Positions 1 to 64,000 of a stretch of 64,000 nt of DNA are shown here, piece after piece. Within the stretch, counting starts at the first letter, position 1. The number at the start of each line of letters is the position of its first letter. The translations under genes were made by a program, and so were the position numbers. Source of the stretch: a virus; the IMG/VR virus record IMGVR_UViG_3300042478_001888, positions 1 to 64,000 of that record. One strand, 5' to 3'. The notes under the pieces are model-generated. The model did no database searches. It had not been told where the DNA came from and saw only the letters and a program-made list of their open reading frames with translations.

Positions 1-126
1 ATAAACCAATACCATAATCGGGCCGAAAGATGCAAGCATAGCGTTCATGCTCGGCACCTGAACCAACCGGAACAAATTCATAGGGATAACAGCCTTTAGC
101 GTGTTATTTTCAACAACTATCTTCAT
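1..126 (-). CDS. N-terminal part of an unrecognised protein, cut by window edge
   Basis: Forty-two codons from an ATG at 126 run open to the window edge. The start overlaps the stop of the upstream HTH gene as ATGA, which suggests translational coupling within the leftward operon. The visible part begins MKIVVENNTLKAV and has no motif I recognise. Confidence 0.6.
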   Translation of the reverse strand, partial: MKIVVENNTLKAVIPMNLFRLVQVPSMNAMLASFGPIMVLVY

Positions 127-521
127 ATGAACTTCGTTGTAATTCCAAGTAACTTAAAAATCTTTTCGCAATCTTTGAACCGTATTGGCCGGTAGCCGCC
201 ATGCAGCCGAAAGAACTTGTCGTAAGACATATCCAGCAGGTTAGCCACTTGGGCTACCTTTAGCTTCTTGGCTACCATTGCGTAGCGGATAACCTCTAGG
301 AACGGCCGGTCGGTGTGGGGAGTGTACGTGCCCCTGAACTTCACCTTAAACTCTAAGGCTATGCTCATGGCTTTGAGATACCTTACCACAAGCTTCATAT
401 CAACATCTTCACCACTTTCAATCCTTGGGCCGGAAGAACTATCAACCTCTTTCAAGGTCATATTCCTAGCCTTGCGAAGGGCTTGTAGGTTTCGGCCTAG
501 TGCCATACCACTTTCTGTCAT
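123..521 (-). CDS. Double helix-turn-helix protein, probable DNA-binding regulator
   Basis: This 132-residue protein has an XRE-like HTH near residues 8-35 (GRNLQALRKARNMTLKEV) and a second HTH-like segment near residues 75-125 (VIRYAMVAKKLKVAQVANLL). It probably binds DNA or a partner as a phage regulator. It sits in a chain of leftward genes overlapping by 4 nt at both ends, so it is co-translated with its neighbours. The target is unknown. The fold assignment is by pattern only. Confidence 0.65.
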   Translation of the reverse strand: MTESGMALGRNLQALRKARNMTLKEVDSSSGPRIESGEDVDMKLVVRYLKAMSIALEFKVKFRGTYTPHTDRPFLEVIRYAMVAKKLKVAQVANLLDMSYDKFFRLHGGYRPIRFKDCEKIFKLLGITTKFI

Positions 522-775
522 TGTGTTTGTTTTAATCGCATTCGATAAATTGAGGTCTGGATCGCGATAAGGACACCCAGGTTCTTTTTCTTGCAGTAGT
601 CCATGTGGCCGTACTTCTTGCCGTTGTGCTGAACATCATAGATAACAAACACATCTTCCCCTTCAAAATTCTCTAGGGCTGCCCTGGCGGCAAGGTAGTG
701 GCCGGTTAACTCATTCGGCGAGTCGAACTCATCGGTTAGCTCTATGCCGTTAATCGTTAAGGTAATGGTTCCCAT
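518..775 (-). CDS. Small hypothetical protein
   Basis: An 85-residue soluble protein beginning MGTITLTINGIELTDEF. It overlaps the downstream HTH gene by 4 nt and the upstream gene by 19 nt. No known domain is recognised; the N-terminal half alternates hydrophobic and polar residues as in a small beta/alpha fold. Inferred early accessory protein. Confidence 0.6.
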   Translation of the reverse strand: MGTITLTINGIELTDEFDSPNELTGHYLAARAALENFEGEDVFVIYDVQHNGKKYGHMDYCKKKNLGVLIAIQTSIYRMRLKQTQ

Positions 776-987
776 ATACTGTACTCTGAGCTATCAATCT
801 TTGGGTTGATTGCCTTAAAGCCTCGGTCATAAACCCTAGGGAACATAAAGCCCCCTTTAGAGGCTGTGGTAGCATCTACTTGGTCGATTGTAATTCTCAT
901 TTCGCCTTGCCAAGCGCTGATGACTACAACATCACCCACTTGCAGTTTTTCGCCATAAACTCTGGCTCTCTTTTTATCTTTTGCCAT
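757..987 (-). CDS. Small hypothetical protein
   Basis: A 76-residue protein with a basic N-terminus (MAKDKKRARVYGEKL) and a beta-rich core resembling a small barrel (QVGDVVVISAWQGEMRITI). It is the first gene after the promoter at 1013-1020 and so heads the leftmost leftward transcription unit. Function unknown. Confidence 0.6.
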   Translation of the reverse strand: MAKDKKRARVYGEKLQVGDVVVISAWQGEMRITIDQVDATTASKGGFMFPRVYDRGFKAINPKIDSSEYSIWEPLP

Positions 988-1012
988 TGGTTAAAAATTT
1001 AAAGGTTTGAAA

Positions 1013-1020
1013 CAAAGGTA
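1013..1020 (-). promoter_or_regulatory. Bacteroidetes-type -7 box TACCTTTG
   Basis: The minus strand reads TACCTTTG, an exact fit to TAnnTTTG, ending 25 nt before the ATG at 987 and just downstream of a terminator. It should start the transcript of the four leftmost genes. Confidence 0.6.
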
Positions 1021-1050
1021 TAAATTTATTCAGGGTTACCAAGTATTTGC

Positions 1051-1085
1051 AAAAAAATACCCCCCTATCTTTCAAGGGGGAGTAT
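1051..1085 (-). terminator. Intrinsic terminator for leftward transcription
   Basis: On the minus strand ATACTCCCCC and GGGGGGTAT form a stem around a short loop, followed by seven T. It lies after the gene at 1121-1543 and before the promoter at 1013-1020, so it separates two leftward units. Confidence 0.75.
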
Positions 1086-1120
1086 CTTACCCTTACCTGC
1101 AAACACTTATTGTTAATACT

Positions 1121-1543
1121 CTAATAAGTATCTTCTGTACTTAACTTATTGTCTCTCAGCATCTTAGCAGCAGTTTTCTTTGAGTTAATTCCTTTAGTGA
1201 GTGCAATGGAATCTTTTATCGAATCGGCAAGGTCGCCGAAAAGTATTTCTTGCAAGGGCACTTTAAGATACCAGCTCAGCACAATAAGTTCCGAGAGTTC
1301 AATCCTAGGGTAGTAGCCTTTCCTATCTTTCAACAAGTACCTACATATCCCTAGTTTATTCCTTTTCAGATACCTAGTGAGGAACACCGGAGGCGTGCCG
1401 CTAGTCATAAGAATAGCCCTTACATTCTCCTCTATCTTTAGGAGCATAACCTCAGCATTAAGGAGGGCATCGTACTTTAGAGGCTGTTGATTCCATTTAT
1501 TCTCCCTCCATCCTCTTGCTCTATGCTTGCTAGTGTCGGCCAT
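1121..1543 (-). CDS. Putative HTH-type regulatory protein
   Basis: A 140-residue basic protein. The central part (LTRYLKRNKLGICRYLLKDRKG) followed by ELIVLSWYLKVPLQEILFGD looks like an XRE-type helix-turn-helix, whose final helix often ends in PLxxLL. It is the last gene before a strong terminator. Likely DNA-binding; target unknown. Confidence 0.55.
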   Translation of the reverse strand: MADTSKHRARGWRENKWNQQPLKYDALLNAEVMLLKIEENVRAILMTSGTPPVFLTRYLKRNKLGICRYLLKDRKGYYPRIELSELIVLSWYLKVPLQEILFGDLADSIKDSIALTKGINSKKTAAKMLRDNKLSTEDTY

Positions 1544-1570
1544 AGTAGTATGATTGCAATTATGTAAAGT

Positions 1571-1942
1571 TTAAGAAGGCAAAGAACTAACAATAACGCT
1601 AGTACCGCCGGTCTCTTTATCAACCCGTAAAGATACATCCGCACCCTTGACAAACGCCTTGACGCTTTCAGCCGAAAGCCCAAGGTTGTTAATATCCTGC
1701 CTACCATATCTTTCAACATTAAGGTTGGGGAGTGTTATCTTGCCGGCTTGCAAGTCTATCAGCGGGGTTACCTCGTTGCTGGGTAAAATCCAATCCTGCC
1801 CACTCCTCACAATTCCCTTCGAGGCGAGGAGTCGGATCAAGAATAAGTTGCTTTCCGGGCCGGAGCCTGCAAAGATTATCCGGTAGATAGCTTCCTGAGG
1901 TGTCTCCTCCAGGCTGATTAAAACTCTTAAAGGTGTTTTCAT
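1571..1942 (-). CDS. Hypothetical protein, possibly the body of a frameshifted gene
   Basis: A 123-residue ORF with natural-looking composition, starting MKTPLRVLISLEETP. Its ATG at 1942 lies inside the ORF at 1719-2015 and is preceded in frame by a stop codon. A single-base change in the run of five A at the join would fuse the first two dozen residues of the upstream ORF to it. Either an internal start is used or the gene carries a small indel. Function unknown. Confidence 0.45.
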   Translation of the reverse strand: MKTPLRVLISLEETPQEAIYRIIFAGSGPESNLFLIRLLASKGIVRSGQDWILPSNEVTPLIDLQAGKITLPNLNVERYGRQDINNLGLSAESVKAFVKGADVSLRVDKETGGTSVIVSSLPS

Positions 1943-2015
1943 TTTTCAAAGTATTTGCGAAGTCATTAAAATCTTTAGCTGGGTTAGCGTTAACGGTTGA
2001 TTGTACTTTTATCAT
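1719..2015 (-). CDS. ORF with plausible N-terminus but doubtful C-terminus
   Basis: The ATG at 2015 overlaps the stop of the upstream gene as ATGA, and the first residues (MIKVQSTVNANPAKDFNDF) look like real protein. After the overlap with the ORF at 1571-1942 the composition becomes Arg/Pro/Asp-rich and unlike a folded protein. I think only the first two dozen codons belong to a real gene, continued in the other frame. Confidence 0.3.
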   Translation of the reverse strand: MIKVQSTVNANPAKDFNDFANTLKNENTFKSFNQPGGDTSGSYLPDNLCRLRPGKQLILDPTPRLEGNCEEWAGLDFTQQRGNPADRLASRQDNTPQP

Positions 2016-2200
2016 AACTCAATGTAATGGTTGGGATAATTCTTAGGGTTTGCCCTTCGGCGCTTATACCTTTCCCGCGCTACCTTTATTTGATTCTTGG
2101 TAAAGGTATAATTAGAAGGTGAGGTAAACAATAGGTGGATAACAATCCCAATGGCTAATGACCAAAGGGGAATAATAAGCAGCAGTATCATATCTTTCAA
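2012..2200 (-). CDS. Small membrane protein
   Basis: A 62-residue protein with one N-terminal membrane segment (about residues 4-26, MILLLIIPLWSLAIGIVIHL) and a very basic tail rich in Arg and Lys. It probably sits in the inner membrane with the tail in the cytoplasm. Its stop overlaps the next start as ATGA. No family recognised. Confidence 0.55.
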   Translation of the reverse strand: MKDMILLLIIPLWSLAIGIVIHLLFTSPSNYTFTKNQIKVARERYKRRRANPKNYPNHYIEL

Positions 2201-2210
2201 CTAATAAGGG

Positions 2211-2822
2211 TTAATAGTTTTTACAAGCAAGCCTTGCGTCTTCTAAAGTTTCTCCAAGGTATTCATTTAAGTCCCAGGAATAATAGTATCCAGCATCATA
2301 ATCCCCTGTTCCATTTGAGTAAGGTTCTTTAAGAAAATATATCTCATCTTCAGCATGCTCAAAAGGAGGTGTATCCCAAGATAAAACTTCGTTAATCTTT
2401 CCGTTTTCGCAAACGAAAGAAGCTCCAAAACCTTGCTCTTCTTCCCATTCAAAAGTAAAGTTTGGGATAATTTTGGATAGCATCTCAAGTATGTTTAGTG
2501 AAACCGGACACCAAGCTGTGGTAAAACGATATGTGTCTCCATCCATTTCGTTGTCATAGGCGCCCCACTTGGTACCCCAATTTTCATGCGCCCATTCATA
2601 CCAATTATCTTGTCCGTACTTTTTAATAAGCTCTTGGCTTTCTTCTTGTGTTATTCCAATCTTCCCATTTTCCTTTTCAAGTTGGGAAATGATTCGTGTT
2701 GGAGCGGTAGTGTTTACCAGTTCTTTTGGCATAGGCACAAGGAACTGTGGTAGCCCTACTTTTGCAATTTCTTTTAATAGTTCTGAGTCAGAACTAAGGT
2801 GGCAATAAACGTGATTAGGCAT
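2211..2822 (-). CDS. YubB/DUF1281-like ferredoxin-fold protein
   Basis: A 203-residue protein opening MPNHVYCHLSS, with the typical NWYEWAHENWGTKWGAYD segment near residues 90-110 followed by the YRFTTAWCPV strand. This pattern matches the YubB/DUF1281-like family carried by plasmids and phages; its biochemical role is not established. It is soluble and acidic. I am fairly confident of the family, not of the function. Confidence 0.7.
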   Translation of the reverse strand: MPNHVYCHLSSDSELLKEIAKVGLPQFLVPMPKELVNTTAPTRIISQLEKENGKIGITQEESQELIKKYGQDNWYEWAHENWGTKWGAYDNEMDGDTYRFTTAWCPVSLNILEMLSKIIPNFTFEWEEEQGFGASFVCENGKINEVLSWDTPPFEHAEDEIYFLKEPYSNGTGDYDAGYYYSWDLNEYLGETLEDARLACKNY

Positions 2823-2837
2823 AGTTGTAAGTATTAA

Positions 2838-2893
2838 AGGTGGTTAATGGTTAGTGGTTAATGGTTAGTGGTTAAATGTTAAGGGTTAAAGGT
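2838..2893. repeat. Tandem GGTTAA/GGTTAGT short repeats in a leader region
   Basis: A 14-base unit GGTTAATGGTTAGT occurs about twice in tandem, followed by degenerate GGTTAAA units. On the transcribed minus strand this reads as repeated TTAACC in the leader of the gene starting at 2822. Similar arrays precede other leftward starts. Confidence 0.7.
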
Positions 2894-2912
2894 GCAGTAT
2901 CATATTCATCTA

Positions 2913-3134
2913 CTAAATGTGTAAAAGGGTTGATTTTAGATGGTGTTCGGTTGCCTTGATATATCCGAGTAGGAAAAAGTTAAGATGCTCGTAGCCTAGG
3001 GAGGGGCTTATGCATATACCTTCCTTCGTGGCGTAGTAGTGTTTAATCTTTTTCCGCCTATCGTTGTGATACCATTCGTGTACCACTAGGCCGCATTTAT
3101 CGGCGGCGTTCTGGAGTGATTGCAGTTCGTTCAT
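2913..3134 (-). CDS. Small hypothetical protein
   Basis: A 73-residue protein (MNELQSLQNAADKCGLVVHEW) with several aromatic residues and a short basic stretch (NDRRKKIKHYY). Its leader contains TTAACCC repeats. No family recognised; probable small cytoplasmic early protein. Confidence 0.5.
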   Translation of the reverse strand: MNELQSLQNAADKCGLVVHEWYHNDRRKKIKHYYATKEGICISPSLGYEHLNFFLLGYIKATEHHLKSTLLHI

Positions 3135-3166
3135 AGGGTTAAGGGTTAATTTAAGGTTTGAATAAA

Positions 3167-3188
3167 GCGCCGGAATGGGTACCGGCGC
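3167..3188 (-). other. Intercistronic GC-rich hairpin carrying the GCGCCGAA motif
   Basis: GCGCCGG and CCGGCGC pair perfectly around an 8-nt loop, immediately followed on the plus strand by CGAAGG. There is no U-tract on the leftward transcript, so this is not a standard terminator. Very similar hairpins occur at 3894-3915 and 5240-5261, each between two leftward genes. Confidence 0.75.
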
Positions 3189-3194
3189 CGAAGG

Positions 3195-3425
3195 TTATAC
3201 ATCAAGGTTGAGGTTGCTTAAATCAATGTTCAGGTCTGCAAACTCGCAGGCTTTCACGTGGTAGTAGTTTGCTATTTTAGTTTGCTCCGGCCTTGTAAAA
3301 TTCCGCACGTTTACGGTCGTTTCAATTATCTGCTTATGCAGGGTTGAGAATTGACGCTCTGCAATGCCTAAAGCCTGTTGCAGTAAAGCAAATTGTTCTT
3401 CTGTTAATTTAATAGTTCGTGTCAT
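3195..3425 (-). CDS. Small helical hypothetical protein
   Basis: A 76-residue protein predicted mainly helical (LTEEQFALLQQALGIAERQF), lying between two intercistronic elements in the leftward operon. No recognised family. Inferred accessory protein. Confidence 0.5.
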   Translation of the reverse strand: MTRTIKLTEEQFALLQQALGIAERQFSTLHKQIIETTVNVRNFTRPEQTKIANYYHVKACEFADLNIDLSNLNLDV

Positions 3426-3437
3426 GGTGTTAATGGG

Positions 3438-3866
3438 TTAAAGGTTAAAATTATCTGCAAAGGAGTAATAATCCTCCTCGGTTAGAATAATGTGGTCAAG
3501 TACTTGGCAGTCAAAGAATGCTGCCATGTCTTTAATTTTCTTTGTTATGTCCTTGTCCTGTTGGCTTGGCGTAAGGTTCCCAGATGGGTGGTTGTGGGCT
3601 AAGATAACCCCATAGCACATTGTTTCGGCGATGTACTTGGCGATGATTTTAATATCAACATAGGTCCCGGCCACGCCGCCTTGGCTAATCTTTACGAAGC
3701 CTACTGTGCTGTTTGCTCGGTTGACTAGGAGCATAAAAAAGCTCTCGTAGATTCCAATATCATCGGAGTAAAACTGCCGGATAAATTCTTCTGCTGCTTT
3801 GCTAGTGGTTATCTTGACCTTTGGAAAGTCGGTTTTTGTTTTTTTGATGGTTAGTTCAGGTGTCAT
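3438..3866 (-). CDS. radC: RadC-like JAB-domain protein
   Basis: This 142-residue protein is nearly the bare RadC/JAB domain. The metal-binding motif HNHPSG lies at residues 91-96, with the downstream Asp near residue 104, and KISQGGVAGTYVD precedes it as in RadC proteins. The helix-hairpin-helix part of cellular RadC is absent. RadC proteins are common on phages and mobile elements, but their role (DNA repair or anti-defence) is unsettled. It is flanked upstream by the 3894-3915 hairpin. Confidence 0.88.
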   Translation of the reverse strand: MTPELTIKKTKTDFPKVKITTSKAAEEFIRQFYSDDIGIYESFFMLLVNRANSTVGFVKISQGGVAGTYVDIKIIAKYIAETMCYGVILAHNHPSGNLTPSQQDKDITKKIKDMAAFFDCQVLDHIILTEEDYYSFADNFNL

Positions 3867-3893
3867 GGTTATTTATTTAAGGTTTGAAAAGGA

Positions 3894-3915
3894 GCGCCGG
3901 TTTTTAGGCCGGCGC
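3894..3915 (-). other. Intercistronic GC-rich hairpin (second copy)
   Basis: GCGCCGG, loop TTTTTAGG, CCGGCGC, followed by CGAAAGGG. The surrounding bases also match the 5240-5261 copy. It lies between the clamp gene stop and the RadC start on the leftward transcript. Confidence 0.8.
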
Positions 3916-3928
3916 CGAAAGGGTTAAT

Positions 3929-5188
3929 TTAATCGTTGTTAATCATTACCGGCATTAACAAAGAGGTAAGGTTAAAGAGCGAAGCCCGCGACTCACCAAA
4001 GTAGTGGATTGTAACCTCGTCCGCCTCAATACTCTTTAGCACGTCGATAAGTTGCGCAGCATTGTACCCTATCTTAATACTTCCAGAGGCGGGTGCGGTG
4101 GCGGCAAAGTTCGTACCTCTGTCAAGGTCGGAGGCGCTTACATTCAGTCCTTCACCCTCGCAAGTCAATACCACTAGCTTTGTATCTTTGTGCGCTGCTT
4201 TAAGGGCATTTTCTAGCAAAGGTAAAAGCGCCTTTTTGCTAAAGGTTAAGGTCGATTCGGCGCTGTCTGGATTCGGCATGATTGCTTCATACTTTGGATA
4301 TATCGCATCAACCAACCATTCCCTTCCTAAAGTAACTCCAATATCTTCAAAGGTGGCGTAATCAGTATGTCCCTTAATTTGCGAATGTTTAAGAAGCTCT
4401 AGGGCTACCTTTGATAGAATCACCCCCTCGCTCTCAAATTGTGCCTCTAGGACGCGTAAACGGTGGGCATCGGTGGCGCAGATTTTACCATTAGCAAAGT
4501 AGGCGCCGGTCATTGCCACCCTCATTTCATCTTTGCCTAGGAACGTTTTGAGGGTGTCAAAAGCGTTAAGCGCGCCGGAGGTGATAAGTAGGTCGCCTTC
4601 TTTATATATATTAAAGACGTTATCGGTGGGCGTTACGCCTGCCTTCATTCCATTCTCAAAGGTGGCGATTCCTTCCTGAATGTTTACCGGTATGCCGTTG
4701 TCCTTAATAAACGAAGCGTCAATACTTACTTTGCCAAAGGTGGCGTCCATTTCGTAGTGAACCGGCCCTATCTTAGAGAAATAGCTTAGCACGTTACCCT
4801 CCAGGATTGCGTATGGTACCGCCTTGCTTATAGGTAAGATCCTGAACAGTTCTTTTACCCCAAACTTTGCGGAGCGCTTAGCTCGCGGAGGGGTTGGTGG
4901 CGTTGGTGGCGGTGTTGGCCTAGTTGGTGTTGGTGTTGGCCTAGTTGGTGTTGGTGGTGCATAGATAGGCGCCGAAACGACCTCAACAGTTGCTAAGGTA
5001 ATGGGCTGAGGGTTGCCGATTGCAGCGCGTATTTCAACCTCCTTTGTCTTTGAGGCAATCCAACCTGGGCCGCCTTTTAGGTAGGGGTTGTACTTTGCCC
5101 CTAGGCTTCGCAGCGTATCTTTTAGGGGTTTGGTGTCGCCATAAATTTTAATGGCTTTCTCCGAGTAGGTTTCAATTAAAATGTTCAT
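3929..5188 (-). CDS. Sliding-clamp-like protein fused to a small N-terminal domain
   Basis: This 419-residue protein has three parts. Residues 1-60 form a small domain with YGDTKPLKDTLRSLGAKYNP and GPGW. Residues 74-101 are a Pro/Thr linker of TPTRP-type repeats. Residues 105-419 resemble the DNA polymerase III beta clamp: ATDAHRLRV in the middle, a DAIYPKYEAIMP segment, and a C-terminal end SLLMPVMIN like the beta-clamp terminus. It would tether a polymerase or nuclease to DNA. A second clamp-like gene lies at 57630-58679. The linker suggests the N-terminal domain is a flexible recruiting module, which is inference. Confidence 0.8.
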   Translation of the reverse strand: MNILIETYSEKAIKIYGDTKPLKDTLRSLGAKYNPYLKGGPGWIASKTKEVEIRAAIGNPQPITLATVEVVSAPIYAPPTPTRPTPTPTRPTPPPTPPTPPRAKRSAKFGVKELFRILPISKAVPYAILEGNVLSYFSKIGPVHYEMDATFGKVSIDASFIKDNGIPVNIQEGIATFENGMKAGVTPTDNVFNIYKEGDLLITSGALNAFDTLKTFLGKDEMRVAMTGAYFANGKICATDAHRLRVLEAQFESEGVILSKVALELLKHSQIKGHTDYATFEDIGVTLGREWLVDAIYPKYEAIMPNPDSAESTLTFSKKALLPLLENALKAAHKDTKLVVLTCEGEGLNVSASDLDRGTNFAATAPASGSIKIGYNAAQLIDVLKSIEADEVTIHYFGESRASLFNLTSLLMPVMINND

Positions 5189-5194
5189 AGGTAA

Positions 5195-5235
5195 AGGATT
5201 AAAGGGTTAAAGGTTAAAGGGTTAAAGGTTTGAAA
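5195..5235. repeat. GGTTAAA tandem repeat in clamp-gene leader
   Basis: Four imperfect GGTTAAAG units lie just upstream of the clamp-gene ATG. On the mRNA they read CCTTTAACC. The same word occurs at 5825-5860, 2838-2893 and before several other leftward starts. Confidence 0.7.
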
Positions 5236-5239
5236 AAGA

Positions 5240-5261
5240 GCGCCGATTTTTAGGCCGGCGC
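5240..5261 (-). other. Intercistronic GC-rich hairpin (third copy)
   Basis: GCGCCG pairs with CGGCGC around a TTTTTAGG-containing loop and is followed by CGAAAAGG. This almost repeats the 3894-3915 element with its flanks, lying between the genes at 5275 and 5188. Confidence 0.78.
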
Positions 5262-5274
5262 CGAAAAGGTTAAT

Positions 5275-5820
5275 TTAGTTTTGACGATAGATAAAGTACT
5301 CGGTTCCGTTAACGGTTTCTTCGTTCTCTTGGCCGTTGTAAGGGTTAAGGAAGTGCCCACGTCCGTCCCACTGGATTGCTTCCTCAACTAGGGCATCTTC
5401 ATCGTCAACTAGGCTCAGGATTGCGTCGTTGTTGCTTTCACAGCGTCCATTGTTTTGGATTGCGTCAAACACTTCTAAATCTATGCCAGTGGCGGAAGCT
5501 AGGAAGTTAGGAGTAAAAGCCCACAAGGAGTCGAGAATATACTCCTTTGCTTTCTCGTCTGCTTCCTCGTCTGTTAGTACCAGATAATCCTCATCAAGCT
5601 CTGTCAGCTCGTTGCAATTATCTTTGCAGAATGTAAGGAAGTCCCGCGCGCCGCTTTCCTTAAAATCGGTTTGAGCTTCGTCTTCTTCACCCTCAAAGAT
5701 ATGAGCGGCGTTCTCTGTTTCAACGATAAAAAAATCGTTTTGCAGGTGCATTTGGAGTGCAATTATACGCTCCTGGGTTTCTGTTAAATGGTTCATGGTT
5801 TTTGGTGTTAAATGGTTCAT
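5275..5820 (-). CDS. Acidic conserved phage/plasmid-type protein
   Basis: A 181-residue, strongly acidic protein with the segments LTDEEADEKAKEYILDSLWAF and DGRGHFLNPYNG near its end, which I recognise as a conserved pattern in phages and conjugative elements without a known activity. An internal ATG at residue 9 repeats the first four residues (MNHL), and either start is possible. High acidity would suit a DNA mimic, but that is speculation. Confidence 0.6.
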   Translation of the reverse strand: MNHLTPKTMNHLTETQERIIALQMHLQNDFFIVETENAAHIFEGEEDEAQTDFKESGARDFLTFCKDNCNELTELDEDYLVLTDEEADEKAKEYILDSLWAFTPNFLASATGIDLEVFDAIQNNGRCESNNDAILSLVDDEDALVEEAIQWDGRGHFLNPYNGQENEETVNGTEYFIYRQN

Positions 5821-5868
5821 AATTGATAAAGGTTAAATGGTTAAATGGTTAAATGGTTATCGGATTTT

Positions 5869-6078
5869 TTAATCGCGCCGAAGGGCATTCCCTAAATTAG
5901 CGGCCAAAAAAATACAAAGTAAAGCGAGCAAAGAACTCATAAAGAGTAAAAACCAGTCTTCCTTCATTACCGCCCAATAGAGTACTTGCAAAAAGAACCC
6001 AAGGGCACCGGCAAAAAATAAAACGTAAATAAGCTGCTGAACTTTGCGGTTGAGGAATGTAAACAAGATTAAAAGCAT
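5869..6078 (-). CDS. Two-pass small membrane protein
   Basis: I chose the ATG at 6078 (MLLILFTFLNRKVQQ) because the longer frame overlaps the upstream gene and lacks a leader. The 69-residue product has two hydrophobic segments (IYVLFFAGALGFFLQVLYW and FLLFMSSLLALLCIFLAANL) and a basic end. It is probably inserted in the host inner membrane. Function unknown. Confidence 0.55.
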   Translation of the reverse strand: MLLILFTFLNRKVQQLIYVLFFAGALGFFLQVLYWAVMKEDWFLLFMSSLLALLCIFLAANLGNALRRD

Positions 6079-6088
6079 GGTTTTTGAA

Positions 6089-6355
6089 TTAAAGGGTTTG
6101 AATGAATGAAAAAAGATAGGCACCTGGGCGGAGTAGATATTCAGAGTACACGAGCTTGAAGCCTGCAACCTCTATTATTTTGCTGTCATCCCCAAAGTTC
6201 ACCGGCCAAGAGCTTTGTAAATATGCTCTCTCGCAGCCTGGGCATACTTTGTTAATTACTTTGGCAAAAATCCTATTTGCTTTCTCGTTTTTGTCCTTGG
6301 AAATGTAGCTCCAAGTTTTCGGTATTGGTTTGTCGCCTGTGGTGTAGGTTTTCAT
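6089..6355 (-). CDS. Hypothetical protein with Cys pair
   Basis: An 88-residue protein containing CPGC near residue 38, which could be half of a metal site. The start MKTYTTGDKPIPKTW follows a TTAACCC leader. No recognised family. Confidence 0.5.
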   Translation of the reverse strand: MKTYTTGDKPIPKTWSYISKDKNEKANRIFAKVINKVCPGCERAYLQSSWPVNFGDDSKIIEVAGFKLVYSEYLLRPGAYLFSFIQTL

Positions 6356-6411
6356 GTGTTTTTGGTATTAAGGGTTAAAGGTTTCTGAATTATTTTAGGG
6401 CGCCGAAAGGC

Positions 6412-6642
6412 TTAAATGTAAGATACATTCCCAAACCGGTCATACTTATACTTAATAGTAACGCCCAAGGAATCAGTAAGGGATACAACCCGATCCTTTT
6501 TATCGTAAACTCTATTACTAAAGTAACCGGTCGAAGCTTCAAAGCGGGTGCAGTTGCCGCGCTCATCATATTGCCAAAAGAATGTAATGCCGTCAACCGT
6601 TTGGCTGATTCGTTGGCCGTTTGCGTTTCTGATTGCGTTCAT
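6412..6642 (-). CDS. YD-repeat (RHS-like) miniprotein
   Basis: This 76-residue protein consists almost entirely of YD-type repeats: FFWQYDERGN, NRVYDKKDRVV and YKYDRFGNV at a spacing of roughly 20 residues. YD repeats normally form the huge beta-barrel shell of RHS/teneurin toxins; a stand-alone three-repeat protein is unusual. It has its own promoter at 6671-6678 and is the first gene left of the gene-free region. A role in binding carbohydrate or a host RHS protein is inference only. Confidence 0.65.
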   Translation of the reverse strand: MNAIRNANGQRISQTVDGITFFWQYDERGNCTRFEASTGYFSNRVYDKKDRVVSLTDSLGVTIKYKYDRFGNVSYI

Positions 6643-6670
6643 GGTTTTTGATTTTGATTATTGAACAATA

Positions 6671-6678
6671 CAAATGTA
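6671..6678 (-). promoter_or_regulatory. Bacteroidetes-type -7 box TACATTTG
   Basis: The minus strand reads TACATTTG, an exact TAnnTTTG match, ending 28 nt upstream of the ATG at 6642. It probably drives the leftward genes from the YD-repeat protein onward. Confidence 0.65.
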
Positions 6679-7017
6679 CGAAGAAAAACGAGACTTGCAA
6701 GTATATTTCCAAAAAAAATACACTTTTTTTTAATCTTTTTTTGAAAGCTACCTATTTACAAGGGATGCAGAACGATAATAATTTTTGCAAAGTGTACATT
6801 TTTTTTGAATTTGAAGGTAAAAAGGTATGGGTTGGGGGGGTGGTGGATAGGGAAAAAGTGAACGGTTGGCAACACTCAGGCATCAAAACAGGTGCAATTT
6901 TGCCAACTGTTGCATCCCTGGTGCACGTTCAATGGAGTTTTTTTGCAACCAACATGCATCCGAATAACATTAACGAAACGAACAAAAGGGAAACGTTATG
7001 GCGTAAAGATACACGCA

Positions 7018-7182
7018 TGCCCATGTGTGCGCTCATGTGTGTGCGTGTGCGTGCGTGCGCGCGTAGGTGTGTGCGTGTGTGTGCGTGCGTGGGTGAGGGG
7101 TTTACTTTCGCGTTTCTTTTCGCGTGGGTGCGTGCGTGTGGGTGCGTGCGTGTGTGCGTGTGCGCGTGTGGGTGGGGTGGGG
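7018..7182. repeat. Alternating GT/GC purine-pyrimidine tract
   Basis: About 165 bases are composed almost entirely of GTGTGCGTGC-type steps on the plus strand, interrupted once by CTTTCGCGTTTCTTTTCGCG near 7105-7125. Such alternating sequence can adopt Z-DNA. It contrasts sharply with the rest of the window. Confidence 0.9.
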
Positions 7183-7251
7183 TGCAAGGCCGCCGGCCCT
7201 TTGGCGCGGGGGCAGGCGCGCTGGATATGTACGATACACCGGGAACACAAA

Positions 7252-7311
7252 GGGATAAGCTGTTTACCACCCCCCTTTACCGCACCCCAAGGGGGATAAG
7301 CTGTTTACCAC
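7252..7311. repeat. Two 19-bp direct repeats GGGATAAGCTGTTTACCAC
   Basis: Identical copies lie at 7252-7270 and 7293-7311, 41 bp apart, with further partial words (CTTTACC, TTTACCAC) to 7375. Same-strand spacing of about four helical turns is iteron-like. Confidence 0.8.
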
Positions 7312-7523
7312 AACCCCAAGGCTCTTTACCCCGCCCCCTTTACCACAACCCTTTGCCAAACCCAAGGCTTCTTTACCTTCCCCCAAGGGCTGTTTGGCGG
7401 CTGTTTGCTTTTCTCTGGGTTACCTTGTCTTTTGGTTACCTTATTGGGTTCTCTGGGGGGTGGGTGTTGATGGGGGGGGTGTTTTTTTGGTAGGGGTGCT
7501 TTTCGGCGCGGTTGGGTAATGGG

Positions 7524-7769
7524 TTATTTTTTGGAAGATTTCCCTCCCTTGCCGTTCCTTGCCCTATTGGTGCTTTTAGCTTCGTTTACGAGCTTCCCAG
7601 ACTTGGTATGGGACTTATCCATGCCTTTAGGTGCTGGGTTGGCTCTATTGGCTTTATTTAGGGCTGCACGATACTTTCTACGCTCTGGGGTGGAGTGGTA
7701 TTCTTTGTTATAGGCGTTTTTCTTCTTTCGGGCCTCTGGGTTTTGCTTGAAGTATTCGGCTGATTTCAT
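7524..7769 (-). CDS. Small highly basic phage protein
   Basis: An 81-residue protein, very rich in Lys, Arg and Asn, opening MKSAEYFKQNPEARKKKNAY. I recognise this style (a PEARKKKxxYNKEYH helix) from many phage genomes, where it is uncharacterised; it probably binds nucleic acid. The promoter at 7774-7781 ends four bases before the ATG, predicting a leaderless mRNA. A palindrome at 7805-7821 may control it. Confidence 0.65.
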   Translation of the reverse strand: MKSAEYFKQNPEARKKKNAYNKEYHSTPERRKYRAALNKANRANPAPKGMDKSHTKSGKLVNEAKSTNRARNGKGGKSSKK

Positions 7770-7773
7770 GCTA

Positions 7774-7781
7774 CAAAGATA
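7774..7781 (-). promoter_or_regulatory. -7 box TATCTTTG, leaderless-type
   Basis: The minus-strand TATCTTTG fits TAnnTTTG exactly and ends only four bases before the ATG at 7769, so the transcript should begin at or very near the start codon. Confidence 0.65.
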
Positions 7782-7804
7782 AGCCTTTCGGCCAAATTGC
7801 CCTT

Positions 7805-7821
7805 TTGGAACGATATTCCAA
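7805..7821. promoter_or_regulatory. Palindrome TTGGAA-N5-TTCCAA, possible operator
   Basis: A perfect 6-bp inverted repeat with spacer CGATA lies about two dozen bases upstream of the -7 box at 7774-7781, a position suited to repressor or activator binding. No second copy was noticed. Confidence 0.45.
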
Positions 7822-7916
7822 TTTTATATTAAATGTCTATCCCAAAAGCACAAAAACGAAAAGGGGGGTTTTATACAAAAATTCCCGATGCCAGCCTTTT
7901 TTATTTGCTTTTTTTA

Positions 7917-8075
7917 TTAATTGTTAACAAATGGAAAGATGTCGTGGGGTTCGAGTTGTAGCTGTTCAACAAGAATCTTTATCCCTTCAATGGCTTGGAG
8001 AACTGAGCAGTCTAGGTGATACTCCACAGTCATTTTATCCCCTTCCTGTTCAAATTTGATTAGTAGGTGCTGCAT
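7917..8075 (-). CDS. Short ORF, 52 residues
   Basis: An ATG at 8075 inside the last codons of the upstream gene begins a 52-residue frame, MQHLLIKFEQEGDKMTVEYH, ending FPFVNN. The 26-bp overlap, natural composition and otherwise empty space support it. It resembles small acidic phage proteins but no family is assigned. Confidence 0.45.
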   Translation of the reverse strand: MQHLLIKFEQEGDKMTVEYHLDCSVLQAIEGIKILVEQLQLEPHDIFPFVNN

Positions 8076-8289
8076 TTATTGAATCGCATAAATGTTTGGC
8101 TAGATCGTAATCTTGCTGGGTTTCATACTTGTGGCTGGGGGTAGGCTTCCCCCACACCCTTAGCCATCTTTGGGAAGGGGCAGTGCCCAGGTTGGTGTAG
8201 AACTCTATAACGCTTACCTTGTCTCCAGAGGTTATTTCTAGCTCTGTGCCTAGGTAGTTGTTGTCTAGGGGAAGGATTCTAGCTCTCAT
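8050..8289 (-). CDS. Small hypothetical protein
   Basis: A 79-residue protein beginning MRARILPLDNNYLGTELEI, overlapping the stop of the phosphoesterase gene by 4 nt and therefore coupled to it. Contains WLRVWGKPTPSHKY; no family recognised. Confidence 0.5.
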   Translation of the reverse strand: MRARILPLDNNYLGTELEITSGDKVSVIEFYTNLGTAPSQRWLRVWGKPTPSHKYETQQDYDLAKHLCDSINAAPTNQI

Positions 8290-9323
8290 CGTACTTTACG
8301 GTTATCAATGCGAAAGTTTTCAACGCTGAAATCGCCATCTTCATCAATCTCAACAATCGCAGCCCCGTGATTCCATTTCGTGTATGCGAATGGGCGGTAT
8401 GCTGGTTGCAAGTCGCAAAGGCAACCCGTAGAAAAGCAAGCAACTCCTTTGCTGTTCAGGTCGCTTTCGTGATGCTCCGATGTTTGGTGGTTGTGGCCAG
8501 CCAATACAGATGCCTTACCCCGCAGAAACAATCCCCGTGCTGGGTTTACCGGGCTGAATATGCTATCGCCAAATTCGTGGCCATGTAGTACACTTAGCTT
8601 GCCAAACTTGGCGTGTTGGCGGCTGTCGATTAACTCAATATCAAGTTCATCAAGTCCCAATGCGGCCTTCAGTTGAAGCCCCGGCAGGGTAATCAACTCA
8701 GGTGCGTTTTGAAGTATGTACCTATCCCAGCGGTCTTCGTGGTTGCCCAGCTTGTAGAAAACAGGCAGCCCAAGGCTTACAAGGCCAGCCAAGAAGTCCC
8801 GAACCATTTGCACCTCAACGGGGGCCGACATCAACGCTGGGTCTTTTTCCCATCGGCTAATCTTAGCAAAGTCAATAACATCGCCGTTTAGGTATATCGC
8901 ATCAACGCCGTTTTTGAACCCGTAGTCGATAGCCGTTTCGATTGCTGGCAGTTCGTGGTATGGGAAATGAAGGTCGGACAAAACCAAAGGCTTGCGGATG
9001 TTGTTCGGCAGATGCCATACCTCTTTGCTGGTCTTTTCCCCTCGGCCCATGAACGCTTGCATGTACTCGCTTGGCTTCATTTGCTCAGGGTTGTATAGGT
9101 TTTCCCGCAACGACCCGCTGGCTGTTGCAAAGTCTTTTAGCCTGTCGCCTGCCGCACCCGTTCGGTAGCGGATTGAACATCGCACCCTTTCAACCTCTTG
9201 ATTCGTTTGCTCAAACGCACCCGGGTTTTCCATTACAATTTTGCGGGCTAATGTTCGTTTGAAGAAGCCCGGTTCTTGGGTATCAACGTAGCTGTCTATG
9301 ATTTTTACTTGTTGTTCGGTCAT
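8286..9323 (-). CDS. Calcineurin-like metallophosphoesterase
   Basis: This 345-residue protein carries the full two-metal phosphoesterase motif series: SDLHFP at 116-121, GDVIDF near 147, GNHEDR near 195, HGHEFG near 247 and GHNHQTSE near 277. Residues 1-100 form an additional helical region with a possible HTH-like character. It could hydrolyse a nucleotide, nucleic acid or protein phosphate. It is not closely like SbcD or T4 gp47 to my eye, although an SbcC-like ATPase is encoded at 60730-61980. Box TATCTTAG at 9340-9347 lies 17 nt upstream. Confidence 0.85.
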   Translation of the reverse strand: MTEQQVKIIDSYVDTQEPGFFKRTLARKIVMENPGAFEQTNQEVERVRCSIRYRTGAAGDRLKDFATASGSLRENLYNPEQMKPSEYMQAFMGRGEKTSKEVWHLPNNIRKPLVLSDLHFPYHELPAIETAIDYGFKNGVDAIYLNGDVIDFAKISRWEKDPALMSAPVEVQMVRDFLAGLVSLGLPVFYKLGNHEDRWDRYILQNAPELITLPGLQLKAALGLDELDIELIDSRQHAKFGKLSVLHGHEFGDSIFSPVNPARGLFLRGKASVLAGHNHQTSEHHESDLNSKGVACFSTGCLCDLQPAYRPFAYTKWNHGAAIVEIDEDGDFSVENFRIDNRKVR

Positions 9324-9339
9324 AGGTTTTTTTTGGGGA

Positions 9340-9347
9340 CTAAGATA
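9340..9347 (-). promoter_or_regulatory. Weak -7 box TATCTTAG upstream of phosphoesterase gene
   Basis: One mismatch to TAnnTTTG. It sits immediately after the terminator at 9351-9390, so transcription of the phosphoesterase gene would otherwise depend on read-through. Confidence 0.4.
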
Positions 9348-9350
9348 TGC

Positions 9351-9390
9351 AAAAAAAAACCAACCCCCACTTTTTCAAGATGGGGGCTGG
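9351..9390 (-). terminator. Intrinsic terminator, leftward
   Basis: On the minus strand a 9-bp stem CCAGCCCCC/GGGGGTTGG (one G-T pair) is followed by a run of nine T. It lies upstream of the gene starting at 9323, so it ends a separate short transcript or acts as an attenuator. Confidence 0.8.
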
Positions 9391-9406
9391 TAAAGACGAC
9401 AGGAGA
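9351..9406 (-). ncRNA. Predicted short RNA (about 55 nt) between promoter and terminator
   Basis: A perfect TATCTTTG box at 9412-9419 points leftward, and within about 20 nt of the expected start begins a strong terminator hairpin (CCAGCCCCC paired with GGGGGTTGG) followed by nine T. No start codon with an open frame fits inside. It is either a small RNA or a leader attenuator for the phosphoesterase gene. Confidence 0.5.
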
Positions 9407-9411
9407 CATCA

Positions 9412-9419
9412 CAAAGATA
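9412..9419 (-). promoter_or_regulatory. -7 box TATCTTTG, leftward
   Basis: Exact TAnnTTTG match on the minus strand just before the terminator at 9351-9390. Confidence 0.55.
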
Positions 9420-9452
9420 CTTAATTTTTACTTTTCGGCGCGGTGGGGTATT

Positions 9453-9521
9453 CGTAACATTTATTGCCAATATTTGTTACGATAATCGACATAAAACCGA
9501 TTACCATAACCTAACGTAACA
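9453..9521. repeat. CGTAACA repeats and nested inverted repeats in a gene-free interval
   Basis: CGTAACA occurs at 9453-9459 and 9515-9521 and inverted (TGTTACG) at 9475-9481. A second inverted pair TAATCG/CGATTA lies at 9483-9503. The interval 9420-9608 has no gene. The arrangement suits protein-binding arm sites, for example of a recombinase or repressor. Confidence 0.5.
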
Positions 9522-9608
9522 ACTTGTAAGAAAAGGGATAAAACGCTTTGTTTTTGCGTCTTTAATGACAAGTTAGTAGTTAGGGCGGGATTCCGCCACC
9601 TGACTATT

Positions 9609-9821
9609 TTAATCAACTTCTATATCCTTTAATTCAACATCTTCACCATTAATGTGTTTATAAACGTTATCAAAAAACTCAGCCAATAATTTATAATCTT
9701 CTGGTATCATCCTACAATAATCAAAAGCTGGTATAACACCATATATTTGATGTTGTACTACTTTTCCTATCCCATCAGGAATATATTCAAAAACAATGTT
9801 TCCTCTAAAAATGTATTTCAT
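9609..9821 (-). CDS. Small hypothetical protein
   Basis: A 70-residue acidic protein (MKYIFRGNIVFEYIPDGIGK) immediately downstream of the HNH nuclease gene. It lies between two sequence blocks that copy pieces of the tRNA-like gene (9590-9607 and 9839-9851), so it may have arrived with the HNH gene. No family recognised. Confidence 0.5.
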   Translation of the reverse strand: MKYIFRGNIVFEYIPDGIGKVVQHQIYGVIPAFDYCRMIPEDYKLLAEFFDNVYKHINGEDVELKDIEVD

Positions 9822-9822
9822 C

Positions 9823-10260
9823 TCACTTCTTTTTTAGCAGCCGAAGACAGGGGCAGACTTTTTTCTTCCTCCAATTTCTTTGTGATTCAAATTTTAAATC
9901 TTTACAATCTCTACATCTGCATCCTCTATTGTATGCCCCAATACTGGGGTGCTTCTTTAATTTTTCTGTATCAATGCTACCTAAAAGCTTTATTCTATTT
10001 TTATCAAAAGCATCTTGCCAATTGTCTTTTGCTGTACCTAAAAACAAGTGTTCTGGATTAACGCACTTTCTATTATCACAAGTGTGGCAAACATACATAC
10101 CTTTAGGTATCTCACCTTTATGTATTTCATAAGAAACTCTATGAGAATCTATTACTTTCCCATTTATTTTAAATGCCCCATAACCAGTTTTACCCCTTAA
10201 ACAGGAAGTCCATATCCAACAAGTTTCTGTTTTTTGTATTTTATTAAAGAATCTTTCCAT
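9823..10260 (-). CDS. HNH endonuclease, homing type
   Basis: The product carries a typical phage HNH_3 core: [19 protein letters not shown], then [17 protein letters not shown], followed by a Cys-rich CRCRDCK segment and a basic tail. I prefer the ATG at 10260 (MERFFNKIQ) because the TACATTTA box at 10281-10288 leaves no room for the longer frame. The gene ends with bases 9839-9851, identical to the 3' end of the adjacent tRNA-like sequence. Free-standing HNH genes of this kind usually spread by homing. Confidence 0.88.
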
Positions 10261-10351
10261 GACCACATATTTTGTAGTCATAAATGTACGAACTTTTTTA
10301 TTTAAAAACAAGAGATGAAGGATGCATTTCTACCTCCTTCATGCATCTTAC

Positions 10352-10472
10352 ATAGCCGAAGACAGGATTCGAACCTGTATGAAATTATGCTTTAGTGTAC
10401 CATCATGTGTTTCCACTTAGATACAAAGTTAATTTCTTTCTTAGCGTCTACCAATTCCGCCACCTGACTATG
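10352..10472 (-). tRNA. Degenerate tRNA-Leu-like sequence
   Basis: On the minus strand a classic leucine D-arm GCGGAATTGGTAGACGC and a perfect T-arm ACAGGTTCGAATCCTGT are followed by CTTCGGCT, the usual tRNA-Leu 3' acceptor strand. The 5' acceptor should read GCCGAAG but reads AGTCAGG, and no normal anticodon loop with U33 can be drawn in the 65 nt between the arms. An alternative CATAGTC/GGCTATG pairing is out of register. I take it as a decayed or rearranged tRNA, possibly an integration site remnant. Confidence 0.5.
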
Positions 10473-10553
10473 ACACAAAACTAATAAAAGAACCCAAACC
10501 TTTAAAAGTGTTAAAAAATGTTAACTGCATGGCAGCATTAAAGAAATGTTATT

Positions 10554-10561
10554 TACATTTG
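10554..10561 (+). promoter_or_regulatory. -7 box TACATTTG for the serine recombinase
   Basis: Exact TAnnTTTG match ending four bases before the ATG at 10566, predicting a leaderless transcript. It is the leftmost rightward promoter. Confidence 0.65.
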
Positions 10562-10565
10562 TGGT

Positions 10566-11219
10566 ATGAGATACATAGCTTATGGTAGGACATCTACCAA
10601 CAAACAGGACAATGGCATTGAGGTTCAGCGCCAGGCATTGCAGACCTACAACCCTGAGAAGTGGTTTATTGAGCAGGAGAGTGGTAAGAATAAGGAGCGG
10701 CCTCAGCTTCTTGCAGCGTTAGAGTATTGCAAGGAGCATGATTGCACGTTGTTATTCTATAAGATTGACCGATTGGCTAGGGACGCCGAATATGCACTAA
10801 AGATTAAGAACTCTGGTGTAAAGTTACGCTGCCACACCATGCCGGAGATTAACACGATGGTATTTGGTATTTTTGCTGTTATCGCCCAAGATGAGGCTGA
10901 GACCATTTCCAAGCGGACAAAGGAAGCCCTTAACATCTTAAAGCAGAATGGCAAGAAGTTGGGTTATTATTCCCACAAGCAGGAGTTACCTAGGGAGCAT
11001 TTTAACTATATGCAGGAGCGTAGTGTTGAGGTTCGTAGGGAGAGGTCTAAGGCTAGGCTTAGTAATGCTGTTAGGCTTGCTAGGAGGTTTAAGGATTCGG
11101 GTATGAGTTATGCTGCTATTGCCGAGGAGTTTAATGCTCTTGGCATGAAGAGTTCTAGGGGTAAAGGGTTTTTGCCTATGACTGTTCAAAGGCTTATTCG
11201 TTTCGGCGCGGTTAATTAA
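10566..11219 (+). CDS. Small serine recombinase (resolvase/invertase family)
   Basis: This 217-residue protein has the N-terminal resolvase catalytic domain: YGRTST with Arg8 and nucleophile Ser10, then EQESGKNKERPQL, FYKIDRLARDA and AQDEAETISKRTKEAL. Residues 150-217 form a basic helical region with an HTH (MSYAAIAEEFNALGMKSSRG). It is far shorter than large serine integrases. It could integrate or invert phage DNA, resolve multimers or move a segment. Its position beside the tRNA-like sequence and a possible attachment site favours integration or excision, as inference. Confidence 0.85.
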   Translation: MRYIAYGRTSTNKQDNGIEVQRQALQTYNPEKWFIEQESGKNKERPQLLAALEYCKEHDCTLLFYKIDRLARDAEYALKIKNSGVKLRCHTMPEINTMVFGIFAVIAQDEAETISKRTKEALNILKQNGKKLGYYSHKQELPREHFNYMQERSVEVRRERSKARLSNAVRLARRFKDSGMSYAAIAEEFNALGMKSSRGKGFLPMTVQRLIRFGAVN

Positions 11220-11229
11220 TTGGGAAAAT

Positions 11230-11829
11230 ATGAAAAAAGATTGGACTGGGAATAGTGTATCCTACTCAAAAACACTTGGAGCAAGCTCACACTCACAAAA
11301 CGAAAGAGAGAAGCATGATTATTATGCAACAGAGCCAAAGGCCGTAAGAATGCTTTTAGAAATAGAGCATTTTGAAGGCAAGATATGGGAGTGTGCTTGT
11401 GGGGAGGGGCATCTTTCCGAAGAAATGAAAAGGCTTGGCAGGGAAGTTTACAGCACAGATATTGTTGATAGAAATTACCCAGATAGGATAATGGACTTTT
11501 TGGGTATTGAAAACAATGAACAAGTAGATTTCAACATAATCACAAACCCCCCTTATAGGTATGCAAATGAGTTTATATCTAAGGCTTTGTCAATAATGCC
11601 AAGAGGGAAGAAATTAGCATTGTTTTTGCCAATAAGATATTTAGAAGGAAAGCAAAGAAAGGCTATCTTTAAGCTAATGCCCCCAAAGGTTGTATATGTT
11701 TCAAGCAGCAGAATAAAATGCGCTATGAATGGGGATTTTAATAAAATGACAGGTTCGGCGGTTTCCTATGCTTGGTTTGTTTGGGAAAAAGGACATAGTG
11801 GAGACACAACATTAAAATGGTTCAACTAA
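11230..11829 (+). CDS. N6-adenine DNA methyltransferase-like protein
   Basis: A 199-residue protein with a SAM-binding motif ECACGEGHL at 54-62, an acidic strand end STDIVD, and the catalytic NPPY at 106-109, followed by LALFLPIRYLEG. The order (motif I before NPPY) and compact size fit a phage adenine methylase. It begins 10 bp after the recombinase gene and overlaps the next start by TAATG. One of five methyltransferase domains in the window. Confidence 0.8.
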   Translation: MKKDWTGNSVSYSKTLGASSHSQNEREKHDYYATEPKAVRMLLEIEHFEGKIWECACGEGHLSEEMKRLGREVYSTDIVDRNYPDRIMDFLGIENNEQVDFNIITNPPYRYANEFISKALSIMPRGKKLALFLPIRYLEGKQRKAIFKLMPPKVVYVSSSRIKCAMNGDFNKMTGSAVSYAWFVWEKGHSGDTTLKWFN

Positions 11830-12125
11830 TGACCTTCCCCTGCATAGGTTGTGGTGCGTGTTGCCGAAGGGTTGGTAGCATACAAAAGTTCCCCGAAGAC
11901 CACCCTCTACACTTTCCCTACAAGAACACTAATGGTGTGTGTGAAAACCTTGTAGATAATCAGTGTAAGGTGTATAATGACAGGCCGTTAGTGTGTAATG
12001 TTGAGAAGCTCCGAGAGTTTTTAGGCGCCGAAAAGGAATCCTTTTACCAAGAAAACATCAAGTATTGTCGTATCTTTGCCAAAGAAGACGGCATAGATTA
12101 TGATAATCATAGACAAATCCCCTGA
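11829..12125 (+). CDS. YkgJ-type cysteine-cluster protein
   Basis: The product opens MTFPCIGCGACCRR, the CxxCxxCC cluster typical of YkgJ-family putative Zn/Fe-chelating proteins, and has further Cys in CENL, QCKVYNDRP and VCNVEKLREF. I start it at 11829, where ATG overlaps the upstream stop; an in-frame start 12 nt earlier is possible. It occupies the place where a terminase small subunit might be expected but shows no TerS features. Confidence 0.75.
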   Translation: MTFPCIGCGACCRRVGSIQKFPEDHPLHFPYKNTNGVCENLVDNQCKVYNDRPLVCNVEKLREFLGAEKESFYQENIKYCRIFAKEDGIDYDNHRQIP

Positions 12126-13422
12126 GAAAAAGTCTGCCCCCTACATCTGGCAAGACCCAGAGGTATCAAAAATGACCAAGAAGCAAGAAATCGCTTGGAG
12201 GGAAGAAGAGATACGAAGGTGGCGAGAAGGGTACAACGGCATTATGCCTTCCCACTATTTCGCCCTAAGCCAAGGCTTCATCAAGCTCCCATCAGGGAAA
12301 ACCGTAAGGCCTTGGTGGAGGGATTGGGACGCTGCCTTGCACGAACAATACGAGAACGATAGGAAGAAACACAACTCCCTATATGTCTTTAAGCGTAGGC
12401 GATACGCCCTTACCACATACTTTGTTGGCTTTGAGCCGTTGCGCATAGCCCTTACCGATAAAGGTTCGGTGTGTGGCTTTACCTCTTGCGATGTCCCTCG
12501 TGGCAACACCGCGTACAGGGAGAAGCTAATGGTAGCCTTTAGCAACTTTGATGCTCAGTGGAACTACACCAACCTAGACGCTAAAGACTTGAAGGATTTG
12601 GAGAAGGATAATGGCTTGCCGGATTGGGAAGTGTTTCGCACTGCCCCTGGAACGAGGGACGGCACGAAGCTTAGGATTCAGTTTTTAAAGAAGGAAAAGG
12701 TAGGTACGCTAGAGAAGTTTCGGGAAACTACCGATATTAGCGAAATAACCTATGCGCAGACCTCTAGGAAGGAAAGCGATGCTGCCGCCTTTGAGGGTTT
12801 TACCATGAACTATTTGTTTGTAGATGAGTTTTTCCTTCACCCATACGCAAATAGGGTGTATGCTTCGGCGGAGGCTTCCCTTTCAGATGGCTTTGTGAGA
12901 ACTGGAATGTTTATCACTGGCGGTTCTTGTGGGGAGATGTCCCATCAAGGTATTGCCAATGCCAGAAGGGTTATCAAAGACAGCACCGATGGGAGCAAGG
13001 AGAGTGTGTTCTTTATCCCCGGTTATGCTTGTGTGGATAAAGCCCCAGAGTTTGATGAGTTTGGAAATGAGACCGGCAAGATAGTTTCCTTCATGCATGG
13101 CAACGCTGGGCATCACTATGTTGGCTCTAGGAGAATACACCAGCCAGCATACAGCGATGAGAAAAAGGCTAGGGATTATATCCTAAGCACTAGGGAGAAG
13201 TTATCAAGAAGCAGCGATCCAACAAAGTTTCGTCAGTTTATGAAAGCCTATCCAATTACTTTGGACGAGTTGCTAGAGGCCAGTGGCGATAGTTTGCTCT
13301 CTGATGATATTATGGAGTATGCTAGGAGGCAGAAGAAGGCTATCCTAAACCAAAAGGACAAGGCGTTTATCGAGTATAAGTTCAAGCAGATAGATGGTCA
13401 GCTTAAAATCGTGCCGTTATGA
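12100..13422 (+). CDS. terL: Terminase large subunit, ATPase part
   Basis: This 440-residue protein has the terminase motor pattern: an N-terminal SHYFALSQGFIKLPSG segment, a Walker A-like FKRRRYALTTYF near 96-107, Walker B MNYLFVDEFF near 234-243, and a following TGGS coupling segment. It lacks the RuvC-like nuclease half that normally follows. The next gene, overlapping as ATGA, supplies it. Together they would cut and pump DNA into the prohead. Confidence 0.85.
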   Translation: MIIIDKSPEKKSAPYIWQDPEVSKMTKKQEIAWREEEIRRWREGYNGIMPSHYFALSQGFIKLPSGKTVRPWWRDWDAALHEQYENDRKKHNSLYVFKRRRYALTTYFVGFEPLRIALTDKGSVCGFTSCDVPRGNTAYREKLMVAFSNFDAQWNYTNLDAKDLKDLEKDNGLPDWEVFRTAPGTRDGTKLRIQFLKKEKVGTLEKFRETTDISEITYAQTSRKESDAAAFEGFTMNYLFVDEFFLHPYANRVYASAEASLSDGFVRTGMFITGGSCGEMSHQGIANARRVIKDSTDGSKESVFFIPGYACVDKAPEFDEFGNETGKIVSFMHGNAGHHYVGSRRIHQPAYSDEKKARDYILSTREKLSRSSDPTKFRQFMKAYPITLDELLEASGDSLLSDDIMEYARRQKKAILNQKDKAFIEYKFKQIDGQLKIVPL

Positions 13423-14192
13423 AGACACTAAGTAAGTTAATGATACTAGAACACCCTCAGGCTGATGGGATTTATTACATGGGCACTGACCCTATACCTT
13501 TTGGAGATAGGGGGCAGGCACACCTAGAGACTGAGGAGCGAAGTAAACAATGCTCTGTGATTATTCGGGAGAACCCAGAGAATGAAAAGGCTCCCTATCC
13601 TGTGGCGTATTACCTTGCTAGGACTAATGATGTGGACTTTGTGTTTAATGAGACCTTTGCTTTGCAGAAGGCTTATAATGATTGCAAGAACAACTTAGAG
13701 CGTAATGCTGGGGGTGTGTTTATGCAGAGGTATGATGATTCGGGGTTGAGCAGGTATTTAAGCCATTATCCCTATTCGGCGCTTTTGGCTAATTGGCGGA
13801 ATGCCAAGCTAGGGAAAGAAAAGAAAAGGCTTAGAGGCTGGAACAACGATAACAGCACCAAAGGGCCAGCAATCAAAGTATTGGTGGAATGGATAATCTA
13901 TGGCATGGATTACTGCTGGGGATATGAGATTATTGAAGACATTGAAAAGTTGGGGGTAGAGAATACCGATATTGCCTGGGCGCTTATCGCTGCCCTGTTA
14001 GACTGGAAGCACCACTACAACATCAGGGAGATTAAGTACCAAGAGCAGAAGCCAATCTACAAGACTGTGTATGTGAGTGAGGGCGGCAGGCCAGTGGCGA
14101 AAAGAATTAAACTAAGGGGTATCCAAGGCCACGAGGGTATAGACATGGACTTGAGGCTTACCCACAACCCAAAGTCAGATGGATTTTTTTAA
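13419..14192 (+). CDS. Terminase nuclease part (RuvC/RNase H-like fold)
   Basis: This 257-residue protein starts with strands leading to GTDPIPFGD (Asp24) and later has ENTDIAWALIAALLDW, where the Asp would complete the acidic metal site of a terminase nuclease. It directly follows and overlaps the ATPase ORF by ATGA. Normal TerL carries both parts in one chain of about 450-700 residues, so this looks like a split terminase rather than truncation. Confidence 0.72.
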   Translation: MKTLSKLMILEHPQADGIYYMGTDPIPFGDRGQAHLETEERSKQCSVIIRENPENEKAPYPVAYYLARTNDVDFVFNETFALQKAYNDCKNNLERNAGGVFMQRYDDSGLSRYLSHYPYSALLANWRNAKLGKEKKRLRGWNNDNSTKGPAIKVLVEWIIYGMDYCWGYEIIEDIEKLGVENTDIAWALIAALLDWKHHYNIREIKYQEQKPIYKTVYVSEGGRPVAKRIKLRGIQGHEGIDMDLRLTHNPKSDGFF

Positions 14193-14200
14193 TATCTTTG
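14193..14200 (+). promoter_or_regulatory. -7 box TATCTTTG for portal gene
   Basis: Exact match to TAnnTTTG overlapping the end of the nuclease gene, 16 nt before the portal ATG at 14217. Confidence 0.6.
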
Positions 14201-14216
14201 TTGTAATTTTACCTGA

Positions 14217-16451
14217 ATGATTTTAACTTCACCTACTTCTGGGGTTTATATTAGCAGCTTGCCTGAGCAGGCATTGAGCGATGAGCAGATAACTCAAAAG
14301 TATCATTCTTTGGAAGAGTGGTATGCCCAATGTGTTCGGTTTGTGGCTGGAATGTATAACCGCCCCAACTACAATACTGGCCGGCCAGATGGCAGTGTGG
14401 TATCTTCCTTCACCAATAGTGCTTTGTTTCAAAACACTCCGGTGCAGCAGATGATTAACAACTACATGTATTTTCATGGGGACCAGCCAAACGATAGGTT
14501 TTCCTATTTGTTTGAGGACCCTTTGCAGAATAAGGTATTGCCTGGGGGTGGTGGTTCGCTTATTATCCCTACCCCTTGGGAAAGGGGGCATCAGGTGTAT
14601 AATTTGATTACTCACTTGATTGGCAGCTTTTCGGGCCGTATAGCCTATTCAAAGCTATCTATTCAGAACAACAGCAAGGAAGGTAGGGCAAAGGCCGAAA
14701 GTGAGCGTATGCAAGCCTATATGTTTGCCATGATGAAAAAGACTGGCATACTTGATGAGCTTGCTAATTTGGGTGTGGAGTATAACCCTTTCCCGGCTGC
14801 CTCAGACGCCGAATTTGAAGACCTAATGGAATACATCAACAACTTCCCCCAAGAGATTGAGGCGTTAAAGTTGATGAAGGATATTATCTTTAGGAACAAC
14901 ACTCCAGCGCTTATAGAGAAGATATTTTCAAACACGATTATAAATCGCATTGGTGCGATGCTCGTTGATACTGATGAAGAGGGTTATGTTCGCCACCATG
15001 TGGTCCAACCGCAGCAAGTTATTATCGACCAAGTTGGTGATGAGGATTTTTCCGATAGGGATAGGTTTGCTGGGTACATTGAGTTTTTATCTCCTGAGGA
15101 GGTTATCTCCAAGTACAAGATAACTGATGAGGAAGAGCGTAACACTATTTATTCTATGGCTGGGGGTACGGTACCTACGGCCAATGATTTTTATGGTTCA
15201 GCACAAGGGTATTATTTCCCTTGGTGGTGGAGTGAAGGTGAAGGGCGTGTGGCTTGTGTTACTGCTTTTTGGAAGTCTTACAAGAATGTTGATATTGGGG
15301 ATTTAATCGAGGGGAAAGGCCGCCGGAAGAAAGGAGACTTTATGTTTCAAACTATTCGGCGCGGTACCCTAATCGGAAACCAAATCCTAAAGAACTTTGG
15401 CGAGGATAAGAATATCGTAAGGAACCCCTTTAAGCCTAAAGAGGCTGTCCTTCCCATTCTCTCTGTTCGGCCATACACTCGCATTGGTTACAACAAAAGC
15501 CTAGTGGATAGGCTTCGTGCTGCCCAAGACAAGATAGATGTCATGGAGGCAAAGATTACCGATGCCATAGCCCATGACTTAGGGAATGTGTATGTGTTTT
15601 ATGGCGATGCCATTGAAACTGATGCCGATGAGTTTATGAGCGATATTAAGAAGAATCGCTTTACCTTTTTGCGTAGGAGTACCGGTGAGGACTTAGACCA
15701 AAGCGACTTCCAAAGGGTAATGGAAAAGCTTGATATGGGTATTACCCAGAACATCATGCACTACATAAACCTGAAAAAGGAGAAGCAGGCAGAGATGGAG
15801 GCTATTGCCTCAGTGAGCAAGATAGCCCTTGGGCAGCAGCAGACCTATGTAGGTATGAACACCCAAGTGAACACCATCGCCCAAAATGCTAAAGGCGTGG
15901 AATACTACTTTGCCTCAGTGATTAAGCTCTATGCCGATGTTATGCAGTATAGCATAGAGAAGCAGAAGCTTGTTTTAATTAACGATGGCGACAAGGAATT
16001 GGAGAGGGAGATACTCAGTGAGCGTGGCTCGGAGTATTTGAAACTTAATAAAGATTTCTCTTTTACCAAGTTGAATGTTCGGATAGTTGTTGAAGATGTT
16101 ATCAACTCGGAGAGTAAGGGAAGGTTAATGCAAATGGCTGTGGCAATGGCTCAGAGTGGCCAGATGGATATGCTTGATTATTTACGCATAGAGACTGCCA
16201 ACACTTACAACGAGCTTATGAATTACTTTGAGGCTGCAATCCGCAGGAAGAAGAAGGAAGAGGCTCAGATGAAGGCTATGCAGCAAATGCAGCAGATGGC
16301 AGCTATTGAAGCCCAAGGGCAGCAGTTAGCACAGCTAGAGGCTATGAAGCAAGATGGCCAAGATGCTCGCCATGCCGATAAGATGGAGCTTGATGCTACT
16401 AAGTTGGGGCTGGAAACTGGGGAAAAATTGATGTTAAATAATAATATGTAA
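14217..16451 (+). CDS. Portal protein
   Basis: A 744-residue protein positioned right after terminase and before scaffold and capsid. It has portal-like features: mixed helical body, central KIDVMEAKITDAIAHDLGNV helix, and a Gln/Met-rich C-terminal coiled coil (about 670-740). Length resembles portals of crAss-like and other podoviruses. It would form the dodecameric DNA gate. Assignment rests on position, size and general pattern. Confidence 0.8.
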   Translation: MILTSPTSGVYISSLPEQALSDEQITQKYHSLEEWYAQCVRFVAGMYNRPNYNTGRPDGSVVSSFTNSALFQNTPVQQMINNYMYFHGDQPNDRFSYLFEDPLQNKVLPGGGGSLIIPTPWERGHQVYNLITHLIGSFSGRIAYSKLSIQNNSKEGRAKAESERMQAYMFAMMKKTGILDELANLGVEYNPFPAASDAEFEDLMEYINNFPQEIEALKLMKDIIFRNNTPALIEKIFSNTIINRIGAMLVDTDEEGYVRHHVVQPQQVIIDQVGDEDFSDRDRFAGYIEFLSPEEVISKYKITDEEERNTIYSMAGGTVPTANDFYGSAQGYYFPWWWSEGEGRVACVTAFWKSYKNVDIGDLIEGKGRRKKGDFMFQTIRRGTLIGNQILKNFGEDKNIVRNPFKPKEAVLPILSVRPYTRIGYNKSLVDRLRAAQDKIDVMEAKITDAIAHDLGNVYVFYGDAIETDADEFMSDIKKNRFTFLRRSTGEDLDQSDFQRVMEKLDMGITQNIMHYINLKKEKQAEMEAIASVSKIALGQQQTYVGMNTQVNTIAQNAKGVEYYFASVIKLYADVMQYSIEKQKLVLINDGDKELEREILSERGSEYLKLNKDFSFTKLNVRIVVEDVINSESKGRLMQMAVAMAQSGQMDMLDYLRIETANTYNELMNYFEAAIRRKKKEEAQMKAMQQMQQMAAIEAQGQQLAQLEAMKQDGQDARHADKMELDATKLGLETGEKLMLNNNM

Positions 16452-16456
16452 CTTTG
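16449..16456 (+). promoter_or_regulatory. -7 box TAACTTTG for scaffold gene
   Basis: Exact TAnnTTTG match spanning the portal stop, 18 nt before the ATG at 16475. Confidence 0.55.
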
Positions 16457-16474
16457 CAATCTAAAACGACAAAT

Positions 16475-17431
16475 ATGGCAGAGACAACAGACGAAGAGGT
16501 ATTAGTACCTCAGGTGGCAAACACCACCGAAGAGACATCGGCAGGCGCCCCTGAAACAACCCCAGAGGTTGCAGATGAGGTAGAAGTCGAATCATTTGAG
16601 GAGGACCCTGACTACAAGGACTTCTACACTGGGCCAAAAGCCCCAGCGGAAGGCGATAAGGTTAGTATCTCCCCAGAGGAGTATAGTTCTTTGAAGCAAG
16701 CTGCCTCAGAGTTAGAGCAGCTCAAAAACAACCCTACTGCCTTGGCGGTGCTTAACCACTTCACAAGTGGAGGTACTGCGGAGCAGCTAGCGGCACGTTT
16801 TGACACTCGTGATTACACCAAGATGAGTGAGGTTGAGCTTTACCGCTTAGACTTAGCAAGTGTTCCTGGGGTAACTCAAGAGGAGATAGACGATGAGCTT
16901 GAGCGCTTTGAGGATATGTCTGCTGTTCAGCGTAAGCGTTTAGCTGCCGATATTCGGGAAAGGCTAGAGCGTAGCCGCAACAAAGGTGCTGATGAGCTAG
17001 TAAGCTCTGTGGAGAAATCCAAGCAACAAGAACAGGAGGTGCTTGCAAACTTTAATAAAGAATTTGAGGCTGAAATTGAGAAGTGGGAAAAGAAAGGTAA
17101 ATACTTTGGCTTGAACTATGACAAGCAAATGGCGGGCAAGGTTCGTCAGTTTGTCAAGGAAACCAATGGCCTAATTTTCATCAATTCTGATGGAAGCTTA
17201 AATGCTCGGAACTTCCACACTGCGGTAGTTGCCCTTCTAGACCTTCCCAGATTAGCAAGTGCTAAGTTAAACGAAGGTGTTAGAAAAGGTGTACGAAACG
17301 TTGTTAAAGAAGTCCATAACGCCGGAGATAAAAGTACCTCTCCTGGCGGCTCTGAAAACCCACAGTCAACAAAACGAATCGATGATCCGTATGAGTCTTG
17401 GGTAAGGAGTCAATCTGGTGCTAAACGTTAA
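16475..17431 (+). CDS. Probable capsid scaffold / assembly protein
   Basis: I start at the ATG 16475 (MAETTDEEVLVPQV); the in-frame TTG upstream overlaps the promoter. The 318-residue product is acidic at the N-terminus, helical and charged in the middle, with a disordered Gly/Ser-containing end. It lies between portal and major capsid genes, the usual scaffold position. No protease motif seen. Confidence 0.7.
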   Translation: MAETTDEEVLVPQVANTTEETSAGAPETTPEVADEVEVESFEEDPDYKDFYTGPKAPAEGDKVSISPEEYSSLKQAASELEQLKNNPTALAVLNHFTSGGTAEQLAARFDTRDYTKMSEVELYRLDLASVPGVTQEEIDDELERFEDMSAVQRKRLAADIRERLERSRNKGADELVSSVEKSKQQEQEVLANFNKEFEAEIEKWEKKGKYFGLNYDKQMAGKVRQFVKETNGLIFINSDGSLNARNFHTAVVALLDLPRLASAKLNEGVRKGVRNVVKEVHNAGDKSTSPGGSENPQSTKRIDDPYESWVRSQSGAKR

Positions 17432-17442
17432 AATTAACTAAC

Positions 17443-18852
17443 ATGGCTTTTCAGTCGCTTGATTTATCAACAAACCTGACGCTTCGTGGCCTAAACGATG
17501 TAAATCGCCCACAAGCTGTCTATGACGTTAGTGGAGGGTATCGCTCTCTATACTACGTTATGAGTATCATTTCAAACACTACTAAACAATTCCCCGGTTC
17601 ACCTGAGGTTCCCTACTCTGTGGGTTACAACTCTACCGACCGCCGGTTCCAAACCACTTACCTTGATGATTTAAGCATCATTGCCACTATCCAAAACAGA
17701 ACTGTTGTTGGGGCAAATTTAGTTCTTACCATCACTGGTGTGAACAACGATGCTTTCCGTCGTGGGGACGTTGTGCTTGGAGGAATGGATTTCTCTCGCT
17801 TAGGGCAGGTGGTAACCGCTACCGCTGGCACTATTGAGATTGCTCCTTTCCAGCCTTTGAATGCTTTCGCCGTTACCGACTTTGCTGTTGGTGCTTTCGT
17901 GCGTGTAGCGTTTGACTCTTCTAATGTAGTACGTTCTACCGGCAAGACTTCTCTTACCGTTACCCCTCGTACCGATTGGAATACCATTTCTACCATTCGG
18001 GATTCTTTTGAATGGTCTTTGCAAAACACCAATGTAGCCTCTTTGATTTCAAAGGTTGGCGATGGTGGCTTGTGGCAAAACGCCCAGATTAACCTAACCT
18101 CTCAGCGCTTGCTTACGAGCATTGACAAGGCGATGTTAATCTCTCAGCGCGCACAATCCAACAATGCTTTGGGTGAGCAAGATACCTTCGGAGGTCTTGA
18201 TTGGGCTTTGCGTAACCGCAATGGCTATGTTGTTGACTTGCAAAATGCAATGACTCGTGGTCAGTTTGACGATTTCTTGACTGAGGTTACTCTTCGCAAG
18301 AGTGGTAACAGACAGAACATTGGTCTTCTTGTTATGGGTACTCAAGCCTTCAACCGCATCAGCTCTTTCGGAAATGGAGACTTTATCCGTTACCAACGTG
18401 ATTTGAGCGATGGCGATAAGACTCTGGGTGTAAACTTCCAATATGTAGAGATTTCCGGTCGCCGGTTCGCTCTTTACATTGCCGATGTTCTTGACAACCG
18501 TTTCTTCTTCCCAGAAACCTCTACGATTGCTGGTGTGAATGGAACTATCAAGTCCAATGACATCTATTACATCGACACTGAGCCAATCAAAACTGACAAT
18601 GGCATGGGCTTCAAGCCAGCCGTTGAGATGTTGCACTGGTCTCCCGATGGCACTCCCGGTGGTGGTCAACCCTTCTATGCTGGTATGATTAATGGTATGA
18701 ACAATGCTGTTGTTAGCTCTGCTGACATCATTTCTGCTTCTGCCAATAACGTAGTTACTCCCGTTGAAGGTTCGGCTTTGCATTTGATGTACAAAGGTGG
18801 TATGAACATGATTACCGGTGAGTTCTCTGGTAAAATTGGTTATTTGTTCTAA
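17443..18852 (+). CDS. Major capsid protein
   Basis: A 469-residue protein right after the scaffold gene, with the size and beta-rich composition of an HK97-fold capsid protein. Segments such as RDSFEWSLQN followed by long beta-containing stretches and FYAGMINGMNN fit a capsid shell, but no specific family motif was matched. Codon use is regular as in highly expressed genes. Confidence 0.75.
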   Translation: MAFQSLDLSTNLTLRGLNDVNRPQAVYDVSGGYRSLYYVMSIISNTTKQFPGSPEVPYSVGYNSTDRRFQTTYLDDLSIIATIQNRTVVGANLVLTITGVNNDAFRRGDVVLGGMDFSRLGQVVTATAGTIEIAPFQPLNAFAVTDFAVGAFVRVAFDSSNVVRSTGKTSLTVTPRTDWNTISTIRDSFEWSLQNTNVASLISKVGDGGLWQNAQINLTSQRLLTSIDKAMLISQRAQSNNALGEQDTFGGLDWALRNRNGYVVDLQNAMTRGQFDDFLTEVTLRKSGNRQNIGLLVMGTQAFNRISSFGNGDFIRYQRDLSDGDKTLGVNFQYVEISGRRFALYIADVLDNRFFFPETSTIAGVNGTIKSNDIYYIDTEPIKTDNGMGFKPAVEMLHWSPDGTPGGGQPFYAGMINGMNNAVVSSADIISASANNVVTPVEGSALHLMYKGGMNMITGEFSGKIGYLF

Positions 18853-18871
18853 TTTTTAAAACTAATAAGAT

Positions 18872-20158
18872 ATGTCACTATTATCAAATCCCCGTCCTTT
18901 AGCATTTGTAATGAATGCTCCCGTTGCCACTAACTTTAGCGTTGCGAACGGCCTGATTAGCATTTCTGGTTTGACCGATGCGCTTCCTAAGTTTTCTACC
19001 CTTCGTCTTTTGACTGAGGGATTAGAGGAGAGCCAAGTTGCCCAGACTTCTAATTTCAGCGTTGCCTTTACCGCAGCTGCTAGCACAACCTATGCACTTA
19101 ATGTAACTGGTGTGAACACTTTAACTGGCCTTACTGAGGCTCGCAAAGTGTCTTTCACTTCTGGTGTAACTTTTAGTGCTGCTGGAATTGCTGCTGCTTT
19201 GGTTAACTTGGTGAACTCTTTGCCTTTCGGCGCTACCGCCACTGGCACAGGTACTCCTGTTACCATTTCCGGTTTAGCGTCTTTGGTTGTTGTTGATGCT
19301 GGTAACACTACTGTTACCTCTGGCAATGCTGTTATTGCCCCCAATGCCACGGCTAGCACTGCTATTACGCAGGTTCTTAACGCTGCGGCTGCTCCTGCTG
19401 CTGCTGGTACCACTACGGTAACAATTACCACTGCTGCTGCTCATGGCTTGCTTCCTGGTGATGTTGTTGACCTTGGAGGTGTTTTCACTGGTTTCACCTT
19501 TACAGACGTACGTCCTGGCGCGCTTCAAACTGCTATTGGTACTGCTTCCAATGTGATTGTTGCCACTGTACCAACTTCTACCACCTTCACCTTGCAAGGT
19601 ATCATAGGTTCAGGAACTCATACGGCTGGAACAGGAACAATCACCACCAAGAACGTAGTTACTGTTACTACTTTAGCTGCTCATGGTTTGGTTGTTGGAA
19701 ACGCAGTTAGCGTGAGTGGTGTTGCTACTTTGACTGTGAATGGAGGTGCTGCCTTCACTTCACTAGTTCGTAGCGTACCTGCCACTGACAAACTTGTGTT
19801 GTTGGGTGCTGGAAATGGTTCTACCAACTCAGGCACTATCGTAATTACCCGGATTGCCCAACCTGCCAAGGGTTACAACTATGGCACGAAGGTTGGTACT
19901 GGAGTTAATTCCGAGTGGCGTGCTGCTGATGGCTCTGGAGCTGTTACCGCCGGGCAAGGTTACACTTTGTTAGGTCTTGATTATGCGAATGATGTTGTTG
20001 ACAACATTTCTATTCGTCAAGCTCAAAGCCAGCAAGTTTATATCTTGTTGAATGAGGGTGCTACTGGTTATGGTGCTTCTGTGAAGGCTCTTCAAGAGAT
20101 TCTAAGCAACTTTGCTCCTAACACCACCCTTGCCAATCCAGCTTCTATTGCTCCCTGA
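18872..20158 (+). CDS. Beta-rich virion protein, probable head decoration or fibre
   Basis: A 428-residue Ala/Thr/Val/Gly-rich protein made of beta modules. Residues about 66-150 (TYALNVTGVNTLTGL through LVNSLPF) resemble the N-terminus of the protein at 45149-45988. Two AAHGLxxGxxV modules follow (AAHGLLPGDVV and AAHGLVVGNAV), a motif also present in the neck and nozzle proteins. Position after the capsid gene suggests a capsid decoration protein. Followed by a terminator. Confidence 0.6.
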   Translation: MSLLSNPRPLAFVMNAPVATNFSVANGLISISGLTDALPKFSTLRLLTEGLEESQVAQTSNFSVAFTAAASTTYALNVTGVNTLTGLTEARKVSFTSGVTFSAAGIAAALVNLVNSLPFGATATGTGTPVTISGLASLVVVDAGNTTVTSGNAVIAPNATASTAITQVLNAAAAPAAAGTTTVTITTAAAHGLLPGDVVDLGGVFTGFTFTDVRPGALQTAIGTASNVIVATVPTSTTFTLQGIIGSGTHTAGTGTITTKNVVTVTTLAAHGLVVGNAVSVSGVATLTVNGGAAFTSLVRSVPATDKLVLLGAGNGSTNSGTIVITRIAQPAKGYNYGTKVGTGVNSEWRAADGSGAVTAGQGYTLLGLDYANDVVDNISIRQAQSQQVYILLNEGATGYGASVKALQEILSNFAPNTTLANPASIAP

Positions 20159-20181
20159 GTAATATCGGATTGAATAAAATT

Positions 20182-20212
20182 AGCCCCTTCCTTTTTGGTT
20201 GGGGCTTTTTTA
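20182..20212 (+). terminator. Intrinsic terminator after capsid/decoration genes
   Basis: AGCCCC and GGGGCT pair around a 13-nt loop, followed by six T. It closes the head-gene unit. Confidence 0.8.
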
Positions 20213-20273
20213 TTGTATTTGGTTGGGGGTTTTTTAGTATTTGCAGTGCTGGGTTTTGTACTGATTAAATTAC

Positions 20274-20281
20274 TATATTTG
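20274..20281 (+). promoter_or_regulatory. -7 box TATATTTG of short RNA unit A
   Basis: Exact TAnnTTTG match with a TTTG 15 nt upstream, in a gene-free interval, followed within 75 nt by a terminator. Confidence 0.55.
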
Positions 20282-20285
20282 CATG

Positions 20286-20352
20286 TGAGTTTTGTGTTTT
20301 TTGCTCATAGGTTAAGGTTTAGCTCCCTCCGCGTAAGTGGGGGGAGTTTTTA
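20286..20352 (+). ncRNA. Predicted short RNA A (about 65 nt)
   Basis: Between the box at 20274-20281 and a terminator (CTCCCTCC with GGGGGGAG, then five T) there is no plausible ORF. The 5' single-stranded part contains CATAGGTTAAGGTTTAG, whose complement CCTTAACCTATG resembles the leaders and starts of several leftward early genes, so antisense pairing is possible. The same bases could instead be a relic leader of a lost minus-strand gene. Confidence 0.45.
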
Positions 20353-20353
20353 T

Positions 20354-20400
20354 TTTTAACACTTATTAACATTTGGGTATTGAAATAGTTTGTAGGTTTG
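20354..20400 (+). promoter_or_regulatory. Promoter cassette copy 1 (TTTG-N17-TAGGTTTG)
   Basis: A 22-bp block beginning TTTTAACACTTATTAAC and ending in TTTG (20354-20375) is followed after 17 nt by TAGGTTTG at 20393-20400. The identical block and spacing recur at 20550-20596. Confidence 0.65.
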
Positions 20401-20404
20401 GGGT

Positions 20405-20503
20405 GTGAAAGCTAAGAAAATAGAAACAATATTAAAGATACTGCTTGCAATAGGGGTAGGTGTTTTGGTTTGGCAATGGTTTCAAATCATTTCGCTTATT
20501 TGA
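20405..20503 (+). CDS. 32-residue single-pass membrane peptide with its own promoter and terminator
   Basis: A GTG at 20405, four bases after the -7 box, starts VKAKKIETILKILLAIGVGV and continues through a Trp-rich hydrophobic helix to a TGA at 20501. The frame is bracketed by promoter cassette 1 and the terminator at 20525-20550. Basic N-terminus and hydrophobic C-terminus predict an inner-membrane peptide. It could be toxin-like or an auxiliary lysis peptide. Confidence 0.5.
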   Translation: MKAKKIETILKILLAIGVGVLVWQWFQIISLI

Positions 20504-20524
20504 TGTTGGCAAAATAGGATATTC

Positions 20525-20550
20525 AGCCCTACTTCGGTGGGGCTTTTTGT
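20525..20550 (+). terminator. Intrinsic terminator after the 32-residue ORF
   Basis: AGCCCT with GGGGCT around a CTTCGG-type loop, followed by five T. Confidence 0.75.
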
Positions 20551-20596
20551 TTTAACACTTATTAACATTTGCGTGTTGGTTTTTTATTTAGGTTTG
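20550..20596 (+). promoter_or_regulatory. Promoter cassette copy 2 (TTTG-N17-TAGGTTTG)
   Basis: Second copy of the 22-bp block (20550-20571) with TAGGTTTG at 20589-20596, same geometry as copy 1. It drives the gene at 20613. Confidence 0.65.
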
Positions 20597-20612
20597 CAGA
20601 AACAAATAACCC

Positions 20613-20852
20613 ATGAGCAACAAACAACAAACCGCAGTAGAACAATTTTGGCAAGACCTACAAGATATTTATTCTTCAAGTTTTGATACCGGAATGGTCA
20701 TTAAGTTACTTATGGCAAGGAAACGAGCCAAAAAAATGGAGAAGGAGCAGATGGAGAATTTATGGCATGCAGCGATATCTCGCGGAGGTTGTAAATGCTA
20801 TGATGAGATTATGACATTTGAAGAATATTACAACGAAACCTTTAACAAATAA
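20613..20852 (+). CDS. Small phage protein of the QQTAVE / MEKEQ family
   Basis: A 79-residue helical protein opening MSNKQQTAVEQFWQDL with KKMEKEQMENLWHAA in the middle and ending EEYYNETFNK. Paralogues lie at 62234-62446 and, frameshifted, at 62450-62702. I recognise this style from flavobacterial phages, where function is unknown. The rightward location is unlike its leftward relatives. Confidence 0.65.
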   Translation: MSNKQQTAVEQFWQDLQDIYSSSFDTGMVIKLLMARKRAKKMEKEQMENLWHAAISRGGCKCYDEIMTFEEYYNETFNK

Positions 20853-20855
20853 CCC

Positions 20856-21152
20856 ATGCAACAACCAATTAACTTTTGCGACATCATGGCCCTTGGCTTC
20901 AATATTGAAAGCGGGCACGACCCTGTGTTTGAAAGAAGGCACGGCTACGAGTACAAAATCTTTACCAAGATGCTTGCCCCCACGCTGATGCTGGACTGGG
21001 ATCAAGAAACACGCCTTTGCCAACTGTTTGTAATTCGCCCCGAAGATGGGCATATCTATCAACGCATACCAGTTACCGATACCAATTCTTTGCAAACGCT
21101 TGTTAATTCTTTCAAAAAACCCGAACTTGATTCGGCCTATACGGCTTGCTAA
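20856..21152 (+). CDS. Small hypothetical protein
   Basis: A 98-residue protein (MQQPINFCDIMALGFNIESG) following the previous gene by 3 bp with the leader CAAATAACCC. Contains HGYEYKIFTKM and WDQETRLCQLF, reading as a small alpha/beta protein. No family recognised. Confidence 0.55.
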   Translation: MQQPINFCDIMALGFNIESGHDPVFERRHGYEYKIFTKMLAPTLMLDWDQETRLCQLFVIRPEDGHIYQRIPVTDTNSLQTLVNSFKKPELDSAYTAC

Positions 21153-21302
21153 CCCCCGATAGGGTACGGCTGCATTAGAAACCAAGCATGCAACTACCGA
21201 TAGGGTACGAATTGCTAACACGAAATTAAATTGAAACAAAATGTGCATAGAAAGAGCGCTCCGCCCCGCTTTTGTGTATGCAGTGTTATAGGGCGTTATT
21301 TT
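21146..21302 (+). other. Structured non-coding element with attC-like features
   Basis: CCGATAGGGTACG is repeated at 21156-21168 and 21197-21209. Then comes an imperfect bulged palindrome (TGCATAGAAAGAGCG against CGCTTTTGTGTATGCA), then GTGTTATAGGGCGTTAT. After the two following small genes the mirror word GGCTATAACAGC appears at about 21693-21704. TATAAC ... GGGCGTTAT boundaries recall integron attC/VCR-type sites flanking a gene cassette. The resemblance is partial. Confidence 0.4.
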
Positions 21303-21309
21303 AAATGAT

Positions 21310-21513
21310 ATGAATGAATTAAAACTAAGAGATTTTTTTGCTTGTCAAGTTATAAGCGAATTATTAAAAGCGGAAACAGATGATTTTAAAATGTTACACG
21401 GAAAAACAGATGAAAATGTATTGTTTGCCAATACAGCTAAAATAGCTTACAAACTTGCAGACGCTATGCTTTATGTTAGAAAATTAAATCTTAATGAGGA
21501 TGCCAACAAATAA
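21310..21513 (+). CDS. Small helical phage protein, LRDFFA type
   Basis: A 67-residue protein, MNELKLRDFFACQVISELLK ... IAYKLADAMLYVRKL, fitting a pattern common in phages (LRDYFA ... ADAML.R) with unknown role. The DNA is more A/T-rich than its neighbours. It overlaps the next gene by 20 bp. Confidence 0.6.
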   Translation: MNELKLRDFFACQVISELLKAETDDFKMLHGKTDENVLFANTAKIAYKLADAMLYVRKLNLNEDANK

Positions 21514-21691
21514 AGAAAAAAACAAACTGCCTTTTGATGTGCGTAAAATGTATTGTCAATCGGTTTGCATTTATCAACAAATCACTTACTATGAAATGGG
21601 TGTAATTTCAGAAATTGAATTTATTGAAGATGTTAGAAAAATAGTCAAAAAATATGAAGAGGTAAAAGATACTTCCGCACTTCTTCCATAA
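21494..21691 (+). CDS. Small hypothetical protein
   Basis: A 65-residue helical protein (MRMPTNKEKNKLPFDVRKMY); the Met at residue 3 could be the true start. A/T-rich like its upstream partner, and the pair sits between attC-like boundary words, so both may be cassette-borne. No function assigned. Confidence 0.5.
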   Translation: MRMPTNKEKNKLPFDVRKMYCQSVCIYQQITYYEMGVISEIEFIEDVRKIVKKYEEVKDTSALLP

Positions 21692-21733
21692 TTGGCTATA
21701 ACAGCACCCACAATTTTTAGAACCCAAACAATT

Positions 21734-21757
21734 AGCCCCAGCCTTGGGGCTTTTTGT
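21734..21757 (+). terminator. Intrinsic terminator
   Basis: AGCCCCAG..TTGGGGCT stem followed by five T, after the two small A/T-rich genes. Confidence 0.75.
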
Positions 21758-21792
21758 ATTTTAAGTATCTCGCTTTACGCTCCGTTCTATAA

Positions 21793-21813
21793 ATCGGCAC
21801 AAAACCGATTTGG
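21793..21813. other. Inverted repeat AAATCGG/CCGATTT
   Basis: A perfect 7-bp inverted repeat with a 7-nt loop, at the left of the gene-free control region. It could be an operator or RNA hairpin. Confidence 0.4.
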
Positions 21814-21864
21814 CTGCCGATAATTTACCATTGGGCGTGTTCAGATATTGCCAGCCTGCAAAAT

Positions 21865-21929
21865 GGCACTAAACTAAAATAGTGGTTGCCGCTATTTTAG
21901 TTTAATGCCACTAAACTAAAATAGTGGCA
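21865..21929. promoter_or_regulatory. Three copies of a 20-bp quasi-palindrome forming a 21-bp hairpin
   Basis: CCACTAAACTAAAATAGTGG occurs at 21908-21927. Near-identical copies lie at 21865-21885 (direct) and 21889-21909 (inverted); these two form a 21-bp stem with a 3-nt loop, broken by only one mismatch and one G-T pair. Each copy is itself bounded by CCACTA/TAGTGG half-sites. It lies about 55 bp upstream of short-RNA promoter B. Likely an operator cluster, replication element or DNA-hairpin substrate. Confidence 0.7.
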
Positions 21930-21982
21930 AAAGTTTGTACCATTAATTCCTTCGGCGGTTTTGGTAAATCGGAAAAGTTAGG

Positions 21983-21990
21983 TATATTTG
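21983..21990 (+). promoter_or_regulatory. -7 box TATATTTG of short RNA B
   Basis: Exact TAnnTTTG match with TTTG 19 nt upstream (21960-21963). Confidence 0.6.
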
Positions 21991-21993
21991 ACT

Positions 21994-22042
21994 GCCAGCT
22001 TATCCGCGTTCTTTTACCTTTCATAATTTAAGCTGGCTTTTT
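21994..22042 (+). ncRNA. Predicted short RNA B (about 50 nt)
   Basis: Starting just after the -7 box, GCCAGCTTA (21994-22002) pairs perfectly with TAAGCTGGC (22029-22037), then five T. The loop holds CTTTTACCTTTCA, closely matched in RNA C (CTTCTACCTTTTA). No ORF. A second terminator follows at 22050-22094. Confidence 0.55.
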
Positions 22043-22049
22043 GGTTATC

Positions 22050-22094
22050 CCTCCCCCCACCTTTTTTTTGATTTTGAGGTGGGGGGATTTTTTT
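22050..22094 (+). terminator. Strong intrinsic terminator
   Basis: CCCCCCACCT (22053-22062) pairs with AGGTGGGGGG (22077-22086), followed by a seven-T run. It backs up the RNA B terminator. Confidence 0.85.
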
Positions 22095-22110
22095 GTTCCA
22101 AAGAAAAGAG

Positions 22111-22118
22111 TACATTTG
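22111..22118 (+). promoter_or_regulatory. -7 box TACATTTG of short RNA C
   Basis: Exact match with TTTG 15 nt upstream. Confidence 0.55.
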
Positions 22119-22121
22119 TAC

Positions 22122-22195
22122 CGCAACCCGCCTATGTTTTCATCTTCTACCTTTTAGTTCCAACAAATAGGTTTTCGGCGGGTTGTTTTTTTTTT
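22122..22195 (+). ncRNA. Predicted short RNA C (about 73 nt)
   Basis: CAACCCGCC (22124-22132) pairs perfectly with GGCGGGTTG (22177-22185), closed by ten T. An inner CCTAT/ATAGG pair can extend it. The loop carries the pyrimidine word CTTCTACCTTTTA shared with RNA B. No ORF fits. It ends three bases before the promoter of the replicase gene. Confidence 0.55.
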
Positions 22196-22197
22196 CT

Positions 22198-22205
22198 TAT
22201 ATTTG
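22198..22205 (+). promoter_or_regulatory. -7 box TATATTTG for the replicase gene
   Basis: Exact TAnnTTTG match, 23 nt before the ATG at 22229, immediately after the RNA C terminator. Confidence 0.6.
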
Positions 22206-22228
22206 TAGCGGAACTAAACTAATGTAAG

Positions 22229-23614
22229 ATGAATAATGTTTCAATAACGAAAACCCCAACCCCGCCGAAGAGCCGAAGAAAGGTACAAAGAACTATCTAC
22301 CTACCCAAGGACATTAAACTCAAAGTAGAAGCCTTAGACATTAAGCGCTGCGACAAGGATAACATTTACAAATTCTTAATGATACTAATATCCAAGGCAA
22401 AGAAGGAAGGGGATATTTACAGGGAGGTGGCGTTAGCGTTCAACTACTTAAAGAGGGTGTTAGGGGCTGGCACTTACAAAAGGATAATAACACATTTAGA
22501 AAAGTTAGGGATAATCACTTGCGACTACTTTAAGGTTATGACACTTAATAAGAAGGGGAGGTGTTATAGGTATAAGTTAGTGTTTAAGGAGAGATATTCT
22601 AGGGATAAAGTGGTCGCGGTATCATATTCTTCTACTAAATCATCAGAAGCCTTGCAAACACAAGTGTTTCAAGAGTGGTTTGAGGGGGATTTTAAGAGTT
22701 TAGTTATGCCAATGAATGAGCTTCGGGCGATTGCGAAGCGCCGAAAGGAAAATGTAAGCCTTACCAACTGCAAAGTAGGTACTGAGATAAGGGAAAATGT
22801 AGTTGAGATAGTCGATATTCGCACAAATTTCTCATATAGGGCGAGTAAAGAGGTGGCAATAGGCAGGGCAAACCTTCACAATCGGTTACTCATACAGGAT
22901 AAATCTGCGTGTTACATAATGACTGAGGGGGAGTATTTGAGGTTCAAGCGTTCTGCGGTGGAGTTGTCGGATAGTGATGCGTTGAATAAGATAGAATCTG
23001 GGAATTTGCGAGCGGCCCGAAACACTACCAACCAAAGGTTAGACACGAACTTCACCAACTTGCCAAACGAGTTTATGGCTGAGATATGCAAGGCGAACAA
23101 CTTAAAAACCTTAGACATTGTAAATTCCCAGATAGCGTTAATGTCAAGAGTAATGCCCGACCTCAACACAGCCGATTCCGAGCTGTTTAAGAGCATTTCG
23201 GTAGATGGCACGTTCTACGAGTCAGTTCAGCAGTTGCTAGGCTTAAAATCAAGGAAAGAGGCTAAAATCGTTTCCTTTGAAATGTTGTTTAGTGCAAGGG
23301 GCAACAGGAGTGTTTATTTGAAGCGTATGCGAGAGGTATTCCCTTCGGTAATGGCGTGGGTAGATGGGTATAAGTTGGAGCATGGGGATAATATGTTTGC
23401 GGTGATGTTGCAGAGGGAGGAGAGCAAGATATTTGTTGATGGGTTGCTCCGCCGCATTAAGGTGCTGGGGTATTTGTGTTTCACGAAGCATGACAGCATT
23501 ATTTACCGGGCGGGGGATGCTGGGGAGATAGAGCGGATCGCCGAAGAATATTTTGCTGAGATAGGTTTTAAGTGCAAGTATAAAATAGAGGATTATGGTT
23601 TCGCAAGTATTTAA
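22229..23614 (+). CDS. Minimal Pol A-like replication protein
   Basis: This 461-residue protein has an N-terminal basic/winged-helix-like region (residues 60-120) and a C-terminal part with the three family A polymerase signatures: motif A TLDIVNSQ (Asp296), a motif B-like RKEAK...F...G (Arg342, Lys346), and motif C TKHDSI (Asp422). There is no 3'-5' exonuclease and the palm is minimal. Such proteins occur on plasmids and phages and are thought to replicate DNA. It starts from its own promoter next to the RNA units and overlaps the methylase gene. Confidence 0.65.
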   Translation: MNNVSITKTPTPPKSRRKVQRTIYLPKDIKLKVEALDIKRCDKDNIYKFLMILISKAKKEGDIYREVALAFNYLKRVLGAGTYKRIITHLEKLGIITCDYFKVMTLNKKGRCYRYKLVFKERYSRDKVVAVSYSSTKSSEALQTQVFQEWFEGDFKSLVMPMNELRAIAKRRKENVSLTNCKVGTEIRENVVEIVDIRTNFSYRASKEVAIGRANLHNRLLIQDKSACYIMTEGEYLRFKRSAVELSDSDALNKIESGNLRAARNTTNQRLDTNFTNLPNEFMAEICKANNLKTLDIVNSQIALMSRVMPDLNTADSELFKSISVDGTFYESVQQLLGLKSRKEAKIVSFEMLFSARGNRSVYLKRMREVFPSVMAWVDGYKLEHGDNMFAVMLQREESKIFVDGLLRRIKVLGYLCFTKHDSIIYRAGDAGEIERIAEEYFAEIGFKCKYKIEDYGFASI

Positions 23615-24248
23615 TGAGGATTGCATGGAGGTAATGGCCCGTTACCCTGACAAGTATTTTGATTTGGCCGTTGTTGACCCGCCGTATGGTATTGGTGAGG
23701 ACGGGGGAAGCAATCATAGTCGCAGTAAAATCGCAAAATCAAAAATTTATACACCAAAAAACTGGGACAAAGAGCCCCCTAATAAAATGTATTTTGATGA
23801 ACTTATTAGGGTTTCTAAAAATCAAATAATTTGGGGGGCAAATCATTTTATTAGCAGAATACCTTTTGATAGCAGTTGCTGGCTTGTTTGGGATAAAGAA
23901 AACGGAGAAAACGATTTTGCGGATTGTGAATTGGCTTGGACATCATTTAAGAAAGCGGTAAGAAGATATAAATTCAGGTGGGCAGGTATGCTTCAGGGCA
24001 ATATGAAAGAAAAAGAAATTAGGCTACACCCAACCCAAAAGCCCGTTGCCTTATACGATTGGATTTTCAAGAACTACGCATCGCCGAATGATAAAATACT
24101 TGACACGCATTTAGGTTCAGGCAGCAGCCGAATAGCGGCACACAAGGCGAAACTTGACTTTGTAGGCTGCGAACTTGACAAAGAATACTTTGATGCACAA
24201 GAAAAGCGGTTCAAAGATTTCTCTTCACAATTAAGGTTTGATTTGTAA
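23595..24248 (+). CDS. DNA methyltransferase (DPPY, beta-class order)
   Basis: A 217-residue protein with catalytic DPPYG at 28-32 and the SAM motif DTHLGSGSS near 178-186, following HPTQKPVALYDWIF. The order (catalytic motif first) is that of beta-class N6-adenine/N4-cytosine methylases. It overlaps the replicase gene by 20 bp, suggesting co-translation. No partner restriction enzyme is adjacent. Confidence 0.88.
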   Translation: MVSQVFNEDCMEVMARYPDKYFDLAVVDPPYGIGEDGGSNHSRSKIAKSKIYTPKNWDKEPPNKMYFDELIRVSKNQIIWGANHFISRIPFDSSCWLVWDKENGENDFADCELAWTSFKKAVRRYKFRWAGMLQGNMKEKEIRLHPTQKPVALYDWIFKNYASPNDKILDTHLGSGSSRIAAHKAKLDFVGCELDKEYFDAQEKRFKDFSSQLRFDL

Positions 24249-24263
24249 TTGTGAATTTACTTG

Positions 24264-24271
24264 TATATTTG
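24264..24271 (+). promoter_or_regulatory. -7 box TATATTTG
   Basis: Exact match with TTTG 18 nt upstream; drives the gene at 24303. Confidence 0.6.
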
Positions 24272-24302
24272 CACTAGAATTTTTTAACTAAAACTAGATT
24301 TA

Positions 24303-25151
24303 ATGAAACAGCCAGCTGTTATTTTCAAAACGGCCAATCCAAATGGAGGCCAGCATTATCCTGGGGTGTATTACTCTGAGGACAAGCGAATGTTTGTTTA
24401 TTTATTGGGCAGGGGAACGGTAACGGAGACAAAGACCGAGACTACTGACCCCGGCATTTTGAACTCTTTGTTTCGTGCCACGTTAGACCGGAACCAGCCA
24501 ATTTTAGCGGGTTCTCAGTTGCCTTATCAATTTGAGGATTTCAGTGAGGTATTGGAAAACAAGGAGGCGTTATCCTTTTTCAAGGCTTTAGCCCAGGACC
24601 CGTTGGTTCAGTGTGATGCTGACATATTGGTTGGTGGGTTGAAGAAGAAGTATTCTCCGAGGTTTATCTTAGAGATTCCCTCGCTGTATGTTAGCCGGAA
24701 GGCAACTGACACTAAGACTAAGGCCACGATATTAGCTTCCTTTGTTGTTTTGACTGAGGATGAAAAGCGTGAGGTATGTTGGTACTTTGAGGTTGACCCA
24801 AGGGAAATGAGTGATGATGATATGCTAGTTGAGATGGCCGGGGATGGTGGCAAGTTGTATGGTGAGGAGAATGCGAAGCGTTACATCAGCAAGTTTGTAG
24901 AGACAGCTTCTTTGGGTGATGCTTACACTGCGAGGGTTATTGCCATTAAGAAGGCGATGATTATGTCTCAGTCTGACCAGGAGCCATTGGATTATCGTGA
25001 GGGCAACTATTATCATGGGGAGACTTATGTAGGCAAGGATGTTGACACTATTTTGGCATTCTTTGATGAGAACAAGCGTTTGTTTGATTCATTGATTGGC
25101 GGGTTGGTGAGCAGCGCCGAAGAGAAAAAAACAAGAGGAAAGGCGAAGTAG
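24303..25151 (+). CDS. Unrecognised phage protein
   Basis: A 282-residue mixed alpha/beta protein with acidic and basic ends (final KKTRGKAK). It sits alone between a promoter (24264-24271) and a terminator (25159-25189). Segments WYFEVDPREMSDDDMLVEMAG and YISKFVETASLGDAYT are distinctive but match no family I know. Possibly a virion or replication accessory protein. Confidence 0.6.
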   Translation: MKQPAVIFKTANPNGGQHYPGVYYSEDKRMFVYLLGRGTVTETKTETTDPGILNSLFRATLDRNQPILAGSQLPYQFEDFSEVLENKEALSFFKALAQDPLVQCDADILVGGLKKKYSPRFILEIPSLYVSRKATDTKTKATILASFVVLTEDEKREVCWYFEVDPREMSDDDMLVEMAGDGGKLYGEENAKRYISKFVETASLGDAYTARVIAIKKAMIMSQSDQEPLDYREGNYYHGETYVGKDVDTILAFFDENKRLFDSLIGGLVSSAEEKKTRGKAK

Positions 25152-25158
25152 GAGATAT

Positions 25159-25189
25159 GGCCTCGGTAATAGTGCCGGGGCCTTTTTTT
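25159..25189 (+). terminator. Intrinsic terminator
   Basis: GGCC(T)CGG and CCG(G)GGCC stem followed by seven T. Confidence 0.8.
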
Positions 25190-25203
25190 AAACCCTAAAG
25201 GAA

Positions 25204-25530
25204 ATGACACAGGATTTATTTATAGAGACAATTTTAGCTTTAAAGAAGCAAGTCCGGTACGACACCAAGTTTGCTAGGAAGATAAGCAAGTTGTTTACTG
25301 ACTGCCAGATGATTGGTTACAACAATGATGTTTTAATTGAGCAGATGGTAAAGGTATTGGCTGAGCTTACTGGGGACAAGAGTGATTGGATTGGGTATTA
25401 TGTTTGGGAGCTTAGCTTTGGTGATGATTGGCTGGAGGGTGCTGTAATGTTTGGGGGTAAGGACATAAAGCTCCAAACGCCCACAGACTTGTGGAATTTG
25501 TTGCAAATGGGAAAAGGGGTAAAGCCATGA
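25204..25530 (+). CDS. Small hypothetical protein
   Basis: A 108-residue protein (MTQDLFIETILALKKQVRYD) with an aromatic patch DWIGYYVWELSFGDDW. Rightward, followed by two more small genes. No family recognised. Confidence 0.55.
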   Translation: MTQDLFIETILALKKQVRYDTKFARKISKLFTDCQMIGYNNDVLIEQMVKVLAELTGDKSDWIGYYVWELSFGDDWLEGAVMFGGKDIKLQTPTDLWNLLQMGKGVKP

Positions 25531-25589
25531 CCAATAAATCATTCATTAACCCTACTTTGTACCTTTAATGACGCAAAAATGATGCAAAA

Positions 25590-25826
25590 ATGAGCCAACT
25601 AATTTTAAAATTTAACCTTCCCGAAGAAGAAACCGAGGCCAACTTTGCATTAAAGGGTGGGGAATACTTCTTGGTACTGCATGACCTTTACGAAAAGCTG
25701 AGGAACATTACCAAATACGGAAATAACCCCTTTAACGGCAAAACAGCAAGCGAGCAAGAGATTCTACTTGCCGAGCAGATACGGGAGTATCTTTCTGAGC
25801 AAAACATTGATGAGTTGTTGCGATAG
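25590..25826 (+). CDS. Small phage protein of unknown function
   Basis: A 78-residue protein with LYEKLRNITKYG and ILLAEQIREYLSEQNIDELL, a pattern seen in many phages as a short helical protein after a beta hairpin. No activity known. Confidence 0.55.
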   Translation: MSQLILKFNLPEEETEANFALKGGEYFLVLHDLYEKLRNITKYGNNPFNGKTASEQEILLAEQIREYLSEQNIDELLR

Positions 25827-25844
25827 CCCAAAAACGCCGAAAAG

Positions 25845-26150
25845 ATGAAGCACATAGAAACAAAATCTGAACTAGAAGAGTTCTTAACCAACCCCTCCGC
25901 CTTTTTAGTTATTGGAGCTACATGGTGTGGCCCATGCATGCTTATGGGTCCAGCCCTAGAAAAGTATTCTGAGGGGAGGAATGTAGCCAAGATAAACATT
26001 GACAAGTGCGACAGCGACCTCGCCGAAGAGATTAAGGGTAAGTATCGTGTAATGGGAGTACCAAAGTCTATGCAATTTGAGAATGGGGAGCTTGTAAAGG
26101 ACACTGTTGGCAAGCTGAGTCTGCAAGATATGGAGAGTATGTTTGGGTAA
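25845..26150 (+). CDS. Thioredoxin
   Basis: A 101-residue thioredoxin-fold protein with the redox motif WCGPC (Cys28, Cys31), KINIDKCDS, and GVPKSMQFENGE supplying the cis-proline. It would reduce disulfides or, as T7 uses host thioredoxin, could serve a phage polymerase as partner; the latter is inference. It precedes the neck gene promoter. Confidence 0.9.
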   Translation: MKHIETKSELEEFLTNPSAFLVIGATWCGPCMLMGPALEKYSEGRNVAKINIDKCDSDLAEEIKGKYRVMGVPKSMQFENGELVKDTVGKLSLQDMESMFG

Positions 26151-26170
26151 TTATCCAAATTCTTTTTTTG

Positions 26171-26178
26171 TATCTTTG
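26171..26178 (+). promoter_or_regulatory. -7 box TATCTTTG for neck/nozzle operon
   Basis: Exact match, ATG only eight bases later (26187), so a leaderless or near-leaderless transcript is expected. No clear terminator appears between here and 44568. Confidence 0.65.
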
Positions 26179-26186
26179 TCTCTACT

Positions 26187-27296
26187 ATGCCAACAACCGG
26201 ATTAGAATTATCAAGGGAGTTAGACTTGCAGATTGACAAGGATTACTCCGGCTATTTAAGCCCTGCCAAGAAGAATAGGCTATTTTTAATGGCTTATATC
26301 AATTTGGCCGAAAAGAAATACAATGGTTTAGACCGGCAGCAAGTATATGATGAGCTTACTCACTTCTTAAAAGTTGACAAGGAGTATGAGATAAGAAATG
26401 GAAAGATATATACATCTCCGCTGCAAATTTCAGTTCTAACCTATGCGCCCGGCACATCTACCATTACGACAGTGTTGGATCATGGTTTGCTAGCTGGAGA
26501 TGTTATTCAGATTAACAATGTTCAAGGGGTTCTTGGTATTTCGGGGAACTTCACCATTCAGCAGGTATTAACCCCCAAGCAGTTTACCGTTTTACAGCAG
26601 ACATTTTCTGGGGTGTATGTTCCCAATACTGGGAGTGTTACCTCGGACAAGATTATTTTTGATTACCACCACTTACTGACTGTTGAGTGTATTTATGTTC
26701 GGCAGTACATTAAGAACAACATTGTAGATGCCACCAATGCTACTCCGATAGTTATTAAGGTTGAGGGTAGGACAGATTTGCGGAGTGGGGAGAAGGTAAC
26801 GATTACTGGTGTTACCGGCAACTTAACGGCGAATGGAATTTACTATTTGAAGAGGTTGTATGCTTATGAGGGGTACAGTAAGTATTCGTTGTATCAGGAC
26901 AAGGATTTAACGATTCCTGTTGCTGGCTTCGGGCCGTACAATAGTGGTGGGGAGATTAAGAAGGAGTTTGACAACTATGCTGTTCAGCGTATTTCCGACC
27001 AGAAGATTAGTATTTTCAGTGATGCTACTGTTGAGTTCCCTAAGTTTCAAGTGAGTGAGGGGTATTTGGTTTTCGAGCCGGCGCCGAACAAGATAAGAAT
27101 TGACTACATGACTGAGGGGCAGGTATCTCCCACGCCAAGGATAGACGTGAATGATGATGCCACAGACTTAGAGTTGTACTACAACAAGAAGTTTTTGGTA
27201 CGGCTAGTGAACGAAGCTGCCGACCTATTCAGTTTACAACAAAGGGATTTAAGCCAGTATCAGGCACAAACCCAAGAAACCATTGAGAATCCATGA
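26187..27296 (+). CDS. Neck/connector or tail protein
   Basis: A 369-residue protein with a helical start and beta-rich middle containing LDHGLLAGDVIQINNVQG, the same HGLxxGD module found in the decoration and nozzle proteins, and a later GEKVTITGVTGNLTANGIYYL repeat-like segment. It is the first gene of a tightly overlapping rightward set (stop/start ATGA), so it is part of the portal-to-tail junction. Exact role not determinable. Confidence 0.55.
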   Translation: MPTTGLELSRELDLQIDKDYSGYLSPAKKNRLFLMAYINLAEKKYNGLDRQQVYDELTHFLKVDKEYEIRNGKIYTSPLQISVLTYAPGTSTITTVLDHGLLAGDVIQINNVQGVLGISGNFTIQQVLTPKQFTVLQQTFSGVYVPNTGSVTSDKIIFDYHHLLTVECIYVRQYIKNNIVDATNATPIVIKVEGRTDLRSGEKVTITGVTGNLTANGIYYLKRLYAYEGYSKYSLYQDKDLTIPVAGFGPYNSGGEIKKEFDNYAVQRISDQKISIFSDATVEFPKFQVSEGYLVFEPAPNKIRIDYMTEGQVSPTPRIDVNDDATDLELYYNKKFLVRLVNEAADLFSLQQRDLSQYQAQTQETIENP

Positions 27297-27943
27297 AGCG
27301 TAGCGACATATTAGATAGATTGTCTGTGTATAAGGGTGGTGGGGTATCGACCGATGAGGCTGTACCTTCCTACCAGTATTACCTTTCGCGATTACATTCT
27401 ATGCGTGAATTTGCTTTGCGGGAGGAGTTTCGGCGTGATGGGGTTATCAACCCAGCGAATTACCAGAACCATTGGTTGGAGTATGATGAGGAGTTGAACC
27501 AAGATGATTGCCGGTTTTACCTTTTCCGCTGCCCAAGGATTTTGCAATTAACGAATCGGGATAGTGGCTTTGGGTATGTTGGGAGTGAAGATGGCATGAG
27601 CCAGTACAATTTATTTACAAGTCCAGAGCGTTTTGCTGTTGCCCAGGGGCATAGGTTTACGAAGTTGGGCAACAAGATTTCTGCTGCGTATGATTGGGAG
27701 GAGGAGATGATGAAGTTAAACCAGCCGGTTAAGAGGGGTTTGGTTCGGGCGGTGTTTTTAAGGCCGGAAGATGTACCTACGTTCAATGTTGATATTGATG
27801 ATTATCCTTTTAGTGCGAAGGGTTTGGAGATACTTGAAGAAGCGATTTCCAAGGGCACTATAAACTATATCCTTCGGGTTCCACAGGACAAGGTATCGAA
27901 TAGTAATACCGATGCGGATTTGTTAAAAACGCCGAATAGATGA
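27293..27943 (+). CDS. Neck/ring adaptor protein candidate
   Basis: A 216-residue protein overlapping both neighbours by 4 nt. Sequence mixes helices (YLSRLHSMREFALREEF) and strands. Position between the 26187 gene and the 27940 gene suggests a head-to-tail ring component. No specific family matched. Confidence 0.5.
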   Translation: MKRSDILDRLSVYKGGGVSTDEAVPSYQYYLSRLHSMREFALREEFRRDGVINPANYQNHWLEYDEELNQDDCRFYLFRCPRILQLTNRDSGFGYVGSEDGMSQYNLFTSPERFAVAQGHRFTKLGNKISAAYDWEEEMMKLNQPVKRGLVRAVFLRPEDVPTFNVDIDDYPFSAKGLEILEEAISKGTINYILRVPQDKVSNSNTDADLLKTPNR

Positions 27944-28608
27944 GATACACAACGATACCCATATCCAACGCCATATCAAGGGCGAAGATGGAATTAAACT
28001 TGGAGCATACTCAGGAGTATGACCCTTACCTATTGATACTAGCCAACGATGCGTTAATGCACATAGGTAGTGTTGACCAGATAAGTGAGCATAGTGCGGT
28101 GTATGACATTGTGGATAATAAGGTGGCATTACCTGCCGGCCTTGTTTCGCTTGTTGCGTTTATCTTTGTTGATGATGATGGTTGCCCTTCGACTTATGGT
28201 AGTGTTGATGAAACTAAGATATTAAAGGGGCCGGTAGGAGGTTGGAGAGATTGGGGTTATAGCATCCAGGCCAACGATGGCGGTCAGATAGTTTTCGATT
28301 GCTCTGTGGATTTGCCTACGGAAAAGGTAAGGCTTTTCTGGGAGGGTAGGTTGGTGGATAAGTATGGTGTGAGCTTAATGCACGAGATGGAGGAGCGTGG
28401 CGTTGCTGCGTACATTTGTTACAAGTTTGCTCGGCGCTTTCCTATGATGTATGATAGGGGGATGGTTGGCGATTTCAAGAAGGAGTGGGAAAATCAGAAG
28501 CGCTTTTTACGTGCTGATGCTGTGGTGAATAGTTATCGTCAGTATCGCGGTAAAATACAAGATTTGTGGAATGCGTATGTTGTTTACAAGCCTTTTGGAA
28601 ATAGTTAA
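27940..28608 (+). CDS. Ring/adaptor protein candidate
   Basis: A 222-residue protein starting MRYTTIPISNAISRAKMEL, with a beta core (KVALPAGLVSLVAFIFVDDD) and a helical end (HEMEERGVAAYICYKFARRF). The helix-strand-helix order and length resemble the tail-ring proteins of crAss-like podoviruses. It overlaps the upstream gene and is followed 2 bp later by the giant nozzle gene. Confidence 0.55.
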   Translation: MRYTTIPISNAISRAKMELNLEHTQEYDPYLLILANDALMHIGSVDQISEHSAVYDIVDNKVALPAGLVSLVAFIFVDDDGCPSTYGSVDETKILKGPVGGWRDWGYSIQANDGGQIVFDCSVDLPTEKVRLFWEGRLVDKYGVSLMHEMEERGVAAYICYKFARRFPMMYDRGMVGDFKKEWENQKRFLRADAVVNSYRQYRGKIQDLWNAYVVYKPFGNS

Positions 28609-28610
28609 TT

Positions 28611-31600
28611 ATGGCAAATATATTACCGGTACAGCATAATATTAAGGGTACGCTAGATTTAGATAGTGAGTATGGTGACGTGCGTTCCGGGAATTATGTC
28701 GGCGCCGAAAATGTACAATTCATTAGCAAGGAAGGGAATGAAAGTATTCCCAAGCAACCTTTCATAGGAAACAAGTTCTTATTTGACAAGGGTAGAGTAG
28801 AGGTACAGAACAAGCGGTTCCGGTTATACTTAGCCCTTGGTGATACGTTTGACTTTCAGGTGTTCGGAACGAATAATGTAACGCAACTTTCTTCTTTGTT
28901 TGTTGTTCCTTCCAACGCATCTTATGCTGCGTATAGGAGTGCTATTCAAGGCTTTTTAACGAGCGCTGGCCTAACTTCTAACATAACAATAGGTATAGAC
29001 TACTTAGACATAGAAATAACGTCTGTGGCAACGTATGACTATCAGTTTCGTGTTTCTAATGCGAGTGCTGGTGTGAGGGTTATTATTACCCAAGAGAGCA
29101 TTGCCAACAACTTCACTGGCTTTTTGAAAGACATTGGGAGTTACGATTTGAATGGCGATTTGTTTATTTTCTCTACCCCTCAGGAAGAGTTGCCTGAAGA
29201 GGTTACTGTTTCGGGGGTGAATAGTGCTGGTGTTGTAACTACAATTGTTCCTCATGGTTTATCTGCCGGGGACGAGGTTCGTTTGGCGGGTAGCGGGGCG
29301 AATGATGGTATTTTGTTGGTGAATGTGGTGTTGAGTGCTACTACTTTCTCGTATCACTACCCTGCCGGTGTTGCTGGTGTGGGAGGTATTATCACAAAGA
29401 ATTATACGGGAGTGGGGGAGATTGGAGTTGCCCAATTTGACGAGCAGGCCGAAACGGGAACTTACACTAGATTACTAAGGAGTAAAGAGTTTGGCTTTAA
29501 CACGCTACACCAGATAGACTGCGATGGGGAGATTAACCCTTTAGGAAAATCGTTATATTTCAATCAGTACAAGTACAATCCCCCTAGGGTATTTTACTAC
29601 TTAGGAAACTATGTTTTGAATGGAGCTTTGACTTATGTGAATAGCGAGAATCGGTATGAGTATGGTACTATTGACTTGGAAACGAGGACGATATTAAACA
29701 TTCAAACTGCAAAGTTAGATTTGGTAAGTGTTACTGAGGGTGGCAATGTAAAGGCTGGGAACAAACAATATTTTATTAGGTTTCTAACTTCTGAAGATGC
29801 GTTGTCTGGAACTGATTATCATGCGTTTACTGGTAATGTAAATATCTACAAGGGCTCTGATACTAGCGACCCGAATAAGATTGCAGGTAATGTTTCCGGA
29901 ACGCTCACTACCAAGAAGGTTACGTTGAGGGTTGAGAACGCTCAGCCGGAGTTGTTTGGGTATGTTGAGTTATGTGTTGCTGAGTGGTTTGGTGATGCGG
30001 TAACGTTTTCGACTGTCCGAAGGGAGGAGTTTGACGAAAGTACATTTGAGATTGAGCATAATGGTTTTGAGGTTGCCACTCCGCTTTCTACCGAGGAGGT
30101 GTTGCGGTTAAACTCATTGATTAAAAACATTGGCGGCCAGCGTATTGTGGACAATCGGTTAGTGATGCATGACATTACTTACGAAGAGCGCAAGGATTTT
30201 AGGGCTTGGGCCGAAAAGATTAACCACACAATTATCAAGGAAGAAATTACTGGTAATGGATTTGTTGAAAATAAAGTGTATGGTGGTTATCAAAACCCTC
30301 AGAACACGTTTAGGTTTGTTGGGTATAAGTGGTTTGAAACGTACAGGTTTGGTATTAGGTTGTATTTGAAGGAGGGTGGAGTTACCGAAACCTTTTGGAT
30401 TGATGATATTAAGTTTGATATTACTCCCACTAATGTAACCACGCCGAATAGAAGAGTTGGCACACCTCCCCCTAACTACGAGTTAAACGTACAAGCATTA
30501 GACGACAACTTCTTTGTTCCGGGGGTAGAGTTTAGTAATATAGACCTAGAGTATTTGATTAACGGGGATAGGATTAAAGATGTTGTCAGCAAGATTGAGT
30601 TTATGAGGGTGGAGTTGAAAGACGACACTAAAGAGGTTTTGTTAAATGGCATGGGTATCCTGAGTTTTTATGGAATATATGAAGAGGGTTCGCATCGTTT
30701 TGGGAACTTAAACGCTACATTTAGCCAAGCTAACCCTACATATCAAGCAAGGTATCCATTCCCGTTTTTTTCTGGGCAGAACATATTTACCGTAGATGTT
30801 GGTGGTGTTCCAACTGCTCCATTTAATACAAATGGTTATAGGAACATGATTAACACTGAGGCTGCTGGTGGGCTGAAAAGGGGTATCGTTGATACATTTG
30901 GTTTATTCATAATTTCAAATGATGTTGTTTTTGGAAAGACTGAAATAGAGCGTGCGCCTGGAGACCAGATAATAAACTTTGGGAGGCCTATGTCTGAGCC
31001 TGCCTATCCTATAAACGGCATATCTGGGAAGAATTTTATCCGAGATTTTAGGCTGTTGAATATGGGTGTTGATGGTTTGCCCGCTCCATATTTCCATGAT
31101 ATTGAAGATGCAAAGATTTTGCCTAGGGATTCAAATGTTATTATGGATAGGAATGGGGTTAGCCCTGGGCCGACTTTATATGTTTCTAATGCAAAGTCTG
31201 ACCAAAACACTGGTGCTTCTTTTGATAGCTTTGAAAGGACTTATGTTTTTGAATCTAGCATAGCTATATCTTTGGTTAATTCGCTTACCTCCCCATTGCC
31301 TTCCCCAGCACTTCCATTGTCTTTTACAAATAGCAATGAAGGTGTTTATTGGGTAAGCTATTACAGGCCGAAAGTTTACACTACTCCAGACGATTCAAAG
31401 TTTGGAGCTAGAGATAAAACGGTTTATATATCTACTGGGATAAGCAATTTAATAAATCAAAACTCCTCTGCAACAATAAGTTCCAAGGTTTTTGGGGGGG
31501 ATACGTTTATTGGTAGAATGCAGTTGAAGTTGTGGAACCACTTGACTGAAACTCAGGGGCCTGATTATATTGACGAAACTTATGCTATGTCATTTGTTTC

Positions 31601-33071
31601 TCAAAGTACGGTAAGCCCCGAAATGCGTATTGATACAGGCCAAGTTGCCCCAGCTTCTTTCCCCGCCACTCCTACTAACGATTACAAGGCTTGGCTAACT
31701 AACTTAACGTTAGATTCTACGGAATATGATAATAGTTACAACTTCCATGCAATAGGTAATTCTTTTGGGTTTAGCACGAATAGAACTTTCATTGACAAGT
31801 TCCCCTCTCGCGTGATATGGAGTGATTTGAAGCCTGATGGTAGTTTCTTTGATTCATACAGGTTTTTCCCTCCCGGCCAGTTCAATGACTATTCAAGGAA
31901 TTATGGGCCGGTGGTACACATAGAAACTCTTGATGATGAGTTTTTTGTAATGCAGCACAGGAATTTCAGCAGGGAGTATTTCAACACTACTGGCACGATA
32001 ACCTCTGACACCGATGAGTTGGTGATATTGGGTAATGCTGGTGTTCTTGCTCGCAAGGGTGCTACGATTACCTCTTATGGTTCGCTTCACAAGTGGTCTT
32101 GCGTTAAGGGGCGTAGTGCTTCTGGCCGAGATGTGTTGTATTGGTTCAATGCTGAGAATGGTTTATTCTTAAAGTATGGCGGAAGGGGTGCAGAGCCATT
32201 AAGTATGGCGAAGGGGTTAAACCAGTGGTTCAATGAGAACAGCAAATTTGTTTACAGCCACAACACTCCGGCAGCAGGCAGGGGGATATGTGGTGGTTGG
32301 AACGAGCGTTTCCAAGAGTTGCGTTATACCTTTAGGGGTTACAAGAATAGCCCTGAGTGGGGTGTAGGTAATACTTACGATAAGGGTGATGTGGTTATTT
32401 ATGGCGGTAATGGGTTTGTTCCTGTGCAGTTGTATTTGTCTAGGGTTGACCATATTAGTTCTCCTGCGAACATTCCTGGGGGAAACACTGTAACGTGGGA
32501 GGCTATTTCCGAAAAAGATTCACGTTATTACAATGTATTTACATTGGTGTATAATGAAATGAAAGATGGCTTTACGAGTTTCCTATCTCCGAAGCCGTTG
32601 ATATATCATCGTTGGAGGAATAATTTATTGACACAGCGTTATGGTGAGTGGAGTCAGTATCCAAATTACTTAGAGAATTTCGGTGATTACAACACGTGGT
32701 ATTCTTCTGAGGAGGGGGAGTTGGCCGAAGATGGTTTTGTCATTCCGGTTATCAATTACAATAGCGATGTGATTAAGAAGTTTTCGGCGTTGTATGTTGA
32801 TAGTGAGGTTGCTCCTGACAGGGTTGAGTTTTTCACTCCTGAGCATGAGAGTTTTTTGGTGTTGAGTGATTTTGAGAGTAGGGAAGGTATGTGGGTAAGC
32901 ACTATTAAAAACGATATTTTAACCGCGCCGAATGGCATAAACGATGGGGATACAAGTCGCTTATTTGGTAGGTACTTACTGGTCAAGGTTTTCTTTTCTC
33001 CCAAAAAATTCCAATCTTTGCGTAACATAAGAGTGCGCTTACAATTTAATTCACGATATTTACAAACATAG
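28611..33071 (+). CDS. Large nozzle/muzzle-type tail protein
   Basis: A 1486-residue beta-rich protein. The N-terminus (HNIKGTLDLDSEYGDV, then GNYVGAENVQF) matches the opening pattern of tail nozzle or stabilisation proteins of short-tailed phages of Bacteroidetes. A VPHGLSAGDEVRL module lies near residues 218-230. The C-terminal third (WNERFQELRYTFRGYK) is also typical. It would form the distal tube through which DNA and internal proteins leave. Confidence 0.65.
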   Translation: MANILPVQHNIKGTLDLDSEYGDVRSGNYVGAENVQFISKEGNESIPKQPFIGNKFLFDKGRVEVQNKRFRLYLALGDTFDFQVFGTNNVTQLSSLFVVPSNASYAAYRSAIQGFLTSAGLTSNITIGIDYLDIEITSVATYDYQFRVSNASAGVRVIITQESIANNFTGFLKDIGSYDLNGDLFIFSTPQEELPEEVTVSGVNSAGVVTTIVPHGLSAGDEVRLAGSGANDGILLVNVVLSATTFSYHYPAGVAGVGGIITKNYTGVGEIGVAQFDEQAETGTYTRLLRSKEFGFNTLHQIDCDGEINPLGKSLYFNQYKYNPPRVFYYLGNYVLNGALTYVNSENRYEYGTIDLETRTILNIQTAKLDLVSVTEGGNVKAGNKQYFIRFLTSEDALSGTDYHAFTGNVNIYKGSDTSDPNKIAGNVSGTLTTKKVTLRVENAQPELFGYVELCVAEWFGDAVTFSTVRREEFDESTFEIEHNGFEVATPLSTEEVLRLNSLIKNIGGQRIVDNRLVMHDITYEERKDFRAWAEKINHTIIKEEITGNGFVENKVYGGYQNPQNTFRFVGYKWFETYRFGIRLYLKEGGVTETFWIDDIKFDITPTNVTTPNRRVGTPPPNYELNVQALDDNFFVPGVEFSNIDLEYLINGDRIKDVVSKIEFMRVELKDDTKEVLLNGMGILSFYGIYEEGSHRFGNLNATFSQANPTYQARYPFPFFSGQNIFTVDVGGVPTAPFNTNGYRNMINTEAAGGLKRGIVDTFGLFIISNDVVFGKTEIERAPGDQIINFGRPMSEPAYPINGISGKNFIRDFRLLNMGVDGLPAPYFHDIEDAKILPRDSNVIMDRNGVSPGPTLYVSNAKSDQNTGASFDSFERTYVFESSIAISLVNSLTSPLPSPALPLSFTNSNEGVYWVSYYRPKVYTTPDDSKFGARDKTVYISTGISNLINQNSSATISSKVFGGDTFIGRMQLKLWNHLTETQGPDYIDETYAMSFVSQSTVSPEMRIDTGQVAPASFPATPTNDYKAWLTNLTLDSTEYDNSYNFHAIGNSFGFSTNRTFIDKFPSRVIWSDLKPDGSFFDSYRFFPPGQFNDYSRNYGPVVHIETLDDEFFVMQHRNFSREYFNTTGTITSDTDELVILGNAGVLARKGATITSYGSLHKWSCVKGRSASGRDVLYWFNAENGLFLKYGGRGAEPLSMAKGLNQWFNENSKFVYSHNTPAAGRGICGGWNERFQELRYTFRGYKNSPEWGVGNTYDKGDVVIYGGNGFVPVQLYLSRVDHISSPANIPGGNTVTWEAISEKDSRYYNVFTLVYNEMKDGFTSFLSPKPLIYHRWRNNLLTQRYGEWSQYPNYLENFGDYNTWYSSEEGELAEDGFVIPVINYNSDVIKKFSALYVDSEVAPDRVEFFTPEHESFLVLSDFESREGMWVSTIKNDILTAPNGINDGDTSRLFGRYLLVKVFFSPKKFQSLRNIRVRLQFNSRYLQT

Positions 33072-33075
33072 TATT

Positions 33076-33696
33076 ATGCCAGCACCATTAGCAATAGGTT
33101 CATTAGTTTTAGGTGGTATCCAGACCATAGGTGGTTTGGCTGCTGCGCTTTCGATGGGTAGGCGCCCAAGGTTTCAGGAAGACCCAAGGTTTACCGGAGC
33201 GGCAGGTCGCGCCGAATACATGGCTGGAATGGGGTATATGCCTCAGGAGCGTGCCGCGTTTCAAGGCGATATAGCTTCTCAGACCGCTGGGGATTATCGT
33301 AGGGGGATTGATATGTCTGGTGGCAATATGGCGAGAGCGTTGGGGGGTATAAGCACTGCGAGAACGTTAGGGGCGTACAATCGTTTTGCCGCTCAGGATG
33401 CTGCTTTGCGTAGGCAGAATATTCAGTATGCCGACCAGTTTTCTCGTGAGCGTCAGCGTAGGGCGGATATGCAAACGCAGGCGGATATGGCACAGTATGA
33501 CAGGGAGCAACAGGCAACAGGGCAGGCTATTAGTTCGGGTTTGACCGGTATGGCTGGTGCGGCGAACTTTAGCCAAGCGATGAATTTTTATGGCAAGCAG
33601 GGTATGACTGGTGGTGTTCAGGGAGCAGGCAAGTATCCTAAGGACAACTATTTAAACCAGTATGGGTTTTTTGACCCGATAAAATTACCCATATAA
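33076..33696 (+). CDS. Small internal virion (ejection) protein candidate
   Basis: A 206-residue protein with a hydrophobic N-terminus (IGSLVLGGIQTIGGLAAALSM) and a Gln/Arg-rich helical body, as in podovirus ejection proteins. It precedes two larger candidates of the same class. It may line a transmembrane channel for DNA entry. Confidence 0.55.
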   Translation: MPAPLAIGSLVLGGIQTIGGLAAALSMGRRPRFQEDPRFTGAAGRAEYMAGMGYMPQERAAFQGDIASQTAGDYRRGIDMSGGNMARALGGISTARTLGAYNRFAAQDAALRRQNIQYADQFSRERQRRADMQTQADMAQYDREQQATGQAISSGLTGMAGAANFSQAMNFYGKQGMTGGVQGAGKYPKDNYLNQYGFFDPIKLPI

Positions 33697-33722
33697 TAAA
33701 ACGCGCCGAAAAGCAATAATCA

Positions 33723-35345
33723 ATGACACCACTAGTAGCAGGTATAGCATTAACAGGAAAAGCCCCAGTGTACGAAAACGTATATATGGCAGGGCTTAAA
33801 CAAAAGGCAGCTGGTGAGGCGGCGGCGGCGAAGGAAAAAAACAAGCAGTTAGAAGACATAAGAGCTGCTATAACGATTCCAAAGGGAGGTGTTCATAACT
33901 CCCTCGTTAATGAGGTTAAGGATTTGGCTGCTGAGACTTTCTTAAATGCCACTAAAGCTGTTGAGTCAGACCCAACAAGGGGGATAAATAAGGCTATGGA
34001 AATGATTCTTGAATTTCAGTCTAAATTGAATGTGTATCAAAACACAAGCAAAGCGCTAGAAAAAATTGAAACGCCTGAATACAGTAAGAATTATTTTAGT
34101 TCTCCGCAATTTGTTCAGGGTATTGGAACAAAGAATTTCAAAGAGGTAGAAAGCGACCAAGCGATTGTCGAAAATGCTAGAAAAGCGGGTATAAATATTC
34201 AAAGGGCAAATGGTCTTCCTGTTGTTTCTACAATAGACTATCCAAGGTTTGACCCTGCTAAGCCTTTTATTGATTGGCAAAAAGCCACTGTTGCTAAATA
34301 TGAAGCAGAGGTTGGAGACCCTACAAAATTAGGTAAGAGTTTGCGTCAAGAGATATTAAAGCGGGTTAATGAGCAAGAGGCAATGGCATATTTAGAAGGT
34401 AGTGCCGCAGATGATAACGAGGTAGCCGCTTGGCAGAATAAACATAACATCGACATAACAACTTCTGAAGGAAGGAAAGCGGCTGCGCAGAGATTTTTGT
34501 ACACGCAAGAAAAGGCTCAAACTTCTGGGCCTGGATTTAATATTAATCTTGGCCCTGGAAGCCAAACAACAACCTCTCCGGTTGTTTCTGAAACTTCTCT
34601 AACTGCTAACACTAGTTTTAACTGGAGTCCATCATCAAGGTCTGATAACTCTGGCGAGTACTACGTTTTACAATTTGCGGAAGGGTTTGGCAACAAGAAT
34701 CTTGTCGCTGGTGATGGAAGGGGAAATCCATTAAAGTTTAAAAGCAGTAAAGAGGCAGAAGAATATCTTGTCAATAATAGCAAGTTTGATTATGAAGCTA
34801 TTAAAACTTTAAACTTAGACGTTCCTTCTGTTGGCATTACAATTCCTGCTGGTGAGAAGTCCTTTACTATTGGTGAGGAGGGTTCTAATACTGGTTATGG
34901 TGAAAAGGTTGAGTCTAATACTTTCAATATGAAAGTTAATAGGTTGGAAACTGTGGAAACTTATACTGGTGATAAGATTTTGACTGTGGGTTTATTTAGA
35001 ATGGAAAAGGGGGACATTATACCTAAAGAAGTATCAAAATACGTTCCTTCTGATAAAACAGAAAAAAGGGTTTTTGTTGTTGGGGAGGTAGAAACTTCAT
35101 ATAAAACAAATGTAGGGGCAAGAGATAAGGGTGGTACTGTGTATGTCCCTGCTACTAAGCAAAACATAAGCGCCATTATTTCAAAGCTTCCTTCAACAGA
35201 AAAGGAAACAAGACGGATGCTTGAAGAAATTAATACTGGCAAGCAAAAGCTTGGTGATGGTAAGATACTTGGCGCAGCAACGAAGGGCGCCGAAAGGCAA
35301 CCTAAGAGTGGTTTTAGTTTGTTAGAATTTGATAATATAGCATAA
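33723..35345 (+). CDS. Internal virion / cargo protein candidate
   Basis: A 540-residue protein with a helical N-terminal half, a Ser/Thr-rich middle (about 265-305) and a beta-rich C-terminal half. It lies immediately before the 2887-residue protein, overlapping it by one base (TAATG). No catalytic motif found. Likely packaged and ejected with the genome. Confidence 0.5.
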   Translation: MTPLVAGIALTGKAPVYENVYMAGLKQKAAGEAAAAKEKNKQLEDIRAAITIPKGGVHNSLVNEVKDLAAETFLNATKAVESDPTRGINKAMEMILEFQSKLNVYQNTSKALEKIETPEYSKNYFSSPQFVQGIGTKNFKEVESDQAIVENARKAGINIQRANGLPVVSTIDYPRFDPAKPFIDWQKATVAKYEAEVGDPTKLGKSLRQEILKRVNEQEAMAYLEGSAADDNEVAAWQNKHNIDITTSEGRKAAAQRFLYTQEKAQTSGPGFNINLGPGSQTTTSPVVSETSLTANTSFNWSPSSRSDNSGEYYVLQFAEGFGNKNLVAGDGRGNPLKFKSSKEAEEYLVNNSKFDYEAIKTLNLDVPSVGITIPAGEKSFTIGEEGSNTGYGEKVESNTFNMKVNRLETVETYTGDKILTVGLFRMEKGDIIPKEVSKYVPSDKTEKRVFVVGEVETSYKTNVGARDKGGTVYVPATKQNISAIISKLPSTEKETRRMLEEINTGKQKLGDGKILGAATKGAERQPKSGFSLLEFDNIA

Positions 35346-38300
35346 TGAGTAAAGAGATACTAAAAGGCATATTTGAGGAGAACATAGCTCCTGTGCGTGA
35401 AGACATAACCTTTGAGGGTTGGGTAGATAAGATTAGGGATAACGAGGAGTACAAGGTGGGTTTATTTGAGAACTACGTCCAGCCGAGTATGCCTGAGGCC
35501 ACATTTGAGGAGTTTAATTCTAATGCGTTTGGAAGCCTGGGAAAGGTGGAGGCCCCACTTGCTGGGGCGCAATCCGAAGAAAGTTTTTCCCCTACCGAAT
35601 CCGTATCGAGCGAATTTGAGGTAGGGCCACCTGCTGGGGGAACGCCTCCCGGTGTTGAGCCTAAGGGTGAGCCGGTTGCTGAGGCTGCTGCGTTGGTTGG
35701 GGATGTTGGCTCAGAGGGTGAGCCTACGATTATTGGGCAGGAGTTAGATCCTTACACGATTGTTGAGAAGGACGATAGGAATTTCTTTGAGCGTCTTTTT
35801 GGCGAGGATCGTTATCGCAGGGTAACGGAGCGTGCGGTGGAAACGATACCGGCTTTGACTAGGTTATTTGGCAAGGCTGCTGCGAAGGATGTTCAGAAAG
35901 AGGTAAATGATTTAGGTAGGGCTATGGAGGCTGACCCTGAGTTTGTGATTAAGGCTTCGCAGAATGGTCTTTTCACTACGAACAATTTAGCCACGTATTT
36001 AAGCCAGGAGGCTGCCGGGGATAAGAAGGGCGCCGAAGAGATAAATATGTTTTTAGAAAAGGGTGCAACGGGCAAGACTACTCAGTTTGAAAGGTTCAAG
36101 ACGCTATATGCTCCAATCGAAAAAGAGCGCAACGAGGCTATACAAAAAGAGTTATTATCCAACAGAGATTATGTAGCGTTAAGGGGAAAGATAGATGCTG
36201 AGTTTAATAGTCAGCGAGTAGGTGTTGATGAGAAGTATGATTTTAAGGCTTTGATGGGTGAGGAGTTTAAGGTTGGCGAGAAGGAATTATTGGGCAAGTA
36301 CGAATCTGCCACGCTTGCTTTACCTATGCAATTAGAAACCAAGGCGAGTGAGTTGAAGTTTGACTATCAGACCAAGGTGAATAATGGGCAGATGGGTGTT
36401 AACGAAGCCAATGAAGGCTTAAAGCGTGATTTAGATGCTTATGGTGCGGAGTTGCAGAAGCAGAGTGATGAGGCGTTGGGGGAGTATAATTCCGGCGTTA
36501 GCGCCTTGGCCGAAAGGGTACAAAAGGGTGTTAAGGATAAGCCAGAGTTCAAGGCTTACATGGACGAGTTGAACGACTTGCGTAATGGGGTTGTTGAGAG
36601 TTTTTCTGGCGATTACCAAAAGATTCAGCAGGCGGTGTTCAACAATATTGCCCCTAAGTACAACTCTAAGATTGAGAGTGCTATAACGAATAGCATGAAG
36701 GGTGAAACTCCTTTGCTTAACAAGTCTGGGGTAAAGGGTGATATTGACAAGATTTTGGGAAATAGGGGTTGGGATTACTTACCTTTCGACCAGAAGAAGG
36801 CTGCGTTGGATACTATGTTTGGCACTGCCTTATCTAAGTTGAAGCGTAGCGGTGTTGAGATAAACGATGGTGTTGTTGCTGGGTTGCGTGCTGAGTTTGA
36901 CGATGCGTTTATGGATAGGGCGTATTTTACCAAGAAGGGTACTCCTTCTTTGTTTATGGTAAAGACGCGTGCTATTGAGGAGGCTGAACGTCTTGACGAG
37001 ATGCTTAAAGAGCGTGAGGCAAAGACTGGCACTAAGACGTACACTTCTGGGATATATGGTTCGGAGTTTGGCGTTGGCGGTATGGGTTATGATGATACTG
37101 ACGTTCAGGAGTTGCGTTTGGCGAGGGAAAAGTTACAGGAGATAATTGAGATGCCTGAAACGATGTCGGATAATGAGTGGTCGAATTTTTGGAATGGATT
37201 AACTTCGGGGAAGGTTGTTGATTATTTACCATTTGTTTCTGGGTTAAAGAATTTGAGTGGCACGTTGGCGTTGTATCGTGCTGTGGGTAAGGACACTGAA
37301 TCTGCCCGATATTTGAAGAACGCCGAAGCGTTAAATTCCACATACAAAAATATGTATGAGGTAAACAACATGGCTTCGGATTGGTATAGGGCTGGTAGGG
37401 GTACTGCCGAGAGTTTGCCTTTTATGATGGAGTTTGCTGCCACCGCAGGGATAGGTAGTGGCGTAAGGATAGCAACTGAAAAGGTTGCTGTAAAGTTGCT
37501 TGGCAAACAGGCAGAAACGATGGTTGGCAAGTCGTTTAAGGTTCTTGCTGGAACGCTTGTTAGTTCGTTAGCGCAAACCACGTTAAACCCTCAGCGTTAT
37601 GTAGATGAAACGTTGAAGCGTATGACGCCCCAGATGACTATTGCGTTTTCTCCTGAGGGTGATGATTTGGTTGCCATGTTAGACAGCAGTGATGCTGAGG
37701 GTGGCTTTGAGGCTGCGTTAAAAGGTTTTGGTGTAACCGCTTCCGAGTATTTCTCTGAGGGGTTAGGTTTTGCGGGAGCGAGGGCAATGAAAGCGTTGGG
37801 GAGTAAGATGTTGCAGAACGAGTTTTTGAAGAAGGCGTATGTGGGTTGGTATATGAGCAAGTTCAATTTAGATACACCTACTGCGTTTAAGAAGATTGCG
37901 GAGATGGGTGGTTGGAATGGATTTTTGATGGAGTTTGGCGAAGAGCTTGTAAACATACCGTTGACCAATTTGATTACTGGTGATGCGAAGGTAATGGAGG
38001 GCATCATTAAGGACGGGGAGTTTGATACTGAGAACTTGGCCGATATTGCTCGCACCTTATTACCTATTAGCCTTGCTGGTGGTTCAGTTAGTTTGGGTGG
38101 TTTAGCTATCAACAAAATAGCCCCTGAGGGTGTTACGGTAACGTATAGGGACATTAACAACCTGCCTACTACCGAAACCATTAACAAGGGTGTTTGGGAT
38201 GCTGTAACTGAGGTTATGAAGTCTCCTTCCAAGGTGCGTGATTTTATTGCGAATGAGTTACCTAAGTTAAAGGTAGATGGTAAGGGTAGGGAGTTAGTAA

Positions 38301-41300
38301 CTTCTATGTTAGAGCGTTCTGCTATTGAGTTTGATAGGGGTGTTGTTGGTGCTGGTACACGTCAGGTTGCTGAGGCTACTTCTCCTTTGGAGGTAACTTT
38401 CGAGCCTATTCCCGAAACGGGGGGAGCGCCGAAGGTTGAAATCGTTGCCAAGCGTAGGCAGAAGTTAAATAGTGACAGGACTAAGTTAGTACCTACTGGT
38501 GGTTTTGATTATTTCGCAAAGGTAGGGGATAGGGAGGTTAAGTTAAGTGATGCTGAGTATAAGGCATATAAGGAAAGCGGTGTGTTGCCTGAGAGTGTTT
38601 CGGCGGTTGAGGCTACTCCGAAAGTTGAGGGGGAAGTTGTGCCTGCGGCTACCGAAGAGGTGGTTGCGGAGGCGGTAACCCCTGAGGTTACCCAAGCGCC
38701 CGAAGTCGCCGAAGGGCAACCTGCCGAGGTTATTTCCCCAGAGGTAGCGGAAGTGTTATCAACCGAGGACACCACACGTATTGCGTTAGAATCGCTAGAG
38801 GTGTTACCTGAGGGCATAGAGAGTGCCGAGGAAGGTGCGCGTATCTACCACGAAGCGATAGGCAAGGAGGAGCGTACTGAGGCTGAGGACGCTGTTGTTA
38901 TGGCGGTGGAGGATGCGGTTATTGGTGGTGCGGTTGTGCCTGAGGTGGAAACTCCCGAAGCGGTAGAAACCGCCGAAGCAGTTACCCCCGAAGAGGTATC
39001 TACCGAGGGTGTTACCCCAGAGGTTTCCGGGGTGGTGGAAGCCGCCGAAGGGCAAAGGCAGCCAAGTCGTGTAGCCACCTTTTTCTCTGGTGCAGGCACA
39101 ATGGAAGCGTCTTTACCCAACGCCCAATCTGTTATGGCTGTTGAGTTCAACCCAGCGTACGTTGAAGCGTACAACAAAGCCTTTGGTGTTGAGTATGAAG
39201 CCAAAGATGTTAGGGATATTAACCCTGAGGAAGTGATAGCTTCTAAGCCGGACATATTCCATGCTTCTCCTGTTTGCAAGAACTTTTCGGCGGCCAAGAA
39301 TAAACGAACAGTTTTGAAGTCAGATATGGAATCGGCTGATGCTGTTGCGAGGGTTATTCGTGAGGCACAACCACCGATTGTAACGATAGAAAATGTTCCT
39401 GACTACCAAGGCACTGTCCCATTTGAAACAATAGTAAAGGCCTTAGAAGATGCAGGCTACACCTTTGATGTTGGAGTTTACAACTCTGCGGATTTCGGTG
39501 GTGTTCAAAATAGGGAGCGTCTGTTAATTCGTGCTGTGAAGAGTGGCGAACTGCCACCTATCCAAGAGAAAACTGCTCCTGGGGATTGGTATTCTGCAAT
39601 AGAGGATTTGATTGAAAGTGCCCCAGACTCAAAGTTTGAATCTAGGAGTGAGAGTGAGAATTGGGAGATGGCTAGGATTAAGGATATGGTGCGTAAGGGT
39701 AAGTTAGATGCAACCAAGCCAATCATTACTATGGGTGGTTCTGCTTCTAGCGGTGTGGCTGCTGCTGCCAATGCTGGCGGCCCTGCGCCTACGTTATTAA
39801 GCACTTCGCGTTCTGTTCCAAGGATTATTTTGCCTGATGGCACAGTTAAGAGGGTAACTCCTGAGATGATGCGTAGGCTTATGGGATTGCCTGAGAGTTA
39901 TCCTATACCTTCCAACCCAAAGATTGCGAAGGAAGTTTTGGGGAATGGCGTTGATGGAGCGTTTACTAGGGCGTTGATTGACCCGTTGTTGAATCGCGCC
40001 GAAACGCAACCCAGCGCCGAAACGCAACCCAGCGCCGAAGGATTAACTTCTAAGGAGAAAGCAGAACAATACAAAAAGGAAGCCGAAGAGATAGCCAAGG
40101 AGATACGTAGAAAGCTAAAAATCAGGAGCGGAATTAAAGGCAATATAGGAATAAGTCCCTTCTCTCGCGCCAAGCGTTTGGCTGAGTTAGAAAAAGATAT
40201 TCTTTATGATGTTAAGGACTACATTTACAAAAGGGTTGCTCAGGCAATTCAACTATCTAAGGTTTACACCTTCAAGGATTTCGTGGAGGATATGAAGGAG
40301 AATAGTAAGCGGCTTTTTGGGGTGCAGATTGAGGTTGCTGATTCTGATAAATCAATATTCCATTCAGCGCGGTCTCGTTTTGAGATAAACGATGCTTTTG
40401 CTCAGGAGATATTGGATTTGAAAGATGATTTTCTCTTTTCTATTGCCGCTATGTCTGGCCGAATGAATATGAATTTTCAGGAGTTTATATCTTCAAATAG
40501 TGCATTGGTTAACGGATTTGTGAATCGCGCCGAAAGCATTTACGGTTTAGACGATCAAGCTATGATGTTAGTGCAAGAGATGTACCAAGACGCGTTACGT
40601 GCTGCTGCCAACCGCGCCGAATCGTACACTACTCTAGAAGATGTAAAGAAGTTCCACGAAACCAAGGAAGAGTTGTTAGGCTTAGAGAGGGACATGGAAA
40701 GGGCGCGTATCAACGAAGAGATAAAGCGTAGGCGTAACTGGTTGAGCAGAAACTTTGACAAGTTCCAGCGTGCGTTTATTACTCCTGTGAAAAACTTTAA
40801 TCGTGCGTTTGGGTATAGGGCTGGTAAGTTTTCCGATTACAGAACTTCGCAAGAGCGTGATGTATATTCTGCACGTAAGTATCGTATGGGTGCTTCCACC
40901 AAGGCAGGCAATTGGTACAATGCTATCCACAACAAGATTTATGGTGGGTTGTCTTGGTTTGAGAAGGTAGAGTTAGACAAGTATTTGATTTATCGTAGGA
41001 TTGTAGAGGTTTCTGAGGTACGCAATCAAAGGGCGGCGGAACATAAGAAGCTCGAAAATGAGTTGGCGGCTGGCGTTACTCCGGTAAGAAAGCAAGAGAT
41101 TAAGGAGGCTATGGCGGAGCTTGAAAAGGCGGGCATGGGTGAGGTTAAGAGTGGTTCGATTATGGTTGATGGTAAGAAGGAGAAATACACTGTTGCGCTT
41201 GCTGAGGCGTTTGTGAATGACATAAACGCTCGTAATGATGCTTTGGCAATCAAAATTAGGAATCGCGCCGAAATGTACACTGAGGCTAACAATGAGTTGT

Positions 41301-44008
41301 TAAAAATGCGTTTAGATTCAGGCGAAATATCTCAGGAGGCTTACGATTCAATGCAGAAGCGTGATTATGTTCGTAGGTTGTTTGTTGACCTTTCAAACAC
41401 AACCTTAGATGAAGCAAATTATTCCCCTGTATCTAAAGAAATAAAAGCTATCAAGGAAGGTAGTGAGGACGCAATATTGGAAATGGATACTCAGGCTTTG
41501 TTGCAGATTAACGCTCAAATAACTTTCGATAGTGTTGCTAAAAACAACTTCATTAAAAAGGTTGTTGGTTGGTCGGAAGCTAAGCAGCAGGATTATTTAG
41601 ACAAGGCGCTTGAAAAGTTCAAGGACGCTCGTGCTAGAACGGAGAGGTATCTTCGTTCTAGTCCTAGGCCATTAACCCAAGACGAGATAGACAGATTCAT
41701 AAAGGAGCAGACGTTATTTATTCCTTTGAGTAATGATGCGAAGGTTCCTAGTGGGTTTACTGCGCAGAAGTATTTTGTAGATGGTGTTGAGAAGAGGGTT
41801 GCTGTTCGTAATGATATTGCAAACATATTTCAAACGCCAAGCGGAAGGGGTATTAACGAGAACAGTTTTGCTATTAAGGCTATATCTGCGCTTCTTTTAA
41901 CTCCGGTTATTAAGGCTTCGGCGGTATTTGTAAACCCAGCGTTTGCGATAGGTAACTTTGCCCTTGACGTAATTCATGCGTCAATGGTTACTAGGGATTT
42001 GTATAAGTCGTTTACTTTTAACCTTGGTACTATTTTGGCAAAGGCTACGGGATATACTGCGGAGAACATATATCGCAAGGCGGTGAAGTATGGTGCTTCC
42101 CTTTTTGGTAGAACTGCCAGGGATTCAAAGTTCGAGCGTCTTGTAAAGGATTACTTTGAGCATGGTGGAGGTATGTCTGGCCTTTCCAATCCTTCGTCAA
42201 GAATGTATAGTGATAAGCTGTCTAGTAGTGCTTTGCGTAGGAGTTTTGGTGATGCTATGGATGGTATTATTGCTGTGTTGGACGTAATAAATTCTTTGCA
42301 ATCGGGTTCGGAGCTTATTACTAGGGTTATTGTTTATGAGGCTGCATTGGATAAAAACATAGCGGCGTATAGGGAGAAGAATGGTGTTGACCCAGTTGGG
42401 GAGGATTTAGCGTTAATGAAGATGTCTGCGGCGGCGAGTTCTGCTGATTTGATTGATTTCAGGGAAGGCGCCGAAGCAACAAAAGCGCTCGACCAAACCC
42501 TTCTGCCTTTCTTAAACGCTATGATTCAAGGTGCTAAGGCAGAGATTGATTTTGCATCCAAGAATCCTTTACTTGCTGCTGCAAGATTGGCAGAGTTTGG
42601 AGGTATGGCACTTGGGGCTGCTCTGTACAATGCTAATTCCGGAGATGAAGATGAAAAAGAGGGTATCGTTGGCTACAATGGTATTACCGATTACATAAAG
42701 TCGAACTACTTTGTAATGATGATGCCTTGGACTAAGAAGAATGAGCGTGGGGAGATTGTCCGTCCGTTCATATCAATTAAGTTGCCTGCTGCGTTAAAGG
42801 CTACGAACATTTTGGTTAGCGGTATGGTTGCCGACCAAGGGGCGGAGAATACTATTGGCCAAATGGCAAGTGCGTTAGAAGGTGGTTATGTTCCTGAGAT
42901 TGGTTCTGTATCTCCTACCGCCCAGATTTTTATGGCTTTGAATGACAATAGGGATGCGTTTAGGAAGGGCGCTCCGGTGTATCGTGGTAGGGCAGACGTG
43001 TTATTAACTGAGCGTTTCAACGCAGGGGAAACGAAGGCTATTTATCGTGATTTGTTTGGTGCTATGTATGATTTAATCAATGAGGATGGCGAGAATGAGG
43101 GTGTTTTAGGTTTTGATGAGGCGGGGCCGGCGCAATGGCAAGCGGCTTTCGAGAAGGCAATATCTTCAAACAATCCATACTACCTTGGCATTACGTCCAC
43201 CTACGCGACCATATCTTCGCTATACGGCAAGGATAATAAGAAAGAGGTAGATGCGCTTATGGACGAGAAGTTTGCTGCCTTAAATGCGTTTGGGAGCAGA
43301 GTATATCGCGAGCCGAATAGTAATGTTCAGCAGAAGAATATGAAGGATAGGAAACAGGTTGATTTCCTTCGCGACCAGATAGGTTCTTGGCAAAAAAAGA
43401 ACGATGATGCTATTGAGTTTGCTGCCAAGACGATACGGGATATTAACAAGTTAGAGGGTAACTCGAAGAATGTTAAAATAGATTTATTCTTTGACAGGGA
43501 GGTGTTTAATTATATTTCTGATGCTCAAATGATTAAGGGGATAAAGGATCAAGGCATAAAAGATATTCCTGAGAACTTAGATGACCTTAATAAAGTTATC
43601 AATAAAGAGCAAACTCGTTTGTCGTTGAGACTTTTAGAAGAGTTTAAACCAAACTTTGTTTTCAAGCATCCGGCGTTAAAGAGTTATGCGCAGAGTGAGG
43701 ATTCTTATGTTGGTTTAAACGCCGAAATGATTAACAAAATTGCTAAAGAGTATGACAGTTCTAGGAATAGGAGGTCATATCTTATTGCGTTGAAGTTTGT
43801 TGCTGGTGATGATTTTAAGAATATCGTTCAACAAATTGGGGCGCACGAAAGGGACTTGTCTGTTGTAGAAGGTATTACAGAAACTACGAGTGCAACTAAG
43901 TACAAGCGACTTTATCTTCGTCCTGATAATAGAAGCTCAAAGCCAATATCCTCCGAGTCTGCAATAAACAATTTGATACTGCTAAAATATTTATTGACAA
44001 ATGAGTAA
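35345..44008 (+). CDS. Giant polyvalent ejection-type protein with embedded C5-cytosine methyltransferase
   Basis: This 2887-residue chain has an acidic, disordered start; a long helical region; a hydrophobic part near 680-930 (ESLPFMMEFAATAGIGSG, GFLMEFGEELVNIPLTNLITGD); and a Pro/Val/Glu linker near 1090-1240. A complete C5-cytosine methyltransferase follows at 1243-1550: FFSGAG, SPVCKNFS with Cys1311, TIENV, QNRERL, and RRLMGLPESYP with GNGV. Then come coiled regions and, near 2170-2450, a segment like the LPD38 domain of large polyvalent phage proteins. Such proteins are thought to be ejected with phage DNA and to disarm host defences. Methylation of incoming DNA is inference. Confidence 0.75.
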   Translation: MSKEILKGIFEENIAPVREDITFEGWVDKIRDNEEYKVGLFENYVQPSMPEATFEEFNSNAFGSLGKVEAPLAGAQSEESFSPTESVSSEFEVGPPAGGTPPGVEPKGEPVAEAAALVGDVGSEGEPTIIGQELDPYTIVEKDDRNFFERLFGEDRYRRVTERAVETIPALTRLFGKAAAKDVQKEVNDLGRAMEADPEFVIKASQNGLFTTNNLATYLSQEAAGDKKGAEEINMFLEKGATGKTTQFERFKTLYAPIEKERNEAIQKELLSNRDYVALRGKIDAEFNSQRVGVDEKYDFKALMGEEFKVGEKELLGKYESATLALPMQLETKASELKFDYQTKVNNGQMGVNEANEGLKRDLDAYGAELQKQSDEALGEYNSGVSALAERVQKGVKDKPEFKAYMDELNDLRNGVVESFSGDYQKIQQAVFNNIAPKYNSKIESAITNSMKGETPLLNKSGVKGDIDKILGNRGWDYLPFDQKKAALDTMFGTALSKLKRSGVEINDGVVAGLRAEFDDAFMDRAYFTKKGTPSLFMVKTRAIEEAERLDEMLKEREAKTGTKTYTSGIYGSEFGVGGMGYDDTDVQELRLAREKLQEIIEMPETMSDNEWSNFWNGLTSGKVVDYLPFVSGLKNLSGTLALYRAVGKDTESARYLKNAEALNSTYKNMYEVNNMASDWYRAGRGTAESLPFMMEFAATAGIGSGVRIATEKVAVKLLGKQAETMVGKSFKVLAGTLVSSLAQTTLNPQRYVDETLKRMTPQMTIAFSPEGDDLVAMLDSSDAEGGFEAALKGFGVTASEYFSEGLGFAGARAMKALGSKMLQNEFLKKAYVGWYMSKFNLDTPTAFKKIAEMGGWNGFLMEFGEELVNIPLTNLITGDAKVMEGIIKDGEFDTENLADIARTLLPISLAGGSVSLGGLAINKIAPEGVTVTYRDINNLPTTETINKGVWDAVTEVMKSPSKVRDFIANELPKLKVDGKGRELVTSMLERSAIEFDRGVVGAGTRQVAEATSPLEVTFEPIPETGGAPKVEIVAKRRQKLNSDRTKLVPTGGFDYFAKVGDREVKLSDAEYKAYKESGVLPESVSAVEATPKVEGEVVPAATEEVVAEAVTPEVTQAPEVAEGQPAEVISPEVAEVLSTEDTTRIALESLEVLPEGIESAEEGARIYHEAIGKEERTEAEDAVVMAVEDAVIGGAVVPEVETPEAVETAEAVTPEEVSTEGVTPEVSGVVEAAEGQRQPSRVATFFSGAGTMEASLPNAQSVMAVEFNPAYVEAYNKAFGVEYEAKDVRDINPEEVIASKPDIFHASPVCKNFSAAKNKRTVLKSDMESADAVARVIREAQPPIVTIENVPDYQGTVPFETIVKALEDAGYTFDVGVYNSADFGGVQNRERLLIRAVKSGELPPIQEKTAPGDWYSAIEDLIESAPDSKFESRSESENWEMARIKDMVRKGKLDATKPIITMGGSASSGVAAAANAGGPAPTLLSTSRSVPRIILPDGTVKRVTPEMMRRLMGLPESYPIPSNPKIAKEVLGNGVDGAFTRALIDPLLNRAETQPSAETQPSAEGLTSKEKAEQYKKEAEEIAKEIRRKLKIRSGIKGNIGISPFSRAKRLAELEKDILYDVKDYIYKRVAQAIQLSKVYTFKDFVEDMKENSKRLFGVQIEVADSDKSIFHSARSRFEINDAFAQEILDLKDDFLFSIAAMSGRMNMNFQEFISSNSALVNGFVNRAESIYGLDDQAMMLVQEMYQDALRAAANRAESYTTLEDVKKFHETKEELLGLERDMERARINEEIKRRRNWLSRNFDKFQRAFITPVKNFNRAFGYRAGKFSDYRTSQERDVYSARKYRMGASTKAGNWYNAIHNKIYGGLSWFEKVELDKYLIYRRIVEVSEVRNQRAAEHKKLENELAAGVTPVRKQEIKEAMAELEKAGMGEVKSGSIMVDGKKEKYTVALAEAFVNDINARNDALAIKIRNRAEMYTEANNELLKMRLDSGEISQEAYDSMQKRDYVRRLFVDLSNTTLDEANYSPVSKEIKAIKEGSEDAILEMDTQALLQINAQITFDSVAKNNFIKKVVGWSEAKQQDYLDKALEKFKDARARTERYLRSSPRPLTQDEIDRFIKEQTLFIPLSNDAKVPSGFTAQKYFVDGVEKRVAVRNDIANIFQTPSGRGINENSFAIKAISALLLTPVIKASAVFVNPAFAIGNFALDVIHASMVTRDLYKSFTFNLGTILAKATGYTAENIYRKAVKYGASLFGRTARDSKFERLVKDYFEHGGGMSGLSNPSSRMYSDKLSSSALRRSFGDAMDGIIAVLDVINSLQSGSELITRVIVYEAALDKNIAAYREKNGVDPVGEDLALMKMSAAASSADLIDFREGAEATKALDQTLLPFLNAMIQGAKAEIDFASKNPLLAAARLAEFGGMALGAALYNANSGDEDEKEGIVGYNGITDYIKSNYFVMMMPWTKKNERGEIVRPFISIKLPAALKATNILVSGMVADQGAENTIGQMASALEGGYVPEIGSVSPTAQIFMALNDNRDAFRKGAPVYRGRADVLLTERFNAGETKAIYRDLFGAMYDLINEDGENEGVLGFDEAGPAQWQAAFEKAISSNNPYYLGITSTYATISSLYGKDNKKEVDALMDEKFAALNAFGSRVYREPNSNVQQKNMKDRKQVDFLRDQIGSWQKKNDDAIEFAAKTIRDINKLEGNSKNVKIDLFFDREVFNYISDAQMIKGIKDQGIKDIPENLDDLNKVINKEQTRLSLRLLEEFKPNFVFKHPALKSYAQSEDSYVGLNAEMINKIAKEYDSSRNRRSYLIALKFVAGDDFKNIVQQIGAHERDLSVVEGITETTSATKYKRLYLRPDNRSSKPISSESAINNLILLKYLLTNE

Positions 44009-44405
44009 CTACACCAAACCGAAATTAAGGGAAAGCATTAAGGATAGGGTAATGGCTTCTAGCAAGGGTGGCAAGCCTGGCCAGTGGTCAGCGCGGAAGG
44101 CACAGCTTTTATCTCAGGAGTATGAGAAGAAGGGTGGGGGGTATAGTGGCGGCAAGAGTGGTGCCCAGAAGAGTTTAAGTAAGTGGACGAAGGAGGAGTG
44201 GGGTACTAAGAGTGGCAAGCCTTCTACGCAGGGGCCGAAGGCTACTGGTGAGCGGTATTTACCAAAGGCAGCGCGTGAGGCGTTATCGCCGAAGGAGTAT
44301 GCTGCCACTTCTGCCAAGAAGCGTAGTGATACTGCCAAGGGCAAGCAGTTTAGCAGTCAGCCCAAGAAAATAGCAACCAAAACAAGTAAATATCGTGGAA
44401 AGTAA
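44001..44405 (+). CDS. DUF5872-like basic protein
   Basis: A 134-residue Lys/Gly/Ser-rich protein with KPKLRESIKDRVMASSKGG, GQWSARKAQLLSQEYEKKGG and RYLPKAAREALSPKE. I recognise these as the DUF5872 pattern found in giant viruses and phages. The high positive charge suggests DNA or capsid-interior binding. It overlaps the giant gene by 8 bp. Confidence 0.75.
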   Translation: MSNYTKPKLRESIKDRVMASSKGGKPGQWSARKAQLLSQEYEKKGGGYSGGKSGAQKSLSKWTKEEWGTKSGKPSTQGPKATGERYLPKAAREALSPKEYAATSAKKRSDTAKGKQFSSQPKKIATKTSKYRGK

Positions 44406-44568
44406 GTTCAAGAAATTGCAAAAGAGTGTAGCCAAGGGCTACGCCGAAAAGGGTAGTAAGAAAGCTATGGAGATTGGCGCTGCCGTTGCGTACAAGCAGG
44501 GTGTCAAGAAATATGGCAAGGAGGTTATGGCTAAGAAAGCCATTGCCGGAAAGAAGAAAAAAAAGTAG
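44395..44568 (+). CDS. 57-residue Lys-rich protein, GTG start
   Basis: From a GTG overlapping the previous stop by 11 bp runs VESKFKKLQKSVAKGYAEKG, then an amphipathic helix, ending in five Lys. Second member of a row of small basic proteins; composition suggests nucleic-acid binding in the virion. Confidence 0.55.
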   Translation: MESKFKKLQKSVAKGYAEKGSKKAMEIGAAVAYKQGVKKYGKEVMAKKAIAGKKKKK

Positions 44569-44576
44569 TATCTTTG
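44569..44576 (+). promoter_or_regulatory. -7 box TATCTTTG
   Basis: Exact TAnnTTTG match, 14 nt before the ATG at 44591; separates the small basic gene cluster into two units. Confidence 0.6.
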
Positions 44577-44590
44577 AAACAAAAATTGTT

Positions 44591-44689
44591 ATGAAAGCAA
44601 CTACCAAGGGTGGTTCAACCACCAAAACAAAAGTTACCACTAGTGGTGGCTCTGGAAAGAAAGTAAAAGTAAACACTAAATCCTGTTAA
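44591..44689 (+). CDS. 32-residue Thr/Lys/Gly-rich peptide
   Basis: The ATG after the promoter begins MKATTKGGSTTKTKVTTSGG and ends in Cys. Too short for domain assignment; the start is supported by the promoter and by the next gene two bases later. Confidence 0.5.
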   Translation: MKATTKGGSTTKTKVTTSGGSGKKVKVNTKSC

Positions 44690-44691
44690 TT

Positions 44692-44847
44692 ATGTACGGA
44701 ATGAAGAAAGCTGGCGGTAGCAAAACCGCTAAAATGGGCAAAATGGCTGGCAAAATGGCTGGCATGGTTGCTGGAGCTAAAGCTGGTGCTAAGGCTGGCA
44801 AGGCTATGGGCAAAATGGCTGCTGCCAAGGTGTCTAAGAAAAAATGA
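44692..44847 (+). CDS. 51-residue Gly/Ala/Lys/Met repeat protein
   Basis: The product contains KMGKMAGKMAGMVAGAKAG-type repeats and ends in KKK. Alternating small and basic residues every three to four positions give an amphipathic helix, like DNA-condensing or membrane-active peptides. Its stop overlaps the next start as ATGA. Confidence 0.6.
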   Translation: MYGMKKAGGSKTAKMGKMAGKMAGMVAGAKAGAKAGKAMGKMAAAKVSKKK

Positions 44848-45149
44848 AGAAAGACTCTCGAATAGAGCGTGCAGGTGTGGCTGGGTTTAATAAACCTAAG
44901 GCCACACCTTCTCACCCTACTAAGAGCCATATTGTAGTGGCTAAGGAGGGTGAGAAGGTAAAGACTTTGCGTTTTGGGCAACAGAATGTCAAGACCAACC
45001 AGACTGTTGGGCAGAGGGAGGCTTTCAAGTCTCGCCATGCCAAGAACATTGCGAAGGGCAAAATGAGTCCTGCGTATTGGTCGGATAAGGTAAAGTGGTC
45101 TTCTTCAAAGACAAAATCTCCATCTAAGAAATGGGTTAAGGGAAGCTAA
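44844..45149 (+). CDS. Conserved viral basic protein (RHAKNIAKGKMS family)
   Basis: A 101-residue protein with GFNKPKATPSHPTKSHIVV, TLRFGQQ and SRHAKNIAKGKMSPAYWSDK. I recognise this block from many phage and large-virus genomes without known function. It is positively charged throughout. It overlaps its neighbours by 4 and 1 bases. Confidence 0.7.
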   Translation: MKKDSRIERAGVAGFNKPKATPSHPTKSHIVVAKEGEKVKTLRFGQQNVKTNQTVGQREAFKSRHAKNIAKGKMSPAYWSDKVKWSSSKTKSPSKKWVKGS

Positions 45150-45988
45150 TGGCACTACAAGTAAAAATAAAATTAGATGGTTGGAGTGTTTGCTTTACGG
45201 CAAGCAACTCTACTGTTTACAACTTCAATGTATCTGGTTTAAACACCATAACGGGTTTGACTCAGGAGATAGAGGTTTATTATGAAAGTCCAGCATCAAA
45301 TACAACCGAAGCTACGATAGCGAGTGAATTAGTAACTCTGCTAAATGCTTTGCCTTTTAACATTAGTTCTACTGGCTCTTCATCTCCAGTTTTTGTTTAT
45401 GGTGATAACACTATTTCTATAACTGCGTTGAACAATGTAACTGTTGCACCTCCCGGCGGGAATAGTGATGTTATGACAATAACAGAAACCACTTCGGCAT
45501 ACAATCCTGTTTCAAATGTAACTGGTTGGGGTACAAGTGGATTAGACCCAAACCCTCAAACTTCTGACGCTAGTCAAGCTACGTTTTACATTGTAACGCC
45601 TACGGGTACAAGCCATACCATTTCTGTTTATCCAACGCTTCCTTCGGATTCTTTTGGAGGTTATTCTGTTTCTCCTTCTGCTTTAGGATATACTAGTAAG
45701 TTGCCTGATGGGTACTATCAAGTTCAATATGAAGTTCAAGGTACTTTTGGTGGGAATAGTGGTGTGTTGAGTAGTGAGAAGAAGCAGATTCTTTTGTATG
45801 GAAGTGTTTATTGTTGCATACAGAAAATGAGCATACAGGATGATTGCGAATGTGATGATTCTGACTTGTCTGAAATGCTTTTATTGTTTGAGGCTATGAA
45901 GGCCGCCGATGAGTGTTGCGATATTGTTTGTGCCAAAAAGATACTTAATGAATTAACCAGGCGTTGTGCCAAAAAATGTAATTGCTGA
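45149..45988 (+). CDS. Virion protein with module shared with decoration protein, Cys-rich end
   Basis: A 279-residue protein. Residues about 20-80 (TVYNFNVSGLNTITGL ... LVTLLNALPF) resemble a stretch of the 18872-20158 protein (TYALNVTGVNTLTGL ... LVNLVNSLPF). A second beta domain follows, then a C-terminal cysteine cluster (DCECDD, ECCDIVCAKK, CAKKCNC). Probably a fibre or decoration component; the cysteines could bind metal or cross-link. Confidence 0.6.
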   Translation: MALQVKIKLDGWSVCFTASNSTVYNFNVSGLNTITGLTQEIEVYYESPASNTTEATIASELVTLLNALPFNISSTGSSSPVFVYGDNTISITALNNVTVAPPGGNSDVMTITETTSAYNPVSNVTGWGTSGLDPNPQTSDASQATFYIVTPTGTSHTISVYPTLPSDSFGGYSVSPSALGYTSKLPDGYYQVQYEVQGTFGGNSGVLSSEKKQILLYGSVYCCIQKMSIQDDCECDDSDLSEMLLLFEAMKAADECCDIVCAKKILNELTRRCAKKCNC

Positions 45989-46791
45989 TGAGCTGTAATT
46001 GTCAAGATACTCCTTGTTCGTGTGTAGATGGGTTGAACTCGTTTACCACTTTAGCGGCTAGTTTCACTCAGCCAGGTGTTGGGTTAAATGTTACCGTTTC
46101 CACCACTAACCTCGGCCAGTTGAATAACCGGTGGGTGGGTGTTAATCAGATTTTATATGTTGTGGGTGGTGGTTACTACCAAGTGGTTAGTATCCCTAGC
46201 TTAGTATCTATCCAGCTTCAAAACTTGGGATATACTGGCAATGCTGCCCCTGCCGCTACGGTTGCTTCTGGGGGCAATGTGTCCCCAGGTGGGTTAGCTG
46301 GGGTTACCGGCCCTTCTGGGGCCAGTGGCACTGCGTTATTGTTTAATGACCACACTCAGCAAACTGCGACTTCTAGTGCTACGTTGTACACTTATTCAAT
46401 GCCCCAAGGCACATTGACGCCGAATGGATCACAGCTAGAGTTAGAGTATTGGACGGCAACCGCTCCGAGTGTTGCAAATAGGAACTTGCGTATTGGCATT
46501 GGCGGCACTACGTTTAACTTCCAGAATTTAGGTATTTCTTCTTCTGTTGTTTTGCAGAGGGGGAGTGCTATTGTTACGAGGTTATCTGCCACTACTGTTG
46601 CGATTGCGGTAAAGTCGGAGAGTTATAGCGTTTCCGGAAACATCATAAGCACTGAAAACTACTACACTACTTCTGCTGCTGTTACGAACTTAGATAGCGG
46701 TGGGGCGCTTGCGGTAACCTTGCAGAGTGTTATTCCTACTACTGGTAACATTGTTACTGAATACTTTACAATTAAAAGAAACTTGATATGA
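45988..46791 (+). CDS. Tail fibre-like protein
   Basis: I start at the ATG 45988 that overlaps the previous stop as TGATG (product begins MSCNCQDTPCSC), not the TTG slightly upstream. The 267-residue protein has a Cys-rich N-terminus, a Gly-rich GLAGVTGPSGASG joint and a beta-rich C-terminus, a layout usual for short tail fibres or knobs. Stop and next start overlap. Confidence 0.6.
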   Translation: MSCNCQDTPCSCVDGLNSFTTLAASFTQPGVGLNVTVSTTNLGQLNNRWVGVNQILYVVGGGYYQVVSIPSLVSIQLQNLGYTGNAAPAATVASGGNVSPGGLAGVTGPSGASGTALLFNDHTQQTATSSATLYTYSMPQGTLTPNGSQLELEYWTATAPSVANRNLRIGIGGTTFNFQNLGISSSVVLQRGSAIVTRLSATTVAIAVKSESYSVSGNIISTENYYTTSAAVTNLDSGGALAVTLQSVIPTTGNIVTEYFTIKRNLI

Positions 46792-48443
46792 TAGTCCAGT
46801 CCTATAAAACGATTGCAATAGGTGTAGCCAATTTAACGCTAGAGGGTGGTTCTCCTGCTTCTACGTTGAACTTAGACGAAACCGATTTGTTGCAATACTA
46901 TGTAATGACTACTGCGGGGGTGAGTTTATCTTCTCCGCTAACGATTGCGTATGGTGGGGCAGGTACTCCTCCAACGGGAATGGTTGGAATGTTTTTCTTC
47001 CCTGGGGGTGTTACCTTGGGGGCAAATACTTTCACGGTATTTGGGTATGCGTTGAGTGCTACTGAGGCGTTGAAGGGCGCTGTGATTGCGGTGGTGTATA
47101 ATGGTTCTGCTTTTAGTGTTTCTGTGTTACCGGCGGCGAATGCTACTGAGTGGATAGAAACTGGAGATATTGCTGCCTTGGCGGTTACTAATGCCAAGAT
47201 AGCGACTGGTATTGATGGAAGCAAGGTTTCGGTTGGTAGTATGCCTGCTGACAGGTTAGCTGCTGCGAGCATTACAAATGCTCAGTTGGCCACCATGCCG
47301 ACCTTGACTATTAAGGGCAACAATACGGGGGGCGCTTCCACTCCCATTGACCTTACGGCAGCTCAGGTGTGGACGATATTGGGTGGGCAAATCTTTACTG
47401 CTGCTGCCGGCACGAGTAGTTTTGTGCAAAATGGTAGTGGTTCTACGGCTGCTGGCAATTATGCTGGGGCTGTTGGGCAGAGTAATGTTGCCAGTGGTCT
47501 TAATTCCTTTGCTCAGGGCAACGGAAACACTACGAGTGGGGCTAGGGCTTCGGCTAGTGGCAATGCCAACACAGCGAGTGGTTCTAACTCAAAGGCTGTG
47601 GGGGATAGCAACGTTGCTTCTGGGGTTAATTCTTTCGCTGGGGGTATAAGCTCTACGGCGAGTGGCACTCAGTCATTTGCGTATGGGGAGGGTGTTACTG
47701 CTAGTGGCAATAATTCTATTGCTTTAGGGGAAGATGTAACGGCTAGCCGGGAGGGTGAATTTGCCCGAAACAATGTAAACACATCGGCGCTCCGCAAGAA
47801 TGCTATTAACTTATTGCAATCTGCCACTACGAATGCTACTCCAGCAATAATGTTTTTGGGGGATAGTGGTTTATCGTTTAACGTGCCCACTAATTCTTCT
47901 GTTGCGTTTAGCGCTTTAGTAAACGCCGTTCAGGATAATACTGGTGGCGGTGGCGCCCCTGGAGATAGTGCAAGTTGGCATTTGACTGGCTTGGTTAAGA
48001 ATGTGGGGGGTACTACTTCCCTTGTGAATGGTGTTAACTTCGACACTACTTTGTCGCGTACTATTCGCGAAGCGGGAACGGCTCAGGCTGGTGCTGCTGG
48101 CACTATTACCTTGCAGGCTAGTGCTACTTCCATTACCAATGCGTTTGAGCGTTCTTACATATACATCATTAGCGGTACCGGTTCTGGGCAGAATAGGGAG
48201 ATTACTGCGTACAATGGCACTACGAAGGTGGCTACGGTATCTCCCAACTGGGGGGTGAATCCAGATGCTACTTCGGTGTATCGGATTGTTACCCAAGAGC
48301 ATTATCAGTCCACCACTATTGGTTGGGACGTGAATGCTGTGGCGAACAATTCTACTGACACGTTGGATATAACGGTTACTGGTGAGGGGAGCAAGAACAT
48401 TGTTTGGTATTGCCGGTTAGAAACCATTGAATTAGGGTTCTAA
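46788..48443 (+). CDS. Tail fibre with YadA-like head repeats
   Basis: A 551-residue protein. Residues about 215-330 hold a run of ASGxNSxAxG repeats (VASGLNSFAQGN, TASGSNSKAVGD, VASGVNSFAGG, TASGTQSFAYGE), the Hep/Hag left-handed beta-roll of trimeric adhesins. The N-terminal part would attach to the tail and the C-terminal beta domain may bind the receptor. Likely a trimeric host-recognition fibre. Confidence 0.75.
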   Translation: MIVQSYKTIAIGVANLTLEGGSPASTLNLDETDLLQYYVMTTAGVSLSSPLTIAYGGAGTPPTGMVGMFFFPGGVTLGANTFTVFGYALSATEALKGAVIAVVYNGSAFSVSVLPAANATEWIETGDIAALAVTNAKIATGIDGSKVSVGSMPADRLAAASITNAQLATMPTLTIKGNNTGGASTPIDLTAAQVWTILGGQIFTAAAGTSSFVQNGSGSTAAGNYAGAVGQSNVASGLNSFAQGNGNTTSGARASASGNANTASGSNSKAVGDSNVASGVNSFAGGISSTASGTQSFAYGEGVTASGNNSIALGEDVTASREGEFARNNVNTSALRKNAINLLQSATTNATPAIMFLGDSGLSFNVPTNSSVAFSALVNAVQDNTGGGGAPGDSASWHLTGLVKNVGGTTSLVNGVNFDTTLSRTIREAGTAQAGAAGTITLQASATSITNAFERSYIYIISGTGSGQNREITAYNGTTKVATVSPNWGVNPDATSVYRIVTQEHYQSTTIGWDVNAVANNSTDTLDITVTGEGSKNIVWYCRLETIELGF

Positions 48444-48949
48444 TGGAGCCATACAAGTATGTGTGTAAATACTTAGATGCTTTGCACTCAGGGAACTGGG
48501 AGAAGGCTGAGGAGTATTTATCGTGTGCTAAGAAGCTCATATCGATTACTATTCCAACTTTAGATACTATTGCTCCAAATGTACGTTTATACACGAATGT
48601 ATGTAGTTATTTGGATGCTTTGCATTCTGGAAAATTAGAACTCGCCGAAAAGCATCTAGCTTGCGCTCAAAACGCTTATGATATTTTGTTTGGAATAATT
48701 GTAATTCCAGAAGTAGTTCCTATTCCGATACTACCACCAAGCATTGAGCCGGTATGCGAAATACCTCTAAGAAGGTTGTCTGATTTCGTTGCACCTTATT
48801 CGTACTGCGGCACGGCCTACCTTGGGACGCCTACAAGCACGCCTACTTGGACAATTTACAGAATACAGGTTGCCAATAATGGCAGCATAACAATTCAATC
48901 GGCAGTTAATGTCGCTTGGGATAACCGATTAACAGCAATTTATACTTAA
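48443..48949 (+). CDS. Fibre-associated protein with internal duplication
   Basis: This 168-residue protein repeats a helical unit: YKYVCKYLDALHSGNWEKAE and YTNVCSYLDALHSGKLELAE, about 50 residues apart, each with two Cys. A Pro-rich linker and a beta-rich end (TWTIYRIQVANNGS) follow. The overlapping start (TAATG) links it to the fibre gene. Possibly a fibre chaperone or tip component. Confidence 0.6.
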   Translation: MEPYKYVCKYLDALHSGNWEKAEEYLSCAKKLISITIPTLDTIAPNVRLYTNVCSYLDALHSGKLELAEKHLACAQNAYDILFGIIVIPEVVPIPILPPSIEPVCEIPLRRLSDFVAPYSYCGTAYLGTPTSTPTWTIYRIQVANNGSITIQSAVNVAWDNRLTAIYT

Positions 48950-48953
48950 AGTT

Positions 48954-49247
48954 ATGAACACAAACAAACCAATCACCGTTGATGGCGTTACCTACAACAA
49001 GGTTGCCGCATCACTATCTTCAATGCCATTGTTTAACGCTACTGAGGTAGGCCAAACTGTTGCAATGCGTTTGCAGTATTTCGCTACCGATGAGGCTGGT
49101 GATGTGCTTCGGCCTGAAAACCCAAGCCAATACGATGTGCCTATTGTGTTTGGGGACGTTTTAACTTCGCAAGATGCCGATGCGGTCAAGGCGTTTGCTA
49201 AGATTACCGAGGCGATTCAAGAGTACATTAACGCAAAAGGTCTTTAA
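48954..49247 (+). CDS. Small structural-region protein
   Basis: A 97-residue protein (MNTNKPITVDGVTYNKVAAS) that reads as a beta-sandwich-like domain with a helical end. Lies between two fibre-type genes. No family recognised. Confidence 0.55.
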   Translation: MNTNKPITVDGVTYNKVAASLSSMPLFNATEVGQTVAMRLQYFATDEAGDVLRPENPSQYDVPIVFGDVLTSQDADAVKAFAKITEAIQEYINAKGL

Positions 49248-49250
49248 GTT

Positions 49251-50504
49251 ATGGCTAATTACAAAGCGGTAGCCAACGGCAACTGGTCGGCATTGGCTAC
49301 GTGGCAAGATGATGCAGGCGGCAGTTATATAGCATCTACGGTGTTGCCCGGGGCAAGTGATGTTGTTTATTTCAACAACTTCACCGTGCAAATGGATATT
49401 GATGCTACGGTTTTACAGATTAGAAACAATAGTGCAACAGGCGTAACGGCTGGCGGTAGCGGTGTTATTTCTGCATCAAGAACCGTAAATGCGGATTTGT
49501 TTCATGGAACTGGAACATTAATAACCATTTCGGCATCATCGCCAAGCGTTGTAAACATTACAGGCAATATGCCGGGGACATCTGCAATAGCCAATAGCAG
49601 AGGATTAAATATTACAAGTAATTGCACTGTAAATTATGTGGGGGATATTGTTTCTGCGGTTATACTTAATACTGGTGGCACAACTGGAATCCAAGCATCA
49701 AGTGGTATTTTAAATATCACAGGAAATGTAACGGGAGGGACTTTGAGTTCCTTTACTACTCCTACAGCAGGCATAAGAGCGTCAAGTGGGACAATAAACA
49801 TTGTTGGGAATGTTTATGCAACAATATTAGGAACAAGGGATAATTATGGTATATTAGGTGCTACTAATGGCACAATTAATATCACAGGACAAGTTTATGG
49901 GTCAACCTCGGCAATTAGCACATTAAATATGGGGATAAACGTAGGGGCTTTACTTATACTTACAATAGTAGGAAATATAAATGCCGCTAATGGCAGTCCA
50001 GCAATTCACGGACCAACAAGCTCGACAACGATTCTATTATATGGGAATGCGATTAATTCACCAAACGGAACAATGGCTGCAATATGCCCGTTCCTTTTTC
50101 TTGAAAATATAAATTTTTGGGAGTTTAGAAAATCAAACCTAACTACCAACACCCTATACACCCCCGGTGTTGCAACTGGCCACCCAGCCACCAACAATGT
50201 AAGAACAGGTATTGTTTACGGCCCTACAAATAACCTAACAGGTACTTGTGCTGTGCCTCCTGCTGCTGCTGTTAGCCTTGGTGTTCCTGTTGACAATACG
50301 GTGGGCACTGCAAGCCTTGATGCTAATGCCTTGGCTATTGCGTTAAACGCTTCGCTATTAGCAAGCCTACCGCCAGCAATCGCACCGCTGTTGTGGGACG
50401 AAGCGGTTACCAACATAACCACGCCAAACAGCATTGGCGAGCGGTTAAAGAACTGTTCTACCGTTGCAACCACAGGGGCACAAATTGCATCATTTAACCC
50501 GTAA
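49251..50504 (+). CDS. Beta-helix tail spike/fibre protein
   Basis: A 417-residue protein opening GNWSALATWQDDAGGSY and continuing with serial short strands ending in NITGN, NITSN and NIVGN turns, as in right-handed parallel beta-helices. It would be a trimeric spike or fibre that binds or cleaves surface glycans. No catalytic site could be identified. Confidence 0.65.
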   Translation: MANYKAVANGNWSALATWQDDAGGSYIASTVLPGASDVVYFNNFTVQMDIDATVLQIRNNSATGVTAGGSGVISASRTVNADLFHGTGTLITISASSPSVVNITGNMPGTSAIANSRGLNITSNCTVNYVGDIVSAVILNTGGTTGIQASSGILNITGNVTGGTLSSFTTPTAGIRASSGTINIVGNVYATILGTRDNYGILGATNGTINITGQVYGSTSAISTLNMGINVGALLILTIVGNINAANGSPAIHGPTSSTTILLYGNAINSPNGTMAAICPFLFLENINFWEFRKSNLTTNTLYTPGVATGHPATNNVRTGIVYGPTNNLTGTCAVPPAAAVSLGVPVDNTVGTASLDANALAIALNASLLASLPPAIAPLLWDEAVTNITTPNSIGERLKNCSTVATTGAQIASFNP

Positions 50505-50507
50505 ACC

Positions 50508-50930
50508 ATGCGACCAATTAACCACATCGTTTTGCACACCACGGCCAGCAACATAACGGCCACGGCTGACAGCATTAACCGCTATCATAAAAAGGTACTG
50601 AACTGGCGTTCGCCCGGTTACCATTTCATCATTGAACGGGACGGCAAGGTAGTTGACAACTGGCCAATCACCAAACCCACCAACGGGGTAAAGGGCCACA
50701 ACCACGACAGCATTCATATCAGCTACATTGGCGGCATTGATGAAAAAGGCAAGCCGAAGGACAACCGAACCAAAGAACAGAAGCAAGCAATGGCAGAACT
50801 GGTTACCAAGCTAACCGAAAAATTCCCAAACGCTAAGGTTTTAGGGCATCGGGACTTTCCTAATGTGAACAAAGCCTGCCCATGTTTTGATGCTGGGGCT
50901 TGGTGGGCAGAAGTAAAAAAAGAGTTATGA
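50508..50930 (+). CDS. N-acetylmuramoyl-L-alanine amidase (endolysin)
   Basis: A 140-residue Amidase_2/PGRP domain with zinc ligands His10 (IVLHTTAS), His114 (LGHRDF) and a Cys in KACPCFD (124 or 126), plus GYHFIIERDG and HISYIGG. It cleaves the peptide stem from peptidoglycan. No signal peptide, so release depends on the adjacent holin. First gene of the lysis set; its stop overlaps the spanin start (ATGA). Confidence 0.92.
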   Translation: MRPINHIVLHTTASNITATADSINRYHKKVLNWRSPGYHFIIERDGKVVDNWPITKPTNGVKGHNHDSIHISYIGGIDEKGKPKDNRTKEQKQAMAELVTKLTEKFPNAKVLGHRDFPNVNKACPCFDAGAWWAEVKKEL

Positions 50931-51358
50931 TTCGTATTGCCATTCTTATCTTTTTACTATCATCGTGCATTACTGAGAAGAAGTGTAATGAAAAGTTTCC
51001 TCCAAGGGAAAGTGTTGAGGTTCGTGATTCTATTGTGTATCGCGATACGACTATAATCATTCCTCCGGACACTATATCCTTTACGTTTATAGATACGTGT
51101 CAGAATATGGATACTGTGTTTATTACCAAGAAGGGAAAGGTTCGGGTGATACGTGAGAAGGGTAGAATGTGGGTGGATTGTGTTACGGCGCCGAAGGATT
51201 TTATAGCCACCTTACAAGACCTCCACCGCCACACGATACGCACCATAGTAAAGGGATTGACATGGTGGGAGAAAGCCTTTATTTTGATTGGTAAATTCTT
51301 TTTATTTTTGTTGTTAGCAAGTATGCTATATGTAATTGGGAAACGATGGATAAGATAA
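50927..51358 (+). CDS. Unimolecular spanin (lipoprotein with C-terminal membrane anchor)
   Basis: The start at 50927 overlaps the amidase stop and gives MIRIAILIFLLSSC, a lipoprotein signal with lipobox LSSC (Cys14). The 143-residue protein ends with a hydrophobic helix near 118-138 (FILIGKFFLFLLLASMLYVI) and basic residues. An outer-membrane lipid anchor plus an inner-membrane helix is the u-spanin layout that fuses the two membranes in the last step of lysis. A longer frame upstream lacks this signal. Confidence 0.78.
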   Translation: MIRIAILIFLLSSCITEKKCNEKFPPRESVEVRDSIVYRDTTIIIPPDTISFTFIDTCQNMDTVFITKKGKVRVIREKGRMWVDCVTAPKDFIATLQDLHRHTIRTIVKGLTWWEKAFILIGKFFLFLLLASMLYVIGKRWIR

Positions 51359-51798
51359 CTTTTAAGGCAACGCTGTTGTCATACATTTCGGTAGTGATTT
51401 CATTCTTTATTCCATTAGCCCCTTTATTAGTGCTAGTGTTTTTCGCTGTGGTTGCTGACACTTTTGTTGGCCGGTGGTATGCTAAGAGGACAGGGGAAGT
51501 GATAACAAGCAAGAAAACTAGGGAGGGTTTTACGGCCAAGATGGTAAGCTATTGTGCTGGCCTTACCTTTGTTTATTTGCTTGATTCTTGGGTGTTGAAT
51601 GAGCTTGTGATGATGTACTTCCCGAAAGACCACTTTTCAACGCTTCTAACGGCCTTATTTTTGATTTGGATAGAATATACCTCGGTAGATGAGAAAGTCA
51701 AATGGGCAACAGGAAATGGCATTACAGACAGGGTATTTGACTTTATCAAGAAGGCAAAGAAAGGATTAGGTATTATCCGGAGTGTCAAGCCTGATTAA
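51346..51798 (+). CDS. Holin-like membrane protein
   Basis: A 150-residue protein with about three membrane segments (SYISVVISFFIPLAPLLVLV, a segment near 60-85, and FSTLLTALFLIWIEY) and the pattern VVADTFVGRWYAKRTGE as in Phage_holin_4-type proteins. It overlaps the spanin gene by 13 bp. It would trigger release of the amidase. Confidence 0.72.
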   Translation: MDKITFKATLLSYISVVISFFIPLAPLLVLVFFAVVADTFVGRWYAKRTGEVITSKKTREGFTAKMVSYCAGLTFVYLLDSWVLNELVMMYFPKDHFSTLLTALFLIWIEYTSVDEKVKWATGNGITDRVFDFIKKAKKGLGIIRSVKPD

Positions 51799-52123
51799 AT
51801 GTGCTGTTCTTTGTGCCGACCCAAATATGGCGAAGCACTATGAAGATGTTTTAACAGACAAGGGGATATATTGCGTTAGGAAGAGGGGTTTTGAGATGAT
51901 TGTTTCCTTTGACAACAAGTTTTCCCCAGATTTATACTTTGTAGATTTCTCTTGTATTTCCTTTAAGGGGATAGAGGTTATGTATATGATAAAAAAGATT
52001 AGGGCCATAACCATGTCTCGGAAGGTTTTTATCCGCCGAAAGGTTCACATCATAGGCTATGGCGCCAATCGTCATTTGTTTAAAATAGTAGATAGGTGGG
52101 TGGATTCAGTCCACGATATTTGA
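51782..52123 (+). CDS. Degenerate response-regulator receiver-like protein
   Basis: A 113-residue protein from a GTG overlapping the holin end. VLCADPNMAKHYEDVL and PDLYFVDFSCISFKGIEVMY mimic the first and third strands of a CheY-type receiver with Asp near residue 55, and the basic tail RKVFIRRKVHIIG follows. The acidic pair and Lys are not all conserved, so it is probably a non-phosphorylated decoy or adaptor. It is the last rightward gene. Confidence 0.45.
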   Translation: MSSLIKCAVLCADPNMAKHYEDVLTDKGIYCVRKRGFEMIVSFDNKFSPDLYFVDFSCISFKGIEVMYMIKKIRAITMSRKVFIRRKVHIIGYGANRHLFKIVDRWVDSVHDI

Positions 52124-52359
52124 TTGTCGAACCACACAATCATTCCCTTTTCATCTTTCTTTACATTAACCAAATCTTCCTTATTGACTATTAGCATAGG
52201 GGATATGGAGTGGGTAATGCTAAAGAGTTGGTGGGGAGTCTTCACTCTTTTTTTTAGTGGTTCTACGCCGTTTATTAGGATTGTCAGCAGATCGTAATCC
52301 TCCATCGGGAGCATGTGCTTCATCAGGAATTTGAGTGTCTTGAGTTGTATCTTCTTCAT
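52072..52359 (-). CDS. Small hypothetical protein at the convergent end
   Basis: About 95 residues from ATG 52359 (internal alternatives at 52323 and 52305). MKHMLPMEDYDLLTILINGV and GMIVWFDNQISWTES look natural. It overlaps the upstream leftward gene in another frame and its end overlaps the rightward gene at 51782-52123, so the transcripts converge here. Confidence 0.45.
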   Translation of the reverse strand: MKKIQLKTLKFLMKHMLPMEDYDLLTILINGVEPLKKRVKTPHQLFSITHSISPMLIVNKEDLVNVKKDEKGMIVWFDNQISWTESTHLSTILNK

Positions 52360-52618
52360 AAAGTCCAAATAGTTGTAGTAGTTGTAATGGGAAATCATCT
52401 CTTAGTGCATTGGCACGTTTCCCTTCGGCGTGGCGTTTATTCCAGAGGGCTTTAAACTCCATGCCTTTTTTAAGCATGGCCTTCTGTGCGGCTTGCATAT
52501 CGGTTTCCCCTTCGGCCACTTGGAAGGTGATGTTTTTGGCAGACTCAATAAATTTGCCAAGTATCTGCTGGTCGTTTTCTACGGCCTTAGCGTTTATTTT
52601 TCTTTGTCTTCGGTTCAT
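52220..52618 (-). CDS. Basic/acidic small protein
   Basis: A 132-residue protein (MNRRQRKINAKAVENDQQIL) with a helical N-terminal half and a charged, disordered C-terminal tail (NKRRRTTKKKSEDSPP). It follows a terminator and overlaps the gene at 52072-52359. Its nature suggests nucleic-acid or partner binding. Confidence 0.5.
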   Translation of the reverse strand: MNRRQRKINAKAVENDQQILGKFIESAKNITFQVAEGETDMQAAQKAMLKKGMEFKALWNKRHAEGKRANALRDDFPLQLLQLFGLYEEDTTQDTQIPDEAHAPDGGLRSADNPNKRRRTTKKKSEDSPPTL

Positions 52619-52621
52619 GAT

Positions 52622-52650
52622 AAAAGTTAAAAAGCCCCAGCTGTTACACT
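52622..52650 (-). terminator. Intrinsic terminator after SSB-like gene
   Basis: On the minus strand AGCCCCAG and CTGGGGCT form a stem followed by five T, 16 nt after the stop of the SSB-like gene. Confidence 0.8.
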
Positions 52651-52665
52651 GGGGCTGTGGTTAAT

Positions 52666-53349
52666 TTAGAATGGGAAGTCCTCATCATCGCTCTCGGCCA
52701 AGAGTTCCTCTTCCCCTTGGGTTAGAGGCTTATCTGTTACCGGGGTGGTGGGAGCTGTGCCAAAGTATGCCTCCAGGTAATCCTCTAGGAGTTGCCACAC
52801 GCCCTTGCCAGACTCTTCCTCTTGCGGGGTTGTTTGCTCTAGGGTGAACTTGGGGAACTTGTAGGATACAGCGCCTTTCTTGCCGGAGCCAACCTCTGAG
52901 AATTTAACTGCTCCATCGTACATGCGGTTGTTCTTTTGGAAATCAACCCATGAGTTAAGGGCAGCGCCGGAGAGTTTGATGTTGCCAAGTTTAACCTCGC
53001 CATCGACTTCTATTGCGATGTAAATGGAGGAGGTAAACTTAATGCCTTTGGGCAGGCTTTCTTTCATTTGGCTATACAGCCCTTTTTTAATTACCCCAGA
53101 CTTAGTTCTGACGGTTATCTCTTGCTTTGTGGTGTCCCTCACCTCATTGGCATACACGCCTTGGTTTGAACTTTCGTCAAAACCGGTGATGGTGCTAAGG
53201 ACATCTAGCACAATAAACCGCCCCAGTTCAAATGGGACTCTGGTACCTGCTGCTTTATCATAGTAGCGAAAGTTACCATCAGCACCACCCCACTCTAACC
53301 AAAGAGTGCAAGGGTGCTGGTTTGTGTTACGAGGCTTAAATCTGCTCAT
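52666..53349 (-). CDS. Probable single-stranded DNA-binding protein
   Basis: A 227-residue protein with an N-terminal beta-rich domain and a C-terminal acidic tail ending DDEDFPF, strikingly like the DDDIPF tip by which bacterial SSBs recruit partners. It has no recognisable OB-fold SSB signature, so it may be a phage-specific SSB. It lies in the early block close to the nuclease and methylase genes. Confidence 0.6.
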   Translation of the reverse strand: MSRFKPRNTNQHPCTLWLEWGGADGNFRYYDKAAGTRVPFELGRFIVLDVLSTITGFDESSNQGVYANEVRDTTKQEITVRTKSGVIKKGLYSQMKESLPKGIKFTSSIYIAIEVDGEVKLGNIKLSGAALNSWVDFQKNNRMYDGAVKFSEVGSGKKGAVSYKFPKFTLEQTTPQEEESGKGVWQLLEDYLEAYFGTAPTTPVTDKPLTQGEEELLAESDDEDFPF

Positions 53350-53367
53350 AGTTTAACGGATTAGTGG

Positions 53368-53565
53368 TTAAAATTTTTTGCCGTAGGGCTTTAGTTCTTT
53401 GATAATGTTTTTGATTGCTGTGGCGTTTCTAACTAGCCGGAAGGAAGCTTTGCTCATAGTTTTCTGGGCAGTTTTGCATCCATTTTCGGCTTCTTCAATG
53501 TGGAGTTTTAACTCTACGGACAAGTCCTCAATGTTAGCTAGTAGGTGTAGTGCTGCTTGTTTCAT
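53368..53565 (-). CDS. Small helical protein
   Basis: A 65-residue Lys-rich protein (MKQAALHLLANIEDLSVELK), all helical by composition, overlapping the start of the SSB-like operon. It resembles the small histone-like helical proteins seen in phage early regions but no family is assigned. Confidence 0.45.
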   Translation of the reverse strand: MKQAALHLLANIEDLSVELKLHIEEAENGCKTAQKTMSKASFRLVRNATAIKNIIKELKPYGKKF

Positions 53566-54097
53566 CTTTTACGAATATGCCACCTTGTGTCTTGCCAGTA
53601 CGGTTTTTGATTTGTTCCCATGCTAGGGAAAGACATTCGGCGAGGTTAATGTTTCGGAGTTTACAATAGATTATGAGTGTTACAAGCACGTCTCCCACAG
53701 CGTCTTTTTCCTCTTCTTCTTTGTTTTTAAGCAGTGCGCTTGCAAGCTCACCACCTTCCTCAAAGAACTTTAGGAGTTGGGATTGGGGGGAGGTTATGCC
53801 TCTGGCCTTTGCCCAGGCTTCAATGCTTGGGATAAGGGTTTCGATTGGTGTGGGGAGGGGTGCGCCTGATTGAAAAGGAGCGTCTGGGGAGGGGGCAATA
53901 CCCTGCACCACTTCGTCGTGAACATTATACCAAAAGGCGCCTCCTTCTGGGGAGTTACCCCAATCAAAGCTACCCAAAAGGGCATCGGCCAAATTGTCGT
54001 ATTTAAACAACAATGGTATTTTACCGGTATTAGCCAAAGCCAGTTTTCTGGCGTGTTGTGGTAATTCTGCGAACCACTCGCGTGCTGTTTTTTTCAT
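53534..54097 (-). CDS. MazG-type nucleotide pyrophosphohydrolase
   Basis: A 187-residue protein with a C-terminal MazG motif: SQLLKFFEEGGELASALLK followed by EEEEKDAVGDVLVTLII near 125-155. MazG enzymes hydrolyse (d)NTPs, and phage copies can lower ppGpp or abnormal nucleotides. The N-terminal 70 residues (FKYDNLADALLGSFDW ... GGAFWYNV) form a separate phage-type domain. Confidence 0.82.
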   Translation of the reverse strand: MKKTAREWFAELPQHARKLALANTGKIPLLFKYDNLADALLGSFDWGNSPEGGAFWYNVHDEVVQGIAPSPDAPFQSGAPLPTPIETLIPSIEAWAKARGITSPQSQLLKFFEEGGELASALLKNKEEEEKDAVGDVLVTLIIYCKLRNINLAECLSLAWEQIKNRTGKTQGGIFVKDETSSTTPTS

Positions 54098-54408
54098 AGG
54101 TTTGATTTTACTTTTTCCCAGTAGTTAAGGGTTGATTCTTTAAGGTGTCCTTTCGGCCCGCCATTCCATTTCCGGGCAATAACCTCAGCGCTTTTATATC
54201 CGCTAACTTTTACCCACTTAGCAAAGGCTTCCTTCGACTTATCGCAATCGAGCCTATCCTCTAAGGTAAACTGTATGCCAATACTATTGAAGTGTTGCAC
54301 CATTGTAGGGCGGATTTGCAAGCACCCTTCCGCATCGCCATTCCGCGCCGAAGGGTTACCCCCACTTTCTACCATAACGATAGCAGCAATTAAAACTAAA
54401 ATATTCAT
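54094..54408 (-). CDS. Lysozyme/transglycosylase-like muramidase, secreted
   Basis: A 104-residue protein with a hydrophobic start that may serve as signal sequence (MNILVLIAAIVMVES) and the soluble lytic transglycosylase motif VESGGNPSARNGDAEGCLQI, with catalytic Glu14. It cleaves peptidoglycan glycan strands. It is in the early block, away from the lysis cassette, so it might serve DNA entry, exclusion or a virion role. Confidence 0.7.
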   Translation of the reverse strand: MNILVLIAAIVMVESGGNPSARNGDAEGCLQIRPTMVQHFNSIGIQFTLEDRLDCDKSKEAFAKWVKVSGYKSAEVIARKWNGGPKGHLKESTLNYWEKVKSNL

Positions 54409-54442
54409 CTTTTGTCGTATTTAATGTAAAGGAAAGGACAAT

Positions 54443-54898
54443 TTATGTAATATCCAAAAGATATTTACCTTTTAACGTTTCTTCACATTTAAGCTCCATA
54501 TACCTATCTGCAATTTCCATAGCATTATCCAAAGAAGAAGAAAAGAAAGCGCAATATCCCTTAGAGCGTAAAAGCTCAATAGTCTTGAACTGCTCCTCCA
54601 AGTGATTTACCTTAATGATTAACGGCCCTCTACGCTTAACCTCAGTTTGCATTTTAAGAGTACCATCTTTCTTTAAGGGGGAATCCTTCTTTAACTCTAT
54701 GTATAGGCCATGATAACTACCTTTAGGCTCAGAGATAAACACGTCGGGGTGGGTATGCGCTGAACGTACTTCCTTTAACGCTATTGCCTGGCCCATAGTT
54801 ACCCTCACGCCACTACTCTCGGAGGTGAATACTACGTTGGGGTATTTCTCTTTTAGGTAGTGGGCGAAGGCTTTATGGATATTTTTCTCGGTACTCAC
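54443..54898 (-). CDS. VRR-NUC nuclease
   Basis: A 151-residue protein with the VRR-NUC pattern HPDVFISEPKG and LYIELKKDSPLKK followed by a Gln-containing helix. The family is the PD-(D/E)XK type that cuts branched DNA. Its GTG start overlaps the stop of the small zinc-ribbon gene (GTGA), coupling translation. Confidence 0.8.
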   Translation of the reverse strand: MSTEKNIHKAFAHYLKEKYPNVVFTSESSGVRVTMGQAIALKEVRSAHTHPDVFISEPKGSYHGLYIELKKDSPLKKDGTLKMQTEVKRRGPLIIKVNHLEEQFKTIELLRSKGYCAFFSSSLDNAMEIADRYMELKCEETLKGKYLLDIT

Positions 54899-55011
54899 TT
54901 CTTAACTACTAGTATAAAGATTTGTGTTTTACATTCTTTGCATTTATACACCTTCTCAGGTGTTCTTTCGGGCTTTATTAACGCCCCAGAGCATATTGGG
55001 CAGTGTTTCAT
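54895..55011 (-). CDS. 38-residue zinc-ribbon protein
   Basis: A short frame from ATG 55011, overlapping the methylase stop as ATGA, encodes MKHCPICSGALIKPE followed by CKEC, i.e. a CxxC...CxxC zinc ribbon. It ends by overlapping the VRR-NUC start as GTGA. Bridging two overlaps in an operon supports reality. It could bind nucleic acid or modify the nuclease or methylase. Confidence 0.6.
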   Translation of the reverse strand: MKHCPICSGALIKPERTPEKVYKCKECKTQIFILVVKK

Positions 55012-56063
55012 AATTTAGAAAGCCATTGGTTGTAAACTTGCTCTGCGATTTTTGCGGTCATTAAAGGCGGTACGCTCATACCGATTAGGTATTGAGGTTT
55101 ATTATCACAAAAGTCATAATCTTTCGGATAAGAACCACACTCACAAAGCTCATCGAAATTTCTATATCTTGGTTCATCAAATAAAACACATTGGTCATTA
55201 CCAAGTATTGTGTTTATTGTTCCTGTTTGATATATGAACTTTGATCCAAAATGTAAAAACTTTTTACCAAACTCCCTTTCGTTTATTATTTCAAAACTTA
55301 AATCTCCAACCTTTCTTAAGTCCCATATTTTTTTCATATTATCGGATAAAGGTCTGTCAGTATAGTTATGATAAATATCTTTGAAAGGTATCTCATGTTC
55401 ATTAAACTCAAGTGTAAGTTTAGGGACTCTAGTGTACAAATCGGCGTTCTCTAAAAACTGCCCAGCTAAATCTTTACGCAAAGCAACAAAGAAAACCCTT
55501 TCTCTACGCTGTGGCACACCCATTTTGCTTGCATCTAAAAGCCAATGTTGAACGATATACCCAGCCTTATCAAACGCTTCATAAATCTTCCTAACATATT
55601 CAATAGCACCTCCAAGCAACAAACCTTTTACGTTTTCGGCAATGACTACTTTTGGTTGTAGCTTTTCGGCCAAATCAATAAAGTCAAAAAACAAGGTGTC
55701 AAGAACTTGTTCTGCTTGCCCTTCACGAAACACCTTTTCTTTACCCCAATCCTTTTCACGATTGCCGGCCATTGAAAAACTACTGCAAGGCGGTGACCCA
55801 TCAAGAATATCCAACTCGTACAATTCTTGTGGCAAGTCCTCACGTAACTTGAATGCTTGTATTGGTTCTAAATAAGCATACTTTGGGTTATGGTTTGTCT
55901 TGTATGCACCCATCATCTTTGGGTCAATTTCGTTACAACCAAGAACATCAAACCCGGCCAATTTATATCCCATTGTTGAACCTCCTCCACAAGCAAAGCA
56001 ACTAAACACCTTTCCTTTATCTTTGGTAAATACTGCGTCTTTAAGCGTCCACTTGTAGTTCAT
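55008..56063 (-). CDS. C5-cytosine DNA methyltransferase
   Basis: A 351-residue enzyme with FACGGGSTMG (SAM motif), PPCSSFS (catalytic Cys93), ENVKG near 143 and QRRERVFF near 188; the target-recognition segment lies between 220 and 300 and the C-terminal motif is IGMSVPPLM. It transfers a methyl group to C5 of cytosine in double-stranded DNA. No cognate restriction gene is adjacent, so self-protection is likely. Confidence 0.92.
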   Translation of the reverse strand: MNYKWTLKDAVFTKDKGKVFSCFACGGGSTMGYKLAGFDVLGCNEIDPKMMGAYKTNHNPKYAYLEPIQAFKLREDLPQELYELDILDGSPPCSSFSMAGNREKDWGKEKVFREGQAEQVLDTLFFDFIDLAEKLQPKVVIAENVKGLLLGGAIEYVRKIYEAFDKAGYIVQHWLLDASKMGVPQRRERVFFVALRKDLAGQFLENADLYTRVPKLTLEFNEHEIPFKDIYHNYTDRPLSDNMKKIWDLRKVGDLSFEIINEREFGKKFLHFGSKFIYQTGTINTILGNDQCVLFDEPRYRNFDELCECGSYPKDYDFCDNKPQYLIGMSVPPLMTAKIAEQVYNQWLSKL

Positions 56064-56905
56064 AACAATCCGTTATTCTTAGATTTAATTGGTCGAGAGC
56101 CAAACTCATTACGATACCTTTCATAAACGCCTCGCAAGGTAATGTTTATTTCCTTTCCGTCAAACTTTCTACCTTCAAACCTTCCAGCAAGTAATCTATC
56201 TGCGATATTCTGCTCCACGCCCATTCTATTCAAGATACAGCATATCTTAAAAACGTATAGGTTTCGCTGCCCAGGCCGAAAGGTTATGCCCGTATTCTGC
56301 ACTCCCTTTTCCGCTATCCTTAACGCATCATCTATACCCCTTACCTCCATAGGGTTGAAGTAGATAGGCTTCTCCTCAGGCATGATGGGTGGCGTGTAGG
56401 TAGGTGCTTCTAGGTTTAGGTATGCTTCGGGGTCATAGGACAAGTTACACTGCTTGTTTACAGGCTTTCCGGCCTTGTCGGAAAGGCCGAAGGCAAACTC
56501 TCTATCAATACACTCCCATGCCCACTTGTGATGGTAGTTGTCCTTTGGGATAGCTGTTCTAAAGCCAACTTTAACTCCTCCCCTTGGGGAACGGAACAAA
56601 AATAAAACGTATGTTGTGTCAAGGTAGGATAGTACCCTTTCGGCGCGTTGTTTTCCATCAATGTCTAAGTGTATAATTCCAGAATGTTTAACTAAGTTCT
56701 CAGCCTTCTTTCCCCCAGAAAATACCCCAGAGGGGAAAAAGGCCGGAAGCATCATCTTCGCAGCATCAGCATCTTCCTTTTTCATCTTCCTAATTGCTCC
56801 AATCCTATCCCTCATGGCATCGCTTTTAATATGCCCTATGATAGTCTTGATATGCACAGGCTTACCCTCTAACTGGTAATTGTCTGGGAGAACGGTGCAA
56901 ATCAT
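56060..56905 (-). CDS. VirE_N / BT4734-type primase-like protein
   Basis: A 281-residue protein with GIIHLDIDG (Asp81, Asp83) and SPRGGVKVGFR, the core of the VirE N-terminal/BT4734-like family related to primase-polymerase folds. It is common in Bacteroidetes phages and mobile elements. Clustered with helicase and clamp genes, it probably supplies primers. It overlaps both neighbouring methylase genes by 4 nt. Confidence 0.72.
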   Translation of the reverse strand: MICTVLPDNYQLEGKPVHIKTIIGHIKSDAMRDRIGAIRKMKKEDADAAKMMLPAFFPSGVFSGGKKAENLVKHSGIIHLDIDGKQRAERVLSYLDTTYVLFLFRSPRGGVKVGFRTAIPKDNYHHKWAWECIDREFAFGLSDKAGKPVNKQCNLSYDPEAYLNLEAPTYTPPIMPEEKPIYFNPMEVRGIDDALRIAEKGVQNTGITFRPGQRNLYVFKICCILNRMGVEQNIADRLLAGRFEGRKFDGKEINITLRGVYERYRNEFGSRPIKSKNNGLL

Positions 56906-57633
56906 AATAGCTTGGGTTGAATTTGAGATATACGCTTTTCGGCGACCTTAATGTATTCGGCAAACAATTCGCTGCCAATATAGTTTCGGTTTTCGCTTAT
57001 TGCCGCGACTGCTGTTGTTCCGCTTCCCATATATGGGTCGTAAACCAAATCGCCTTTATCCGTTGCAGATAAAATGCAATTCAATGGAAATGAAATAGGG
57101 AAAGGTGCTGGGTGCCCATTTGAAGCATCGGGGCTAATATCCCAAACGCTTTTTTTATACAAAGCCATATCCCTATAAAACTTTGGCCTTGCAATCTTGT
57201 CTTTTTTAATCCAAAAAACATATTCAGTAATAGGGTAAAAGTAGCTTACATCAAGTTTTGGGGTGTTTTTTCTATTCCAAATAATCACTTGTTTAAGGGG
57301 AAAATCATATACATACTTTGGGTGTATTGTTGTATGCAAATGCAAAATATCAATGTGGTTGTAAAATATACTGCCAGTCGGCTTGAGTATTCTTATGCAC
57401 TCGCTTAATACTTGCCTTTGTTGTTTTTCGTATTCTTCTGGGTGTAATTTATCATTAAAATCACCATACACTATTTTCCTTGACTTGGTTCTAAAGTCGC
57501 CGTTGTTTTGGTTTTGGTTCATACTCCAAAAGGACTTATTGTAAGGCGGCGAAGTAACTACCAAGTCCACGAAATTGTCAGGCATTCTTGCCATTGTGTC
57601 AAGGCAGTTCTCGTTGTGAATTTGATTTATCAT
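56902..57633 (-). CDS. DNA methyltransferase (TSPPY class)
   Basis: A 243-residue beta-class methylase with TSPPY at 27-31 and DPYMGSGTT near 207. The SPPY version is typical of N4-cytosine or some N6-adenine methylases. Embedded in the replication operon with 4-nt overlaps. Confidence 0.87.
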   Translation of the reverse strand: MINQIHNENCLDTMARMPDNFVDLVVTSPPYNKSFWSMNQNQNNGDFRTKSRKIVYGDFNDKLHPEEYEKQQRQVLSECIRILKPTGSIFYNHIDILHLHTTIHPKYVYDFPLKQVIIWNRKNTPKLDVSYFYPITEYVFWIKKDKIARPKFYRDMALYKKSVWDISPDASNGHPAPFPISFPLNCILSATDKGDLVYDPYMGSGTTAVAAISENRNYIGSELFAEYIKVAEKRISQIQPKLL

Positions 57634-58679
57634 ATCATCACCGGCATGAAGTACAAGGCAACATCGCCCTTAATAATTCCTACCACTCGGTTATCTGCTT
57701 GGAAGCCAATGGTAGCCTCGCCAATCATTCCCACAGCTTGAAGCAACTGCTTGCCGTTTAACCCTACCTCATTCTCTTCAAGCAATCCCGGCATCTCTTC
57801 CTCATAGTTCTTGCCAAAGTCAATATCCTCAGAAGCTACCTTCCCCTTGCCAATTCTAATCAGGGAAGTAGCCTTCGGGCTAAAAGATATACACCTTTCC
57901 ACAGCACCTAAAAACTCCGGCAGGGAAACCTCGCAAAGCACTGGGTACTCTTTAATAATCACACTTTCAATAACCTCTAATTTCATTGGGTTGTCGGCAG
58001 TACGCATGAACAAAGAGGTAATGCCATCGCTAAACTGATGCCACTTCTCAGATGCACCAACATGAACTATGCCTTGCATACTGGCAACCACCGGGATATA
58101 CCTTGGGGTTATGCCCACAATCCTACCATCGTTTTCCTCTACCCTGTCTATGTACTTAACCTCTGAGAGATAAACACTATACGCATTGGTGGCGTAGCAA
58201 TACACCTTATCCCTTCGTGTTTGTAGGTTTACTTGGCACATTTGTGGCCGCAGATCATCATTGCCAGCGAACCTGCCAGCCAAGGAAAGGTGTGAAACAA
58301 GGTCTTTAACCGGCTCGGAAAATAGCGCTGGGGCTAAGGTATAGTTAAAGGATAGTGCCGAAGAACTGTCTTGGAGTGGCACTTGGCCTTTACCCCTGCC
58401 GCTTTTGAAGTATAGCACATCGGAGGCGGTAAGCCCTATGTCTTCGGCGCTTCCCTTATTTGCGATTGTTTCAAGGTCATAGTATGAAACATAAAAGTCA
58501 TTGGGAATAGTGTCGGGGAAAGCCTCAATGTTAATCAATATCGCGGCATCTAACCCAGCGCAAGATATTGTCCTGTCTGTTACCCTCAGCCAAGAAGTTG
58601 CTGGTGCGGTGCTTTTTGCTTTTGCTACTGGCGCTAAGGCTGCCAATGCGTTTTTTAGTTGTGTTCTAGTTACTACCAT
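57630..58679 (-). CDS. dnaN: DNA polymerase III beta sliding clamp (second clamp)
   Basis: A 349-residue protein of beta-clamp length: an N-terminal TRTQLKNALAALAP helix, three domain-length repeats, and the C-terminal end ALYFMPVMI that resembles the clamp terminus. It lacks the extra N-terminal domain of the 3929-5188 clamp. It is coupled to the helicase and primase-like genes and would tether polymerase to DNA. Confidence 0.8.
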   Translation of the reverse strand: MVVTRTQLKNALAALAPVAKAKSTAPATSWLRVTDRTISCAGLDAAILINIEAFPDTIPNDFYVSYYDLETIANKGSAEDIGLTASDVLYFKSGRGKGQVPLQDSSSALSFNYTLAPALFSEPVKDLVSHLSLAGRFAGNDDLRPQMCQVNLQTRRDKVYCYATNAYSVYLSEVKYIDRVEENDGRIVGITPRYIPVVASMQGIVHVGASEKWHQFSDGITSLFMRTADNPMKLEVIESVIIKEYPVLCEVSLPEFLGAVERCISFSPKATSLIRIGKGKVASEDIDFGKNYEEEMPGLLEENEVGLNGKQLLQAVGMIGEATIGFQADNRVVGIIKGDVALYFMPVMI

Positions 58680-60268
58680 GTTTTTATGTAATTGTATATT
58701 TCTTCAAAGATATTTTCCTTTTTCATATTATATGGCTTACCATCAATAATTTTATCAATGTCCTCCATTTTGTTCCCCATTAAGTTCCAGATATGCTCGT
58801 CAATAGTATCTTTTACGAGTATGGTATAGATGTTCACTGGCTTGGTCTGGCCGGCACGATACACCCTACTCACTGCCTGGGCGAAGTCAGTAGGTACAAA
58901 TGCCCAATTCAAGAAGAGTACATCGGAAGCGTTTTGAAGCTCAATAGAGGTCCCTGCGGCCCTCATATTGCCAATGAATACCTTGCACCTATTATCTCCA
59001 GTAAACCTTCTAATAATGTCTCCACGCTTCTCTGTGGCAACGCTCCCATCGATATAAGCCGCCGAAGGGTATAACTTATACACCTCTTGCAAGGGGGCGG
59101 TATAACTACCAAACACCACAGCCTTTTTCCCAGCCTCAATGATATTGTCAATAGTTTCCTTAATGATTGGCACTTTGGCTAAAGATATGATTCGATTTAG
59201 GGAATGGATATTGTTTTCAAGCTGCTGCCTGGTTCTAACCTCCTCCTCGCAGATTCTTTTAATTTCAGCCTCGTACTGTTCTAGCCACTGGCCATCGCCC
59301 TTCACATTGTAAAGCACATAGTTTTTCTTTGGCATATCCCAGCAATCTTCCAGCCGATACCTTACCATAAAGTTTGCCATTTCGCGTCTAAGCTGGGGGA
59401 TATTCTTTGCCCCTTTCACTTTAAAGCCATCTTTCTCCAAGAAATTAAGGTCAAACTTCAACTTGTTGGAGCCTAAAGGGTGGCCGGCAAGTTTAAGGTA
59501 AGCAAAGAAATCATCTGCCCTATTGGTGTTGGGTGTGCCAGAGGCAAAGGTAATATGGGCATCAGAGCCTTTAAGGATAGCCTTCACAGCCTTAAACCTT
59601 TGGGTTTTGGTACTCTTGATCCGTTGGCACTCGTCTAGGATAATGTGCTTTATGCCCTTGCTTCTAAGGTAATCAACACTCCTATGCAATAGGTCATAGT
59701 TGATAATGATAAACTTTTCGTTTAGGGCTTGAATAAAGTGGCGGCGCTGGGAATACACTACGGTAAACTCAAAGGAGTTAAATCCCCACTGCTCACTCAG
59801 GGAGGTTACCCAGTTGTCTTTGGCACTGGCCTCACAAACTATTAAAGTTGGGTAGAGGTTTTTGTACTTAGACTTCATGATGGTGGTAATGGTTTTGCCG
59901 GTGCCTTGGTCTAGGGCTGCTAGGGTATGCTTGTTGGTGCAAGCAAACATTAGGGTGTCTATTTGGTGGTGGCGTAGCTTCCTGCCGTTGAGGGGGAATA
60001 GGGAGTGTACCTTGGTGTCAAACATTTTGTAGAGTTTGTTGTATGCTACCTTTAGCTTTTCGGCGATTATGATGCCTTGGGGAGACTTCCAATCTATGCC
60101 TCTATCATCAAGGAGATTCTTTACCGCCTCTTTGCGGAGCGCCGAAAGGTTACCCTTCCAATAGGCTTTCCCCCCCACCACAACCTTTGTCATACCATAC
60201 AGCTCTGCATAATACTCTCCCTCCCTATACTCTAGATATAGGTTTCCATTCTCCTTTAAGTGCATCAT
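58673..60268 (-). CDS. SNF2-type superfamily 2 helicase
   Basis: A 531-residue helicase with motif I DQGTGKTITT (Lys125), motif II LDECQRIKS near 217, motif III SGTPNTNRAD near 240, and motif VI QAVSRVYRAGQTKPV with DTIDEHIW, characteristic of the SNF2/RapA group. Likely unwinds or remodels DNA during replication. It overlaps its neighbours by a few bases. Confidence 0.9.
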   Translation of the reverse strand: MMHLKENGNLYLEYREGEYYAELYGMTKVVVGGKAYWKGNLSALRKEAVKNLLDDRGIDWKSPQGIIIAEKLKVAYNKLYKMFDTKVHSLFPLNGRKLRHHQIDTLMFACTNKHTLAALDQGTGKTITTIMKSKYKNLYPTLIVCEASAKDNWVTSLSEQWGFNSFEFTVVYSQRRHFIQALNEKFIIINYDLLHRSVDYLRSKGIKHIILDECQRIKSTKTQRFKAVKAILKGSDAHITFASGTPNTNRADDFFAYLKLAGHPLGSNKLKFDLNFLEKDGFKVKGAKNIPQLRREMANFMVRYRLEDCWDMPKKNYVLYNVKGDGQWLEQYEAEIKRICEEEVRTRQQLENNIHSLNRIISLAKVPIIKETIDNIIEAGKKAVVFGSYTAPLQEVYKLYPSAAYIDGSVATEKRGDIIRRFTGDNRCKVFIGNMRAAGTSIELQNASDVLFLNWAFVPTDFAQAVSRVYRAGQTKPVNIYTILVKDTIDEHIWNLMGNKMEDIDKIIDGKPYNMKKENIFEEIYNYIKTW

Positions 60269-60726
60269 AGATTCTCTTTCAGGAAGGCGTCAAAATGCGT
60301 GTAGGATTCAAAAACATTGGCGAGTTTCTTGCTAAGTTCTTTTGCAGTCCATTTCTTTTCCAGCATAGTATCAATAGCATCTTTGAATACAGCATACATA
60401 AGGTCGGAAGCCTCGGAAGAGCCATCTGCCAACCACCTGTCCCCTTCACGCACAAACACTAAGTCAATCCCTCTGCAATACACCTCAGCGAAGCTAGAAT
60501 TGTCTGTATCTACAATCACATCGCCATACGTTTCAATCGTGCCATAGCCATCGAAATTAACATATCCGGCAGAGGTAACAATCAGGCAGTCTTTACTTCC
60601 CCTTACGAGGGTGTCAAAGTCGTGCTGGTTGTTGGGGGTGGCAGAGTAAGAAACCTTGCCCATTGCGGTGTAAACGTACTCATCATCTCGATAGTCGCTT
60701 AACTTGTTGATTACAATTTTTATCAT
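60265..60726 (-). CDS. Hypothetical protein in the replication operon
   Basis: A 153-residue acidic protein (MIKIVINKLSDYRDDEYVYT) with no recognisable domain, coupled (4-nt overlap) to the helicase gene and 3 bp from the SbcC-like gene. Its place suggests an accessory subunit for one of these. Confidence 0.5.
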   Translation of the reverse strand: MIKIVINKLSDYRDDEYVYTAMGKVSYSATPNNQHDFDTLVRGSKDCLIVTSAGYVNFDGYGTIETYGDVIVDTDNSSFAEVYCRGIDLVFVREGDRWLADGSSEASDLMYAVFKDAIDTMLEKKWTAKELSKKLANVFESYTHFDAFLKENL

Positions 60727-60729
60727 GGC

Positions 60730-61980
60730 TTAAAGTATTTCCTCTGTGAATTTAATCTCTACACCTTCCTCTGCGTCCCAGCCAACCTTTTCAAAGATAA
60801 GCTGAATATCCTCTCCGGCCAAGTCAACAATCCGCTCAAAGGTATCTTTGTCCATTGAGTTCATGTCTAGCTTCATTACCCTAAAGTTTGAGCCTAAAGC
60901 GCGGAAGATATGGAAGCCTACCTCGTATATCTTGGCAGTGTTTATCTGCCCTTCCTCAAAGGGTAGGCCGTTTAGGTAAACACCATCATCATCAAACGAT
61001 AAGCCTTCAACCGGCAAGGAACTGCTGGAGAGTATCTCTGCCTTTTCCCTGTCTATGTCAGCGAGTTTATTGGTTAAGGAAACACTTGCCTTTTTGTAGT
61101 ATTGGAGTTCTTGGTGTTGGGCTATGAGTGCCTCTTGGATTTTTACTTTGGCGTTATGCTCTTCGGCGGCCTTTAGCTTTTCGGATATTTGTTCTCCCGA
61201 GGGCTTTTCCCTTTTCTTTAACCAAGCATCAGCCTTTTCAATCTCTGCCTTTAGGGTTTCGTTTTCAAGCTCTAATGCTTTAATCTTTTCCCGGTAGCCC
61301 TCAATCGCCGAAAGGTTATCATTGAGCTTATCAAGCCTCTCCGCCTTGCCACTTTCAGCCCTAACATAAAGCTCAACTTCTTTCCCTACATTCTGCATCT
61401 GGGAATAAATATCCGAGGTGTCAATAGCCTTTAGCATTTCCCCCAACTCTTGACCTTTGAGCTTACCTTCGTACTCAGAAACCTTTCGGTTAACATCTGT
61501 ACGATCCTCATAGGCCTTTTTCCTTTCAATATCTAACAGGTCTAATTCTTTCTTCCTACCAGACAAAGTTTTAAGAAGCTCAATTTGCTCGTTTTTCTTG
61601 CGTCTAAGGAAGTTTTCCACTACGTCAAAGGAGATAGTGCCAAGCATCTGCCGAAAGGCCTTTATACCTAACTTCTGGCCTTGGGAGTTATGCACTGTGA
61701 TATTCCCTTCGGTTTTACCGGTGTTGTTTGACCATACAGCCCTTACCTTGTAGGTATCTTGCTCATCTCCCACCTCCACAATTACCTCTGCCATAGTTTC
61801 CCCTTTACGGATTACCTCTGTGGGGTGGCCTTGGCCGGAAAGGGTGGAGAGGAAGGCTTGAATGGTTGATGTCTTACCGGCACCATTGGGCGCGGTAACA
61901 ATGAACGACTTGCCATCTACGTTTATCTGGGCTTCGGATATGCCCTTGTAGTTCTTAATGTGTGCGCTTTGTAGCTTCAT
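60730..61980 (-). CDS. SbcC/RecF-type AAA ATPase
   Basis: A 416-residue protein with Walker A APNGAGKTS (Lys36), a Gln/Lys/Glu coiled coil near 115-330, and a C-terminal Asp/Glu stretch (IQLIFEKVGW) where the signature and Walker B normally lie. The layout resembles the phage recombination ATPase of the gp46/SbcC class but is short. No SbcD-type partner is adjacent. Confidence 0.78.
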   Translation of the reverse strand: MKLQSAHIKNYKGISEAQINVDGKSFIVTAPNGAGKTSTIQAFLSTLSGQGHPTEVIRKGETMAEVIVEVGDEQDTYKVRAVWSNNTGKTEGNITVHNSQGQKLGIKAFRQMLGTISFDVVENFLRRKKNEQIELLKTLSGRKKELDLLDIERKKAYEDRTDVNRKVSEYEGKLKGQELGEMLKAIDTSDIYSQMQNVGKEVELYVRAESGKAERLDKLNDNLSAIEGYREKIKALELENETLKAEIEKADAWLKKREKPSGEQISEKLKAAEEHNAKVKIQEALIAQHQELQYYKKASVSLTNKLADIDREKAEILSSSSLPVEGLSFDDDGVYLNGLPFEEGQINTAKIYEVGFHIFRALGSNFRVMKLDMNSMDKDTFERIVDLAGEDIQLIFEKVGWDAEEGVEIKFTEEIL

Positions 61981-61985
61981 GGTTT

Positions 61986-62237
61986 TTATTGTTTAGGTTG
62001 TATGATTACTCCTTGTGGATATGATAATTCACTTTCATTCACTCCTATTGGCATATTACCCCAACTTTCTTCAACAGGTAGTATTGTTGCTGATGATAGG
62101 ATTTCTTTTAATTCTTTGATTCTCCCTAAGTAGTAATCGTTGTTATCTGATGATGATTCCTTGCGTGTATTTTCAAGTTCAGCTATCTTAGCTTCAATCT
62201 CTTGTTTACCCTCTTGGGTTAAATAAATGCCTATCAT
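61986..62237 (-). CDS. Small coiled-coil protein
   Basis: An 83-residue protein with a helix (EGKQEIEAKIAELENTRKE) and a Pro/Gly-rich C-terminal half. Located 5 bp from the SbcC-like gene. No family recognised. Confidence 0.5.
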   Translation of the reverse strand: MIGIYLTQEGKQEIEAKIAELENTRKESSSDNNDYYLGRIKELKEILSSATILPVEESWGNMPIGVNESELSYPQGVIIQPKQ

Positions 62238-62446
62238 GGTTTATTGGTTAAAGGTTTCGTTGTACTATCGTTCACCGCTGCTGCAATTGTTTGTAATATC
62301 CAAAATTCTCCGTGTTTAAAAGCCTCATTACTCTGCTCCTTCTCCATTTCTTTGGCTTGATAAAAATCAACTGCTGAAAGTTTACCATTTTCATTTAGTT
62401 GCACTTCCAACCATTCTACCGCTGTTTGTTGTTTGTTGTTGCTCAT
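62234..62446 (-). CDS. QQTAVE / MEKEQ family small protein
   Basis: A 70-residue protein (MSNNKQQTAVEWLEVQL, then AKEMEKEQSNEAF), a close relative of 20613-20852. The usual YYNET C-terminus is replaced by TTKPLTNKP here. Function unknown. Confidence 0.6.
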   Translation of the reverse strand: MSNNKQQTAVEWLEVQLNENGKLSAVDFYQAKEMEKEQSNEAFKHGEFWILQTIAAAVNDSTTKPLTNKP

Positions 62447-62449
62447 AAG

Positions 62450-62702
62450 TTATTTGTTATAGGTTTCGTTGTAGTATTTTTCAGCGTCTGCCATTGGGTC
62501 ATCATCATTCCAACCGTTGTTTGAATAGGCGGATTATCTGCTCCTTCTCCAGTTCTTTAGCTTGTTCGCAAAAGTTAATAGCTTTGACTAATCCAATTCT
62601 ATAATCCCCTGTACGATTTGTGCCAAGTTGATTGTGGGCAGATTTTCTTATTTCTTCTTTTAGCTGGCTAATTACCAATTCTAACGCTGTTTGCTGTGGC
62701 AT
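62450..62702 (-). pseudogene. QQTALE / MEKEQ family gene with a one-base frameshift
   Basis: From ATG 62702 the frame reads MPQQTALELVISQLKEE ... ELEKEQIIRLF, then KQRLE and stop. In the neighbouring frame immediately downstream, the family's usual ending ADAEKYYNETYNK runs on to a stop at 62450. Removing one A from the AAA at 62520-62522 joins both frames. This is a real indel or a sequencing error, not a natural end. Confidence 0.6.
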
Positions 62703-62703
62703 A

Positions 62704-63492
62704 TTACTTCTTTTTTTGTTGTTCAAACCATTCTTTTTTTGCTTTTGGGAATGAATAATTTTCTCCTCTATATAACCATCCATTATAAAATGCATTATGT
62801 AAATCTTCCTCACTATACATTCTTTCAGCTTGAAATTTAGCACCATTATTAAATATATTTCTTGGTTCTTCATTCAAATCAACTGCCTTCATTGGAAAAT
62901 ACATTAGCCTTATTGGATATAATCTTTCAGCAGCTTCTTCATGAGTTTCTTGTTTAGGTTCTAAAGCCCCCTTCAACCTCATATAGTTTTCAGCTCTTTG
63001 CTTAGCTTCTTCGGTAGGTTCTTCAAGAGTTTTTTGTAAAGGTTCACAATCACAAGTTATAGTATGACCACAATAACATTTAATTTGTTTAGGTTCTTCT
63101 TGTGGAAGAATGATTTTGTATCGCCAAGTTCCATCCGGAGAAACATTACCCATTTTAAACCCAAACATAGTACCATTTCCTTCCCATTCGTTTTCAACCT
63201 CAACCCTCTCACAACTTGGATTCTTAACAAACCATTCTAAGAACTCATTGTCAATAGGTTGTACCCCTTCTGCGATTAGGTCTGGGTTGTCGGTTAGAAT
63301 GATTTTTTTACACCAATTACTATGATTTACATTCTTTTCATAGATTAAATCATCACACTTATCTAACTTACCATTTAGTGTATTTAAAAACCAATCTCCC
63401 TCTTTAATTCTCTCATCATTAGTGATGTAAAGGTATTGATGCAGAACATCAGCGCCTTCTTGCTCTTTTGTAATTAAATGTACGTTTGTCAT
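62704..63492 (-). CDS. Hypothetical phage protein (ITNDERIKEGDW family)
   Basis: A 262-residue protein with QYLYITNDERIKEGDWFLN, IILTDNPDLIAEGV and DNEFLEWFVKNPSCE, a block I recognise as conserved in Bacteroidetes phages without a function. A CYCGH / CDCEP cysteine pair could bind metal. The C-terminal part is charged and helical. It ends 1 bp before the start of the gene at 62702. Confidence 0.6.
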   Translation of the reverse strand: MTNVHLITKEQEGADVLHQYLYITNDERIKEGDWFLNTLNGKLDKCDDLIYEKNVNHSNWCKKIILTDNPDLIAEGVQPIDNEFLEWFVKNPSCERVEVENEWEGNGTMFGFKMGNVSPDGTWRYKIILPQEEPKQIKCYCGHTITCDCEPLQKTLEEPTEEAKQRAENYMRLKGALEPKQETHEEAAERLYPIRLMYFPMKAVDLNEEPRNIFNNGAKFQAERMYSEEDLHNAFYNGWLYRGENYSFPKAKKEWFEQQKKK

Positions 63493-63674
63493 GGTGTTTG
63501 TGTTTTAATTTGTTTACTTAAAGATTTAAGTTCGTTAATGAGTTGGCTTACCTCGCTTTTGGTTAGCGATGTTTTGTAATAATAGTCGCAGCATTCTCCA
63601 ATAAACAATTCTCCGCTGGGACTAACTTCAAAAAAAACAATTCTTGCTTCCTCAAGTTTTTTGAGTATTGGCAT
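63489..63674 (-). CDS. Small hypothetical protein
   Basis: A 61-residue protein (MPILKKLEEARIVFFEVSPS) overlapping the gene at 63492 by 4 nt. Contains the Cys pair region GECCDYYYK. No family recognised. Confidence 0.45.
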   Translation of the reverse strand: MPILKKLEEARIVFFEVSPSGELFIGECCDYYYKTSLTKSEVSQLINELKSLSKQIKTQTP

Positions 63675-63685
63675 GGTTTTGTGTA

Positions 63686-63916
63686 TTAAAGGTTAGTAGG
63701 CTGCGACCAGTCAATGCGGTAGATTGCGTTCTTGTGTTCTACTACCTCGAAGCCGTTTATTTTTAGCCTTTGAATGTCTTCATTGGCAATCGGGCCTTTT
63801 ACCCAGCAGTACATTTCGCCTTGCTTAGCCTTGTTAATGCAGGCGGCTTCGATTTCGGCCATTAAAATTCTTGGCTTGATGTTTGCCAAGTTGTGAAGGT
63901 GGTTTGCGTAAATCAT
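63686..63916 (-). CDS. Small hypothetical protein
   Basis: A 76-residue protein (MIYANHLHNLANIKPRILMA) with a beta/alpha pattern, 11 bp before the next leftward gene. Function unknown. Confidence 0.45.
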   Translation of the reverse strand: MIYANHLHNLANIKPRILMAEIEAACINKAKQGEMYCWVKGPIANEDIQRLKINGFEVVEHKNAIYRIDWSQPTNL

Positions 63917-63927
63917 GGTGTTTGTTG

Positions 63928-64000
63928 TTAATTGTTTATCTCGTTAAGTTCAATTTGCAAGCTGCTAATCATTGATGATACTCTGCCCTTGGCAAACTCA
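63928..64000 (-). CDS. C-terminal part of a gene entering from the right edge
   Basis: A leftward frame enters at 64000 and reads EFAKGRVSSMISSLQIELNE before a TAA at 63928-63930. Only 23 residues are visible, so no function can be given. Confidence 0.45.
   Translation of the reverse strand, partial: EFAKGRVSSMISSLQIELNEINN

Follow-up and report, generated by a model that had tools for sequence, protein, structure and literature searches.

The 881-bp interval at positions 6643-7523 is a real, partly conserved DNA control region with a promoter, an alternating purine-pyrimidine tract and a repeat array. With a probability of about 0.4, we read it as a cis-acting control locus in which a leftward promoter is combined with an initiator-binding platform that has a role as replication origin. 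No single rival is as likely as this origin reading; the interval may be an origin, although proof of this cannot come from sequence alone.

The window, i.e., the whole stretch of DNA that was analyzed, comprised 64,000 nucleotides (bases 1-64000 of a 65,909-bp IMG/VR virus record, called G000). A 46-kb record of the same phage (G005, >99.9% identical to G000) joined both ends of G000 and contained a 3,696-bp segment, J, that is missing from G000. Together, the two records resulted in a circle of ~69.5 kb, in which rightward genes occupy ~10.5 to 52.1 kb and the genes of the remainder point leftward. The leftward block contains clamp, primase-like, helicase and exonuclease genes and is, in the best explanation, the early/replication block of the phage. 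The TAnnTTTG promoter box described below and a BT4734-like primase domain suggest that the host belongs to the phylum Bacteroidota. No similarity to the phage was found among GenBank phages. The insert TTTCGCGTTTCTTTTCGCG of the alternating tract occurred in only four IMG/VR contigs, namely G005, G001 (L031), G003 (L084) and G002 (L016), and the contigs of two further relatives, G004 (L086) and G006 (L165), stop in or just before the gap. Six contigs overlap as pieces of one circle and have scattered ends and no terminal repeats; two of the six (G003 and G004) end inside the gap and the others end elsewhere.

Several other features of the genome were observed. Sliding-clamp-like proteins are encoded by two different genes (3929-5188 and 57630-58679, both phrog_947), and a 2887-aa protein at 35345-44008 takes up about one eighth of the genome. 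In the leftward gene gaps within 2823-6411, a GGCGCCG hairpin followed by CCTTTAACC repeats was present directly before the start codon of several genes, an arrangement that resembles a repeated gene-cassette leader. The metallophosphoesterase gene at 8286-9323 (- strand) showed 93-96% DNA identity to its counterparts in eleven further viral contigs (L003-L013), which matched nothing else in the compared stretch 5501-9400, and it is probably a single gene that was recently exchanged. A tRNA-like remnant at 10353-10452 (- strand), detected by ARAGORN only at a relaxed threshold, had D-arm and T-arm motifs and no clear anticodon stem; it is situated between the HNH endonuclease and serine recombinase genes. 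The terminase large subunit may be encoded by two genes, as 13419-14192 matched the C-terminal part of phrog_6681; the other candidate half (12100-13422) gave no clear match.

The gap is the longest on the phage circle, followed by gaps of 537 and 454 bp. A protein-coding gene on either strand was ruled out by the scores of the ORFs of 84-286 aa overlapping 6643-7493, all of which were negative (-13 to -38) in a codon-usage model trained on this phage, and by non-triplet indels of 1, 2, 7 and 10 nt among relatives. The preliminary description of this region as a long gene-free zone was therefore confirmed, and the features it had listed are real and well beyond chance. An Rfam search of the window gave no match to a known structured RNA, and stable hairpins were rejected for five gap segments with DNA-fold z-scores from -0.8 to +0.5. 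The gap and its parts are as follows:

6412-6642, - strand: left flanking gene, 76 aa, weak phrog_10385 match
6643-7523, unstranded: non-coding locus as a whole, bordered on the left by the start of 6412-6642 (-) and on the right by the 3' end of 7524-7769 (-)
6671-6700, - strand: candidate for a leftward promoter of Bacteroidota type, TTG-N19-TACATTTG, ahead of gene 6412-6642
6701-6820, unstranded: A/T-rich flank containing poly-A and poly-T and, at 6710-6728 / 6789-6807, an imperfect inverted repeat of 19 nt
6829-6852, + strand: G-quadruplex-type motif
6871-7012, unstranded: spacer B, mixed sequence without significant fold
7013-7190, unstranded: alternating purine-pyrimidine (GT/GC) tract, Z-DNA-prone
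7106-7124, unstranded: invariant insert within the tract
7252-7270, + strand: 19-bp repeat, copy 1
7293-7311, + strand: 19-bp repeat, copy 2, identical to copy 1 and 41 bp apart from it
7263-7377, + strand: iteron-like array of six TTTACC words, three of which read as a DnaA-box-like variant
7418-7440, + strand: two GGTTACC words, 16 bp apart, with more GTTACC words at the matching site of L031 and L016
7446-7479, + strand: G-rich quadruplex-type motif
7524-7769, - strand: right flanking gene, phrog_6437 family, encoding a basic protein with invariant D-x-S-H ... N-R-A-R

The phrog_6437 protein had no PDB fold match, and its identification as an HNH nuclease was dropped for want of fold support. 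In distant phages that carry the phrog_6437 gene, the alternating tract was absent.

The left edge of the gap showed the arrangement of a Bacteroidota sigma-A promoter, with a TAnnTTTG -7 box and a TTG ~19 bp upstream, placed before a gene. TAnnTTTG is the -7 box of the flavobacterial sigma-A (PMC9723704). Judged by eye, the box was also present at the matching place in L031 and L084 (TAGGTTTG) and in L086 (TACGTTTG), and in L016 it took a form one base shorter; the bare promoter pattern showed no genome-wide enrichment. The adjoining flank is 74% AT, is among the two most AT-rich 140-bp stretches and contains, as had been described, poly-A and poly-T in four runs of 7-8 nt (A8 at 6711, T8 at 6724, T7 at 6736 and T8 at 6799). 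This flank, for which opening of the DNA had been suggested, is not the least stable DNA of the genome (6699-6758 ranked 7th at 60 bp and fell outside the top 10 at 100 and 150 bp), and its left end is the promoter candidate. An exceptionally unstable unwinding element beside the repeats was thus not found; the flank is ~440 bp from the array.

In the 65.9-kb record, strict alternation of purines and pyrimidines extends furthest in four runs of 32, 29, 25 and 13 nt, each of them within 7034-7170; no other run is longer than 12 nt. Measured over 180 bp, the alternation was 0.78 in the tract, compared with 0.47 on average (sd 0.046) and with 0.61 as the highest value elsewhere, so that its earlier characterization as extreme was justified. 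Against L016, the most divergent relative that spans it, the tract showed 91% identity, compared with 69% for the left spacer and 55% for the right array. Alignment identity is inflated by low-complexity sequence, but the stretch 7106-7195 had very few base differences to L016, and this included non-repetitive sequence. As a check for selection on alternation itself, transitions and transversions in the tract were counted; an excess of transitions was not clear versus L031 (21 to 17) and was modest versus L016 (12 to 4). Spacer B was 79% identical to L031, and the fold z-score of 6840-6960 was -0.5. Overall, the same layout of elements is found at the same place in L031, L084 and L016, with changes in the repeat units. 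The identity to L031 was ~79% over 6643-7390 and 97-100% beyond 7391, a jump that seems to mark a recombination junction inside the gap.

To the right of the tract, the duplicated 19-bp repeat that had been reported was recovered as an exact pair of GGGATAAGCTGTTTACCAC. Its 15-base core was found in other viruses in 60 contigs, as single copies except in this group, and this spread would be about the chance level for so large a collection. Clustered direct repeats were also formed by TTTACC, which starts at 7263, 7276, 7304, 7325, 7339 and 7372, with irregular spacing (13, 28, 21, 14 and 33 bp). These six words in 115 bp compare with at most three per 120 bp in 200 shuffles. The earlier notion of C-rich words applies to the repeat block, while the rest of the gap is G-rich on the + strand, with the quadruplex-type motifs at 6829 and 7446. 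Three of the six words read TTTACCAC. Six perfect copies of TTTACCAC were present at the matching place in G001 and likewise in G003, compared with at most two TTWWCCAC per 150 bp in shuffles. In L016 the array was rewritten and consisted of one TTTACCAC and three GGTAAA words in the opposite orientation.

A stand-alone DnaA domain IV protein of 115 aa is encoded in the J segment (L107:11744-12091, - strand; 31744-32091 in G005), outside the window, ~9 kb from the gap and not adjacent to it. The protein scored 34.2 bits against Pfam Bac_DnaA_C (cutoff 31.5) and had phmmer matches to 1L8Q, 3PVP and 1J1V. Its AlphaFold model (pLDDT 88) was aligned by Foldseek to 3PVP and 1J1V, the Mycobacterium tuberculosis and Escherichia coli DnaA-box complexes, with TM scores of 0.75-0.76 and a probability of 1.00, so that sequence and predicted fold both place it in this family. 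Using tblastn and comparison of loci, the protein was found in the phage (G005 copy) and in five of five relatives, with 46-97% identity among aligned copies, and IMG/VR searches retrieved it from no other contig. The L016 protein was 85% identical despite the rewritten array.

This protein is a candidate initiator that could bind the DnaA-box-like repeats. The repeats resemble DnaA boxes (TTTACCAC compared with TTATNCAC), of which CAC is the conserved core, and positions 3 and 4 distinguish TTTACCAC from TTATCCAC. A cluster of TTATNCACA-type boxes was not found in the gap, nor was any TTATCCACA. Within the box, E. coli DnaA recognizes the 3' TnCACA through its recognition helix and, in the minor groove, TTA through Arg399 (PMC5742627). 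TTTACCAC retains most of this 3' part except the T at position 4, a resemblance that is suggestive and not a demonstration. Another DnaA-box-like site, at 2016-2210, was discarded as it appears to be coding.

The cumulative GC skew reached its minimum at ~2.7 kb in G000 and at ~1.6-1.8 kb (matching coordinates) in G001, G002, G003 and G004, that is, 4-6 kb to the left of the gap and not at 6.7-7.5 kb; the maximum was near 52.4 kb. No switch was therefore seen at or near the locus in a skew that is partly confounded by gene direction. In the third-position skew, the + strand was already G-rich between 2.9 and 9.3 kb, where genes are leftward, and, for this reason, the switch is not simply the change in gene direction at 10.4 kb. 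As lytic phages can initiate replication at more than one site and skew does not locate origins reliably, these data lower the origin reading without excluding it. A second array, with three copies of TTAACCAC at 2840-2893 in the form (TTAACCACTAACCA)n, is closer to the skew minimum, and the stretch 1600-2900 with the minimum and this array is a second origin candidate. The proposal in the preliminary description that the region binds an initiator and serves as an origin was thus supported in part: the repeats are real and a DnaA domain IV is encoded, but the minimum of the GC skew, the test that the description itself had named, is elsewhere and the repeat unit is not kept in L016.

In the mechanism that we propose for the origin reading, the left edge of the gap would act as promoter for the leftward genes and the right half, with the TTTACC array and the long alternating tract, as a DNA-binding platform at which, most likely, replication of the phage DNA would be initiated. 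The repeats would be bound by a phage protein, for which the stand-alone DnaA domain IV is the best candidate, and superhelical strain would be taken up by the alternating tract. Leftward transcription from the A/T-rich promoter would assist in opening the strands, on which the phage primase/helicase and the host replisome could then load. Counted in favor of an origin were the longest non-coding gap, the kept layout, the conservation of the tract relative to its neighbors, the clustering of TTTACC, the DnaA domain IV gene, the 3' part of TTTACCAC and the replication genes of the leftward block. Counted against it were the skew minimum, the rewritten L016 array, the second array nearer the minimum, the reading of TTTACCAC in only half of the words, the distance and ordinary stability of the A/T flank and the non-adjacent DnaA-like gene.

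A purely transcriptional control region, in which a sigma-A-type leftward promoter is preceded by DNA that resembles operators and buffers topology but takes no part in replication, is possible, if on balance doubtful. The repeats would then be the target of a regulator, perhaps of the DnaA-like protein in the role of transcription factor, and the tract would relax negative supercoils behind the polymerase. This is consistent with the promoter and with the comparable box that relatives have at this position, with the use of DnaA-family domains as regulators and with the leftward direction of both flanking genes, by which the gap separates transcription units. The size of the gap argues for more than this, as the upstream signals of other leftward genes fit into gaps of 50-285 bp, and the repeats and tract are situated 310-700 bp upstream of the promoter.

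It is unlikely that the gap is a recombination-prone module boundary of low-complexity, slippage-prone DNA with little function beyond the promoter. The identity jump to L031, the variation of repeat numbers and units and of the genes left of the gap among relatives, and the two contigs ending within it point in this direction, but the order of elements is retained and the tract with its 19-bp insert is better conserved in L016 than its neighbors. Those contig ends would also fit a packaging initiation (pac) or cohesive-end (cos) site, as would the terminase region 4.6 kb to the right and the family of the next gene, phrog_6437, which in certain other phages is located 2-3 kb upstream of a portal or terminase gene. 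Such a site is very improbable given the circle formed by the six contigs; moreover, phrog_6437 adjoins exonucleases in other loci, which weakens the packaging link, its protein has no HNH fold match, and methyltransferase, recombinase, HNH and metallophosphoesterase genes lie between the gap and the terminase.

To our knowledge, few origins are known for uncultured Bacteroidota-type phages. Confirmation of the origin reading would mean that a DnaA-like protein without a motor starts or steers the replication of a phage, and it would provide a conserved alternating purine-pyrimidine tract of a bacterial virus with a role that can be tested. It is rather unlikely that the locus represents an undescribed origin layout, in which a DnaA DNA-binding domain lacking AAA+ acts on TTTACCAC iterons and a conserved Z-DNA-prone tract lies between the array and the strand-opening site. 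A limited literature search found no report linking an alternating or Z-DNA tract to a phage origin.

Compared with known systems, the locus shares with oriC-type origins a DnaA-box-like array, an A/T-rich stretch in the same gap and a DnaA domain IV encoded by the replicon. It differs from them in that its words are TTTACCAC and not TTATNCACA, the unwinding candidate is ~440 bp off and of ordinary stability, the candidate initiator has no AAA+ domain, the locus is off the skew minimum and a long alternating tract lies in between. Short non-coding direct repeats are shared with the iteron origins of plasmids, satellites and lambdoid phages (e.g., the PLE origin with RepA, PMC7145576), but here their spacing is irregular, the unit differs between relatives and no initiator gene adjoins. 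With Bacteroidota sigma-A promoters (TAnnTTTG -7) the locus has in common the TTG-N19-TACATTTG upstream of a leftward gene, although this accounts for only 30 of the 881 bp. Like other Z-DNA-prone alternating tracts, that of the phage has 25-32-nt runs of strict alternation; unlike them, it is phage-borne and conserved in place.
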